In this document: in pieces, positions 1 to 64,000 of the stretch
Layout of the letters: the number at the start of each line of letters is the position of its first letter
Position numbering within the stretch: position 1 is the stretch's first letter
NCBI GenBank assembly: GCA_947359465.1
Contig: OX375878.1
Coordinates: 82,997,627-83,061,626, forward strand
Source of the DNA: Metellina segmentata
Taxonomy: Eukaryota > Arthropoda > Arachnida > Araneae > Tetragnathidae
Direction: 5' to 3'
DNA length: 64,000 nt
The notes under the pieces: generated by a model
Told to the model about the DNA's origin: nothing
The model's database searches: none
What the model saw: only the letters and a program-made list of their open reading frames with translations
Translations under genes and position numbers: made by a program

Positions 1-157
1 CCCCGACAACGACTGACCTGCGCAGCGTATTTACGACGTTGTATAGGTGGCATCAGTAGGCGAAAACACCAGCGCCACCTACACATTTCACTAGAATAAA
101 CATTTCTTTTCAAGCATGCATTTCACGAGGTGTTTCCATATTTTTGTCCAACCCCTG
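1..157 (-). mobile_element. Tc1/mariner element terminus (truncated by window edge)
   Basis: On the minus strand, base 157 begins CAGGGGTTGGACAAAAATAT, a terminal repeat typical of a Tc1-like family in arthropods (from memory). It is followed outside by TA (158-159), the expected target duplication. No transposase sequence is inside the window. Orientation of the gene is unknown. Confidence 0.65.
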
Positions 158-866
158 TATATGTGATATTATAAAGGAAAATTTTATTTATTACTGCATT
201 TAAATTGGTCGTCACTAAGAAGAGAAAATATTTAATGGAAATGGATTTTTACAAGCGAATCATGTTTCAACGTAATATCTCAAGTGAAAAATAGGAATTG
301 AAAATAAAATTAAACTGCCAATTAATTGAAGTTTTAACTTACGTAACATGCTTAGGGAAATGTTAGGCAAGTCACACATTGATCCAACATCAGTCCTGTG
401 ACACTAAATTGACTGAAATACGTATGCGTATCAACATGGTTTGGGTATAGAAACGTAGTACTCATGAGCTGTATATTTTGTTGCATGCTGTTCCAGTGTC
501 AGACACTTTTTCCGTTGGAATCACACTTTACATCAAAATAAATGAGAGTGGAATCTTTGTTTGTACATAGAATATTTTCGCCTCAGTTCAAGTATTTTTT
601 CCTTTTCAGGTCATTCTTATGCAAAATCAGTGGTTTCCTGTATGTATGACTGTCTGTGTGTGCCCGCACTACGCCCAAACGGATAGGTATATTTTCATGA
701 AACTTTACCTATTATGAGTAGCTACCTTACATTTATTTAGTAGCTAAACTTCCTTCATTTAACCTGTCTGTATTTTCCGTTTTATATATATTTTTATGTT
801 TGTTCAAGTATCTCATAAAATTTATTGCTTATAATTACGTAGAATGTTAAATATTTTTATGAAACA
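158..866. other. Intergenic, AT-rich, with a Helitron-like repeat fragment
   Basis: No gene seen. About 610-720 contains a TGTCTGTGTGTGCCCGC stretch and TATTTTCATGAAACTTTACC, homologous to the minus strand of about 7500-7620, so it is a fragment of the same repeat family. Confidence 0.4.
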
Positions 867-1121
867 TATCGCCGGCAAGAAAAGTGACACAACTCAAAAA
901 ATAAAATTTTTGATGTTTTGTCATTGAAAATTATGTATGAGGTGCCCCAGCGTGTCATATTACTATCCTATAGAATATAATTGAATTTAAAGACATAAAT
1001 ACTTACCTAACATTTTAAAGAATCTTATACTGTTTCAATATAAAAATATCCTTTAAGTTGATGTTTCCCAAATTCTGCAAATTTGGAGTTGTGCCACTTT
1101 TCTTGCCGGAGTGCGATATAT
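867..1121. mobile_element. Foldback MITE with long inverted ends
   Basis: The ends are inverted copies: the left has ATCGCCGGCAAGAAAAGTG then ACACAACTC, and the right, read on the minus strand, has ATCGCACTCCGGCAAGAAAA then GTGGCACAACTC. About 35 bp match with a few changes. The 255-bp interior has no ORF. Superfamily unclear. Confidence 0.6.
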
Positions 1122-2302
1122 TAAATTACGTAATACACTATTTAAATTTCCTTTGCTTACATTTTTGGGAAAGTTTCCAGCCAAAGAGTAATTGAATACG
1201 CATACTTAAGGTGTTCATGAGGTCATGGAGAACCTGGCCCCGAAGAGCCCTCAATCTCCAGTATTAACAGTATAGCACGTGATAAATGGGTGTGCCTTGG
1301 TATTTCGAAATCCTAATAACTTGGTAGATTAAGAAAATAACTGAATAAAATAACTTTGTGTACTGACCTGGTTTGTTTTGTATAGTTTTTTTTTTGTCAC
1401 TATGTTAAGTCCATCCCAAAGTAAATTTATTTAATTGATATCTGGGAAAAAGTTGAACTTCGATCTGGATGAGCACTTGGTACAGCTCCGAAGTGTTGAT
1501 CTATAGTGTTGAAATTGATAGGAGCTTCGCAATGGCTGTACGAAATGAAATCCAGGGTTATCAGTGAAGTACGACAAATAGGTAGAGAATTGTACGATTG
1601 GGGGAGTTGCAGGATTTCAGTAACCAAGGTCATGTTTTATTTTGGGAGTGCCTTGAATCATAAATTTCAATCTCTTTTACCGCAGGGTTGGTATTTCTTT
1701 CAATTTCAAAGGAAAATTTGCTGGAGATTTTGTTTGTGAAGTTTTTAATTGAAGGAATCTTGACGACTTTTCTTTTTTGCTATTACGATAGAACCATCTG
1801 GCGTTTGTAATTTGGCGAAGGAAAAGACTTTGAATATGTTAGATTTCTTAAGTTTTGATCTTACGAGAAGCCCCCTACCTCCTCCAGAGAAAAAAAAAGG
1901 CCGAACGAAGTTAAACTTCGTAAATTAATTTCTTGTTTTGAAGTGATAATGTTGAGCTCCGAGAAGTAAATGGATATACATGGCTGCGGAAGTTTTCCGA
2001 AATTTGTCTTGTATGTTTTCTTCGTACGGCTTTCAATTAATATGAGAGTCTTTTCGACAGTTAGTTTTACCCATACTTAAATCAACTTTAATTTGACAGC
2101 TTTGGAGAAGCTAAAATATACTATATTAAGCGTTGGAATTAAAATCCTCGTTCATTCCAAAAAAGAATGTCTGATAACGTCTGATAAATAATTCTTTGTA
2201 TGGAGTCAGATTAAATAAATTGTATTTTTATAGATAATGATTGAATAATTTGATTCAAGGATAGTCTCGTTACACCAATCATTCTTGCCATGAACATGAA
2301 TG
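1122..2302. other. Intergenic, no gene recognised
   Basis: AT-rich sequence with short spurious reading frames only (for example 1506-1739, which matches nothing I recognise). No inverted-end element or SINE was found in it. Confidence 0.4.
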
Positions 2303-2304
2303 TA

Positions 2305-3688
2305 CACTCTATAGCAAAAAAATCGACGCACCAAGAAGGAATCATCCGATTGCTTTAAAATTTCGTATGCAAAAATGTTTTGACCAAATATGCAAATGAT
2401 TAAAATTTGGTGTCCAATGAATTATTAGTGCAATCTCCAGCGCATCGGAACTGCGCATCCAGCAGATGTATATAAGGAGTTGTTCTTGAACTGTTGTTAA
2501 AATTTTCTGCTGCATTGCGATTTAGGATACATTTCAATGACTGAAAAAATGCCTCGCCGCAGGATTCGAGCTGATAACGAGCAACTTTCAGAGTTTGAAA
2601 GAGGTCGTATCATTGGATTGAAAGAGGCAGGTTGGGCAAATCGGAGAATCCCTCGTCATGTGAGTCGAAGCGATGCGGCGATTAGAAGATGCTGGCAAGA
2701 GTGGGTGAACAATGGCAGATTTCAGCGTCATAATGGTAGCGGTCGACATAGGGCCACAACAGATCGCTAGGACAGAGTGATTGTCAGATCAGCTGTCACA
2801 GCGCCTGATTCATCGCTATCAACCATCAGTCGTGCGACCCACACACGAGTGTCCACCATGACCATTCACAGACGGCTGAGAGAGCGAAATCTACGCTCGC
2901 ACCGACCGTTACGCCACCTGCCACTCACGCATGTACACTGTCGAGCCAGATTATAGTGGTGCTTGGCTCGATCAGGCTGGAATGATGCTAACTGGGGACA
3001 TATAGTCTTTAACGACGAATCCCGCTTCCAACTGTATCCTGACGATCATCGAAGACGTGTCTTCAGAAGCCCAGGGGGCAGCGTGCCGATCCTGCTTTCA
3101 CTATTGCACGCCACACGGGCCCTCAACAAGTAGTTATGGTCTGGGGTGCCATTTCCCTTGATAGCCGGACCCCTTTGGTCGTCATTAGAGGTACACTTAC
3201 TGCACAGCGGTAAGTTGACGACATCCTGAGACCTGTTTTGCTACCGTTCCTTTCGCAGTACCCTGGGCTTATTTTTCAGCAAGACAATGCCAGACCACAT
3301 ACGGCACGTGTTGCTATGAACTGTCTTCAAGCTTGTCAAACACTTCCTTGGCCAGCCAGATCACCAGATTTTTCTCCCATCGAGCATGTCTGGGATATGA
3401 TTGGAAGGCGACTGCATCCGGTAGGGAATGTTGATGACGTAGTCCGACAATTGGAGCAAATTTGGCAAGAAATACCGCAGAAGACCATCCGGGAGCTTTA
3501 TCAGCTTGCATTCAGGCTAGAGGCGGGTCAACACCTTATTGAGCTCGTTACTGTAACTCTGAAATAAATTATTCAATTGTTCTGAAATTTTAATCATTTT
3601 CTATTCTGTACATAATTTTCCTATCCACCAATTTTTGTCTCCATCGGACAACTCCTTCTTGGTGCGTCAAATTTTTTGTTATAGAGTG
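2305..3688 (+). mobile_element. Tc1-like transposon relic, both TIRs and TA duplication
   Basis: Ends at 2305 (CACTCTATAGCAAAAAAATC) and at 3688 on the minus strand (CACTCTATAACAAAAAATTT) are inverted copies over about 45 bp with few differences. TA flanks both sides (2303-2304, 3689-3690). Total 1,384 bp. The interior encodes a decayed Tc1-type transposase. The copy cannot encode an intact protein. Confidence 0.92.
2537..3567 (+). pseudogene. Tc1-like transposase pseudogene
   Basis: Cut-and-paste transposase of the Tc1/mariner superfamily. The N-terminal part (2537-2767) shows a paired helix-turn-helix region including QLSEFERGRIIGLKEAGWAN and ends at an in-frame TAG. The middle, about 2771-3237, retains FNDESRF (first catalytic Asp) and VWGAIS but carries another stop and frameshifts. 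The C-terminal part (3238-3567) retains FQQDNARPHTA (second Asp) and SPDFSPIEHVWD (Glu); I count 32 residues between that Asp and the Glu. Similar copies are, from memory, common in orb-weaver spiders. Inactive. Confidence 0.9.
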
Positions 3689-3690
3689 TA

Positions 3691-4290
3691 TTTTCCATTT
3701 CCATTTTTAACTCGCGAAAGTAATCACTTGATGCTTGATCTGGCCATAATCTGGTCATTAACAAACAACGAATACAAATTAGGCCTCTTTTTTCACAGCA
3801 CGTAAAAGAAATAGAAATATAATTCTGTTTTTCTGTGTAGGAAATGGGGGAAAAGCGTATATATACCCGCCACTTAACCGAATATATCTTTTGTTTGTTT
3901 TGCTAATCACAAAGAAAAGTGAAAAATTTAGAGACATCCCGAATATAACTTTTGTTTGTTTTCTAGTCAATTTTACAAAACGTTTCACCTCAAGTTTCCT
4001 TTTTGCAAACGTATTGTATTTATCAGTACCTAGCATAATTACTCATCTTTACTCGAGTTGAATTGGTTAACTGCAGATTGATGTGACCACAGAATAATCA
4101 CATTTTTCTTTCATAGAAAAATACAAACGTACTTAAGTGTCCGGAAAATAATATTTTAACACTGCTGCGACATTTTCATAGTTTCTAGAATTTACTACAA
4201 TTGCTAAACACAAATCGTGTACTACTATATGCACTATATCGCTCATATATACTATATCGCTACAATGAATCAAAAAGTACCTGGACAGCA
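3691..4290. mobile_element. Helitron-like remnant (minus strand, 3' part)
   Basis: About 4040-4200 (ACTCGAGTTGAATTGGTTAA and following) is a diverged relative of 6055-6220, the minus-strand 3' region of the Helitron-like element there. At about 3885 and 3945 a GAATATA-CTTTTGTTTGTTTT segment occurs twice as a direct repeat. No gene. Confidence 0.4.
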
Positions 4291-4467
4291 AATTTTTAAG
4301 CAAGAGATTGTGACGTCACGCCGAATTCCCATTTGGTTTGCGAAGCAAACCAACATCACTGGAAACTCCGCTATGGGTGTTATCCAATAGGCTACAAATT
4401 CCTGTTAGGTTTGTGAAGCAAACCAATAACCCCAGAAAAACAACTGGCACGGGCAACGCGGTGCTAG
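4291..4467 (+). mobile_element. Helitron-like 3' end
   Basis: Contains GAGATTGTGACGTCACGCCG and TTGGTTTGCGAAGCAAACC, and ends GGCACGGGCAACGCGGTGCTAG, that is a GC-rich potential hairpin followed by CTAG, as in Helitron 3' termini. Related sequence recurs at 25130-25415 and 53235-53394. No 5' end is attached. Confidence 0.55.
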
Positions 4468-5790
4468 CCAAGAAGTCGTTATTGGAGTATAAAGCTTAAA
4501 ACTAAATTAAAAAACAAAACAAAATATTTTACACTTTTTGTCCTCAAGAGTAAAATAAATATTAAAATTAAGTAGTAGGGCATTTTTTTGGAAAAAGTGC
4601 AATAGTGCAAATTTCTTGGAGTATCTATTGGAGTATCTATACTGTTCAAGGAACTTGCATTTTTTTTCTAGTTTAAAATCGAATTTGAAAGTATTGGTTC
4701 TAAAAAAAGAAATTTTATTAAATTTAATAATTTCCTCTGGAATAGTGGAAAATCTTGGAGATGTCATGGAAATATTGAACGAAAACAAGTTAAATTTGAT
4801 GGTATAATTTTCAAGCATTCGAAGAAAAATTCCATTGCAAAAGAAGTAGATCAGTGCACGTGAAGAGAAGTGGTATCATGAAACATATTCGTTATATCCT
4901 TAAAACCAGGCTCGTTAAATTATCTTTTCGGGCCCAGCGGATGTTTAACTGCAGCCGTCTAATGCTAAAATTCCAAAGAAATATTTTCATGGTCGAGCAT
5001 CGAGAGAAAACTACACATATAATGTGAAGCGAATCAAAGGGCTTTCTCAGGGAAAAAAAGAATTCGATTAGTGGCCTACATTAATCAACTTCGTAAATTT
5101 TGTAAATCGATTATATTTGTAGATGTACATAAGTTCAAAATTTTTAAATTGATGGCAAGCAAATGGTGCGATAAAAGCAAGCAGAATGGCACAGATGGCG
5201 CGATATAGCCTGAAAAATTTCACTCCCACGAAATAAATAAGACGATGATAGCAAGTGAACAGTGTTAGAAATATACATTTGATTGATTGTAAAATGGTCA
5301 AATATAGTACTTGTATATTCCGGAAGAAAATTTAAAAGAAATGCTCAAAAATGACAAATTTTAAACTTTATCAGAATTACAATCCTACGCATTATGTCTA
5401 CATTTGTGTGTTATTAGACCATATACCATTAAATTAAACTCGTACACAAAGTCTGACTTTAATCTTATTGAAAATGTTTGGGATTTTTGCCAATATAGAA
5501 TTAACAAAATTAAAAATTTCTATGTAAATTAATTTTGAGAATTAATCCTTATATAAAATGAGAAAAATATAGATCAAAGTTTATGAAAATTATTTCAAAT
5601 CAATGCCAAATATATTAAGTGAAGTCATTAAATGCAAATTAAAAACTTAATTTCTCGCCAATTACCCCGCATACTTTTCTAATCTTTATTTCCATTACAA
5701 ATACAAGATGAACAGCATTCCACGTTTCTTAATTGTTTTTATTATTTTACATTTTTTAGTAGATTTTCCTTAGTTCTAATATATTTTATA
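4468..5790. other. Intergenic, AT-rich, no gene recognised
   Basis: Very AT-rich. Reading frames here are low-complexity (Phe/Lys/Asn-rich) and match nothing I recognise. No terminal repeats were identified. Confidence 0.4.
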
Positions 5791-6045
5791 CTAGCAATAC
5801 CCGCACGGCGTTGGCCGTGACAAAGTTATGCTTTTAAAAAAGTCAACCTCACTGATTCCGACAAAACCAAATTTTACAGAAATAAACAAAAAATTTCTAA
5901 AATAATAATTAAATTTTTTTTTTAAATAAATAAAAAAAAATAATAAATAAATTTTAAAATGTTCTAGAATAATTTTTTAAATTCTGGCTTCGAGGTGCAT
6001 TCAGACACGTTTAGGACTACCTGTGTGCCAAATTTTATTACTGTA
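5791..6045 (-). mobile_element. Helitron-like element 3' end, truncated
   Basis: Read on the minus strand the sequence ends with hairpin CACGGC-CAAC-GCCGTG, then CGGGTATTGCTAG, then T: a perfect 6-bp stem 9 bases before the terminal CTAG, the textbook Helitron 3' end. Internal sequence resembles the start of the other copies (ACACAGGTAGTCCTAAAC region). It stops at 6045, where a second element's CTAG begins. Confidence 0.7.
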
Positions 6046-7789
6046 CTAGCAAAATACCCGACCTTACTCGGTTTGAATTAGTTTACTCTAGATTGAAGAG
6101 ATAATCAAACTATATAATGACTTACGTTTTTTGTAGAATAAAAATTTATTTTAACACCTTTCGCCATCTTTATATTTTCTACAACTTACTTTGGACAAAA
6201 ATCCTTCTCATGCATATCTATTCATGTAATACATTTCACATACATCGCACAATTCCTGTATGACAAAGCTACAAAATGACGAAAGGTGATACTAAGGTTA
6301 CTTTATAAAAGACGATTTTAAGGGAGATTTAGAATTCCTTTTCTAAAGTTTTTTTTCATTTTCAACTCAATTAATAAAAATTACGATTTACGGCGAGTGC
6401 TCTCGCACTCATAGTCAACAAAACAATATTTTTTTACTTGTGGCACTCTTGCCTCCGCAATGCGACATTGTGAAATTTTGCAATCTTCTCCTGTCATTTC
6501 AACGATTTGTCGAACGACCTGTCAAACCCGGCATCACAACGAATTTTTTAATGTTGGAAAAAGTTCTAGTTTGGATTTTTAAACATTATTATTCTTTCAA
6601 TAACAGCATTATTCTTTCAATAACGGCATTATTCTTTCAATAACGGCATTATTCTTTCAATAACGGCATTATTCTTTAAACAACGGAATTATTCTTTAAA
6701 TAACGGCATTATTCTTTCAATAATGGCATAACTACACTTAACATTTACTGAAAATTGATACTGACTTACCTAACATTTTTAAGTCTAAAACTTTGTGGTG
6801 CTGTTGCGTGTGATGAGAAGGAAAATACATTTATTAAAATAATAAATATTTAAAACAGAAAACAGTGAAATAGAACAAAATAAAAGATGTCGGAAAAATT
6901 GTTCTAAAGATATTAATTTGTGATTCATTTTTATCTCTTGATCTCGCACAGTTGCCACAATTTACAACTAAAAGTGCACAAAATTTAGAAATGTGAAAGT
7001 ATTTCAGAGCGAAAGAAACAGAAAATATCACTGCTCGCGGGATCTTGTTCATTCTCGTTTCGTTGAAAAATATCGTCTGTCTCAAATATTCCGAAATCGT
7101 TTTCATTGCGCAAAGAACAAAAATAAGACTCGAAATAAATGAAGTATCAGAGCTGAAATTCCATTACAAAATATAATTTTTTGAAGAATAATTACTTTTT
7201 CAGCAGTACTGGTAAAGCAATCGAAGTAATCGTAATATTCAATAGACATTCCAATTTTTCCAAAACTACCAAATTATGGTTGATTTAAATATACTTACTC
7301 AGGTGTTTTAGCATGAAACTCATCTAAATATAACAATAAAGAAATGTTTAATATTGCATTCACTAAACTAATAGATAATGTATAAAATTAAATACACTGC
7401 AATGAAATATCTGGAATACAATTCATGTGATGTCTATACAAACACACAAACACAAAATCGAGCATAGAACAGAAAGACGGACAGACAGACTTTCGTAACC
7501 AATTCCACTCACTAAATGAAGATAAGTACTCAATGTATGCAAATTTCCATGAAAATATCTTAAACCGCGTGGACGTGTACAGGGCACAACATACAGACAG
7601 ACAGACACCAAACGAGAAAAAGGCGGATTCGGCATCAGAAGGGTCCAAAACGGAAAGAAAACTTGAAATGGGTTGAAAATATTGAATGTACAAACAAACA
7701 CTCCATTCTTATTTATATCGAAGTGTTATAGATTCGCCTGGTCACAACCCATACACACAGACAAACACTTCCTTTTACAATAGTAGAGA
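6046..7789 (-). mobile_element. Non-autonomous Helitron-like element
   Basis: On the minus strand it starts TCTCTACTATTGTAAAAGGA at 7789, the same 5' end seen at 24685, 43222 and 48381. It ends ...CCGGGTATTTTGCTAG-type sequence (GGTCGGGTATTTTGCTAG) at 6046 followed by T. Length 1.74 kb. No Rep-helicase coding; it contains a 20-bp minisatellite. Central tandem repeats are usual in non-autonomous Helitrons such as DINE-1. Confidence 0.7.
6585..6729. repeat. 20-bp minisatellite (about 7 units)
   Basis: Tandem units of CATTATTCTTTCAATAACGG with a constant 20-base period. The four central units are nearly identical; the outer ones carry single changes (AACAG, TTTAAACAACGGA, AATGG). It lies inside the Helitron-like element 6046-7789. 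Confidence 0.95.
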
Positions 7790-9170
7790 AAACAAAAAAA
7801 TTTAGTCATAGATAAATATTTTATTTTTTCATAGAATTATCTAAAACTGATTGTGCCTCAATACTTTTTGTCATGCGAAAATGTGAGATAGTTGTCAGTG
7901 ACATTCCTTGACATTTCCTTCACACTTTTATTTCGTATTGTTTGTGTGTGTATATGTATGTGATTACTTTAATAAACTTTTAAATAATTTACTAACAGTT
8001 ATTTTATTACATATTAGTAATATTACAAGTTAAAGTTTACACTTTCGGGAAGCTTTGGCCTCCGGAGCCCCTTTGACTCATCATTAATTGTTGACATTTC
8101 TCAGAAAAGGTTTACCGTTTCTCCTGAAAAGGGTTAAGGATTTATTATCCTTAATAAATCCTTAACTAGATTTGCAAATAAGTACCACAAGTTAAGATAT
8201 TCTCCAACTTTCACCGAACGCTTAAGAACAAATCTAATTTTAATTCGTTCTAGTTATGTATTTGACAATATTAGCTGAAATATACTGCTACGGGATATTG
8301 TATAATGTGAGACAATGGTTGAATATCGGTACGTAATTTTCAGCAAGACAGTCTTTTCACTTCTAAATTTGATAAATTAAACCATATTTAATTTCTGCTA
8401 AATTAATACCGATAGTTTACATTTCTTAAAACGCATTAAACCTTCACAAAAATGTTATTTACCTATTACGTTTGGCATTTAAATTGTCTTTTTACATTAT
8501 TTCTTATGTATAGCTTCTGACAGCAAATGAAAGGTGCTAACTTATAATTCTAGCAATAAAGAAATAATCACGTTCCAATGGTCTTTGAATTATTTATTCT
8601 CTTCGGAAACTAAATTCAGTTTAAAAAGTAAAATTCAGTTTGAGAAGTAGTTTCTAGACAAATTTAGAACAATGGACAGAAATTGATATAAACACTCATA
8701 CACACCTCTTAACCTCTACAAATATTTTGTATCTTTTCTAAATCGTACGTTGATGCGATTAGACGAACATTTCTATTTCGAAATAAATAAGCAAATGAAA
8801 TTATCTTTTCGTATTTTTACCAATGTGTTGACTAAATCATAAGTTAAAAAAAAAATATTGCTCAGTTTTGACTTGCATATTTCAGTTTTTGTCTACCTTC
8901 AAAATTTGTCCTGGTGGGTAATTATGTAAAGTAGGGTCATTTGTCTTCCTTATTTGTTTCACATACTGCATAAATAATGTGTACGGCCGAACGCAGCCTT
9001 GGGTTTGCTAGCATGGTTCTAGAATGTTCTCACTCCAATTAACAGGTTTTGAAAGGGGCGAAATGCTCTCATTTGTCATCAGATAATATTCTAAATGGAT
9101 GTTGATAGTCATTGTAATAATATATTCGGTAGAAAGAGGGTATAGATTTCTCAATCATCTTTGAACTAGT
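7790..9170. other. Intergenic; possible Helitron-like end at 9011 and a perfect hairpin
   Basis: No gene. 8133-8166 is a perfect 14-bp inverted repeat with a 6-base loop. Around 8983-9011, ACGGCCGAACGCAGCCTTGG then GTTTGCTAG resembles a Helitron 3' end ending at CTAG, but no matching 5' end was found. Confidence 0.35.
8133..8166. repeat. Perfect 14-bp hairpin
   Basis: GTTAAGGATTTATT, loop ATCCTT, then AATAAATCCTTAAC: an exact inverted repeat. Too AT-rich for a terminator assignment, and no flanking gene. Could be a structural part of a degraded element. Confidence 0.8.
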
Positions 9171-9174
9171 CCCC

Positions 9175-9390
9175 TAACTAGTATACTGGTCATAGCGTTA
9201 GTAGCCAGTAGGTCGCGGGCTCGAATCTTGTTTTATGGATGTTGGTGAGTGTTCAAATTAGAAGCAGCGACATCTCACCCATTGGTTGCTCATTCACAAG
9301 TAGTCGTCACTTCACCTCTAGTAGCGTGCCAAAAACCGAAAGTTCTCTCATATAGGTTCATATAAACAAAGTCCCCTTTTTCTTATACAC
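9175..9390 (+). repeat. tRNA-derived SINE (unrelated body)
   Basis: The head has a pol III box-A-like ACTGGTCATAGCG and a box B GGGCTCGAATC (about 9217-9227). The body differs from the main SINE family in the window. It ends directly before the next SINE. Confidence 0.5.
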
Positions 9391-9393
9391 ATT

Positions 9394-9740
9394 GGGGGCC
9401 GTGGTAGCTCGATTGGAAGAGTAACGGATTAGCAACCGAAGAGTTGAGAGTTCGAATCAACCAAAGACCGTTGTGTACAAAAGGGACTGGTGCACGTTAA
9501 ATCTGTCGTTGCCTCAAATGTTCTCACGCTGGCGTGGTGTGGAAGTTTAGAGTGCCTGGCCTGCTCATGTGTGACCTCGTTATCTGACCGTGACTCAAAA
9601 TTACGTGGTGTTGTCCTCGGACCTTTCCCCTAGGAATTAATCTGTGACCTTCGCCAATAACCCGTAGTATTGCTCCAATTAAATACCGACCTACCTTAGT
9701 CACATTAAATTTTAACCCCTCTCCCGTAGGCCAATTACTT
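9394..9740 (+). repeat. tRNA-derived SINE, family 1 (type A head)
   Basis: The tRNA-like head has box A TGGTAGCTCGATTGG and box B GAGTTCGAATC (9448-9458). The arm CGGA-TTAGCAA-CCG could present an AGC anticodon, suggesting a tRNA-Ala-like ancestor. The body shares GGACTGGTGCACGTTAAATC, GTGGTGTGGAAGTTTA and GACCGTGACTCAAAATTACG with five other copies in the window. Not a functional tRNA: no acceptor-stem closure or CCA-like end. Confidence 0.75.
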
Positions 9741-10130
9741 TTTAAAAAATTACGGTAATTGGATTTCAAAACTAGAACGTGTACACAACAATGCGAATTT
9801 GCTAAGTAGTATTATTCTGTATTATTAAGAACCCGATACATGCTGACTTTGATCTTCAAATATATTTCTTTGATCTTCAAATTCAGTGAAATTTTTTTCT
9901 TCTTACTTCGTTGCTGATTGACCACTGACATTTGATACACAGATGTTATTTAGGCGTTCTAGCTTCTCAGCTTTTCGACACATTCACAAGTATTTTTCCC
10001 CTTAGAATGTTTCCACTCTGATAAAAAAATGCTTAAAAATCAAAAACGTCAAACTACTTCACTGTCCGGTATAATTGATGTCAGAACCGATATCGACACT
10101 TAACTACATATACATTCAATTTTTTCTTCA
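9741..10130. mobile_element. hAT MITE relative (fragment)
   Basis: About 9870-10110 is diverged from but collinear with 34130-34370, the right part of the hAT MITE at 33721-34385. Shared stretches include TTAGAATGTTTCCACTCTGA versus TCAGAATATTTCCACTATGA, AAAAAAATGCTTA and GGTATAATTGATG. Ends not defined. Confidence 0.5.
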
Positions 10131-11395
10131 TCAGAAGTCATTAAACTGTATTAACCAGGGTTGATCATTACTAGACCCGGCATATTATTTTTCGCGGCCC
10201 CGAGTCACATAAAACGCCATGAGAAATGATTAAAAATAAAATTCAGAGAAATGTAATTAGAACAACTAAATCGGATACCATAACAGATCTTATGGCGTAC
10301 AAAATCCGAACAACGTGAATCAAAACTATGCACTTTTTATCTAAATTATTCGCATTTTAACCTTGATACAAATATAGGAAGACTAGTAATTAGTAAGTGA
10401 GACCGGGACTAGGCATAAGGGGTAAGTTGGCATTCACCTTGTATTTTTAACCACAGTGATTTCAGAGCGATGATATCGTCACTACTTAACTACACGTGTG
10501 TATTGCATCATCCACACTAGTTTCAGTGTGACAGAATCTTCCAGACAGAGAAGAAATACGGATTTGTGTTTTTAATTGAAAGTTTTGGCGTTATTTGAAG
10601 CCCTAGAATATGTTGAGGAGTTTTCAAGGTTTGTGTTGGATAGAGTGAGCAATAACGATTGCATATTCATGTACTAAAATTGCTTGTAAAACGTATGTGG
10701 AAGAGTGAGAAGGCCTGATCCCAAAGTCCTGATGGGGCAAGTTGGCATTTAAGTCGTATTGCATGTAGGCATAGGAAAGATAGTGGACATCGACGGTGAT
10801 GAATTCTATTTTTCCATAATGGTAAAAGCACACAAACTTTGGAAATGGCCAGAAGTCACGGACACAGTCTGGTACAACCGCAACCAAATTTTTCAAAAAT
10901 TAAAGCCACCAATCCGTGAACGATCGCTCTATTTTTTGGGTGGATATGAAGCGTTAAGATTTCCAAGATATATATATATATATATATATATTCTTCATTA
11001 ATTTGAAGCCATGAGGTCCACTATCAGCAGCATTGGTTCAGCGATTAGCTAAAAGATTACTAAAAAAGAAAAAGAAGAAAAAAAAAATCAAAAACAAAAA
11101 AAATGTGCCAACTAGCCCCGGTATCCCTTAGTGATAGTTATATTTTGAAACAATGACTTTGAATAAAAGCGATGTTTCAAAAATTATAACAAAAAAATTT
11201 CTTTATTAACGAGACAACAAATTTGACGAGAATGGAAGGTATATCTCTTTTTTCTGCAATAAAATCTTATAATCCAATATTGTCAAGACTTAGGGGTTCT
11301 TTTATTTTCCAAAACGAATTAAGAATAAAACGTACGAAGAAAACAAACGACTCGACAGCATTGGAGTAGACCGAAAAAAAAAATCAGGTGGTAAT
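10131..11395. other. Intergenic, no gene recognised; TA microsatellite
   Basis: Unassigned sequence with a (TA)n run at 10969-10991 and A-rich tracts near 11060-11105. A repeat-like phrase GGGGTAAGTTGGCATT recurs loosely at about 10420 and 10735 (GGGGCAAGTTGGCATTTAAG), and its reverse sense ATGTGCCAACTAGCCCC appears at 11101, suggesting an unrecognised element with related ends. Confidence 0.35.
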
Positions 11396-11399
11396 TTGA

Positions 11400-11693
11400 A
11401 AATACGGCACGCTGGAGCAACACAACGGACTATTGGCGACGATTCAGGATCAAACCCGAAGGAAAAGATCCGCGGACACCTCGAAATTTTGAACCACGGT
11501 CAGATGACAAGGTCAACAACTAAGCTCTTACCCATCTCCCCAACAACGCCAACTCGCAGACATCAGAAGTCACAACAGATTTAACGTGCACCATGCTCCC
11601 ATTTGCACGACAGTCTAGGGTGGATTGAGTTTCGAACTCGTAGCACTTCAGTTGCTAATCCGCGACTCTACTAACTGGGCTACCTCGGCCTCT
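11400..11693 (-). repeat. tRNA-derived SINE, family 1 (minus strand)
   Basis: Minus-strand copy of the family: head about 11693-11620 with box A GTAGCCCAGTTAGTAGAG and box B GAGTTCGAAAC. The body retains AGATCCGCGGAC and the reverse of TGACCGTGGTTCAAAAT. Diverged. Confidence 0.7.
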
Positions 11694-11699
11694 TGAAAA

Positions 11700-12470
11700 T
11701 TAGAAGTTACAAATGTGAAACAATACATCATTGACAAATTCATGTGTTCGAAAAAATTTTTTATACTTGTTTCTAAATTATTTATATGCTGCCCGCCAGA
11801 AAATTGTACTTCGTCTAAGTAGCTACAGAAAGGTTTGAGTTGGCTTGGCATGTAATAACTTATTCCGTTCTTGGGGATATATATGATTTGCAGATATATT
11901 TTTGAATTTCATGCTCGTATTCCGTATTAATTTCGAAAGAAAAAAAATCGATGTTTTTAGTATTTGTTTGGAACAAGAAATATTTATACATCACCCTTGA
12001 AAGCAATCAAAACTTTAATGCATAATATAAAATTTAAATTATTAAATGTTAAACATTTTTGTACAACAATTTGAGAAGGAATTCATCGTGCGCGCGTAAC
12101 CATCAATATTTTGTGAATAAAATACATTTGTGAGCAGAAATTTATTTTTTCTTTATTAAAAAAAAAATATTCAATCTGTTTGAAATATAGTCGGTGATAC
12201 TTTTTAGAAACGTAAACCCTACAAAACGAAAAAAAAAACAATTTTTTTTTTCCAGTGCAATTTAAGAAATTCTCATTTAAAAATCTAATATTTTGTTTCC
12301 TCTTATTTAAAAAAAAAATAATTTATAAAAATAAATTTCAAAGATTTGTCGAAATTTTTTTTCTTAATGCGCATTAGTGAGGGTAAACAAAAAAATACAG
12401 GAAAGAAGTGCACTGTCACTTTTTTTTTTCGATATCCTAATTTCGGTTAATTGAATAGGTAGGCAGGTAT
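11700..12470. other. Intergenic, AT-rich, no gene recognised
   Basis: Homopolymer-rich sequence (many A and T runs of 8-9). No coding or repeat signal beyond this. Confidence 0.4.
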
Positions 12471-12474
12471 TTCA

Positions 12475-12775
12475 ATTAATGTCTTACTGGAGCAACACAA
12501 CGGGCAATTGACGGCAGTTCGGGATGATACCCAACAGCAAAGACCGAGGACAACACCATATAATTTTGAACCGCGGTTAGAAGACGAGGAAACACCTGAG
12601 CAGGCACCCCACTCTCCAAACTTCCACACCACCCCAAACGGGAGAACATTTGAGGCAACGACGGATTTCATGTGCACCAGCCCCTTTGTACACGACGGTC
12701 TTTGGCTGATTCGAACTCGCAAACCTCCATTTGCTAATCTGATACTCTTCCAACCGAGCTACCGCGGTCCCGGTT
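12475..12775 (-). repeat. tRNA-derived SINE, family 1 (minus strand, well preserved)
   Basis: Reverse complement begins CCGGGACCGCGGTAGCTCGG at 12775 with box A, and box B GCGAGTTCGAATC. The body carries CAAAGACCGTCGTGTACAAA, GGGGCTGGTGCACATGAAAT and TTCAAAATTATATGG. This is the copy closest to 9394-9740. Confidence 0.8.
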
Positions 12776-13019
12776 GATTGAAGAATAGCATGGTTTCAAT
12801 TTACTCAATTTCGCAATAAATCGAACTGCGTAAAATAATATTCCCTGCCAAAGCTTTTCTTTAAAGTATCGCCACAATGTGCACAAAAATGTAATTGTAT
12901 GTTCTTTCAACCCCCTTGTATGAAAGGGGTGTCCCAGGGCACTTGCACTACTTATTGTCGCTGTCATCAAAGTGTATAATCTGCTTGGATTATCATGATT
13001 TACTAAAAATTTGAGAAGC

Positions 13020-13249
13020 AGACATAAAACGTAGTGACCTTCGACACGTGATATCTGTTATCCAATCACAATCGCGCTGTCACTTAGCAGTGTTAGCGCC
13101 TAGTTGTTTTCCAAATCCGCCGCCATAGTTGTCGCCATCTTCTTAAGTATTTTTCTTAGCTACAAAAAGTTTTGCGGACCGATGGCTGTAGAAATAACTT
13201 AACACAGCTCGATTTTAGTCCTTAGGACTCAGTTGATCATGGAGACACC
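13020..13249 (+). promoter_or_regulatory. MED13 upstream region / 5' leader
   Basis: The 230 bases before the start codon are less AT-rich than their surroundings and hold an E-box CACGTG (about 13045), a CCAAT motif (about 13061) and two GCCAT elements, GCCGCCAT and TCGCCATCTT, that resemble YY1 sites. No TATA box is evident. A TCAGTT initiator-like hexamer lies at 13229, very close to the ATG. The transcription start cannot be placed from sequence alone. Confidence 0.5.
13182..13202 (+). promoter_or_regulatory. Upstream ORF 1 (MAVEIT)
   Basis: ATG at 13182 opens a six-codon ORF ending in TAA at 13200-13202, 47 bases before the MED13 start. It has G at +4 but C at -3, so the start context is weak. 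It matters only if the transcript begins upstream of it. Confidence 0.4.
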
Positions 13250-13253
13250 ATGA
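13239..13253 (+). promoter_or_regulatory. Upstream ORF 2 (METP) overlapping the MED13 start as ATGA
   Basis: ATG at 13239 has A at -3 and G at +4, a good start context. It encodes four codons and stops at TGA 13251-13253, which overlaps the MED13 ATG at 13250. The arrangement resembles termination-reinitiation or leaky-scanning control. Confidence 0.5.
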
Positions 13254-13318
13254 CGCATCCTAATTTTGTGACAAATGGCGCCAGCCTTGAAGACTGCCAT
13301 ACTAATTTCTTCGCATTG
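13250..13318 (+). CDS. MED13: MED13 exon 1 (start codon, residues 1-23)
   Basis: The exon opens with ATG in the context ACACC-ATG-A (A at -3) and encodes [20 protein letters not shown] followed by FAL. This matches the conserved MED13 N-terminus, which fixes the start. It ends in phase 0 at a consensus donor GTAAGT at 13319. An upstream ATG at 13239 is out of frame and ends on this start (see upstream ORFs). Intron 1 is about 3.0 kb. Confidence 0.95.
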
Positions 13319-16300
13319 GTAAGTACCCTATACTGTACTCATAGCTTATTGTACGGAGAGGGCGAAGGACCTTTACTGCCGTAGGCATTTTTAACGCCGT
13401 CTGATCCCTCAGCTTACGGCTGCTGATTTTCATACCTTGATATTGTTTTACTCTTTATGTACACTTAATGTTTGTTAGATGAATTAAATCACTATTATTT
13501 TGATACGATTCCCACTTGGGTGTATGGTGAATCTACGATGTAAATAACAGCATGAACGTATTGAGGTAGAGCAAATATTTTGTTTATACTTGTCATCTTG
13601 ACATTTCCGGAGGGATCAAAGACATTTCGAATGTATTTAGATATCAATTGTAAGTTAGTATCGTACCAATATTTGTTTAGTACTCATTTTTGACAATCTG
13701 GATACAGCTGACCTGTTTCATAGGGATAGTTACTCAATCCAAGAAGAGTTGAATCTCTTTTTAGGACATTGCCACCGATTGGCTGACGCTATATTACCTG
13801 TGCACCATTATCATTAAGAAATAGAGTTTGTTTAATTTTACATAATTCTACAATTTTCATAATTGACACTTCAACTAAAAAACTGAGTAAACTTAAGATC
13901 GGATGTTCAAACATGCATGTCTAGGAATGACTACGAAATCGTGTTGTTTATTTTGATTCACTGTTTCTATTCAAAAATATTAGTCGATTCAAATTATTTT
14001 CCGAAGTGTTGTACACAATTTCATATTATGTAACTAAATTTGATACTCTATCCTGTTTGTTGTGTCGGGAAGCTGGTGTAAAGTAAACAAACATGCTAAT
14101 AACCATGATTAGTCCTTCACCAGTCTACACTTCAGACTTAAGTAGATATTCTTATCTATACTTTTCAACACTGTTTCGTTATATCTAATTTCATTTTCTA
14201 TAATTTTATTTTTCAATAAATTTAATAAACCGGATTTTTGAAAAATTGAAAAAATGCTGATATATAATTAAAAATTTGTTCATTTTTATTTTAAAAATGA
14301 TTCTCGAATTTATTTGTTTAGGTATTTTATACATGAACACATTCTTTTAATTTTATATACCTGAACTAATGTAAAGTTTTAGTGAGCAGTGTCATTCTCA
14401 ATTAAATGTATTTAGAGTTGTAACAATTCAACAGTATTTATAAGAAGTATTCAGTTTTTGAATGTTACAAATTCTATTGTATGCATATGTTCTACAATAT
14501 TTGTTTTGGAAACATGTGTGAAGTTTGGCGTTTCAAACAATATAACTATTGGTGCAATTTTTTTACAAAACATTCGTAATGTAATATCTTATAAAAATAA
14601 AAAATGCGGAATTTTATAAATTAATAGATATTTTTATTTTAAATTATTGCATTAAATTTGTTATACAAATTAGGAACTTGTTTATATGCGTAATGTACTA
14701 TACCCCACTATGATCACATTTATTGTTTTTTGGATCCCTTCGGATTTTAAATGGTCTCTATAATGAGCAAATATAAATATTTCAAATACATTTTTCCAAA
14801 AAGTCATAATAAAATCTTATGTTTAATATTTTTTAAACTTAAGTTAGAAACATTAATATGAGTATTAATGCTTCAGGTTTTATTTTATCCCTTTTTAAAA
14901 ACCTATTTGTAGCAAGTTGATTTAAATTAAACAATTGGAACAGCCGAATTGTATTTTCACAACTTTAAACATACACAAAGGTAGATTAATTCTTCTATTT
15001 TAATCAAGTTGTTTTTCAAATGAGATTTAGTTCATCATGTGCTTGTTGTAATTTTTCTTGCTATTCTAAATCCCATGCATGATTATTGTTAAATATTTTA
15101 TATGGTTTTCTCCGGCCTTCCGGAACTTTCAAGGGAAAAATAAACTAAACATGTATCCAAAATTAATTTTTTTTTCAATCAAAAATTTGAACAATTCATA
15201 ATATTGAAAACAAACTGCTTTTAAATATTTCCAATGTAATATGTTTAGTTGTCAAATTTTAGTGTGCAAGAAAGTCCTAATTCTTTCACAATAAAGTCTA
15301 AATTATTGCACTTAGTTTTCTAGGGTGCATAAAGTTTTAATTGTCTGAAAAATTTATATAATTTTATTTTTTGTTTATTTCATAAAATTTTAGCTGGAGT
15401 ATGTCTCATAGTTTATCCTAAAACTAACATACATAGCTATTTACATCTCATTCTCAATTTTTTTTATTTGCTTAAAATAATAATGGTTCTTTGTGTGTAT
15501 GTCCATTACTTGATGTTGTTTATCTAGCGTTTTGTGTAGCTAAAATATAGCCCTTGTGCCATAAAAATCCAAAACAACCAATCTTTAGTTTCCTTCCTAT
15601 CGTTACCTGTTTGAGAGGAAGAAGTGTATTGTATTTAGACGAGATGGTTGATTTCCATCAATGAATCAAATTAGCCATTCGTTATATACTTTTAAAGTAT
15701 ACATATTATATGACTTTTAATTTAAGTTGTGAATTAAGGAATATGTTGGCATGTTACTAGATGAAAAGGATGGAAATGATTTGCTATGCATGCCTTTCTT
15801 TAGACGAGTGTTCACTTAAAATAAAAGCTATTTACAAAATTTGTTATCACAAAGCCTTTATGTAGGTTTTAAAGTGAATAAAATTACAAAATCTAAGTTG
15901 TTGCAAAATGTTTAATAGTATTTTTAGACACCAGTATGGGGGTTTCCAATACCAGGCCAGAGGGCAGAAGGGAAATGTTGAATTTTATCTGTTGTAATGT
16001 GCAGTTTCTTTTCCGTTTAAAAAGTTGCATTCTTCTGAAAAGGAAGTAGTATTTTATTGCGTCTTAAAGGTTTAGAAGTATGCTTGAAATAAGTATATTT
16101 ATTTAACTAGCAGTTGGTTATAAGCTAATATATATATGTTCATGGATGCCTAAATTGTAGATGTGGAGGCTTGATTGTAACTAACTACTCCCACATGAAT
16201 GTTAATTGTGTTGCATTGGTATTAAAATGCTACTTTTTAATGAATTTGTGTTTTTATACTACAAAACATTTGTTTCTTTCCATTAAAGGCTGACCTAAGT

Positions 16301-19300
16301 GGAATAAAATGGCGTCGATACTATGCTGAAAGTGTATTGTGCTACGAGCCTCTGGATGACCCAGTGTTGTCATCGTTTAGCAAGTGCTTGGCTACAGAAA
16401 TCTTATGTGTGTGGCGGAGAGTGGCATCTCAGGGACATGACCAACACAGGCACAATTTACAAGATGGGAACCAACTCAACTACAAGAAAGAGCTGTGGAT
16501 CTTTTGGTATGGAGAAGAACCAGATCTTACCGGCTTGGTCAGCCCAGATCTTACTGGTAAGTGTTTGCTTTAAAGAAAGTAATGTTTCTTTTAAAAAATG
16601 AACAGGAGTATTCACTAATTCTAAACTCCTGCAACTCTCACTTTTCAATGATAAGTTTCCTATTAATTAAAAAAAAAAGTGGTTTTAATATTGGTCTTGT
16701 AAAAAATAACACAATAGGTCATTTAGAATGCATACATGATTATGTATTGGATTTGGAGCCATGAAATTGTAAATAGGCGAGTTATTGGAATGTGCTAAAA
16801 TTGGTATTAAGTTTTGAAACACAATGTAGGGAAGAATTTTAGAATTGCTAACTTAAGCTAAGGAAAATTGACTTAATGCGATCTCTTAAGTAGGGTGATA
16901 ATAACAATGATAAAGTTTTTGGATTCTGAAATTAATCTTTGCTGGAAGATAGCTATGATTTTTTTTCTGTTATACTTATTTGATATCTACAGTCCTATCT
17001 GAGAATGTAACAGAATTGAAGAGGTACAGGAATTTATCAGAATTTACATTACGTGAGGAATTGCTAAAGAATACATAATCCTAATTGCTTTACTTAATGG
17101 ATAAACTTTGAATTAATGTAAGGTACAATGGAAAAATTGGTGTTAGAAAATACGAGTAACAAGAAGATCCAATCATCACAAGTGTCAATTGTTGTGGCTT
17201 TCAACTTTTGATAGGTATCAAGTTTTCTCCCAAGTGGGAAATACGTTTCAACTAGTACGACAAAATGGAGCCAATTAATGGACTCTGAATTTGACACAAA
17301 TTTAAGAATACTTTATAAAAGTTAAAAAAAAGGGATTCTAAATCATATTCATTTTTCTTTCATTAGCCTAATTATTGTTGGTGTCACTTAATTTATTCAG
17401 ACTTCACCTTTATTCTGATTCAACTTCTCCCACTTTTACCCATAAATATTAAAATATTAGTGAGTAATCTAATCAATTCTTTCAACTAAACATATACCCC
17501 AGGAGCTCAAGCTGTAGAGACAGAATGACAGTGTAAAACATAAAACATAGTAGCCTGACTGCCTTGAGCTCCAACACTTTTACGGTTGAAGTCTGTCCCC
17601 TAATATCTAAGAGATAAATATCAAATGTACACTAAGAGAGTTATTATAGGTAACCAAATATGCCTTGATCTCAAAAGATCATTAGACTGCTATGTACAGA
17701 ATGAGGTGCCATCCATAGGGTCCTAACCATCTTTGGCATTAATATTTTTGTGGTTTGGGTGTGAGCTCAATTTAAATATGAAGTCCAAATATGGAACAAT
17801 ATTATTAATGATCCGTTTCATTAAAATAAAATAGAAGACTGCTTCTGAAGTTTTATACTTGGGGCCCAATGAATTTTCCCTTGTTGACATCACTAGTCTC
17901 GTAATTTCTTTAGAAACCCGAAATTCTAGGTGTTTGAATTTCCGTTTTCATAACTTAAGAATTTGATTTGTTAATGTTTAATACTTATTGCTTTACATAT
18001 GGACAATTTCTTACACTGATGATAAATGTTTATTAAAATTATGTTTTCCATTAATTAAAAATGATCTGTGTGAAATATAGAAATTAATCAGATTAAGGAT
18101 TCTCCATTACTTGGGACATAAGTTAAGCTTTGTGCAAAGTATATCATCTAATTTTTTAGGTTTCATTGTTATTAACTTTCAGTGTAACCATTTTTCAAGA
18201 CAATCCATTTCTTATATATGTTTTTTTGTATTTATATTTTTGAACAAAATCAAATTAACTATTTAAATTGTGTGGATTAAAATGATAAGTCTAGCAAAAC
18301 CAATTTGTTATCTGAAATCAGTTATTCTAACATAAAAAAAATCATTTATTTTTTGAAATACTTCAATTCATTCAAATTACTCACTTTTGCCTTTATTTTT
18401 CAAACTACTTACTCGCGTAAGAAATAGTGTGTGCATATATTTCTGTTGAGATACAGTTAAAATTCCCAACTGTACATAACACAAGTTATATTTGATTTGC
18501 AGAATTACTACCATTCATTCGACTGAATTTGATAAAACAAGTAGATAATTTATCATAACAATAGTTTAGGGCTTAATCGTTGCTTTATTACATAGTTTGT
18601 TACTTTTAGGTTAAATTTTTCATATCTGTTGTAAAGTGTTTTCATCTGTAGGCATGTACCACATTTTAATATATTTTAAGTGATTAAAAACATTACATCC
18701 ATATACATTAGTTACTTATTTGCAAAATAGTGCAACACGATATTTATTTTGCTTTTCTTTTTAAATTTTTAATTGGTTTTCTACATTGAATAAGATAGTA
18801 AACACACATACATATCTCCATCAAGAGTTCCATATTAAAAATATCTATTTACATATTTTGGAAAATCAAAATATTAATCCTCAGATGTTTTATCTGAAGT
18901 GTTGATGGAAATATAAAAAAAGAGCGAATTTGTAAACATTTGAAACAAATACCTAGAGTTCATATGTGTGGATCATTTTCACTTTTGGTTATTAAATCAT
19001 GTAGATGAGGTATTGCAATACTTTCTTGGCCAATTTACTAAACCTGTTTGAAAACTTATAATTGTAAATCACTCTTAAAGCCCTTATTGTTCAATTTTGG
19101 ACCTCATATCTCATAATGTCTACAGTTTGCCATTGTTCTTGAGAAAAAAAAATAGATTAAAAGCCTTATGAGGTTTTGAAAGTAAACACTATTCAAATGT
19201 TTCTGTTGACAAATGCCACACTCTTTGACAAGCAAAATTTTTCAATAGTTCAGTTTGAAACATCAATTTAACAGTTTTTTCTCAAGCAATAGGGGCCAGG

Positions 19301-22300
19301 TTCATGGCACCTAAGGACCATTCCTGCTGTGATATATTTAGTATCAAACCACCTATCACAAATATATGTGCTAAAGCTAATTGGAGAATCAAGGTTTCTA
19401 ACATCAAAGGTTCATGTAACATTGTTATTTGATTAATATAAAAATTTGGCATTAGAAGACGTAGCCACCACAGAAGTAGTTACTTGAATATATTCCTGAA
19501 AGCTAAGTGCTACTTTTTTTAGGCCTTTCCCAAGTTTTCTGTACATTTGCAGTAGAGAAATTTGTTGTGTGTTATATTGGGTAGAAAAATATTCCTTGTT
19601 CCCATTCTTAATAAACTATATTTATGGATGGTTTTTTTGTGTCTAAATTCTTTTTATTATAGATTTTTAAGTCTAATTTTATTTGCAAACTACTACTTAT
19701 GTTAGTTTTTATTATTGATTACAGAGCTAGTTAGAGTATCATATGAAACTAGACAGTGACTTTGTGTTTTGGCACAGTAAATAACCAATTGCTTTACCTG
19801 TAAAATGTTTACTTTCAATAATTTGTTTTCTATTAATTTCATTTTAGTCATTTCCATGACTCAAATTTTCCATTTGGAATTTAATTGTGATTATGAATGG
19901 ATGAAAGTTATCATAGGTGGGTTTCAATCTGTGAAGTTTTGTGTTTTAACTTTAGGTTTAGTGTGAAATATTAGGTTTAGTGTAAATATCAGGGTAAGAG
20001 TAAATTTTACTGAACTTGGAAGTATTTTCTGGCAGTAGAAAATAAGTACATCATTGTTGCGTTTCTGAATGAAAAAAAGTTTAGTCAAAATAAATACCCC
20101 AATTTTTTGTGGGGGAGGATTGTTAAAGGAATGCATATACATAACTCATAATTGGTTGATATTGGCATGTAAACTCACGTCGGGAATTCAGCAATTATGT
20201 AGGTTTTTAAAACTTAGGTTATTAAACAGCTCAAATGCCACAGAAATTTTTATGGATTAAAACGTCTGAATTTTTTTTAAAGTTCTACTGAAAAGCATTA
20301 AAATTGACTCAAGCTAAGTATTGGGTCGATTTCTCTTGAGGAAAATCTTGCCTTAAAAAGATCTCAATAGACCATTTAAACCGTGTTTTCCTTTCAGCAA
20401 AAAATGTGATCTATTTGCCCGCGAGCTTTTACAAAAGAACTACTCGGGGATACTTTCGCCTTTATTCTTGTAACGATATCAAAGCACCGGGATTACGCGT
20501 CGAATTCCACTGCATTAAAGCCAAGCGAAACGCAAGCTCTCCTAAGGCCGATTAGAAACAAATTAAAACGGCACTCTAAAAATGACGCAGCAAGCCCGAT
20601 ATGCCAGTTTGCCTCGTTTTCGCTTCGTACTCCGGAGCAAGGTAAGCCAGGCGGCCACGCATCTCTTATGGCGGCGACTTGCTTTTGAAATACCCCCTCT
20701 CTCCTTCACCTTTCTTCACCTCTTCCGGAGAGAGTATCTCCTCAGTGCCTCCCCCCGCAGCTTTCTCTTTCTCCCTCCATGTGGGATCTTACCTGGACCA
20801 ACCGTCTTTTTACACGGATTCCAGTCGGCTCTTTCGTTTCCCCGGTTTCGAATTTGTTGTGCAGTTGTGTGGTTTGACGATTCAGTTGGTGCTTTTGCAC
20901 GAGAAATTGTAACGTTTCCAAACCCACCCAGGAGGGAGGGGGGAATGAAACAGTCGAGAAGCGATCCCCCTCCGCAGGGCCGCCACATTTGATTTAGATC
21001 TTTTATTTTTTTTTGGCGGTTCACGATAAACGAATAATGTTAAATCGGTTTTCAAAACAAAGTGGCGGTCGTTCGTCGTATTTTACACCTTTGAACTTCG
21101 TTTCGACGACCGAGTTTTTGGATCCAGAAGTCATTTTTGACGCCTAACTTTTCGAGTTTTCGCTTTTTTGGCGCAGATTCCCACCAATCCAATAGTTTAT
21201 TCTCCTTTCTCACAATCTGCTCTTAATTTTAAATGGGCGAACCAAGGTTCAACGTCCAGGTCGTAGTCAGGTGTCACTGATTTTTCACGAAAATAAAATA
21301 CATTTTGAAATGCACCCAAGTAGAACATTTTGGTGACTGAGAGAAAGTGTTTGGGTCACTTGACCTTTAAAGTGAATGGAGGATACGGATGCTTATGGTA
21401 CGCTATAACAGCAGTGAAGGATTCGTAGTAGCATTGATTTGAAAATTGTAATTTAGATTCTTCACGACGACCATTCATGTTCCTGAATTTTACTTAATTC
21501 AAACTGGGCTGTAAATGCGCTGGTAAAATGGAATTATCCTAACCAGCACGAATCCGTGGATTATTTGCTCCATATTTTTTGAGGCCACCAATCCATGGTT
21601 TCGGGCATCGTAAAATGTGTACACTTGTCATACTGGGATGTGCAGTCCAATTTTTGAGTTTAAAAACTAAATCTTCACTGATTGCTAATGACAGCTGTGA
21701 AAAGGAATATTTTTCATTTGTGCAAGTTAAACAATGAGTATAAATATTGGTATTTCATATGGGCCATTCATCTTAACCTAGTAATGGGGCCTGGATGAGG
21801 ACCTCACTGAATTTTTTTTTTCTCACGTGGAGTTGAAACAGTGCATTTATTTGAAGTGATGAAACTTTTTTTCCAAAGTTATATTATTTAACTTTTAAGC
21901 TATCGGAAATTATTCCGAATCTTTCATGAAAGGACTGCAGACAAACAGGCCAAAATAAAAATTAGATTTTGTCTAAAATAGTTTTGCTATAATTGTACTA
22001 TTAAGCAAAAAAAGAAAACAATTTGTTTTAAGAAAAATAAAATCTGACTCATATTTGTATTAACAGCGCTGGCATATTCGCAATATATATTACGGTCTTC
22101 ATACATGTGTTAAGCGTAGGCCACGTTCACATGAGGCGTTTCAATGCGTGTATGGCGAGGCTAGCGAGGTCCCACCATCAAATTATGTTTTTTATTCCTC
22201 TAATTCAAGTTTCTAACTTTGTGACCTCGAAGAGGGAACCTTGCTAGCCTCGCCAAACGCGCGTTTTACGCGCCTCATGTGAACGGGGCCTTAAAGTGGT

Positions 22301-25300
22301 GTATATATGTTCTCGGTCGCATGATAAAAATAAATCCGAAAATTGTTTATTTTAATGGAAATTTTTGTGCCAGATTGGCTATCATTTCGGTCATTGCGTT
22401 ATTTGGTTACTAAGTAATTTTTAATATCCCACGGATGAGGTTTTAATTTCTTTGTGTTTGAAACAAGTGCTCTTCTAATATATTTGTATGCAGCAGGGCG
22501 ATCTTTCTATTGAACATTTAACTTGTAGACAAAATTTAGTTTCCTGGAAATACACAGATATCCATTTTGTAGTATTAGAACAAGCAAGTCGAAAACCACA
22601 GTTTTGTAGATCCTAAATTCTCTCAGTCCGTGAAGTGTCTTCATATTAAAGTCGGGATCGCGGTATCCCCAGTGTGAAAAGTGGCGGATTAGCAAACGGA
22701 GGGTTGCGCGTTCGAAACTGGATCCAACCAAATACCGTCGTGTAAGGGAAAACAGGCGTGGTGTAGAATTTGAGAGGGTGCCGCTCATGTATTGACTTGG
22801 TCATCTGACCGTGATTCAAAATTACGATGGGTTCTTCTCGGATCTTTTCCTTCGGGACTGATCCCGAACAGTAGCCAATAGCCCGACGACAATAGACGTC
22901 AAGTCAACTTCCTATCGACCATCTTTTGAATCCATCTATTTTAAAACTGAGTTTTTCGTTAACATTTCCATATTTTTTCTCAATTCATACCGTTATTGAA
23001 CCTGAAGTGTGTATGTCTTATACATTTAAAACTCGCCACAAATTGTGTAAAACGTGTAAGAAATTTTAATGCGAAAATCCTAACGCATTGGTAAAGTATG
23101 TGGTTAGATTGACATAACATGTAACAGGTTTTACTAGACATGTAACTCGCTAATGAGAGGGGTGTGATCTCATCCTTCTTCCAGGAAAAATACTTTTTAT
23201 GATTGGGTAGACTCACGAAAATGGACGAAAGTAATTTGTAAAAATGTGCTATTTTAAGATACCAAATTAATTACCTTTATAGTAAAATCTTACTTGTTGC
23301 CTAAATTTTTAAATTCATTTTTTCACAGTTAATTGGAACAGCAATTTTTGAGTGTTATCCATGAAGAAGGTTGGTGTATATTTCCGAGAGCACACAAAGA
23401 TACGAACGTATTTATTACGTATTCTGTGAAATGATTTTAAAGAACCCTTTCGCATCATCCCTTCATTAAAATGTCAAGTAGTGAAATTCTGTGAGGTGTT
23501 TTAAATGTGCTCATACAATTTATTCCATTAAAGGTCCAATGCCTTTTGTTTCATCAAAATACGTTTTTCTACCTTCTGAAATCTTTCGGTTTTATTCCGA
23601 GCTGGTCTCATTACCGATTCTGTTCGTGTGTGCTACTTAACGACGAACATGCACTAATTTCGAAGGTGCGTAACCTTGCTATAGGCTCGAACGTCAGTTG
23701 TAGCGGTAGTTTGGTTTTTTAGGAAACTGGTTTCTAATGTGTTTAAAGTATAACTAAGTTACCAGGTTGTAATAACCGGGCTTTACTCGAAAGTCTTCAC
23801 CTTCATAATATTGTACGTTTAAGTTAACTACGAATTAAATGCCTGCCACCATAGCCAGGAGCTTGGGAAATCGTAGTTTATTATTTTGACCTTTAATTAT
23901 TTTTTATGAATAGACCTAGTTTTTCTGGTATAGTTCTTCCGTTTTCTAAAATTCTTAATCTCACGATTTAGCCCAAATGAGTATTAGAATTGCAGGTTTT
24001 AAGTATGGAATAAATTTCGACCACGCAGGACATTTTAAAGTGGCATTTGGAATGTTTAAAAATTTGTATCATCAAAGTGAAATATTGTAAAAGAAAGGAC
24101 CTGGGGGTCAATCTTGAAATTGATCGCGAATTGAAAACAAAAAAAATCTTAATTTTTAATGGATTCTCTTTGGGGAATGGAATTGATCATGGCTATCTGG
24201 TGATAAGAATTTCGTTTCTTGTCTCAAATTTATCTTTGCGAGAAATATAGCATAAATTAATCAGATTAAAGACAAGATAATTAAAGTACTTTGGTTGTGG
24301 TAGCCCTGTGATTTCTATTGCGAAAAACCAACTAGAGTATTTACAGGAATGGCAAAAAGTCGTAAATAAAACTCTTCCAAGTTTTATTTTTACGATAAAC
24401 GAAGTTATCTGAGAAATCGGTGTTTTTGAACTGTTGAAATTTTATTTTTCTTTAATTTTAAGTATTTGGAATTGCACTGTCAATTCACTACAAAAATATG
24501 TTTCCATTTACAGAGAACACGTTTCAAGCTGGTCGATGAATATTTTTGCCTTGACGCGTTTCTTTTCATTTGTGTGTAATATTTGATAGAAAAAGTTTGT
24601 ATTTTCGCTTGTTTCTTTCTCACTAGTGGTACCGCTTTCTTTGTAGACATTTTTTTTTACCGCGCGCGAACTTTTTTAGCATTATCTCTACTATTATAAG
24701 AGGAAGTTTCTGTCTTCTGCACTCAAAGTCCTGACGAATCTATGGCACTTACAGTTATGGGAATTATCACACAGGTAGTTCAAATATTTTACAATTTTTG
24801 TGTCGTGGCGAATTTTAAAATTCAGTCTAGAACATTTTAAAATGAATTCATTGAAATTTAATTATTATTGAATGCAACAGCGCAGATCGCAAGATTATAA
24901 TTTTTTTTTCGTTTCCATTTACATTTTTCAAGGAGGAATGATTTTCCAGCAGACGATAAAAAACAAATAAACTTTAAACTGGAGTTATTTAGTTCTTTTT
25001 CTATCTCCTAGACGTTAAAAAACGAGTAAAAATTTCAAGGGATTTAAAATCTGCGGAAAATTTCACGTTGATAGATACCTAAAAAACATTTTCTTTAAAT
25101 AAAAATTTTAAATTGAATATCTTATATTTTCGCAAGAGATTGTGACGTCACGTCAACCTTCGCGTTGAAAAAAATAAACAGATTACATTTCCTGCCCTCT
25201 TGCCATTTCAGCGAAGGAAATCAAAACAAAATAAAAATCATTCTGGCTGGCATTATTATTTTAAACATGTCAGGCATTGCAAAATTCTGTCGCAAAATTG

Positions 25301-28300
25301 GGTATAAATTCAACCCCCTTCCACTAATTTTCTTTAATAAATAATTCAATTAAATATTTATATTTTCGTAAGAGATTGTGCCGATTCACGCCGAATTCCC
25401 ATTTGGTAAGAAAATGTACTTTTGAAACATTTTTTTGGGAAAGCGCAAAAATCCTAATGATTTAACGCCTCTTGTTATGGAAAGGAAATGGACATCACTG
25501 CACATGGACACTATTTTTTATGCAAGTCATCTTACCTGTTTAGTTTTATCTTAATGGGAATTTAATAAATGGAAAAATGAATCTACTAGGTTTTATTAAA
25601 GGAAAGGAACCGATCAGAACTTTAAAAACCCAGCATATTGTAGCCATCGAAAATTGGGTTTTAAATTACTGAAAAAAAATCCAGATAGTTAATTGATCGC
25701 AGAAGTATTACATATATGAATGATCTGTTTACAAGTTAAAGTGTTTGAGATGTTTAGGCAAATCCTTTTTATCAATTATTTCAAAATGAATATTTTGAAG
25801 CTAGTGAATATTCTGCGTAATTTAAAATTGGATCATTTCAATTAAATTTGACATTCGCATAAAACGATATTCAACTAAAAAATTCCCCCAATACTATATA
25901 CCTACAATTATTTAATGTATTTGTTTTCGATAATTAGCCATTTTTATTTTTGTGGTTGTTATTTATGGTATTCGTTATTTTATGCATGGAATTAAATATT
26001 TTTTCTTGTGAAATAGGTTTTCTCATAAAAACTTAATATTTTCGAATTTGGTCTATCCAACCAGCAAATTTCCTGAAACATGGTCTCGGTATGGAAAGTT
26101 GAACATTTAGAACCGTGTGATTCACTTCAAAACACTGAAAATTGAGTCGTCTGATGACAGTTTCCATTGTCAATCAATGTCTGTGATTGTTAGATTTGGA
26201 TCCAGTTCGGTTTCTAAATTTTTTTTAGTTTGATATTGAAAATAATAAATTGTGTCGGACTCCAAGCTCAACATATGGCAAATGGAGTTTATAATTTGTA
26301 AAATTTAATCAACCCTCTTAACACCAGATATTTTTTTTTTATATTGATCGGGGTCATCAAATTTTTTGAAGTATCGAGAGGGGACATCGCACAAGAAGGT
26401 TAAGAAAGATGCGTTTGTACCGAAGATAGATGGAGAGTTTGCTTGAAAGACAATTGCTTCCGCTTCTTCAGATGCTTCTCATCTTTTCACCAATTGTGAT
26501 AATCATGTTTGGAAAGTAGCAGTACTGAAGTTTTCGTCATTTTGAACGGTTGGACGAGCAGTGGCGAGCGGCTACGAGACTCCGAAAAATCAGGTTCCGT
26601 GCTGCCTTCCCCAACCAACCCACTTTTTTTAGTTTTTCCCCCTTCCCCTCACTGCGCCCGGGGCCATTGAACCGACTCGCATGGTTTCCTCCCTGCTTTA
26701 CAGATATCTAGCGAACGCCTTTTGCAAAAAAGCAGAACATTCGCTGCTCCTCCTACCACAGCAATTGGTGGTTGTCTGGAATTGTGTGCTTTACAATTCC
26801 TGTGGACCATTTAAAGAAAGTGTCTTAAAATTTGTTTGTCGATATTTATCACCAGATATGGGAGTTGGGCATTGTTCTGAAACGGTTTTTTCTGGTCAAC
26901 TCCCTGTTTTTATTTTATGCCCGACTGTTTGTGAGAAATTCGTAAATTTGTTTTGTTCGTGGTTTTAATATTTTATCTTACTCTGGCAGTGTCCAGAGTG
27001 AGAATTATTTGAGTGTGCATATATTTCGTTGATTGTCATGAAATGACATTTGGGACTCGATGGTTATCATTTTGCTGGGTTGCGGAGACGAAGACGGCGA
27101 TTCTGTTCTTTTTATTATTCAGAGCTCTAAATCTCAAGTCCTTGAAAAGCTGTTGACATTTCGTTACAATTCTTGTACCTACTTCCTTGACCTTTATGAT
27201 TGCAAGGTGGTTGTGTCTAGGGTTACGCAATTAATCAGATCATTAATTAATACAGAGGATTCTTGGTCTCCGTGTATTTGATCAAAATACTAATCCGTTT
27301 CTCAATGAATCTGGGACACCGAATTCAATGTTTCCCAACTCCCAAGCTGTTTTCTTTCAAATTAAAAGTTAATTCTTGGTGGTTTTTCCAAACAATTTCC
27401 AGGCAAGTATGACTGCAGTTTACAAAAATTTGTACTCCGATTACTTTGAAGTAACCTGCAAATACGTTCATTCCATTAGACTTAAATAGCTGATACGGCT
27501 TTTGCTGCTTCAAACCCAAACATCCTTCAGCTTTCAAAGTGATGTACTCCTGTGTATAAAATTTGGATTATGCTGCAAATTAAATCGTAATAGAAGCTCC
27601 ATTAAAATTCTTATCTTAAAGATTTCGGTGAAAAAAATAATAATTTTCTTTCTAGGAACTGTAAATTAATATGAATTTTTATAAATTAATGAAATTTATT
27701 TTTTCTTTTGGTATATGAAACGCACTTTTTTTGCACATTTTGTCCATTCTCCGTTTTGACGTAGTGGAAAAGGTAATTTTTTCCCAAAAATTTCAATTCA
27801 AAATTTTACTGAGTATGTTTTCCATATTGAGTAGAAAACATACTTTCCTTCACTGTTTCAGTCGTCAAATACGTTGTGTAAACGTTAATGTTTGTTTCGT
27901 ACAATGCAGTTAATTCTTCGTGTCCAAACACAGATATAACCGTCAAATGTAGTTCTGTTTGTCTGAACGGTCATTTTTTTGTGACACCCTGTGGTCCAAA
28001 ATATGCTTGAAAAGTCAAATTTGGCGAAAAATTTATGTGTCGGAGAGTTAAGTTTTCTCAGTGCTGGTTTGTAACTTTTGGAGCTCATATTTCCGATTCA
28101 GTAAAAGAACCATCCGTTGTGAAATAAAAACTTGTGGCGAAAGACTCATCGAAGCGTGTAAAATAATTATCATAAGCCATTGTTGACGTAGAAGTTCTTG
28201 TTCTTTCAACTACGGTGGCGCTCCCCCAGCGCAGTTTAAAAATAATCACACGCGCCTTACGTTCTCCGCAGTCCTTCCTCTCCGGCGTATTGATTGAGTC

Positions 28301-31300
28301 CTCTTGACTTTTCCGCCTCTCCTTTCACATCACAACGAGATAAAGACTGCAGGATTAGCCTTTTGGTTACGATGACCGCGGTCGTCTCTTTGGTTGGAGT
28401 TCCTTTCGTTCTCCCTCCTTTTAATCAGCGGTCCATTTTTTTTTGTCTATTGCTAATGTGATAAGGTAGATCAACCTTTTGTTCCGTCCTGCCATTCAAA
28501 GTTTTCTACCGTTCCGTATTTTGTATTCGTTGACACATTTTTGCGGAATGCCGTCGTCAGAAAATAACCGCAATGGCCCCTGCCGTTTGCTAAGTTCTGG
28601 ATCGCTCAATGTGACAACCCTTTTGTTCCGAGTGGTACCATATGTACCTTAAATATTTAAAATTACATCAACGGTTATGTTTTTTAATTTGTGCAAATAA
28701 AATACTGAGAAGTCTATTTTATCATTTCTTTCATGATGGCACACGTCTGTACCACACTCCGCCACCCACTGCCGACCAACCGGCATAGTGGTTAAGGTGT
28801 TAGCCTCTAGATCGGAAGGTTCCTGATTCGAATCCGGGTCCGGGCATGGATGTTTGTAAGCGTATGGTGTAGAGGCGGCTGGTGCACCTTAAATCTGTGG
28901 TGGCTGAAAGTCCTCTCATTGGGTTGGTGTGGACGTTTTAAGAGTGGGGTGCCATCTCAGGTGTTGGCTCTCGTCATCTAACCGTGGTTCAAAATTACGA
29001 GGTCGTCAATAGCCCTCTGTGTTGCTGTAGTACGACGTTAACTAAAAATTACCAATTACCGCCACCCACTCGAATAAATAATTCTATTTTCAAAATAAAA
29101 AACAATCTAATTTGGCTTCTAAGTATCCAAACTATACCGTTAATCGCATGCATGGGCTCGAATATTAGGATGCGTTCAGTGTATCAAACAAATCCCATCG
29201 TAAGAATCATAATAGAGACCTTCTCATTTTTTTAAATGCAAGGTCCATGATTGAATCGCACTCTTTGGTGAAGTAGAATAATACGGCCCCCACTTCCATG
29301 TAATTTTACAAGTTGAGATTTTATTTCCGACTTAAGTTTATAGTGCTGATAGAATATGCTCATTAATGATGTTTTCAAAAGTTTTATAGTTGCTGAACGG
29401 TATTTAAAGAGCAAACGGGTAGAAATTCCTTTTCGAGAAGGGAGAGAAGTTTTTATGGCTGTTTTAATCAAGCTTATTCAATCAGTTTTCTAGCAATTTG
29501 AAAAATAAACTAAATAAAAAAAAAATGCCGAGAGGAATTCTTTAGTTCTGTGTTCTTTAGTATCCGCTGAAATAGATAATTAATTGACCGGAAATTGTTT
29601 ATGCCAAGAAAATTGAGGGGGAAAGTTACAATACTTATTAGAAAAAATTCAATTAAGGTAAGGTAATTTTAAATAATGTCGTACTAGAGCAACACAACGG
29701 GCAACAGAAAAAATTCAAAAGAAAGATGTGTGTAAATTGCGCTGGGGATTAAAATTTTGTCAGAAGTATTCTTTCTCCCTTTTCCCCTAAATAATATACT
29801 TCCCCTGATTTCTTAAGTAATTTTAAAATGTCTGAAACAAACTAATATATAAAAGCTATTGTCGTCAACTAGCTAATCCTAACGGTCGTTTGTGTTCGAA
29901 AAATTTCTGTATTTTTTTTTGCTTTTGTTTTTTTAGCAAAAAGAAGAAAAAAAATATGAACTGTCGATGAACAGACACTTAAAAAAGAAAATACTTCCAA
30001 GTTTTAAAAAAAACGTAGTTTTAAAGTTTTTTTGTTTCATAAAGTTTTGAAAATTAGAATTGAAGAACTATGGATGGGTTAAAATAAAGGTGCAAAAAAT
30101 GCCAAACTGTGTTGTGTGTTGAAGTAACTCAACATTTTCTGAACAGTTTTTACCCAAATAGTATGTCTGCAATTCCTCGCCTATTAAAATCTGTAAACAC
30201 ACAGCGATAAATCTTTTCCAACTCCTTTACGTAGTCGCAGCGCTGCGAGCGATTTGGTCGTGTCACGCTTTTGTATGCTTTACGATTTTTCTGGCAACCC
30301 CCTACCTTTTTCTGCGCGCTGCTACTCTTGGCAGCTGGGTGCGAGGTAGTTAGACCATTCCAAAAACGAGGCGGGAAGGCAGCGGAGTTTGCGGCTGACA
30401 CAGATTTTGGGTTGGAGTTACTACCTGTTTCAGTTTCTACTCCAGATACGCGCTTGTTTTCGAACGGTTTTTCATCTGCTTTTTCGAAAAGCAAATTAAT
30501 TTGGAAGGGTGAGGCGTTTGTCTCTGAGTGGAATTCCATGTTTCCCCATGTGTTTGAATTTTTGATTCTGTTTGGAAATTTTTAATGGGTGGTTCTCGAC
30601 TTCTCAATGCGATCAATTACTCGATTCCCTGGTTTCGATGGATACCATATTTGTTGCCGAACATTTCCTTTGTTATGAAACTTGAAACTGTCACCCATTT
30701 TTAGTATTATAAATTTTATATCCAAAGTTTTAAACACAGCTCTGTGCCATTTATATTACGGTCTCAAACTTTGATTCAACAATGTTCTCATTTTAATTCC
30801 AGGTGACGAATTATTATTATTTTTGACCGATAATCAGTTTTATTTATCGATATGGAAATCGATCGGATTTTTAAAAGTAAATTCTTCAGCGTTAAACTTT
30901 TAACAAAATGGGAATCGTTAAATCTTTTGTGCAAAAAAAATTTCTAATCTTTGTGACGGGGTATCATTTTATTGAAACGTTCACCAATTGCGTTCATATT
31001 TAACAAACTTTTTCGCGTGGTTTTGTGTTTTGGCGGCAGTACTTATTTCCCGAAACTTTCTCGTTTAATCGCTGCAAATGCGGTCAGAAAATATGCATTT
31101 GGCGATTTTATGATCTGCGTAGTGGTGTGTGTCAATCTCTTCACCAACCCTATTTCCTATTGATCGGAGGCCTCGGTTCCGCTTTCCTGTGTCGCTCATC
31201 TCCCTCTTCCCATTCCACTGAGCCACCGTTGTGCTCAGGGGTGGGCAGTTTGATCGACCCCCCCCCCCCAATGACGCTGTGAAGACAGTTTTAAGTGGTA

Positions 31301-34300
31301 TCATCTCTGAAAATAGTTTTTTTTTTGTGCAAATGAAGATGAATCGGGCAGACTGGAAAAGTGGCATGGATTGGAGAACATACGTGTATCACAAATTATT
31401 TGACTACCTAGAATTCTCAATGTAACAAACTTTCGTACAGATTTAGTGGAACTTAGTTTATGTTCTGCCGCCAAAATATAAAAAATTTCGCAGTTTTTAT
31501 CGAAAAGTTCGTTGATTCACCAGTTAGCCTAGGAATCAAATCTGGAATTTGCATGACCGAATATGTTTGAGCTTAATTTGGTTGTTTAAAAAATATTCTG
31601 ATTGTTGTGGCTATTAACCTGAAATAAAATTTTGAAACTTACAAATTTTAACCGATGTATAATTTAATCTTTAAAATGTATGGTAATAGTTCGCGAAATC
31701 TGAATGAGTGAATACTTGTGCAGATTCAGTTTAACCGCTTTATTCAAAAATGCGTTTTTACTGTAGCAGGTATGTTGAAATCTGCATATGGCTTGACTTA
31801 GAAACTATTTCGTACTTTTCTAGCTGATTAAGTATTGAAATATAAAGAGTAATTTTAATTGGATGCAAGGTTGAATAGTTGATTAAAGAAAGGCTAAATT
31901 CTGTGCCTCAAAAAAGTAGTACGCATAAGCATGTCGTTTCGCTATTAGAAGGCTTGCCCTTATGGTTCATGTCAATATCTCCAATTTAATGTTTTTCCAT
32001 CATAAGTTTTCAATTAATTTAATCGAGTTTGATTCATGAAGTGCACTGCTTTTATTCCGGACGGGATTTGAGTTGCACTTCCTCCCACGTGTGATATTGA
32101 AGTCTACTATATCTAAAAACCTTGTGTTCATGAAATACTAAACAGTATGTTTTTAGAAAACTTAAACACTAGTCAAATTTGAGTTGAATTGGAACAAATT
32201 TCACTTCTTTCTGTGTGCCTTTAATTCATTGTTGCAATGTCCGAAACTAGAATTTATTTTAGTGCTTGTAACTAACGAGTCGAGTTAAGCATGGCATCAA
32301 ATCGTAGTCAAACGAAAAAATAACTAAAGTTCCTGTTATATAAACGAAAATCTTGGATTGATTTTTTTAATCACAAATAGAACTGATCATTTCAAGTTTC
32401 TATTGCTAAAAAAGAAAATACGAAATCGAATCATGGCGGAGTTCATGGAAATGTAATTATCTCCCGAATTTAAAAAGCGATGACTGAACAAAAAATAAAA
32501 TAATTAAAATCAGTAACCCTGTTATGTGGGTTAAGAAATGAATGCCTTGACAAAATGGTTTTGTGTTGTGATGGGAACGCGTGGCGGAAAATTCCGACTC
32601 ATTCAACGTGTTATTCATTCCCGTAACTGCAATGGCGCGAAAACGCAGTTCTGTACTTATCGACCGCACGTTTCTGCCCGCGCTGCTTCAGGAACATGTT
32701 ATCCTGTGTTCGACTTTCGATCTGATACGCGATTACTTTGTCATACTGTGCTGGAGAAGTTTCCTTTTCTCTCGACATAGTTTCCCCTACCAGAATGATA
32801 TTTATTTTAAACTGAGCTGCATTCGATCAAGTCACTGTTCTCTGTTCTGCTTAGTGAAAGGAGGAAAAGAGCAGTAAAAATAAAATATCGTGGTAAAAGC
32901 GCGCCAATAGACTACACTGATTATTCTCTGTAGTCGCGGTTCCGTTGCTTACGATGTTACTGTGTATATAGATAGCTTTTTTTGGGAATTTGATGTTCTT
33001 TGTGGTCTCTGTTAAAAAAACTATTGAGATTAAATTAACTCTAAAATTTTTTTTTTGGCGACAGATTTTACTTGTTTTATTTTAATTTTCAACACTTAAC
33101 TAAACATTAAAATACTTTTTTATCGGCAGTAAAATTATGAATAAATATACACAAGAAATTTAAAAATGCAAAATTGTTCCATTCAAAATAATCTCATGAA
33201 ATTAAAGATATGCATGTTGCACAATTGTTAGAATGCATATCATGTGATGGGAAAAAATAATTATGTTCAAAATAAAACGTTTTTTATTTAAAAAAAATTT
33301 ATTTACCAAATGAGAAAGCTAAACGTTGATGGGTTTTTTATGAAAGTTTTGCAAGCTTAAATCACACCCCATATCCAAGAATTGGGCTAAACATTTTAAA
33401 ATGTATTAGCCTTAGGAAAAAGTTATCAATTTCTGGTGTGTAGTTTTCAATATCGTGTACCCATTTATTTACCAATTATCCTTCTGTTTCCATCTCAAGT
33501 ATAAAATTGTACATACCATAACACTTAGCTTAATTGTGTGGCAATTTCTGATTTCTATTCATACCCAAGCCATTGTTATTTATTAAATTTAAGTTGGAAT
33601 TTTTATACCACTCTAGATTAGAAGTTCCTTTCACTTTTTCAATGCATGCTGTATTTTGTTAGGTAATGTAAAAAACTTATAAGGTTACAAGTTTAGTAGA
33701 ATGTTTGAGTAGCTCTAAAGCAGTAGTTTTCAACCTTTGTAACCACACCTGTTAGCACAACAGCCTGGTAAATTCTTGTTTTATAAGACAAAGACCGGTT
33801 CCAACAAATTTACTCATCGATTTAAAAAATTTTAAATTCTTAAATTAAATTAGCAGAAGTTTATCACAAAAGAGTATTTTACACATGTATACAGACTGGC
33901 ATATAAGAGCATTACAGGACTAAATTCTATCTGGTAGTGCATTGTAGTATATTTATTGCGTCATAGGGGCACCTTCAATATGAGATTTCTTGACACCGAA
34001 ATTAAACAAGGTACCCATGTTTCGAAACAAGCATTTACATTTTAAAAATACAAACTCGAAGAAACAGTGGTCAGTATTAAATTTTAGAACCCATATAGAC
34101 TCTGGAACTTGAAAATAATTTATGTGGGAGAATTTTCTTTATATTTCTTGCTTATTGATTGGTGACATTTGCTACAAATGAACAGATGAAAAAAAAATAT
34201 ATATTCCGGATCAGAGCCACATCTGACACATTCATAAATATTATCCTCAGAATATTTCCACTATGAAATATTTATTTAAAAAAAATGCTTAGCAAATAAA

Positions 34301-37300
34301 CATGACAGACTCCAGAAGAACCTCTCCCAGCCCAGTATAATTGATGCTAGGTACAGGGTTGCAGTCTGAGCATTGAGATATGTTGCTCTAAAGTAAGTCC
34401 TGAAAGATTAAGTGTTGTCAGAATTATTCTCTAGTTTGATATCACCTTTTCCCAATCTTAAAACTTGAAAGTAGTTTATATTGAAAGAAGATATTTTAAA
34501 AGTGTTGTAACATATATCTACTAAGTAGGCTTTCTGAAGAAGATTAAGGGGACTTGGAAACTTAAATCACTAATAGAATAAAAGTATATCAATTTTAAAG
34601 TTTTCATAAATAGTGTGTGGTTCCCAATAAATTAATTTATTGTGGTTAAAGCATTTTCAGCCTTTGGTTTCATCAAAACATTCTTAAATCAGGTCATTAA
34701 TATGTTTTCAATTTTTAGCGGATCCTGAGCAAGGATCGTGGGAAAGTGGACTCTCTTATGAAAGCCGATCCCTCTTGTTTAAAGCAGTGCACAATTTAAT
34801 GGAAAGGTTAGTTAAATATAACTTTATACTGTGAATAAAAATTTTATGAGATAAATCTGTTTAGTTATGTATGATAAAAATTTAAACCATTATTTTTCTT
34901 TAGGAGTTTACTGTCACGGGGCTTTTCAAGAGTTCATAAATGGTTTGTGCAGCCTTATGATGGTAGTGAGAAGAGCATTAGGAGGTAATTTTGCATATTG
35001 ATCTTTATGTTCATTTTGAAACATTGGTATTTATAAAATTAATCATTTAAATCATGTCTTGCTTTTTTAAAATTTCAATGCCATGTGGAAATGCATTTTA
35101 TTTCATATGTTTAATTTAAGGGTTACGAATTTCATGTTGACCTATTTTTAAAAGGTTGTCTCGTAGAAACTAGGTTTTAAATCTATGATTTTCCCAAGTA
35201 TGAGTCAGATGATTCATCTCAGCATAAATTAAAAAAATTATCCAGGAAATATTGAAAATTCCCTGGTTTTATGCACCAAGGCATTTTTCAATTACCTTTG
35301 TTGTCAATTAATTGAAAAAATTATCTATGTCCTTTATGGACATAGCCTATGCATTAAAATAATATTAAATATTTTCCTTCCAGCCCCCAACTCTCTTTTA
35401 CATTCAACTTCTTTATCCATGGTGAAAGTACAGTATGTGCTAGTGTGGATGTAAGACAACGAATACCAGTGTGTCAACTCACACGTCAGCACCTATCTTT
35501 AGCACAAGGAAGTCTCTCTGGACTAAAAGGTAAAAAGATGTATTTCTGGAATTTTATATGCTCGAAAGTCTTTATTTTTAACTTTTGTAATTAAGCATGC
35601 TATTTAGTAGATTTAAAAAAAAAAACTCATTTAAAAACTTTATTTAAAATTTTTTGTATATTCATAAAATGTATATTTCTAATTTCTACTGTTTTTCGTA
35701 GTGATACTTTGCCCTTCCGGAATGGCAGGCACATTGACAGGGCAGAGCTACAAAGACGATTTAACCACACAAAGGTTACTGAGTGAATGGAATAATTTTT
35801 ATCCTGTTCGAACCAAAAGCACGAAAGATTTACCTGTGGATGATGATCATGTCATGTCTGTTGTGGAAGTCATTGTTGGTTAGTTGTGCATTTGTCATTC
35901 GTGTCTTTTGAATCTCATCACTTTTTTGCTTAAGACTTCTGGTTTGATGATTTGCTCTTATTTTTCTGAGTAAGATGCTTATGACCTAAAAGTTTAAAGT
36001 TTAGAAACAGTAATTTCACTTCAGTTTGAGATATGTATCTTATTTTCAGCCTTTCAATGTATACTTTTATTTACGTACTGCTGCCATGCACGCTATAAAC
36101 TTGAAAATAATATAGAATGCGACTGAATGAAACATCTTATTTTTTCCATTGTTGTTTATTTTTTTGCATATCCTACACAAGGTGAATCTTATAATTAGTC
36201 TCTTGTTAAAAAGCATGACTAGAGTGATGTTTATTTCATATGTAACATGTGCTAGGTATTTAAAATTTCTTGGATTTTTTGTGAGTATTTGAAAACATTG
36301 CAGTGAAAAAGTATTGCTGCTTCGAATTTCTGTTTCATTTTTACTATCTTTATCACTTAATCTATTTCTTTATGTAATACTGGCCAGCCTTGATGGAGTT
36401 TTTTTAATACTGTATTTATATCAATTTCAGGAGGGATAAAAATGCGATACCCATCCAGTTACATACTTGTCACTGAGTTTGATGAAAACGCAGCTCTTGG
36501 ACAAAATTCGGGTGTTCCTCAGTTCTCCTCTTTTAGTCACTCATCTTCCAGCTTTTGTGCTTCCCAGCAAAAGACTTCCTTATTAACTGGTGTACTCACA
36601 CCCCCTACATCTCCATGTGACCTTTCCTCCATGACTAATTCTGCATATAGAGGACATCCTTTGGGATCATCAAGTGAAATGTTTGTTGAAAACTATTCTA
36701 CCAATGCAGGACTTTCTACTGCTTGGAAGATAAAAGAAGCTGTTTGGCAAGACAGTGCTTTGCAGGGGAGAAAACAGGCTTCCGAAGGCAGCGAACAAGC
36801 TGGAATTTGGGATTTTAGTGATCCCTCATCATTAGTCAGATGTGATTGCTCAAGGTATTTAATCTTAAATATTTTAGTTTACCTATTATTGTTAATGAAT
36901 TATTCATTTTGTGTCATCTTATCGTCTTATATATGCTTATTATGTGGCCCTTTATTTGTCACAAATTGTGGTGTGGAGTGAAGGTTAATGTTAAATGCTA
37001 TGACACCTATAAAGTTCTCTTCCAGATGTGTCGTATTTTATGAAAAGGATTAAATGTTGAGAAAAAGTTTGAGTGCTTTCCATTGTACTCGTATGATGTA
37101 ACTCGATATATTTAGCCTCTTCAGATGTACTTATTTTCTATAAATGAATTAATTCCATTATATTGTTATGAATTCATGGTTTTATGTTTTTAGGTCAAAA
37201 ACTGTAAAGCAAGAAAATTCAAATAGTGTAAAGATGCCTACAAGTACAAGTTCTTCAAGTCCAGCTGTTACAACTTCTAGCCTACCTGTGTCTGTCGATA

Positions 37301-40300
37301 GTCCAAGTAGTACAACAAATGCTAGCAGCACTACCAATGCAGCTCGAAAGACAGAAAAATCTGATAAACAAAAACAGCAAACACGCTATAGGACATCAAT
37401 ACCTTTTCACAAACGTAGTGCTTTTGATAGTTCTGAAATAGACAGCTTAGCTGCATCATCTGCATTTGTTATGAACTCGGTGCCTGGGACTACAGTACCG
37501 AGCAGTGTTAATACAAACTTTCAGTTCAAAGGTTTGAATCAGTCATTGCGCTCCTCTACTCCAAGCGGCCTTCCACAATTGCATACATCAGTTGTCCAGC
37601 CATCCTCACTAGGTTCTCCCCCTCCGGATGCTCCTCTTCCGGATGGCACAAACTCACAATCAACTGAACCTGCAATGCCTACATTGTCTCCGCATCCTCC
37701 TTCAGTGAAGGAAGAAGAGACCACCCCATCAGAATCTCAGGACCAAAGTTTAGCCACCCAAAGTCCAAATGCCACATCTGATAGCAACAAGGAAAAGACA
37801 ACAAATGATTCGGTATAGTAAAATACTTGATTATCTGCAAATTTAATAATAACATACTCCCCAAATAAAGGTGTGTATGGTTTTTAAATTTTTACAGATG
37901 GGGATTCGAATTATTCTATCAATTATATATTTTTTTAAAATTCCTATAGTTACTGGTGCTATTCCTTTTAGATGCTACTTTAATTTCAAGATTTACAGGG
38001 AAACTTTTAACAGCTTTATAGTAATTATGTAACCATTATTAAGTTGTAAGTAATTAATATAGTGTTTGTATTTTTGGTCGCCATTTGATCCATGTATGCC
38101 AAAGTAATTTAACATTAGAATAAATATGTCTATTAAATCTGATATCTATTAAATAGACTCCTTAAAAATATCACTCCATATGAGAAAGAAATTCTGCCTG
38201 TAATCTTATTGAACAAATGTGAATGTTCGTGTTTCATTTACAATCCTTAAGACGTTGTTTGTGGTACAGTATAATTATATCGTGTATTTTTGTGAATTAA
38301 TATAATTTTTCTTCATCAATTCATTTATAAAATGATCAATTTCCTAATCTAAGAAGGGCTGTGGTTATCCAGTCCGTAGTTACAGATCAGCAAAAAGAGG
38401 ATTGTGACATCGAAACTTAATCATGGGAACTGGTGCACTTTGTTGTGGCCTCAAATGTCCTCACATTGGCATGGTGTGGAGGTTTAATGAGTGGCCACCT
38501 ACTCGGATGTTAACCTCTACATCTACCCATGGTTCAAAATTACGAGGATTTGTCCCGAGATCTTAACCTTTGAAATCGATCCTGGACCATTGCCAATAGT
38601 CTATTATGTTGCTCAGTTCTATGTAAATTCAACTGCCTTCCTAATCTGAACGTAATGCATGGTGATCTCCTTCCATAACCATATCTAGTCTCCTTTTATC
38701 TTGAAATTCCTTTTACTTCTCTCGACTGATAACTATTCACAAGGACTATTTTCTATGTGTACAGAGATGCCAACCTGTGCTGGAACTTTTCAGTAGTGCC
38801 AAAGTAAAAATTCGTCGTTTTCAGTAGTCAAGTAAAAGTTTAAGAAATCGGCTTACATAACACGCATATATCATTAATTCAAATATTTAATTACAAATTT
38901 GAAACATATATGCAACACATTATATTATTTATAATTAGTAAAGTATATCATACATGAAAACATATATAGGACCAATAATTGTGTATGAAAGAATAACATA
39001 AAAAACATTTAATAACTAAATTTAAGCACTCTCCCATTTACAAAAAAATATATAATAATGAAAAAAATAGTGAAATAAGTAAACTAATTGATGTGCTGTG
39101 AAAAATATAAATAAAATTAAATTTTTCCGTAGAAAAATCCTCAATTCCGTAATTTATAGTACCCGATTCACTTCCGTAGAAACTACAGAGAATCTGTAGT
39201 AGTTAGCATCTCTGTGTGTTGTGAACAGATAAGAAATAAGATTTCTCAGACCTTAATCTGTTATATATGTACACTTTCACAACATGTTTATCTCGGGATA
39301 TTATCAGTAAATAATATTTCATTGCAGTACCTAGAGTAAAGGTTCTGGGTTTTAATTTTTTTAAAGGTTCTAAAATTTTAATCACTGCCATTGTGTGCAA
39401 AAATTAAGTGAAAGCATTAAACACTAGGCTTTATGTAAAAATCACCTGGATTTATAATAGGCAATACAGGCCCTATCTCACGTTGTGTGAGCATTGGATC
39501 TGGAAGGTTAAATAAGAAAATATTAATATCTGTAGTAAATCTTTTATTTTTTATTTATATATATATATATATATATATTTCTAAAACAACAAAACATTCA
39601 TAAAAATTATTTTTTAGGTGTCGTCTCCTTTTCAAACAAATGGAATGGTAGAAAACATTAAAACCGAAATAAAATCTGAAGAATCTCCATGTTCGCAAAG
39701 CAACGCAACAAGTAATAATAGTTGGACCCCTGGGGCGCCAGAAGACACCAAACCAGCACCAGGTTCGTCAACACCTGCCCCACCTAACATGCCTGTTCAA
39801 GGATTGAAAAGACCATCATTAGCTGTTTGTTCTCATGAGGATCCACATGATGAATTAGTTATGGATGGCTTGTTGTACGACTATACATTCCTGAATAGCT
39901 CCCTATGGTAATTATTGTGCTGGTTTTTTTTTTTAATTTATTTATTATTATTTTTTATTTATTTTTGCTGATTACAGATATAGGGAAAGTAAAGTTTATG
40001 TTCAGGCTGTCTACCATGAACATTCATAATTTGTATTTCAATTTTAAGTGCTGTTACCTTTTGCTACACATAAAGTTTTCTAAAATTTTTGGTTGTCCAG
40101 AAAAACTTGTGTAATTGTTTCATAAACTTCTACTTTTATATATGGCAATGTCATTATACCTTTTTCGCTTTGTATGTATACACATTTCTTTTAGAACAAT
40201 GAATTACATAGGTTTGGCTTTACCAAGTTTACATTTGAGTCGAGTGGTTTTGAAGAAGTTTTTAAACGACAAGATAGGTTGAAATATAAGCTAAGTATTT

Positions 40301-43300
40301 CCTCAATTACGGATTGTGGTTCTGAATTTATCATTCAGTACCTAAAGCAGTGGTTAAAAGTTGGCAGAAAAAATCGCCTGCTTCGATTGACATACCTATT
40401 TTTGTATATGGCAACTTTTTTCACTGGGTAAGCTTAGCACCTTTTCCACAGATGGAGTCCTCCATGGTCAGCTACCTTCATATCAATCGGTCGCACTATA
40501 TGTGATTTCTTCTTTCAAATATTTATAGCAAGTAAAATTGTAAGAAATATTATTATTAATATTATTATTATTATTATTATTTTTTTTTTGCATTTCAAAA
40601 CTTGAGAATGATTTGGTTATTTTTAACTGAGTATATTCAAGTTTATTAAGGTTTTGTATGTTTTCTTCGATTTTTAAATTTTGAGTTGAAAAAAAAAATA
40701 AAATTTTAAAACAACAATAAAATGTTGGATTTGCTTTGCTGGTCACTTATTTCATAATTTTACTGTCAACATTAAATTTATTTCCTGTTTTTGATATGTG
40801 AACACCTTATACTATAAATTTGAAGTACAATAATAAAATTATAAAGTTTAGTTAAAAAAAAATTTTGTATTGAAATTTCACATTTCATTTATACAAAACC
40901 TTTTATAGGGACAATATGACTGGAAAACGACGAAAATTGTGGCCCAGCAGAAGAATAAAGTCAGAAAATCCAGATAACACAGATCAATATTCATATGGTA
41001 AAGATGGCTGTAACCTGATGCAGATTGATGATACTGTGACATTAAAGCAAAAAGATCCTTACGAATTCAATGATGAATTTGATGAGGACAGTCCGTCTTC
41101 AACTGGTTTTCGAGCAAGATTAGATGTAAGTCTATTAAAAAGTGGATTTTTACTTGGGTGACCCACCCACTCCCTGACCACCTACCAATAATTGACCACT
41201 TTCATGAATTTCTCATTCAAACAAGTCAATAATAAATCAGTGGTATTCTTACACTCGATGAACTGGAATAAATATGCACTGATATAATGTTTCAAAACTG
41301 TAATGAGATGTGTGATAGTCAATTACTGATTAAATCACTATTCTGAACTTGGAAGGAAATTCTATAAAGCCATCAAATATTAAAAATTATACAATTGCAC
41401 GCTACATCATCTTCACCAAATATTAAGTGCAAGAATCCTTTCAAGTCCAATCAGAAATTAGATTCAGGGTAATTTTTTCTTCAATAATGGGTATTAACTG
41501 GTTAATTACTAGCTGGTTTACCTTAGCCTAAAATGTGTGGTTATCTACTTTTATTAAATTCATAAAAAATATCTTGTTGAATCTTAAAAAAATATCTAAA
41601 TTATAGGGACAGATCAGACTAAATATTTCAACTTAGTAATTTATCTATTTTTTTATTTGAGAAAATAGTTTAGTTAATTTTCCTGAATCTATTTAGGGCT
41701 ACTAAAGTCCTTGAAAGTCTACAAAGCACTAGAAAAATTCTTAAACTCATACCTAGAAAAGTACTTTAAAATACTAATTTTTTCATTAATCTTTGAATTG
41801 CCCTTGAATTTAACATAGACTTCTATTTTAAACAATTTCTCTGGAACCTAAAACCTTTCTGATCCATAGATTTTTTCCTTGACTGTTTTTCTAATTTGTT
41901 GTATGCTGATATATGATACAAATTCCTTTTTATTAAATGTACTTGCATAATATTTACTTTAAAATATTTTTTCATAAAATTTTAATTTCTTAGCTTTTGT
42001 CTCAATTTGATTTTCTCTAAAAAGGAAAGCTTGTCTATACAATTTAAGGATCTTGAAATATCCCAGAAAGTATTTGAATTTGTGTAACATTAAAGATTGC
42101 GAACAGTAAAAACATTCTGTTTTCTTTTGATCAAAAATAATTTGAGTCATGGATTACTTTATTTTGTTCCATGAATTTTATGAAAAATCTGTTCTTTGTT
42201 ACTATAGGAAGAAGATATTAAACCTAAAGATCCTGGTTTGCCACCAACTCCAGATTCGCAGATTCTGACTCCTGGTCAAGTTATATCTGCCCCTTTAACT
42301 CCTATTCAGGACCCTCCTAAACCACCTTCTAATGGAGAGCAGCCTGTATCTTCACCACTCACTCCTCGAAATCAGGGTTCATGTTTCACAAGTGAAAAGG
42401 ATCTGCAAGTGACTGACAAAGATCTAGATAATTTATTTGAATCTTCTTCATCTGATGACAGTGCAGATGATGTGGTATGAGTTAATTTAAATAATTTCTA
42501 TTCATAAAATTGTATCTTGGAAGTTATTTTTTATGTGCTTTGCATGATTCGTGAAAACTAATTTACTTGTGTAAGATTTTGAATCCTCAGTTATATCAGG
42601 CTCTTAAAATCCTTTTCTAAAATTTCCTCCTTGTATGTAAACATTTAAAAAATTTCCCTGTTTTCCTTCATTTCAATTTTTATGTAGTTTGTTTGGTTTT
42701 ATTCATTTTATGTGTAATGCTCCCTTTTTTTCTCAAATTTCAGTTCCTGAAAGCAATTTTTTAAATCGTATTTTATGTAATAAACTCATTGTACTTTAGA
42801 TATAGAAGAGTTCAGGAAAAAAATTGAGTTTAAAGTTATTTATTGTACAATCCATTGGCTAAACTGTTGTTCTGAGCAATTCCAGTTCTTTAATGATTAC
42901 TGAAATTTGTTTAGAATTAAGCAAAATGCAATATCCTTGTCATCTGATAATCTAGTTCAAATTACTTCTGCATTTAAATATCTTGGTTAAAATTGCTTCC
43001 AATGTTATAACATACTACATACAGGATCAAGTTACATTGTTATGACCACCCTCTACTTATGACATAACACATACACATGAAGTAATTTATGTCCAAGGTC
43101 AAGTTTTATATGAATGTGATGTAGGCAATCTGCAAACATTAATCATTATTATAACGGAAAACACAAAGTTTATCGAACTTTGTTGAGTCATAATCATTGG
43201 CATTCGAGCCCATGGTGTCAATCTCTATTATTATAAAAGGAAGTGGCTCTCTGTGTGTAAGCAGTGTCCTGGCGAATCTATGGCACTTACAATAATGAAA

Positions 43301-46300
43301 TTTGGTACACAGGTAGGTCTAATTTTTTTGCGAATTTTGTGTCCAGCCTGAATTTTAAAATTTAATCTAGAAAGAACATTTTTAATTAATTTATTAGTTT
43401 TTTCTCCTCTGCCCTTTTCGGGAATGTGATGTCATAGTTTCCTCGGTTGGAAAAAAGAGAAATGATTTTGTGTTTTTCGACCTCGGAACTGTGCCAAGGT
43501 ACGAAATAGCCGACATCACATTGAAGAAAAGACAGATTCCATGTTCTTCGTCCTATTTTTACTTCTTAATGGATTTCCGATTCTAGATTGTTTTAATTTA
43601 CGTTATTGATTGGTATCACTTTCTTGCTAACGATTTCAACTTTGTCACAGGCAAACAATATTTGAGGTTTTCTATCTGTGATCATTAAAATTAAAGGAAA
43701 AAAATAAATTTAGGATCTGATTTCTTCACACTTGTGATTCTAAGGAAAACAAATATAAATAACTGCCATTAAATTAATTATAAAATGTTCTAGATTTAAT
43801 TTTAAAATTTGGACTTCGCACGAAATCTGCATAAAATTAGTACTACGTGTGTGCCAAATTTCACTTCTGTCTCTGAGTCCTATTGATTCATCTGAACACT
43901 GCAGACAGACACAGGCCTCCTTTTAGAATAGTAAAGACTACCACACTTTAAATTGTAACAAGTGCTGAACCATTAAGTTTTTAGCTTGTTTACTGTAGGT
44001 TGTATGATGTAAGACGTTGACTGAATTAGAATATGTTAATAATGTGTATAAGTAATATTTGTTACCCATGGTCAAATGGGTTTTGTTCTCGGAGAGGGTT
44101 TTCAAGTCGTCCGGTGTAAGAAAAAAAATATAAAGATGTAGGAATACTAAACAACGGTAGTTGTCTACTAGTCTGGAAAGAACTCATTATAAGAGCAACG
44201 AGACTGGTAGGAGTCAGTTGCATTGTAGTAGGAATGCAAGGCAAGACTGTCACGAGCCAGTCACATTCCGGTATTCAGTTACGAGAAAATTAATAGAACA
44301 GACACTTTTTCCCCTGGACGCCATTGAGAGCTGACGTATTTTTTCCGAGCAGAGACGACTGCTGCAGATAATGACGGAACTGTTTTAAAATATAACTCAA
44401 CTGTACATAATAATTGTGGATATTTATTCATTAAATGTCAATGTGCTGTAAGATTCGAAGTCTTTAATATAGACCTTACCAAACAGAACAACACGAATCT
44501 TACAAAGATATGGGTAGAAAACGTAAAACCGAAGCAGAACGTGATCAGGCTAAGCGTAGAAAGATTGAATACAATCAGAAATATAAGAAGGAACGATCAA
44601 TAGAGACCAAGGCGTATGATCGTGAAAGAAAACGAAAAGCCCGTTCGAAGCCTAAAACGTCTCGAATCTACGGCGTCTGCTCCAATGTTTGCATGGCTTC
44701 ACGAACGAGATGAGAGTTACAGCTATCAGTTCATGTATCACAACGTCCAATCCCTCCAAGTGCATCATGAAGACATTGCCTGTGATCATAGTTTCATGCA
44801 TAGCGATTTTCTATTGTTGGCCGAAACGTGGACGATTCCAACCGATCGCTTCAAGTTTCAAGACTTTAAATTGTGCATCGAGATTCATTCGAGCCAAAGT
44901 CGCACGAGAAAGCACAGCGGTGTTGCCATTTACGCCAAGAATAATATTGAAACACAGGAAGCTCTACAGTTCCCAAATTATGACTTGGGAGTTCACATTG
45001 TTGTCGTCTATTTAAAAAACAATGTTCGTTAGGCCGTACTATATGCCAAGCCAGGTTCGAGTACAGATGACATTTTAGAAGCGATCTCAGAAGCATTGGG
45101 CACAGATTGTGACGAGTATAAATCAGTCTTGGTTGGAGACTTTAATATCAACATGAACACTGAAGATGGGAAAGAATTCTGCGAAGTGTTGAGAGAAGTC
45201 TATTGGTTGGATCTAAAGACAAATCCTAAATATTGGACAACGAGAGGCAGAACTTCGATTGATGCAATCTTTTCCACGCACGATTTGAAATGTTGTGGAG
45301 TTTACGAGAGTACGTTTAGCTATCATGTTCCGCTTTACGGAAGACTAACATAAAAATTTAAGCAACTAGTTATATATCTATTATAAAAATTAAAAAAAAA
45401 AAAGCATTTGACCATGGGTAACTTGTAATTGGCTTTCAAGACAATTACAGATGAAGTTTTTTTTAAATTTCTTTGCTTACAAATTTAAGAAAGTTTCATG
45501 CTTAAGAAAGTTTTATCTTAGTAACTATACTTAAATCAACCGTAATTTGGTAGTTTTGGAGTAGCTGGAATGTACATTGAGAATTGAAATTGCGTGGATA
45601 GTTTTACCAGTGTTGATGAAAAATAAATTTTCTCAAAAAATTATGAACTCTATTTTAATCTTAGGATCCTTCGACACCAATGTCAGCCAAATTATGTGGA
45701 ACACCTGAGGAACCTACATCTGGGAAGAGTAAAAACAATTCCTTTTCATCAGGAATGTTATGTAAGTTTTAATTAATTTTTTTTTGCTATGGTACAGGGA
45801 TTTTCTTACAGTGTTAATAAAAGGACAGATGGTGATGTCTAAAACAAAATCTTAAAAGATTAAAGTAGCTCCATGTAACCAAGTAATTACAATTGTTTGT
45901 AAATCCTTCTGTTTACAATGTGCTTTAAAAGTTTAAATTCTAGATGTTGTATTATTTTAGTTGAAAATTTAAGTGAAATGATTTTACTCTAATGTTATTT
46001 CTTTTTGTGGCAATAGAGAGCTTGCATCAATTTTGATACTTTATGTTTCATGCAAGGTTTGGTTTACAAAATTCACCTTTAATTATAGTAAGCCTTCTTT
46101 TTCTTTTAAGCAAAGTGTTTCAAAAGTAGAAAACCTTAATTTTTAAAATTTTCCTTTTATTGAAACAATTTAATTTATTGAATATCCTAATTATAAGAAT
46201 GTACAAGCGTTATTTTTTTATTATTGCTTTGTCTCACTAATTTAAGTTGGGGGATATGTTCAGTCAAACAAAATGTCTAATTCATTTTAGATGGAAATGG

Positions 46301-49300
46301 GAATCTAATACTACTAAGTTAAAAATGGGTTTTTGATTTGTTGTTATTTTAGGTGCAGCTGAATTGACACGCATGTTTCCAACACCTCCATCTTTAGAGC
46401 ATAATACTGCTCAGTCTCCTTCTGGTCCGTTGTGTGGTACTGATTTGTCTACCATAGATGGCACAGAATGTTTCCGTGATCGTTCAGAAGGCTATATGGA
46501 TGGTGGCTGTAGTCCATATTATGAACCAGTCAAAGTATGTTTCACTCTCCGTTTTTTAAAATATGAATTTATTTTGTTACCATGTTTAATGTTTTACGTA
46601 ATAAATAATTATGTTAATAAGTCCTTCACATGTTAGTATTTTGTTTTGTATTGTGTTTTCGAATCAAAAATTGGTGAATACATTTTATTTAACTGATCTC
46701 CATTGCTTGAATTTCAGGATTGGTCTTTTGTGTATAAATTACCTGTACAATACAAGTTTGTTGGTTCTAAACGATATGCTCCACTGTCCACTCTGCCAAG
46801 TCAAGTACAGCCTCTCTCATTGTCCACAGAACATGTTTACAAGCCTTCTTGGACGAACACTACTTCATCTTCACCTCTTCCTGCCAATACAGCATCACCA
46901 AACTCTCAAGTAATGGCTCATACAGAAAGACTGTCATCTAATTCAAAGTTAGTACATTTTCAAATATTTTCTTTACTTGAGTAGAAATTTCTAAACATGG
47001 ATTGATAAAGGGAAGAAAATATTCTGGAATATGAGGCTTCCAATATTCTGGTTCCTCATATACTAAATGTAAATAGAAGTTAAACGTTTTGGGAAAGAGT
47101 GATTGGTATTAAAAATTTCAAGGAAAATTAGTGTGTGTTCTGGGGGTATTTGTAATTTGACAAACATACTTTTAAAGTTGCTTTATAATATTTAAGTTCT
47201 ATTATACAGTTTTTTTCCTTAATAAATTCATACTTTCATTCAAATTTTGTATTATACTGGCAAAATTAAGTTCACGTAAGATATATTCGACAGCTTCAGC
47301 AGTTTTATAATTCCTACAATTTACTTTGGATACATGATTATTGTGTTGTATCCATTCATATATTATCATTCCAGAAAATGACAAAAGTACAAAATATAGT
47401 ACTAAGCTAGCTACCACAAAAGAAGATTATGCATTTGGTAATTAGATTGCAATGTCCTTTTTTAAGTTCATTGTAAAATTGACATGACTCAAATCGTAAA
47501 ATTGACTTAATTAAATCAACAATAAATTCTTGAACTCAGTTTTCCTTTCAAATTTTTTTACTGCTCTTGAACCAAGGGTGTGATATTTCTAAATTCCTTC
47601 ATCAAGAGAAGGATAAGAAATTAATTTAATGTCCTTAATGCATAAAATTTTGCCAAATAAAATTTTCTTTTCTTCAAAATTCTGTTACGTGACACACAAA
47701 TAACAAAGAACTTGTTTTAAAATTAAAAGTCATCAGTACTGAGTTTTAATTTTTCAAAAGTCCTCATGGGTCCTCATGATAAAAGAGATTGACAAACTTC
47801 TATTTAAAATTTGCTTTCTCCAAATAGCCTGCTGCAGCTTCAAATTGAACCCCTACAGCATGTCTTTTTAAGATCCGCAGATTTCAAATCCGTTAAAATT
47901 TGTACTCAATCTTTAACGGTCTAGGAGATAGAAAAAAGAACTAGTGACTCCAGTTAAAAGATTATTTGTTTTTATCGTCTCTCTTGAAAATCAATCCTCC
48001 ACGCAACATCAAAACAATCCAGCCAAAATGTCGCTGTGGAATCGTTTGATCGGAGACTATGCATTCCCATTTAATTGCGAAGAGCGAAATGAAAACATTG
48101 GCATGGTTTCAAAGGCTGACGTCAGTAGTGACAATTGTGACGTGACGTCAGAGGGGAAAATAGAAGAATTCCGTTGTTCCTTCCAATGCCGGAGCAAGAC
48201 GAAACAATGTTCCAAAAGAGAAAAAAGCTATTAGATTAAATTTTAAAAATTCGCCTCAATCCAAAAATTGCAAAAAAATTGGACTACCTGTGTACCAAAT
48301 CCCATTACTGTAAGTGCCATAGATTTGTCAGGACTTTGTTTGTTTCTTGTGATCTAACACTTCCTTTTATAATATTAGAGATAAATCCAAATTTTATGTC
48401 ATGCCCAAAAGTAAAAAATGCAATAAGTATGCAGTTGTTTTTGTGAATGACAAAACTTACAATGTGTTTCAATCTAAGTGTTATTATCTCTATTAATCCA
48501 TGTTTGTATTCCAGTTCCCAATTTCCAATGATGCCAGCGAGTGAAGGGGAAAGAATGGTGCCGCCCATGTTTGCTGTGGAAAATCCTATTGATCAACGAA
48601 CTTTGCCTATGAACTATGAATTGCAAAGCCCAGCGTCCAGTGCCTCATCCTACTTGAACAAACATTTGAATTCGGTTGATAGTAGTGGCACAGCTTCCTC
48701 AATACCGGAGGCGCATAGCCTGCTGGTAAATCTCGTGATAGCTGACTCTATGCTCAATCTCTTCAAGGACCACAACTTTGCAAGTTGTACTCTTTGTGTA
48801 TGCAATATGAACACCAAAGGTGCGGATGCTGGCATCAATTTGCCGAGCAGCCTCATCCCTTCCGGAACAGACGAGCCTCAATACAAATGTACATGTGGTT
48901 TCAGTGCTGTCGTGAATCGTCACCAAAGTCATCGTTCTGGTATTTTCTATGAGGATGAACTTGATATTACGGGTCATCGTTACGAAACATATTACTGTAG
49001 AAAAAGTCTTTCTCTTGTGGAGAGTGTTTCCTCTAAAAAAACTGAAATGGGTCAGAGTTTAGAGGAAGAGACAAACGCTCAAGTGGACCATGTGCCGCAT
49101 AACATTGTGGACCTGATAAAAGTGCAGTGCTCACACATATATTCTTCATTTTCATTGTTTCACAAAGCAGAACAGTTTCGCCATTTTGATAGAATGAATT
49201 ACCATTACAATGCTCTGGAAATATCAGATGGGTGCGAAGTGTGTTTTCTTGCACTCGATACAGGTAGACAAGCTGTTGACAATATGAACAACAACAAAAT

Positions 49301-52300
49301 GGATGAAAATTTGAAGTCTTCCTGCCTTCATAAGTGGCCTTATCTTGCAGGTAATTGAAGTTATTTTAACTTTAAGCTGTGTTGATGTGGATTTGTGTCA
49401 TGTGTCGTTTTTAAAATTGAAAATGTCAAATTTTTGTTACAAACCAACACAATATATTATTTTTGTGATTGCATGTTTCACTGCAATACATAATTTTAGA
49501 AATTGTTTTGTTAAAGAAAGTTTACACTTGTGTTATGTCATGATATTTTAATGAGATACTGCGAATTTACTAACAAAATGTTAGTCAAAAAATGTGTTAA
49601 AACCTCTAAAATTAATTCACATCTAGAACTGATGCTTCAGACCAGTCATTCCCAAAGTGGTCTATATCGACCTCAATGGTTTCATGTCAGTCAGAAAAAA
49701 ATTGAGGGTGCAGGAGATCAGATGTAAATGGGGGGTTCACGAATCTGGCAGGCCGTCACCAAAATTTTGGCCTCCCATTAATGTAATATCCCACCTAATA
49801 CTGGTATTACCTATGTAGGTACTTACGTAATACTTTCTTATAATAGAAATTGAAATACATGTCTTATCATATTTAAATAGCTTAATTTTTGTTCTGCGAA
49901 AAATGCTACTAAATATGGCCGAATCTAAAAGAAATGTAGGCAGTACAGCGTTGATTACTTAAAGTTTGACTTCATTCCATCATTGTGGGACAAACACCTG
50001 CCCAAGTGCCTTTAACAACAAAGAATTAAGCAATGACGCTATGAAACCATGCAAGCTAGAAGATCATCTGAGAAGGTGTCACCCTGATAAAACATGTAAA
50101 GATTTGAAATATTTTCAAACACTGAAAGAAAATCTTCAGAAGAGACCCACAGTAGACGGTATGTTCACTTCGACATCACAAGGGGATGACGATGGTTTAC
50201 AGGCTTCTTAACAATATCTCGCTACTCGTAGCAAAATCAAGAAAGCCGCATACTATCTGAGAATAATTTTGCCAGCATTGAAGAGGTTTTAAAAACTGTT
50301 CTACACAAACCTTATGATACACTCAAAAGAATTTCTTTGAGAAACAACACAGTTCAAAGACATCAATGAGATGAGTTATGATGTTGAAAGCTTCTTGTGT
50401 AATTATCTGCCAACGACCAATTTCTCCATACATGGACGAGTCAACTTTACTTGGTAATGAAGCACTACTATTGGCATATACTCGTTTTGTTATGGACCAA
50501 GAAATCCATGAACTGCTCGTGAGGACTTTGACAACAGATACTAAAGGTGAATCCATATTTCATGTTTTGAGCGATTTTTTTTCATGGAAAAAAATTTCTG
50601 TATCAAATATAATATCAGCGCCAGCAGATGGAGCCCCTGCCATGTTTGGGCATTATTGTGGTTTTATCAGCTATTTAAAACAAAATGTACCTGGGGTGTT
50701 TGCAACTCACTGCATCATCCATCTACAAAATTTAGTTGCCAAATATCTTCAATTCGTCATGAACGCTGGAAACAAATTTCGGAGCAACACGCTAAATACT
50801 AGGTTGTTTGTGCAGTAGTATGAAGTAAATGACGAGAATTTTCATCGCTTACTCCTTCACGCTGAAGTATTCTGGCTGTCAAAAGGCTAATGTTTGACTT
50901 TTTGAGACTGGAAACCAGACATTGCTTATTTAACAGATTTGTTTGCTAAATTTAATGAGGTTAACGTTCAGTTACAAGGGGACAGTCTAAATTTGATCAA
51001 AACAAAGTCCATTATTGCAGCTTTTATTTCCAGAATGAAACTAATGAAGCAAAACACTGGTTGACACTAATTTTCCCAGTTTCCCAATTTGGCACAGACA
51101 AAATGCCACGATGATGATTTTTCAGCCTACGTTCAACATTTAAATGTCCTTCGCTCAGACTTTGAAATTAGGTTTGAAGATGTATAGACTATGGAAATAC
51201 CACAGTAGATTATCAATCCATATGGTGACATTGAAGAAATAGATGGCATGTTACAAGAACTGGTCTAAATAATCAACAACAAAGAAATTAAGGTTCAGTT
51301 TAGTAAGAGACATCAACAATTTTGTCTTCAGAGAGACATACTTATTACATATCCTGCATTATGGTCTATTGCTAGTAGGTTTTGATAGCTTTTCCATCTT
51401 CACACCTCGTGGAAAGGGATTTCAGCGTGGTTGCCAATTTCCTTACGAAAAAAAAAAGAAACAGATTGGAAATCACTCGCCAAGAAGATTTAAGGTTAAA
51501 CCCGACTAAATTGAAGCCAAATATTGAAATTTTACTATAAAAGCATATGTAATACTATTAAGCATTTATGTAAAAATGTTACTAGATTTGCATTTTGTGT
51601 CGTTTTAGTTAATGTATAACTAAAATGTGACGTACCATATATTTCCGTGTATAAGCCGAGAATTTTTGGAACATTTTCTAAAGCTAAAGTGGGGGTGTCT
51701 GCTTAATACGGATCCGCTAATTTCTACAAAAACGAAGGTACTTTTCCGTTAGCCGGGCGCAAGTGATAAATCGCCTAGTACAGCACACAAAATAATAATT
51801 GAATATCGTAATTAATAAGCACATAAAAATAACAATTGGAAAGAGAACATTTTTTGATACTATTGTTGGATTCGGATCTCCATCTAGTGGCAGCAACTTG
51901 ACGAAATTTTCGAATTCTTAACGTGCGATTAGCGATTTTTATAGCAACTCCAACAGGTGTTGGGAAAGCAACCCTACTTTTTTACTTCGTGCTATCCGAC
52001 TCGGATCCGGATCCAACAGCTGTTCCAATTTTTAAAATCTTTTAACTATGTTTTGAATGCAGCCTTTAAGCAAAGTCAAATAAGTCATTTAAATCCTTCA
52101 AAGTCCGTGTCCGAATCCAATTTTCCGAATAGCTTGTAAAATTTGCGAAGTTCGAATAATACATAAATTTGCTTCCCGCTCATCTTTGAAACAAAAAATA
52201 AAATAGCACCAAAAAAGTAAGACTAGCACAGATACAAGAAGACAGCAAATGAATGGAAAAACTGTGCTGGAATCAGATAGGATTACTGTAGCTAAGATTC

Positions 52301-55300
52301 TTTCAAGGGTCCTAATGAGCCTGCTTACCCTTTTGAAACTTTATGCACTGATAAAAAAAATTCCCCAGCCCCAGCCGTTTCCCTTGACCATTGTTGAACA
52401 CAATCATCTGTCAATGACACAGTCAGGTGCTGGACACTGGAGAATGATAATTTGCGGTCACCTTTGTAATAGCATGGAAAGGGGACGAATTAGACAAGCT
52501 CGCAGTGAAACCTGTGGCTTAAAGCTCAGTATGCTCGGCATTGCACATCTTTACTACCAAGTTAAATCGTGGCGACCAGTTGAAGAGCTCAATCTTATTT
52601 AGACCCTACCCGAGTTTCTTTCAAGGGCCATATAGCATCACCCCGTCAGTGGTCGGATATCGGGAGCTGGAACGTCTCAACACTGGAGAAAATCATTAGC
52701 AGGTTAAAACTAGCATCATTGGCGAGTGTCGTTTTACTTTACAGAGCTTTGATTGGAAAATATTCCACCTGTTTTACCTTGGTGACATTTACACCCTCAT
52801 GGCGTTATGTTTGAACAACAACAACAAAATAAAATTATTTTTATTTCGGCTTATTATATGCCAATTTTGAATTTTGGGTTCATTTTTGAAGAAAAAACGC
52901 ACCCTCAGCTTATACTCTGAAATATACTGCATTTTTATTTTTAAATTTTCCACTCTACACTAAACCCTATCAAAGTGGGTAGCTCTGTGTCAGCTTCAAA
53001 AACATATTTAAAGTTGCTGATGTAGTAAATAATCAATATTAGAAAAGCAGAGGGTCTACCCAAAACAGAAAAAATTGGCACATGGTCTACAAGGACAAAC
53101 AAGTTTGAGGACCTCTGCTTTAGACCAAGTCTCACTGTCAGAAAAATGTTTCATTTTTAATAATACTAGATATACATGCGTTTGATTTTCTTTTAATAAA
53201 TAATTTTCAATAAAATATTTATTTATTTTTGGTTTGCGATGTAAACCACCACACAGGCAATGTGACCTCCACGAAAAGAACTGTCACGAGTAACTCCTCT
53301 GTTATCCAATAAGCTACAAACTCCTATTTGGTTTGAAAAGCAATCCAATAACCCCACAAAAGTAACTTGCACAGGCTAGCCATGCAGTGGCTAGTTTTTA
53401 ATAATACTAGATATACTTTTGAATGCAAAACTACCTGTAGTAAACTGCAAGTGGAAGCATCCGAAAAAGTCACAAGACAGATGAAAGAATGTAAAAGTTG
53501 TAACTAAAAAAAAGAGATTAAGGAACACATTGTACTCTTATTTGAAGAGGTTTTGTTATTTTCTTCAATGTCTGTATGTTATAGTACTTTCTTCATTTGT
53601 TTAAAAAAAAGTGGTGCAGTTTTTATATGCAAAAGTGGTTGAAATAGATGTCAATTTAGGTCAATTGAGCAAGAGAGGAAAAGTGCTATGTGTTTGACTG
53701 AATTGATCTTAATCTCCAATCAGATGTTTACATGTTCTTGTTAGCAGCATATCTTACTAGAATTCCAAACAAACAATAATATATTCACTATACATTTCTG
53801 GAGTGCTCAGACTTATGTAATAAACATGTTTCTACCTAGCTTGCATTTTAAATTGGTTTTCCAGTATATTTTATCATTTTATCCTATTTTTATATATCTT
53901 GACTGATGGACTTGTAACTGTAGGCATTGATAAATTATATATATTTAAGAATTAACTTATAGGGCTTGTTTATAGTAGCATTTTGTCTCTGGTTTCAATA
54001 GTATAGCATTAATTGGTATTTAAAAAATAATTTAGAAATCTTAATTGCTCTTTTTGTGTTAGAAAATTCTCTAAGATTAAAGATTCAGGACATTTAAAAA
54101 CAAAAGAAGCATCAAGCTTTTATGAAATTTCTTCCTTTTTCTTATTACTAATTTTCATAGTTGACTCATTGAGTATTTCAGAGGTAATAAATGCCAACAA
54201 ACAACACTAATCAATAAAATAATTTTTAATTTTCTAAAATATAAAATTAAGAATTTTTTTTTTATTGCTTGCATTTGTTATGAAGAGGAATTTTCCAAAA
54301 CACTTGTGTACATGTTTCAACATACATAGGCAAATTTGATCGTTTTTATACTTTTCATGCATATTTGCCAATTGTTAAAGAATGGGCAGTCTAAATTTCC
54401 GTTATTTCTAATAGCTGATTTTGGAAAGTTCATTGCTAGAACCATAGCTTTACACCAATAACTTCTTTTATTTAACTATTATCTTGTCAGTCTGATTTTA
54501 CCATGTAACTGTATTGTAATCAAATTGAGAAAATATGCATTTTTCTGGGCAAAAATAATTTTTGGTGAATTGAATTCATTAGAAACATAAAAACTACCCT
54601 TAAGTATGGTCTTTTGAAAATGAATCATCTTTAATGTTGAGAAGAGTGTCATGTATCGTTGGTATGACAATAGCTTAGAAAGTTTTTTTGCAGATATGTC
54701 ACTGTGTATCAGTTTCTTCAATTGACGACATTAGTTTAAATTTAGTATTAGTCTTCATTTGAACACTGAAAATTACTATTTTAGAATGCACTTCATTAGT
54801 AATTTTTGAGTTTTTTGTTATTGTATAAGTACTCGATACCAATTTGAAATTCTTTCATTGTGTTATTTGTGCAATTTATTACGTTTTTATTACATTATTT
54901 TAATTTTGAAGGTAGCTCAGAGCTGTTAGTCTTGATTTCGTTAGATGCAAAGATTTATTTGTGCTCATAAAGTAGTTTTTGAAAGAGTAAACTGAATTTT
55001 CAGAATTCAGGGAACGTTAGGGTACATTGCTGTAATAAACTTTTTGAAAAGATTAGAAGTAAAATAGATGGCAAATGACATTTACTTGAGATATATTCAA
55101 TATTTTTTATCTTTAATTGTTTTAATCCTACATACTGTAAACAAGTAAATGTTTTACTCAACATTAAATTATATAGTTTAAAAGCTGCTTCTTTTTTTTG
55201 TAGACCAAGAAAACAAACCATTATAATTTTTCACTGATCTTTGTTTTATGAAGTATTTATTTTAAATTATTGTTGACTGCTTTTATGTTCTAGTTTAATG

Positions 55301-58300
55301 TGATACACATGGATTGTCAATGTATAAACATATAATGGTTGTGGCGTAATGTGTGAAATTAATAATCAAATTTCTGAACTCAACATTGGTTTTATGGCAT
55401 GTAATTATTTTTCTTTCATTTAACATATGGAAATATTTTAAGAAAAGTTTTCTTTTTATTATAAAATGTTCTGAATTTTCTACTTGAATGAAATAGTGAG
55501 TATTAAGTACCAGGGTGTCAAGATTTAAATCAATGATTAAAATCATGATTTTAATCAAATGATTTTTTTTTTAAATCATTGATTTAAATCACAACCAATC
55601 TTACATTTTTATAACTAAGTAAATACTCAAGAAAAATCACAGAATTTGTCAAATGCTTTGAACTTTCTGCACACATGGTGATTTCAGCACTAATGGCTAC
55701 ACCTCGTACTGATGAGCTTTTAAAATAAATGTTTGGCACTGGACACTAGCAAATAATCTGAGGTGTCTATGGACTAAGTAATCTGTTGAGTCAGGGATTC
55801 TGCCAAACAGTAAAGTAAAAAATAGGTTGACATCTATTTGAAAGTTTTTACAATGTTCATGCATTATTTTATGTTACAAACAATAAAGCAGTAGGCCTAG
55901 ATCTACGTAAATGTCAAGACAGCAAAAGAAAATCCCCACAAAGTAGGCCTAAACTACTTGTTACCCCTTTAATTGATTGACCAATGGCTTAGCAATAGTG
56001 ATTTTTCAACTACTTTTTTTTAATTGAGACATGAATACAAAATAACACAGTTAATGTGATTAATAATTTATTAAATAAAAAATTCAACTGCGCTTTCTAT
56101 TTGAAAGGATGAAAGTTTAAACACAATGAACATCTTTTATTTTGCAAAATGCACCCTGAAACAGTCACCTTTCACTTTAAGAGTAGTGACACATAACAAA
56201 TATTTATTCAATCAGACTAATTTAGGTCTCACTTACACTTACTGATACATTTGTTAACATGATTATGTTAATTAGTCAAGAAAAACTATGGAGGATGTCA
56301 ACTTGTGTTTTAAAGTTAAACAAATGTCTTATCTTTTGCTCTTGTTTTGAAAATTCATTTTTTAAATGTATTGTCATGTCACACACAATGATATTTAGTA
56401 AAATAAATATTAATTTACCATATCACAAATTCCGATAGTTTACTAATTAAATATTAGTTTACATGTCATGTCAGAAACTCAATTTTTTATTTAACAAATT
56501 TATAGGCCCTACAGAAATTTAAATAAAAAAATCCGATTTTTGATTTAAATCAAATAAATCCGATTTAAATCAAATAAATCCGATTAATTGATTTTTTTGA
56601 AAAAATCATGATTTTTTTACACCCTGTTAAGTACAATGATTTTTATCTTTATGTGTTAAATTACAAAGCATTTATAATATATTTTATTGTCTTTCATTTC
56701 TAGCTAAAGTGCCAGTGAGCAATTTAGAAGTAGTCAATCTTCTGCGAACTTTGCAACCTGTTATCCACGAATCGGTGCAACAAAAACGGCACCAAAGACT
56801 TTGGGAAGTCACATATCCGGTTTTAGGGCCACTGACATGGAGGCAATTTCATAGACTTGCTGGGCGAGGTAAGCTGAATTATGTATTGTTTATTGCTTTA
56901 ATGCTCAAACTGCTTACTGTGATGCCTTGGGGGCTCTTGCTGAATTATAAGGGTCTCATGAAACATAGCTGATCTTTTACTCTATCAAGCCCTTTTCACT
57001 AACCATTTCTTTAAATCACTCCCTTTTATGAACTCTCTAGTTTTGATATTTTCACTTTCTATGAGGAGATAAGCTGTTTCTTAAGCAGAATTGCCAAGTG
57101 CTCTGGAACCTCCGAAGTTTCACCGCTAAAGCATCGAAAATCTGCGACTCTGCGTAATGTATGGTTTACTCCGAAAATTGCGTCAATTTAGGGAAAAGGG
57201 AAAATTTTTCCACTTACATGGGAAATTTCCACCAGATTCTTCAGTCAGAATTGTGATTTTTCTGATGATAAAGGGAAATTTTTTCACTTATGTGGAAATT
57301 GTGTATTAGATTTTTGCTTCTATAATTTAAGGACAGAACCTTTTAACCTTGTTATCCTTTAAAAAAATATTTGTAATTAGGAATTTTATGATAGTTTTTA
57401 AAGAAAAATATCCTGGTCTTTCATTTTGGTCCTTATTTTCGTGTTGCTCCTGAAGCAAACTCAAAACTCCTGAAATTTTGTGAGAATGCTCCTGAAGCTG
57501 CTCAGAAAAGGTTGGCAAGCCTGCATAAGTGGAATGTCCAGTCCAATGTTTTCACTGAAATGCACTTACACCACATGGTTTTAGAATTGGAAATCGGGGG
57601 CTGATATGTAAAGTTACAGACTCGCAAGTCCCACAAATGATTTATATATTTAATATTTGGACTACGGCAGGTACAACAGTTGTATTATGATATATTTCTC
57701 TCTTTTGTCCCGCTTTTAAGTGACCGCTTATATTGATCCCCATTCACGATCTGTCAGTGACTGGCCCTCAAGAGGGTCCGTCCTTTAGTTCAAAGTCCTG
57801 CCTCGTGGATCATTTTGTGACCTCTGGGAGACACAAAAAGTCAAGCCAATGATATCTATAGCCATAGTCAAAATATTAATGATTTCCTCCAAAATTGTCA
57901 ACTTTAAATGCATGTTTCATTTAGATAAATTATTTTTTAGCTAACCTAACTACCAACTATCACTGCAACTGTTACATAGGCTCACGTTCTGATGTAGTGT
58001 TCCTAATTGAAAAATCTTTATACTCTAAGGATACCTGGAACGAAAAAGTTGGAGAAGCAGCCTATCGAGTATAATTAGTGTCTCAAAAGCAGACATTAAC
58101 TCCATTAGCATATAAAAGCTTTCATATTCAGTGGATGAATAATTTATTGGTTTTTAACTTTGTTTGCATAATTTTTACGTTGCAACATGTAATTTCTTGT
58201 ATAGCCTCAGATTAAACTATTTGCAAATATATGCTTGTGGTTAACTTTCAAGTCAACTTTTATATAGACAAGTATAAATATTGAATTGATTATTTGACAG

Positions 58301-61300
58301 TTTGTTAAAAGCTCTTCAGACCACTTATGCAATAATAAAATGTGCTATATCATGTTAATACGAATGAAACAAATGTCCCTTGGATTGACGTCATTCATCA
58401 TCTGGCTTTCCAATACTTTTGTACTATGTTACTAAAATTAACTACAGTGTATGTTATCCTGTAAATATTGTAAAAAGTATTTTAATTTAAAATTTTAAAT
58501 ATTTTTCAATATTAATTTTTTTTATTGAAAGCTGCCAAGAAAATACCGATGCAACTTTTATTGCATAAAATATTTTGTTTTTTCGAAACAAGGAGCTTTT
58601 ATTTTTAATAATACAGGATACAATGTTAATCAAGCCGTAGTGATCATGGTAAATCTATTAGACTCGTTTTCATGTTTGCAGTGGAAATAAACTTTTATTT
58701 TTGTGTTCAATCTTGTTTTATCTCATTGATCCATCTAATTTTATTTAAATTTGTTGTGTGACAAAATTAAACACATTTTGAAAAGTGTTTTGTTAATTTC
58801 TTTATAGGAACTGAAGATCAGTGTGAACCTCAACCAATTCCTTCAATCCTGGTTGGTTACGATAAGGATTGGGTAGCTCTATCACCATTTGCCTTAAAAT
58901 ACTGGGTATGTATTACATTTTGTTTCAATGAATAGCAGTGCTATTGTTAGACTAACTTGATCGTTCCTGCTTGGAAAAAATGATTTAGTTCTCAAAGATT
59001 AAAGTAAATAACCTTTTCACACAATTTAAACTAGATTCCTCAAACTTTCAAATACATGAATTTGTTCTATCCTTTTTTATTTTATCTTCTGCTGTGTAGG
59101 GTTAGTTAAATTTGCAATAACTTAAAAATACTTTTATTTAATTATAATTAAATATGGTGCTAAGTCCCAATTACGGAATTGTCCAAAATCCGGATATTTT
59201 GCTAACCATCGTTTTTTCTCTCTCACTTTTTCTATCTTTCTGCCTTTTTTAAGAACAATTTTTAAAGAACAATGCGTTCAACCTGGAAAAAAAATAGATG
59301 AAACAGCGCAAAATAATGAACTTGTTCAGAGTAAATACCACACAGAAAAATTAGAAGATTTTTAAGTAACATTTTTTTGCATTGTATTAAAAAGGTTTTT
59401 TTTTTTGGTTTTAATTATTCCTATTTTTATATCTGCTATTTTCGTATTGCAATGTGTTCTGGATGTAAATAACGCACACAGGGGGTTTTGACTAAAAAAA
59501 TTTCAAATAATCCGAGGTCTGGAGGATACTGGATTTTGGACTTGGCACTGTATCATCTCTCCCTATTAAAAAAGCGATTAGTTTTTAAATTCCTGTAAAA
59601 TCTAAATGTTTTATGTCAACTATCTAAATGGTATTTGAAATGGAGAAGACAATAATCTTCATCAATAGTTTTTAACTAATGATTTACTGTTAAAAACTGG
59701 TTGGCAAGAAACATTTACATGTTAACGCTTCCACACAAACCTGGATGGAACGTATATCGTACTTAGAGTAGAATAGTTTGGTTGGCTCAATTTTACTTAA
59801 AAGTCATGACAAAAATATAACTCAAGCAAAGCATTTTTGCGTACATAATTTCTAAAATGTGTATATAAACGAACTTCTCTTTACTTTTACAGGACAAGCT
59901 ATTATTGGAACCGTATACAACTAGTAGAGACATTGCATATGTTGTTGTGGCTCCTGATAGTGACTGTGTCTTAACTCCTGTAAAAAAATATTTTAAAGAA
60001 TTGAGTACTATTTATGAACTATGCAGGTTAGGAAGGCACTGCCCAATAACAAAAGTGTTACGTGATGGTATTATGAGAGTGGGCAAGGGCACAGCAAAAA
60101 AGTTAGCTGATGAACCTATTGATGACTGGTTTAATATTATTGGAGATGGACCAATTGCAAGCCGGCTGAAGTTGTATGCCCAAGCCTGTAGATATCATCT
60201 TGGTATGTAAATCACTTTCATTAGTCTTCCTATTTTTACTAATTTGTAGTTCGAGTGAGTTTTCTAACTTTTTTATAAATATTTTCTAGCTCCACACTTG
60301 GCTACTCAACCATTTGATAGTAGTCTCATAGATTCTCCACCAATTTTGAAACCACCCGAAAAACCATTGTCTGTAGCCTCACCTCGAACAGCAGGAAATG
60401 AGGGCCAAGAAAAAGAGCAATCTTTTATTAAGCAGGAACCAGGTAATTTTGCAATTTAAGTTTCATTTTACAAAATGATCTCCCATTTTCTTTGTCTAAA
60501 ATTGTATAAAAATAGGCATTGGAAGTTTAGAGTTTGCTTTATTTTTGTAGATATTAAAATAGAAACATCTGGGGCGATGTCAAATGAGCAGCCAACAGGA
60601 TCAACAAGTACAAACCCTGATTCTGCTGATGTAGAGGATAGTCAACAAACGCCCACTGTTGTCATATATCTTGTAGAACCTTTCACGCATGGATCAGCCG
60701 ATCCTGATGTTTATCGGCTAGCTAGTCTTGGGCTTCTGAGGTCTTACACTCACATGTTACAGTTTCTGCCAGAACATATAAAAAATAATATTCATTTACA
60801 GGTATGATATTTGTTTTTATCTTAAGTAAGTTTTAAATATCAAGGCTCTATATAAACTATTGTAGAAATGCATAGTTTTATTAATCATCCAAGAACTTTT
60901 AATGAGTATCCATTCAATATAAAAACTAATAGAGATAATATTGCAGATTTTTTGCTGTAATTAAATTATTTTTTTTTTAGACTTCTCTATTCACAGAAAA
61001 ATTTACAATCACACACACTATATGTCTAAAATTCAGTCTCCTGAATTCAACCATTATTGTTTTATCATAAATAAAAAAATGAAATCAAGATAGACAGGAA
61101 ACTTAATTTACTTTATGTTTACTTTTTATTTAAGCCAGGTACTAGTTAATAATTTAAATTCAGTACGTTTCTTGAATTTCTCTAACACCTATAAATTTGT
61201 CATTAATGCTGTTAATGAGTTTTTGTGTCCCACGTATTTTATGTCGTTTCAGATGGCCAAGTATGGAATAAGAAGTCCTACCTTTCTAAGCTTGTCAAAT

Positions 61301-64000
61301 TATTCTTTTGTTTTGAGTTGATAATTTGTATTTATTAAATTGGTTTTCTCATTTTTTTTATTTGTTCATTCAGTATATTATCTTATTAGTAGCATTAACA
61401 CAAATTAAGTTCATTAATGTTTTCCTAAAAAATGAATTTTATTAACTATTTTAATGAAAAATGGTTAGTGAAAATTGCTTTTACGTAAAAGTTAAACAAA
61501 TGTTCAATTTCTGATGTTTCTGCTTTTCTTATGAACACTTAATTTTGTATGTAATGTATTCCTTTTTCCCCAGGTCATCACTCTGGACTCCATTTTAAGC
61601 TTAGGACGCATGGAAAATTCTGAAAGGCGTAAAGATCAGCTTAAAGCTTTGGCCTTTTCTGTTTTTTCTCAATGTCATCAAATGTATATGCATCAAAACA
61701 TTGCGAAATCTTTGACTGGATTTGGTCCTGCAGCCGCACAAGATATGTTCTTAAAAAACAGAGATGTAAGTTTTTTTTATTTGAATAATTCTATTTGTAA
61801 TTTAATATTTGTAATTTAAAGGTAATAACTGCGCATTTTGAATTTAAACGTTTGTTTTAAATTCTTATTTCTTTGTAAAAGTAACAAGTATTTTAATATC
61901 ACGACGCCATTGATGTAATTCTTTTAATATTATTTTAGGCTCGAAATTCAGTTTTAACATCGCCGCCAAGTAAGGTGTTCACCTTGGCCCCTCAAAAAGA
62001 TAAACAAACAGAATTAGGTGAAATGTTTGGCGATAGGAGGGAAAGATCCAGTATTTTATATTGCACTTATTGCTTAACTGAAGACCAAAGGTGGTTGGTG
62101 GCTAGCTGCACTGATGATAAAGGAGATGTTTTACAGACATGTTCCATTAACATTGAAGTTCCAAACAGGTATTTTTCTTTTTATACATTATTATGTCTTG
62201 CTGATTTTCTTAATATTCTACATAAGTAATGTAAATCGTTCTTCCGTATATTTCTCTGCTGTCCTGATAAATTACTATCAGATTTTAACTGAATTATATA
62301 AATATGTGTACAAAAATTTAAATGTACCAGTTGCAATCCTACCCTAATTTGTATTATGCATGCATTGTATTTTCTGGTAATGAAGTATTTTTTTAGATTT
62401 TGTAGCAATATGTAAGTATCCATGTTCTTTTTCCAGAACTCGAAGGAAAAAAGTGTCTGTTAGAAAACTGGCTCTTCATAAATTGTTGGACTTTATTGTT
62501 GAAGTGCTTTCCAAATGCCTTCATTCTTGGCGGCTTGTCATCAGCAGATTGGGGCGTTTGGGACATGGAGAACTCCGTGATTGGGCTACACTACTCAGTC
62601 GCAAATCCCTTCTACGCTACAGTCGACAGTTACGGGACTTATGCCATCAATGTGGTGTCCTTGGTCTTCCTGATGCTCCTGCGATTCTTTCTGCTTGCTT
62701 GGTATCTTTAGAACCAGATTCGTCTCTCAGAGTGATGCCTGATCAGTTCACGCCAGATGAGCGCTTTAGCAGTAGCTGCAATTCCTGTTGTCTCAGTACT
62801 CCAGAGGATGCTTCCTGTACGCATATCCTAGTCTTCCCTACTTCAGCTACTACCCAGGTAATTCAGTTTTCCAACTAAAGAGTAAAAAGATATGCCCTTT
62901 TTGTATTAAAATACCAGAAAAGAATTAAGTTAATTTTTGTCTTTACAAAAACCAAGATGAAAACATTCTACTAAACTTTGACATGAAATTTTGTTACCTT
63001 TGAAGATATTGATTCTAAAAAACCAGTTTTTTGTGTGTGAAGAAACATTGCATTAAGATCACTTTACATCAGAAATTTTTAACCAGTCTTTTGGGGCACA
63101 CAAGTATGCTACAAGAATGGCACTGGTGTGCCTTACAGATGGTGAAATGATTTAATTTGTGTCAGATTTATTTTATTTCAATATTTTAGTTTTGAACTTT
63201 GGACAAGTGCGTTCACAAATAATTTGAAATAATACCCACATAAATTATTTTGTGTACTTTTTGTAAATCAAACAAAGTTATACCTGTTATTTGTCAGATC
63301 AGCAATATATATATATATATATATATTTATATTTTGGTGTATTACAGAATTTTAATTAGCTTGTGGTCATGAGAATAAAAAAAGTTTAAAATTGTTGCAT
63401 ATTTTGCACACAAATTTTTTTTTACAGTTTTTTAAGGGAGTGGCCCTTTGAGTCCTATTTAGAGCACTTCTAGACATCACAATATCAAATGCAAAAATGC
63501 TTATACTTAGCAGTAACCATTCCAAAGATGTGGGATGTCAGACATCCCAACTGTCCAGAAAAAGTTTAAGTGGAAAACCAAATGTACTATAGAAATTCCT
63601 TTTCGTCATTTTTCATGTTATTAATATCTTAAAATTTCACCTAGCAAATATATCTGCTTTTCAAAGTGAACAACTTAAATCTGATTCCTCATTTAAAAAA
63701 TTCATTCCAACTCTAAATTTTGCTCAGTAAGTTTCATAGACTTGCTGGGCGAGGTAAGCTGAATTATGTATTGTTTATTGCTTTAATGCTCAAACTGCTA
63801 CGGATTTTCCATATAAATCAAATGAATGAAAGCATTGTGGCATATATTTTAATAGCAATATCAAGTGATATTTCAGATTGATATTATTAAAAATTAATAT
63901 TTAATCTTTTTTCTTATAGTCATCACAAGCAACATTCCAACAAGAACATATTGATCCATTATCTACTACGTTGGCAGATGATGATATCTTCCAGGCATTG
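13250..64000 (+). CDS. MED13: MED13, Mediator complex subunit 13 (gene span, 24 exons in window, 3' end outside)
   Basis: MED13 is the large subunit of the Mediator kinase module (with CDK8/19, cyclin C and MED12); it tethers the module to core Mediator in the nucleus and regulates RNA polymerase II transcription. I assembled 24 exons by GT-AG sites and codon phase: 13250-13318, 16289-16556, 34719-34806, 34904-34984, 35384-35529, 35702-35878, 36431-36854, 37194-37812, 39618-39907, 40909-41125, 42208-42474, 45665-45761, 46353-46534, 46718-46947, 48515-49350, 56704-56868, 58808-58905, 59893-60202, 60290-60442, 60551-60801, 61574-61765, 61939-62168, 62437-62857, 63920-64000+. All junction phases agree, giving 5,892 nt (1,964 codons) without a stop. 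The start [20 protein letters not shown] is the family's characteristic N-terminus. Human MED13 is about 2,170 residues, so roughly 200 residues should lie past the window. MED13L is the vertebrate paralogue; an arthropod is expected to have one gene (skuld in Drosophila). Confidence 0.96.
13319..16288 (+). other. MED13 intron 1
   Basis: GT-AG intron of 2,970 bp starting GTAAGTACC. AT-rich apart from the first 120 bases. No transposon with recognisable ends and no coding exon seen. Confidence 0.85.
16289..16556 (+). CDS. MED13: MED13 exon 2 (residues 24-113)
   Basis: The acceptor is TTAAAG and the donor GTAAGT. The exon begins [11 protein letters not shown], the highly conserved MED13 N-terminal motif, and includes [20 protein letters not shown] and [18 protein letters not shown]. 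It is part of the Med13 N-terminal domain, which contacts the other kinase-module subunits. It enters in phase 0 and leaves after one base of a codon. The following intron of 18.2 kb is the longest in the window. Confidence 0.96.
20440..21200 (+). promoter_or_regulatory. CpG-rich island in intron 2 (candidate enhancer or alternative promoter)
   Basis: A block with many CG dinucleotides in an otherwise CpG-poor intron. It includes an ATG at 20582 opening 20 codons that stop at a consensus donor AAG|GTAAGC (20642). The exon would be in phase 0, whereas exon 3 needs one preceding base, so it cannot supply an alternative MED13 N-terminus directly. Role unknown. Confidence 0.35.
22117..22293. mobile_element. 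Foldback MITE (177 bp)
   Basis: Left end TAGGCCACGTTCACATGAGG; right end on the minus strand TAAGGCCCCGTTCACATGAG. The inverted arms pair over about 55 bp, including GGCGAGGCTAGC on both. The G+C-rich arms contrast with the flanks. The end sequence resembles a widespread class of GGCCCCGTTCACA-type MITEs (PIF/Harbinger-like or hAT-like, uncertain). No ORF. Confidence 0.8.
22651..22935 (+). repeat. tRNA-derived SINE, family 1
   Basis: Head: GGGATCGCGGTATCCCCAGT, then GGCGGATTAGCAAACGGAGG and box B GCGCGTTCGAAAC. Body: ACCGTCGTGTAAGGGAAAAC, GGCGTGGTGTAGAATTTGAG, and TCTGACCGTGATTCAAAATT. Lacks part of the CTGGTGCAC segment. Confidence 0.75.
24685..25420 (+). mobile_element. Helitron-like element, 5' end and internal part
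   Basis: Starts TCTCTACTATTATAAGAGGA after A, like the copies at 43222, 48381 (minus) and 7789 (minus). The 5' 150 bp, GACGAATCTATGGCACTTAC and ACACAGGTAGTTC, matches them. About 25130 and 25370 carry two versions of the AAGAGATTGTG(A)CG...TTCCC segment seen at 4310. No clear CTAG end. Confidence 0.55.
28780..29065 (+). repeat. tRNA-derived SINE, family 1 body with a different tRNA head
   Basis: Head GGCATAGTGGTTAAGGTGTT (box A) with box B GATTCGAATCC, unlike the type A head at 9394. Body GGCTGGTGCACCTTAAATCT, TTGGTGTGGACGTTTTAAGA and ACCGTGGTTCAAAATTACGA is the shared family body. Suggests head exchange. Confidence 0.75.
29660..29710 (-). repeat. SINE family 1 tail fragment
   Basis: GTACTAGAGCAACACAACGG matches the end of the minus-strand SINE at 12484 (TTACTGGAGCAACACAACGG). 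Only about 40 bp remain. Confidence 0.5.
31258..31269. repeat. Poly-C run (12)
   Basis: Twelve consecutive C bases followed by AATGACG within a GC-richer block of intron 2. Homopolymer lengths of this kind are prone to sequencing error. Confidence 0.9.
33721..34385. mobile_element. hAT-type MITE with perfect 8-bp target duplication
   Basis: Left end CAGTAGTTTTCAACCTTTGT; right end on the minus strand CAACATATCTCAATGCTCAG, a loose inverted match. CTCTAAAG flanks both sides exactly (33713-33720 and 34386-34393), the 8-bp duplication typical of hAT insertions. 665 bp, no transposase. A related fragment lies at about 9870-10110. Confidence 0.75.
34719..34806 (+). CDS. MED13: MED13 exon 3 (residues 113-142)
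   Basis: Acceptor TTTTTAG, donor GTTAGT. Translates as [20 protein letters not shown] then [10 protein letters not shown] in the phase required by exon 2. The stretch is well conserved in MED13 N-terminal domains. The donor lacks the consensus A at +3, but the phase match to exon 4 supports it. Confidence 0.95.
34904..34984 (+). CDS. MED13: MED13 exon 4 (residues 142-169)
   Basis: A short 81-nt exon, 97 bp after exon 3. Translates as [20 protein letters not shown] then SEKSIRR, in phase with both neighbours. Acceptor CTTTAG, donor GTAATT. Part of the N-terminal domain. Confidence 0.95.
35384..35529 (+). CDS. MED13: MED13 exon 5 (residues 169-218)
   Basis: Acceptor CTTCCAG, donor GTAAAA. Encodes [20 protein letters not shown] and [20 protein letters not shown], conserved N-terminal-domain segments. 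Leaves after one base of a codon, matching exon 6. Confidence 0.95.
35702..35878 (+). CDS. MED13: MED13 exon 6 (residues 218-277)
   Basis: Acceptor TTCGTAG, donor GTTAGT. Encodes [20 protein letters not shown], then [11 protein letters not shown] and [13 protein letters not shown]. Conserved part of the N-terminal domain. Phase matches exons 5 and 7. Confidence 0.95.
36431..36854 (+). CDS. MED13: MED13 exon 7 (residues 277-418; contains LTPPTSP phosphodegron)
   Basis: Acceptor TTTCAG, donor GTATTT. Starts [19 protein letters not shown], the end of the globular N-terminal domain, then turns Ser-rich. Residues 332-338 are LTPPTSP (36595-36615). Human MED13 and MED13L are turned over by SCF-Fbw7 through a phosphodegron around Thr326, and this motif sits at the equivalent place (Thr333). 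Function in this species is inferred from conservation. Confidence 0.95.
37194..37812 (+). CDS. MED13: MED13 exon 8 (residues 418-624, low-complexity linker)
   Basis: Acceptor TTTTTAG. The end is set at donor GTATAG (37813), the only site that keeps phase with exon 9; reading on gives a stop six bases later. The 206 residues are rich in Ser, Thr and Pro and are predicted disordered by composition. They include a conserved core [16 protein letters not shown] and acidic or charged patches near the end. This is the flexible linker between the N-terminal domain and the MID/PIWI half. Confidence 0.92.
38355..38645 (+). repeat. tRNA-derived SINE, family 1 (degenerate head), MED13 intron 8
   Basis: Body: GGAACTGGTGCACTTTGTTG, TGGCATGGTGTGGAGGTTTA, CCATGGTTCAAAATTACGAG and GACCATTGCCAATAG. 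Head AAGGGCTGTGGTTATCCAGT is decayed, box B barely recognisable (GACATCGAAAC). Confidence 0.7.
38762..39214. mobile_element. hAT-like MITE, intron 8
   Basis: Left end CAGAGATGCCAACCTGTGCT; right end on the minus strand CAGAGATGCTAACTACTACA. The left end resembles that of the element at 57086 (CAGAATTGCCAAGTGCTCTG, both continuing GGAAC). No ORF. Target duplication imperfect. Confidence 0.55.
39556..39578. repeat. TA microsatellite, intron 8
   Basis: (TA)n run about 40 bp before the exon 9 acceptor. Confidence 0.9.
39618..39907 (+). CDS. MED13: MED13 exon 9 (residues 625-721)
   Basis: Acceptor TTTTTAG, donor GTAATT. Begins [20 protein letters not shown], a Pro/Ser/Thr-rich section, and ends [18 protein letters not shown] with the Trp codon split across the intron. 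The last ~40 residues are the more conserved part. Confidence 0.93.
40547..40581. repeat. ATT microsatellite with T tract, intron 9
   Basis: (ATT)n run passing into a T homopolymer. No other feature. Confidence 0.85.
40909..41125 (+). CDS. MED13: MED13 exon 10 (residues 721-793, basic patch)
   Basis: Acceptor TTATAG, donor GTAAGT. Starts [19 protein letters not shown], a basic cluster that could act as a nuclear localisation signal (inference), followed by a very acidic segment [17 protein letters not shown]. In phase with exons 9 and 11. Confidence 0.94.
42208..42474 (+). CDS. MED13: MED13 exon 11 (residues 794-882, multiple TP sites)
   Basis: Acceptor ACTATAG, donor GTATGA. Rich in proline-directed sites: PPTPDS, ILTPGQ, PLTPIQ and PLTPRN, candidate CDK or MAPK targets. 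It ends with an acidic serine tract [14 protein letters not shown]. The 3.2-kb intron that follows contains a Helitron-like foldback and the EEP-endonuclease element. Confidence 0.93.
43222..43940. mobile_element. Foldback of two head-to-head Helitron-like 5' ends, intron 11
   Basis: The left end is TCTCTATTATTATAAAAGGA after A, running GGCGAATCTATGGCACTTAC, ACACAGGTAGGTC. The right end, on the minus strand, begins about 43940 with TTTACTATTCTAAAAGGAGG, then CTGTGTCTGTCTGCAGTG and AATTTGGCACACACGTAGTA. About 180 bp at each end are inverted homologues (including AATTTAAAATTTAATCTAGAA versus AAATTAAATCTAGAACAT). 720 bp, no ORF. Confidence 0.65.
44061..45422 (+). mobile_element. TIR element carrying an EEP-type endonuclease gene (decayed), intron 11
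   Basis: Perfect 18-bp terminal inverted repeats: GTTACCCATGGTCAAATG at 44061-44078 and its complement at 45405-45422. Length 1,362 bp. The interior holds one + strand gene (44510-45353) with a basic N-terminus followed by an endonuclease/exonuclease/phosphatase-fold domain. No target duplication is obvious; flanks are ATTT and TTGT. The combination recalls PIF1-helicase/Helentron-type proteins, which carry such an EEP domain at the C-terminus, but the Rep and helicase parts are absent. Superfamily assignment is open. Confidence 0.8.
44510..45353 (+). pseudogene. Basic N-terminus plus EEP endonuclease-like protein (frameshift and stop)
   Basis: The first frame (44510-44713) encodes [20 protein letters not shown] and further Lys/Arg-rich sequence, DNA-binding or nuclear-targeting in character. 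Within about 44616-44713 the reading must shift to the next frame, which runs to 45353 interrupted by one TAG at 45030-45032. That frame shows EEP hallmarks in order: [16 protein letters not shown] (catalytic Glu), [17 protein letters not shown] (GDFN), [13 protein letters not shown] and [11 protein letters not shown] (His near the C-terminus; the usual SDH is SYH, as I recall it from PIF1-helicase-associated EEP domains). Both lesions make it a pseudogene, or the N-terminal part was joined by splicing. Confidence 0.75.
45665..45761 (+). CDS. MED13: MED13 exon 12 (residues 883-915)
   Basis: A 97-nt exon with acceptor TCTTAG and donor GTAAGT. Encodes [20 protein letters not shown] then [12 protein letters not shown]. 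It lies 243 bp after the right end of the EEP-endonuclease transposon in intron 11, so that insertion is close to the acceptor. Phase matches both sides. Confidence 0.9.
46353..46534 (+). CDS. MED13: MED13 exon 13 (residues 915-975)
   Basis: Acceptor ATTTTAG, donor GTATGT. Contains [20 protein letters not shown], a strongly conserved MED13 motif, and ends [13 protein letters not shown]. In phase with exons 12 and 14. Confidence 0.95.
46718..46947 (+). CDS. MED13: MED13 exon 14 (residues 976-1052)
   Basis: Acceptor ATTTCAG, donor GTTAGT. Begins [20 protein letters not shown], a conserved MED13 segment, then Ser/Pro-rich sequence. The donor is set by phase agreement with exon 15. Intron 14 (1.57 kb) holds a minus-strand Helitron-like copy. 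Confidence 0.93.
47257..48381 (-). mobile_element. Non-autonomous Helitron-like element, intron 14
   Basis: On the minus strand it starts TCTCTAATATTATAAAAGGA at 48381 (preceded by A), continuing GACAAATCTATGGCACTTAC and ACACAGGTAGTCC. It ends near 47257 with CTTAATTTTGCCAG, a decayed version of the TATTTTGCTAG end at 6046. About 47850-47950 matches the minus strand of about 24970-25070. No Rep-helicase gene; the reading frame at 47944-48234 is not recognised. Confidence 0.6.
48515..49350 (+). CDS. MED13: MED13 exon 15 (residues 1052-1331, conserved Cys block)
   Basis: The largest exon in the window (836 nt); acceptor ATTCCAG, donor GTAATT. It contains [20 protein letters not shown] followed by a Cys block: C1143-x2-C1146-x-C1148 and C1177-x-C1179 within [15 protein letters not shown]. 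The pattern is conserved in MED13 proteins as I recall them and could bind metal (inference). It continues through [11 protein letters not shown] and ends [14 protein letters not shown]. Intron 15 (7.35 kb) contains two hAT elements and a nested TIR element. Confidence 0.95.
49966..51540 (+). pseudogene. hAT transposase pseudogene (ZBED5/Buster-like)
   Basis: Degenerate hAT transposase. The N-terminal BED-finger remnant has [20 protein letters not shown] (49966-50211), then a frameshift. The core (50378-50818) contains [39 protein letters not shown] and [20 protein letters not shown] with the catalytic-region Asp residues. After a stop, pieces such as [24 protein letters not shown] sequence and a C-terminal dimerisation remnant [15 protein letters not shown] precede TAA at 51538-51540. 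Vertebrate ZBED5 is a domesticated relative; this copy is broken and not domesticated. Confidence 0.8.
51635..52929. mobile_element. TIR element nested in the hAT relic
   Basis: Left end CCATATATTTCCGTGTATAA (then GCCGAG); right end on the minus strand CAGTATATTTCAGAGTATAA (then GCTGAG). The inverted arms match at about 22 of 26 positions. Ends with GTATAAGNCGA are seen in pogo/Tigger-like and related families; assignment uncertain. The interior has a 118-codon frame (52249-52602) that I do not recognise. It lies after the transposase stop, so it may be a later insertion. Confidence 0.55.
53154..53416 (+). mobile_element. Helitron-like 3' segment between 22-bp direct repeats, intron 15
   Basis: 53235-53394 matches 4335-4467: TTGGTTTGCGATGTAAACC, TGTTATCCAATAAGCTACAA, AACCCCAC, and an end at CTAG (53391-53394). 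It is bracketed by identical 22-bp copies (53154-53175 and 53395-53416) containing TTTTTAATAATACTAG. Helitrons do not normally make such duplications. Confidence 0.55.
53417..55502 (+). other. Intron 15 middle, no feature recognised
   Basis: AT-rich intronic sequence between two transposons. Short reading frames only; none matches a known family. Confidence 0.5.
55511..56626. mobile_element. hAT MITE with perfect 8-bp duplication and GATTTAAATC repeats, intron 15
   Basis: Ends CAGGGTGTCAAGATTTAAAT and, on the minus strand, CAGGGTGTAAAAAAATCATG. The exact 8-bp duplication TTAAGTAC lies at 55503-55510 and 56627-56634. Subterminal regions are packed with GATTTAAATC/AATCATGATT palindromic repeats, the likely transposase-binding sites (inference). 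1,116 bp without a transposase ORF. The right end lies 77 bp before the exon 16 acceptor. Confidence 0.88.
56704..56868 (+). CDS. MED13: MED13 exon 16 (residues 1331-1386, start of MID-like region)
   Basis: Acceptor TTTCTAG, donor GTAAGC. Encodes [20 protein letters not shown] and [20 protein letters not shown] then AGRG. The last 22 exonic bases plus 46 intronic bases are copied perfectly at 63732-63799 in intron 23, including the donor site. Confidence 0.95.
56869..58807 (+). other. MED13 intron 16
   Basis: GT-AG intron of 1,939 bp containing the MITE listed at 57086. Its first 46 bases are copied at 63754-63799. Confidence 0.85.
57086..57523. mobile_element. hAT-like MITE, intron 16
   Basis: Left end CAGAATTGCCAAGTGCTCTG; right end on the minus strand CAGGCTTGCCAACCTTTTCT. 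The left arm resembles the element at 38762. Flanks CTTAAG and CATAAG are an imperfect duplication. No ORF. Confidence 0.5.
58808..58905 (+). CDS. MED13: MED13 exon 17 (residues 1386-1418)
   Basis: A 98-nt exon; acceptor TTATAG, donor GTATGT. Encodes [20 protein letters not shown] then [12 protein letters not shown]. This is the conserved opening of the MID-like domain in MED13, the Argonaute-related half of the protein. Confidence 0.95.
59155..59550. mobile_element. TA-flanked MITE, intron 17
   Basis: Left TGGTGCTAAGTCCCAATTAC; right on the minus strand CAGTGCCAAGTCCAAAATCC. TA lies on both sides (59153-59154, 59551-59552), consistent with a Tc1/mariner- or pogo-type MITE. 396 bp, no ORF. 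Confidence 0.65.
59893..60202 (+). CDS. MED13: MED13 exon 18 (residues 1419-1522, MID-like domain)
   Basis: Acceptor TTTACAG, donor GTATGT. Encodes [20 protein letters not shown], then [20 protein letters not shown] and [20 protein letters not shown]. These are near-invariant MED13 segments and the clearest evidence for the assignment of the C-terminal half. Confidence 0.97.
60290..60442 (+). CDS. MED13: MED13 exon 19 (residues 1522-1573)
   Basis: Acceptor TTTCTAG, donor GTAATT. Encodes [18 protein letters not shown] then a variable, charged linker ending FIKQEP. Separated from exon 18 by an 87-bp intron. The linker joins the MID-like and PIWI-like parts. Confidence 0.93.
60551..60801 (+). 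CDS. MED13: MED13 exon 20 (residues 1573-1656, start of PIWI-like domain)
   Basis: Acceptor TTTGTAG, donor GTATGA. A variable N-terminal part is followed by [20 protein letters not shown] and [20 protein letters not shown], the conserved opening of the MED13 C-terminal (PIWI-like) domain. In phase with exons 19 and 21. Confidence 0.95.
60802..61573 (+). other. MED13 intron 20
   Basis: GT-AG intron of 772 bp, AT-rich, ending in the pyrimidine tract TTTTTCCCCAG. Nothing else recognised. Confidence 0.85.
61574..61765 (+). CDS. MED13: MED13 exon 21 (residues 1657-1720)
   Basis: Acceptor TCCCCAG with a good polypyrimidine tract, donor GTAAGT. Encodes [20 protein letters not shown], then [20 protein letters not shown] and [18 protein letters not shown]. 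Conserved C-terminal-domain sequence. 64 codons, phase 0 at both ends. Confidence 0.95.
61939..62168 (+). CDS. MED13: MED13 exon 22 (residues 1721-1797)
   Basis: Acceptor ATTTTAG, donor GTATTT. Encodes [20 protein letters not shown] and [20 protein letters not shown] then [19 protein letters not shown]. Strongly conserved PIWI-like domain core. Confidence 0.96.
62437..62857 (+). CDS. MED13: MED13 exon 23 (residues 1797-1937)
   Basis: Acceptor TTTCCAG, donor GTAATT. Begins [20 protein letters not shown] and continues [20 protein letters not shown], then a conserved run ending [20 protein letters not shown]. The final part, rich in Ser and Cys, ends [12 protein letters not shown]. In phase with exons 22 and 24. 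Confidence 0.95.
62858..63919 (+). other. MED13 intron 23
   Basis: GT-AG intron of 1,062 bp. Contains a (TA)n run at 63305-63326 and the 68-bp duplicate of the exon 16 donor junction at 63732-63799. Confidence 0.85.
63732..63799 (+). repeat. Perfect 68-bp copy of the exon 16/intron 16 junction
   Basis: Identical base for base to 56847-56914: the last 22 bases of exon 16 (TTTCATAGACTTGCTGGGCG then AG), the donor GTAAGC and 40 further intron bases. Homology starts and stops abruptly. It places a complete 5' splice site in intron 23 without an upstream acceptor in register. Confidence 0.97.
63920..64000 (+). CDS. MED13: MED13 exon 24 (residues 1938 onward, cut by window edge)
   Basis: Acceptor CTTATAG. 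Encodes [20 protein letters not shown] then DDIFQAL in phase 0 and is still open at the last base. The remaining C-terminus, stop codon and 3' UTR lie beyond the window. Confidence 0.9.

What the first reader, a model, noticed from the sequence alone, without database searches (positions are those of the whole stretch)
44061..45422. A TIR element with an EEP endonuclease as its only gene
The sequence shows perfect 18-bp inverted termini (GTTACCCATGGTCAAATG) around a single decayed gene: a Lys/Arg-rich N-terminus joined to an endonuclease/exonuclease/phosphatase-type domain with AETW, GDFN, TTRG-IDAIF and SYHVPLY motifs. Known DNA transposons with TIRs use DDE transposases; EEP domains belong to LINEs and to the C-terminus of some PIF1-helicase or Helentron proteins. 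A short TIR unit with EEP alone could be an internal-deletion derivative that kept the first and last parts of a larger helicase protein, or a distinct element type.
Basis: partly seen in the sequence, partly recalled or inferred. Interest (0 to 1): 0.75.

Follow-up and report, generated by a model that had tools for sequence, protein, structure and literature searches.

The report
Shrunken copy of a spider Helentron
This is a decayed, internally deleted copy of a known kind of rolling-circle jumping gene (a Helentron), whose larger Rep-helicase-endonuclease relatives sit in the same genome with the same ends, so it is not a new type of transposon.

Summary
In detail: perfect 18-bp inverted copies at 44061-44078 and 45405-45422 around a decayed EEP endonuclease. 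The interpretation needs correction. The repeats are the asymmetric inverted repeats of a Helentron (Helitron2-like rolling-circle element), not the termini of a cut-and-paste element. The left one opens the element and forms half of a 5' hairpin. The right one is subterminal, followed by an 8-bp-stem hairpin (45424-45449) and a T-run. In the same 1.67-Gb genome the 18-mer has 549 matches at up to 2 mismatches, against 28 for the control. Two long copies have the same ends: L020 (5.9 kb) carries DUF6570, Helitron Rep, PIF1 and EEP, and L021 (6.7 kb) is about 99% identical to it. The window copy equals L020-element positions 1-583 joined to 5116-5925: a 4,532-bp internal deletion. The Lys/Arg-rich start and the EEP are out of frame, and a TAG lies at 45030-45032. 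T lies at -2 in 41 of 41 distinct 5' flanks. Private EEP substitutions look neutral, so I see no sign that 'EEP alone' is a selected element type. This matches published Helentrons and their deletion derivatives (HINEs): a new family of a known kind; interest is low.

The parts
44062..45460 (+). Whole non-autonomous Helentron derivative (HINE); the 3' end cannot be placed more closely than within the T-run 45457-45464
   Evidence: Alignment with L020/L021 and other copies
44062..44078 (+). 5' asymmetric inverted repeat, TTACCCATGGTCAAATG
44064..44081 (+). 5' hairpin: ACCCAT / ATGGGT stem using the 5' repeat and the three bases just after it
   Evidence: 6-bp stem, -4.1 kcal/mol; z -1.77, 15 of 200 shuffles fold as well, so modest on its own
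44510..44653 (+). Start of the Helentron protein (MGRKRKTEAERDQ...), as in the N-terminal frames of L020 and L021
44653..44653 (+). Internal-deletion junction: L020-element position 583 joined to 5116, 4,532 bp missing, one shared base
44654..45353 (+). EEP endonuclease remnant with the end of the helicase-EEP linker, out of frame with the N-terminus, with a TAG at 45030-45032
45392..45403 (+). A-tract before the 3' repeat; its length and make-up vary between copies
45405..45421 (-). 3' asymmetric inverted repeat, subterminal
45424..45449 (+). 3' hairpin TGTAATTG...CAATTACA (8-bp stem, 10-nt loop)
   Evidence: 38 perfect non-simple hairpins with stem of 8 or more and loop 3-15 in 64 kb, about 0.04 expected per 60 nt; stretch z -1.58, 12 of 200 shuffles fold as well
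45457..45464 (+). 3' boundary T-run
   Evidence: run length median 8, range 2-21, in 39 paired rows

Best explanation
A non-autonomous, internally deleted copy (HINE) of a Helentron, the EEP-bearing branch of Helitron2-like rolling-circle transposons. The long relative encodes a Rep (HUH) nuclease, a PIF1 helicase and a C-terminal EEP endonuclease. Short copies keep the ends (5' repeat and hairpin, 3' repeat, 3' hairpin, T-run) and would be moved in trans by proteins of long copies, by nicking next to T's and rolling-circle replication from 5' to 3'. The window copy cannot make a fused protein. Shown: ends, domains, deletion junctions, T-rich boundaries. Inferred: trans-mobilisation, the nicking and the rolling-circle steps.
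For: L020, with the same ends, carries DUF6570 (1.3e-13), Helitron_like_N (1.9e-22), PIF1 (6.5e-21) and EEP (3.9e-11); L021 has the same ends and is 99-100% identical over the aligned parts. The window maps to it as 1-583 | 5116-5925 at 97.6 and 97.9% identity. There are 24 junction types among 43 junction occurrences; the commonest, 225|5181, was found 15 times. 5' hairpin and 3' hairpin. T at -2 in 41 of 41 and at -3 in 39 of 41 distinct 5' flanks. In L011 one copy is inserted into another, which gives a natural empty site; at most 2 bp could be duplicated. EEP relatives are spider PIF1-helicase C-termini. The published Helentron/Helitron2 anatomy is the same (PMC4067079, PMC3627910; passages read).
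Against: Neither long copy read is one open frame; both are split over several frames, so no intact autonomous copy has been shown. Each hairpin alone is only modestly better than shuffles (z -1.58 and -1.77). No RPA or OTU domain, which some Helentrons carry, was found in the four L020 frames tested. No tree against canonical Helitrons was made. L005 shows only the 3' end within its 3 kb.
Confidence: 0.97

Rival explanations
1. A distinct cut-and-paste TIR transposon whose only protein is an EEP nuclease.
For: Perfect 18-bp inverted repeats, EEP as the only Pfam domain found in the window copy, hundreds of matches to the repeat.
Against: The same ends bound a Rep-PIF1-EEP element; the right repeat is not terminal; private EEP substitutions are neutral; the EEP in the window is out of frame with the N-terminus and stopped.
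Confidence: 0.01
2. EEP-only derivatives (above all the 225|5181 lineage, which keeps the EEP from MYHNVQ on) are kept because they supply endonuclease in trans.
For: 225|5181 is the commonest junction, 15 of 43 occurrences, and 20 of the 28 copies spanning the EEP (L021 and the window among the 28) have no stop or indel in it.
Against: Private substitutions in the EEP are 41 nonsynonymous, 13 synonymous and 3 stop (72, 23 and 5 percent), against a neutral expectation of 69, 28 and 4 percent, so intact frames are explained by youth. Several derivatives cut into the EEP and leave only part of it (for example L036, L012, L037, L027).
Confidence: 0.02
3. The 18-bp repeats fell by chance around an unrelated endonuclease fragment.
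For: None found.
Against: 549 genomic matches against 28 for the control; of the 27 loci L001-L028 other than L014 (the window itself), 26 show both kinds of end; the endonuclease is part of the long copy L020 with these ends.
Confidence: 0.002

Closest known systems
Helentrons and HINEs (Thomas et al. 2014, PMC4067079)
   Same: Rep-PIF1-EEP protein; palindromic inverted repeats near both ends (the mite 3' one lies 38-60 bp from the 3' end, here 36-43); stem-loop near the 3' end; insertion at TT / T-rich sites with variable T's; short copies that are simple deletion derivatives of the long ones.
   Different: Different host (spider-like, inferred) and end sequences; repeat 17 bp against 12-15 in the mite families; 3' T-run median 8, up to 21, against the 2 to 5 T's given for the Culex families; no RPA found in the frames tested.
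Helitron2 (Bao and Jurka 2013, PMC3627910)
   Same: Asymmetric inverted repeats: the 5' one at or near the terminus and part of a 5' hairpin, the 3' one just upstream of a hairpin.
   Different: Carries an EEP domain, which is the Helentron mark; the repeat is 17 bp against 8 to 15 bp reported; the 3' repeat lies 36-43 bp from the end against about 20 to 30 bp.
Spider proteins named 'ATP-dependent DNA helicase' and the like (Caerostris, Trichonephila, Araneus, Oedothorax)
   Same: The same EEP, 49-78% identical to the window EEP; in several it follows a PIF1 C-terminus.
   Different: Annotated as helicases or hypothetical proteins; their element ends were not seen here.
Canonical Helitrons (Helitron1)
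   Same: Rep-PIF1 core and a 3' hairpin.
   Different: The element here lacks 5'-TC and 3'-CTRR ends, and has inverted repeats and an EEP.

Membership tests
Helentron / HINE | Long relatives encode Rep (HUH) + PIF1 helicase | tested here: met
   L020: Helitron_like_N 1.9e-22 and PIF1 6.5e-21; GSPHYHML and a Y...Y stretch seen in the frame (that these are the HUH and Tyr motifs is recalled)
Helentron / HINE | EEP (AP-type) endonuclease fused C-terminal to the helicase | tested here: met
   L020 frame 658-2028 matches the C-terminal part of solved PIF1 chains, then EEP at 3.9e-11
Helentron / HINE | Subterminal/asymmetric inverted repeats, the 5' one in a palindrome | tested here: met
Helentron / HINE | Stem-loop near the 3' end, downstream of the 3' repeat | tested here: met
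Helentron / HINE | Insertion at TT, variable T's at the boundary | tested here: met
   T at -2 in 41/41 and at -3 in 39/41 distinct flanks; T-runs 2-21 in 39 rows
Helentron / HINE | No target site duplication | tested here: inconclusive
   The nested site in L011 allows a duplication of at most 2 bp; the one in L002 cannot be resolved because of T's. No orthologous empty site was tested
Helentron / HINE | Short copies are deletion derivatives of the long ones | tested here: met
Helentron / HINE | Rep-helicase clusters with Helentron/Helitron2 in a tree | not tested
   No tree was built
DDE-type TIR transposon | Inverted repeats at both termini, DDE transposase in long copies | tested here: not met
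   Right repeat is subterminal; the long copy L020 carries Rep-PIF1-EEP

The most novel reading that the evidence does not exclude
Derivatives that keep an open EEP from MYHNVQ on (225|5181 lineage) act as endonuclease-supplying satellites that raise the family's insertion rate in T-rich DNA.
Probability: 0.02. Interest if true: 0.45.

Novelty: new member of a known kind. Interest (0 to 1): 0.15.

Why it matters
It settles that the 'TIR + EEP' unit is a Helentron derivative and not a new transposon class. It also documents a Helentron family with many deletion derivatives in a spider-like genome, relatives of whose protein are named 'ATP-dependent DNA helicase' in public spider records. In the searches made (Helentron + spider, 1 paper, titled on mammalian Tigger elements; Helitron + Argiope bruennichi, 1 paper, a Tetragnatha genome; listings only seen) I saw no description of a spider Helentron; that library holds open-licence papers only.

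Tried and rejected
Rejected: distinct TIR element; chance repeats; selection on EEP-only copies. Led nowhere: EEP frame 44604-45032 against phage records and viral contigs; Pfam on the 81-aa N-terminal frame alone. One search translated a stretch in the wrong frame and was not used. The first 5'-flank tally was off by a few bases because a fuzzy pattern swallowed flank letters; it was replaced, whose script failed later but printed the flank counts first; the EEP part was rerun. No genome-wide search with the whole element, the Rep family or a protein was answered, so genome-wide numbers rest alone, and no empty site other than the nested ones was tested.

Selection of loci: one search counted 549 places and listed 100, all of them exact matches; I read 46 loci from that list (8 delivered, 20, 18). 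L014 is the window itself and was left out of the counts; L020 is the reference (left out), and L021 was also left out. One search counts only junctions whose two sides lie within 15 bases of each other in the locus, so L007, with about 50 bases between, is not in it. The 18 loci are 1.4-1.5 kb long and some are cut inside the element. Exact matches probably favour young copies.

Full report
Observation. The 18-mer GTTACCCATGGTCAAATG occurs exactly twice in the window, in inverted orientation at 44061-44078 and 45405-45422; up to 3 mismatches give nothing more there, and 0 of 100 shuffles had two matches. Between the two lie a Lys/Arg-rich frame (MGRKRKTEAERDQ..., in the frame 44468-44713) and an EEP endonuclease split by a TAG at 45030-45032 into the frames 44604-45032 and 45033-45353. 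Pfam finds Exo_endo_phos_2 in the second (9e-7) and Exo_endo_phos below its cut-off in both. The Lys/Arg-rich part and the EEP are in different frames.

What the endonuclease belongs to. A protein search with the EEP (stop read as X) gave 9 proteins among 93 candidates; the eight with an organism name come from spiders (Caerostris, Trichonephila, Araneus, Oedothorax), and five of these are named ATP-dependent DNA helicase. In P0001, P0005, P0006 and P0009 the PIF1 C-terminus runs straight into this EEP or its start through a DD....E.KRL linker. The window keeps the last letters of that linker (LKRLESTAS) directly after the Lys/Arg-rich stretch, which already points to an internal deletion.

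The rest of the genome. The window's own genome (1.67 Gb, 173 contigs) has 549 matches to the 18-mer at up to 2 mismatches, against 28 for the control pattern. I read 46 loci from the 100 exact places listed. Of L001-L028 without L014 (the window itself), 26 of 27 show both kinds of end; L005 shows only the 3' end in its 3 kb. The two ends differ. The 5' end reads TT-D-TTACCCATGGTCAAATGGGT..., where T is at -2 in 41 of 41 and at -3 in 39 of 41 distinct flanks, and D is T 19, A 15, G 7, C 0. The 3' end reads CATTTGACCATGGGTAA, then a hairpin (TGTAATTG GCTTTCAAGA CAATTACA), then GATAAAG and a T-run of median 8 (2-21, 39 rows). The 3' region is the same in the 7 sequences aligned, save for a few bases. 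The 5' repeat folds with the bases just after it into a 6-bp stem. Each hairpin alone is only modestly better than shuffles (z -1.58; z -1.77); the window has 38 perfect non-simple hairpins with a stem of 8 or more and a loop of 3-15, about 0.04 per 60 nt.

The parent. L020 and L021 carry the same two ends 5.9 and 6.7 kb apart, about 38 kb from each other and with the same 5' flank, so they look like one insertion duplicated with its surroundings. L020 encodes, over several frames, DUF6570 (1.3e-13), Helitron_like_N (1.9e-22), PIF1 (6.5e-21) and EEP (3.9e-11); its last frame also matches the C-terminal part of solved PIF1 chains (3.2e-10) and, weakly, Helraiser (2.6e-4). L021 was not scanned with Pfam, but it is 99-100% identical over the aligned parts. 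The Rep-helicase frame of L020 has 129 relatives at E up to 1e-10 among 6277 candidates (120 listed), best Araneus ventricosus at 53% identity. Neither long copy read is one open frame, so an intact autonomous copy was not shown.

The deletion. The window copy is L020-element 1-583 joined to 5116-5925 at 97.6 and 97.9% identity, 4,532 bp missing, with one shared base at the junction. One search found 24 junction types in 43 occurrences (L014, L020 and L021 left out): 225|5181 fifteen times, 270|4934 four times, two others twice each, and twenty once. Twenty of the 24 types remove more than 4 kb; the other four (L013, L016, L025, L032) are second, smaller deletions of 47-986 bp. All 24 leave at least the first 200 bp and the last 61 bp of the parent. 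Some copies are nested or adjacent: in L011 and L002 a copy sits in the T-run of another copy. In L011 the host CTTTATATTTTTTTTTC became CTTTATA | element | ATTTTTTTTTC, so at most 2 bp could be duplicated; L002 cannot be resolved because of T's.

Is EEP alone kept by selection? Of 28 copies spanning the EEP (L020 as reference; L021 and the window are among the 28), 20 have no stop or indel. But the substitutions seen in single copies are 41 nonsynonymous, 13 synonymous and 3 stop, that is 72, 23 and 5 percent, close to the neutral 69, 28 and 4 percent under an assumed transition bias. They amount to about 0.3% (57 over 28 x 627 bp). The open frames are explained by youth. This test leans to young copies because loci were picked by exact repeat matches.

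How it works. The anatomy is that of Helentrons as published: Rep-helicase with C-terminal EEP, palindromic inverted repeats near the ends, 3' stem-loop, insertion at TT with variable T's, no target site modification found by those authors, and short copies that are simple deletion derivatives (PMC4067079, passages read). Bao and Jurka describe the asymmetric repeat, with the 5' one in a hairpin and the 3' one just upstream of a hairpin (PMC3627910, passages read); a Fusarium study describes similar ends (PMC5148889, passages read). The window copy would be moved only in trans, if at all; that and the rolling-circle steps are inferred.

Verdict. A HINE of a Helentron family in a spider-like genome; I know of no earlier description of this family, and the two literature searches that bear on it showed none. 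New member of a known kind.

Noticed in passing
window 59869-60207 and 62384-62875 (+): Mediator subunit 13 exons (MID_MedPIWI 1.4e-30, Med13_C 4.2e-37); the element probably lies upstream of them in an intron of the same gene, but the frames tested nearer to it (37153-37815, 42208-42477, 48447-49355) gave no Pfam match.
   Followed up: partly
window 3214-3564 (+): Fragment of a DDE transposase, Tc1/mariner-like by its letters (DDE_3, 2.2e-6, 28.0 bits, just below the curated cut-off of 28.6).
   Followed up: partly
window 50375-50815 (+): 147-aa frame that reads like a hAT/ZBED-type transposase fragment (impression from the letters; no Pfam match at E 0.01).
   Followed up: no
L020, L021: Two long copies about 38 kb apart with the same 5' flank, apparently a segmental duplication carrying a Helentron; L021 has about 770 bp extra near parent position 1666.
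   Followed up: partly
L041 about 126-137, L002, L011: Head-to-tail (L041) and nested (L002, L011) copies, joined or inserted at T-runs.
   Followed up: partly
L042 1100-293: About 800 bp of other sequence lies inside the 3' part of this copy, near parent position 5730.
   Followed up: no
copies read, parent about 5844-5870: A-rich tract just before the 3' repeat varies in length and make-up between copies.
   Followed up: no
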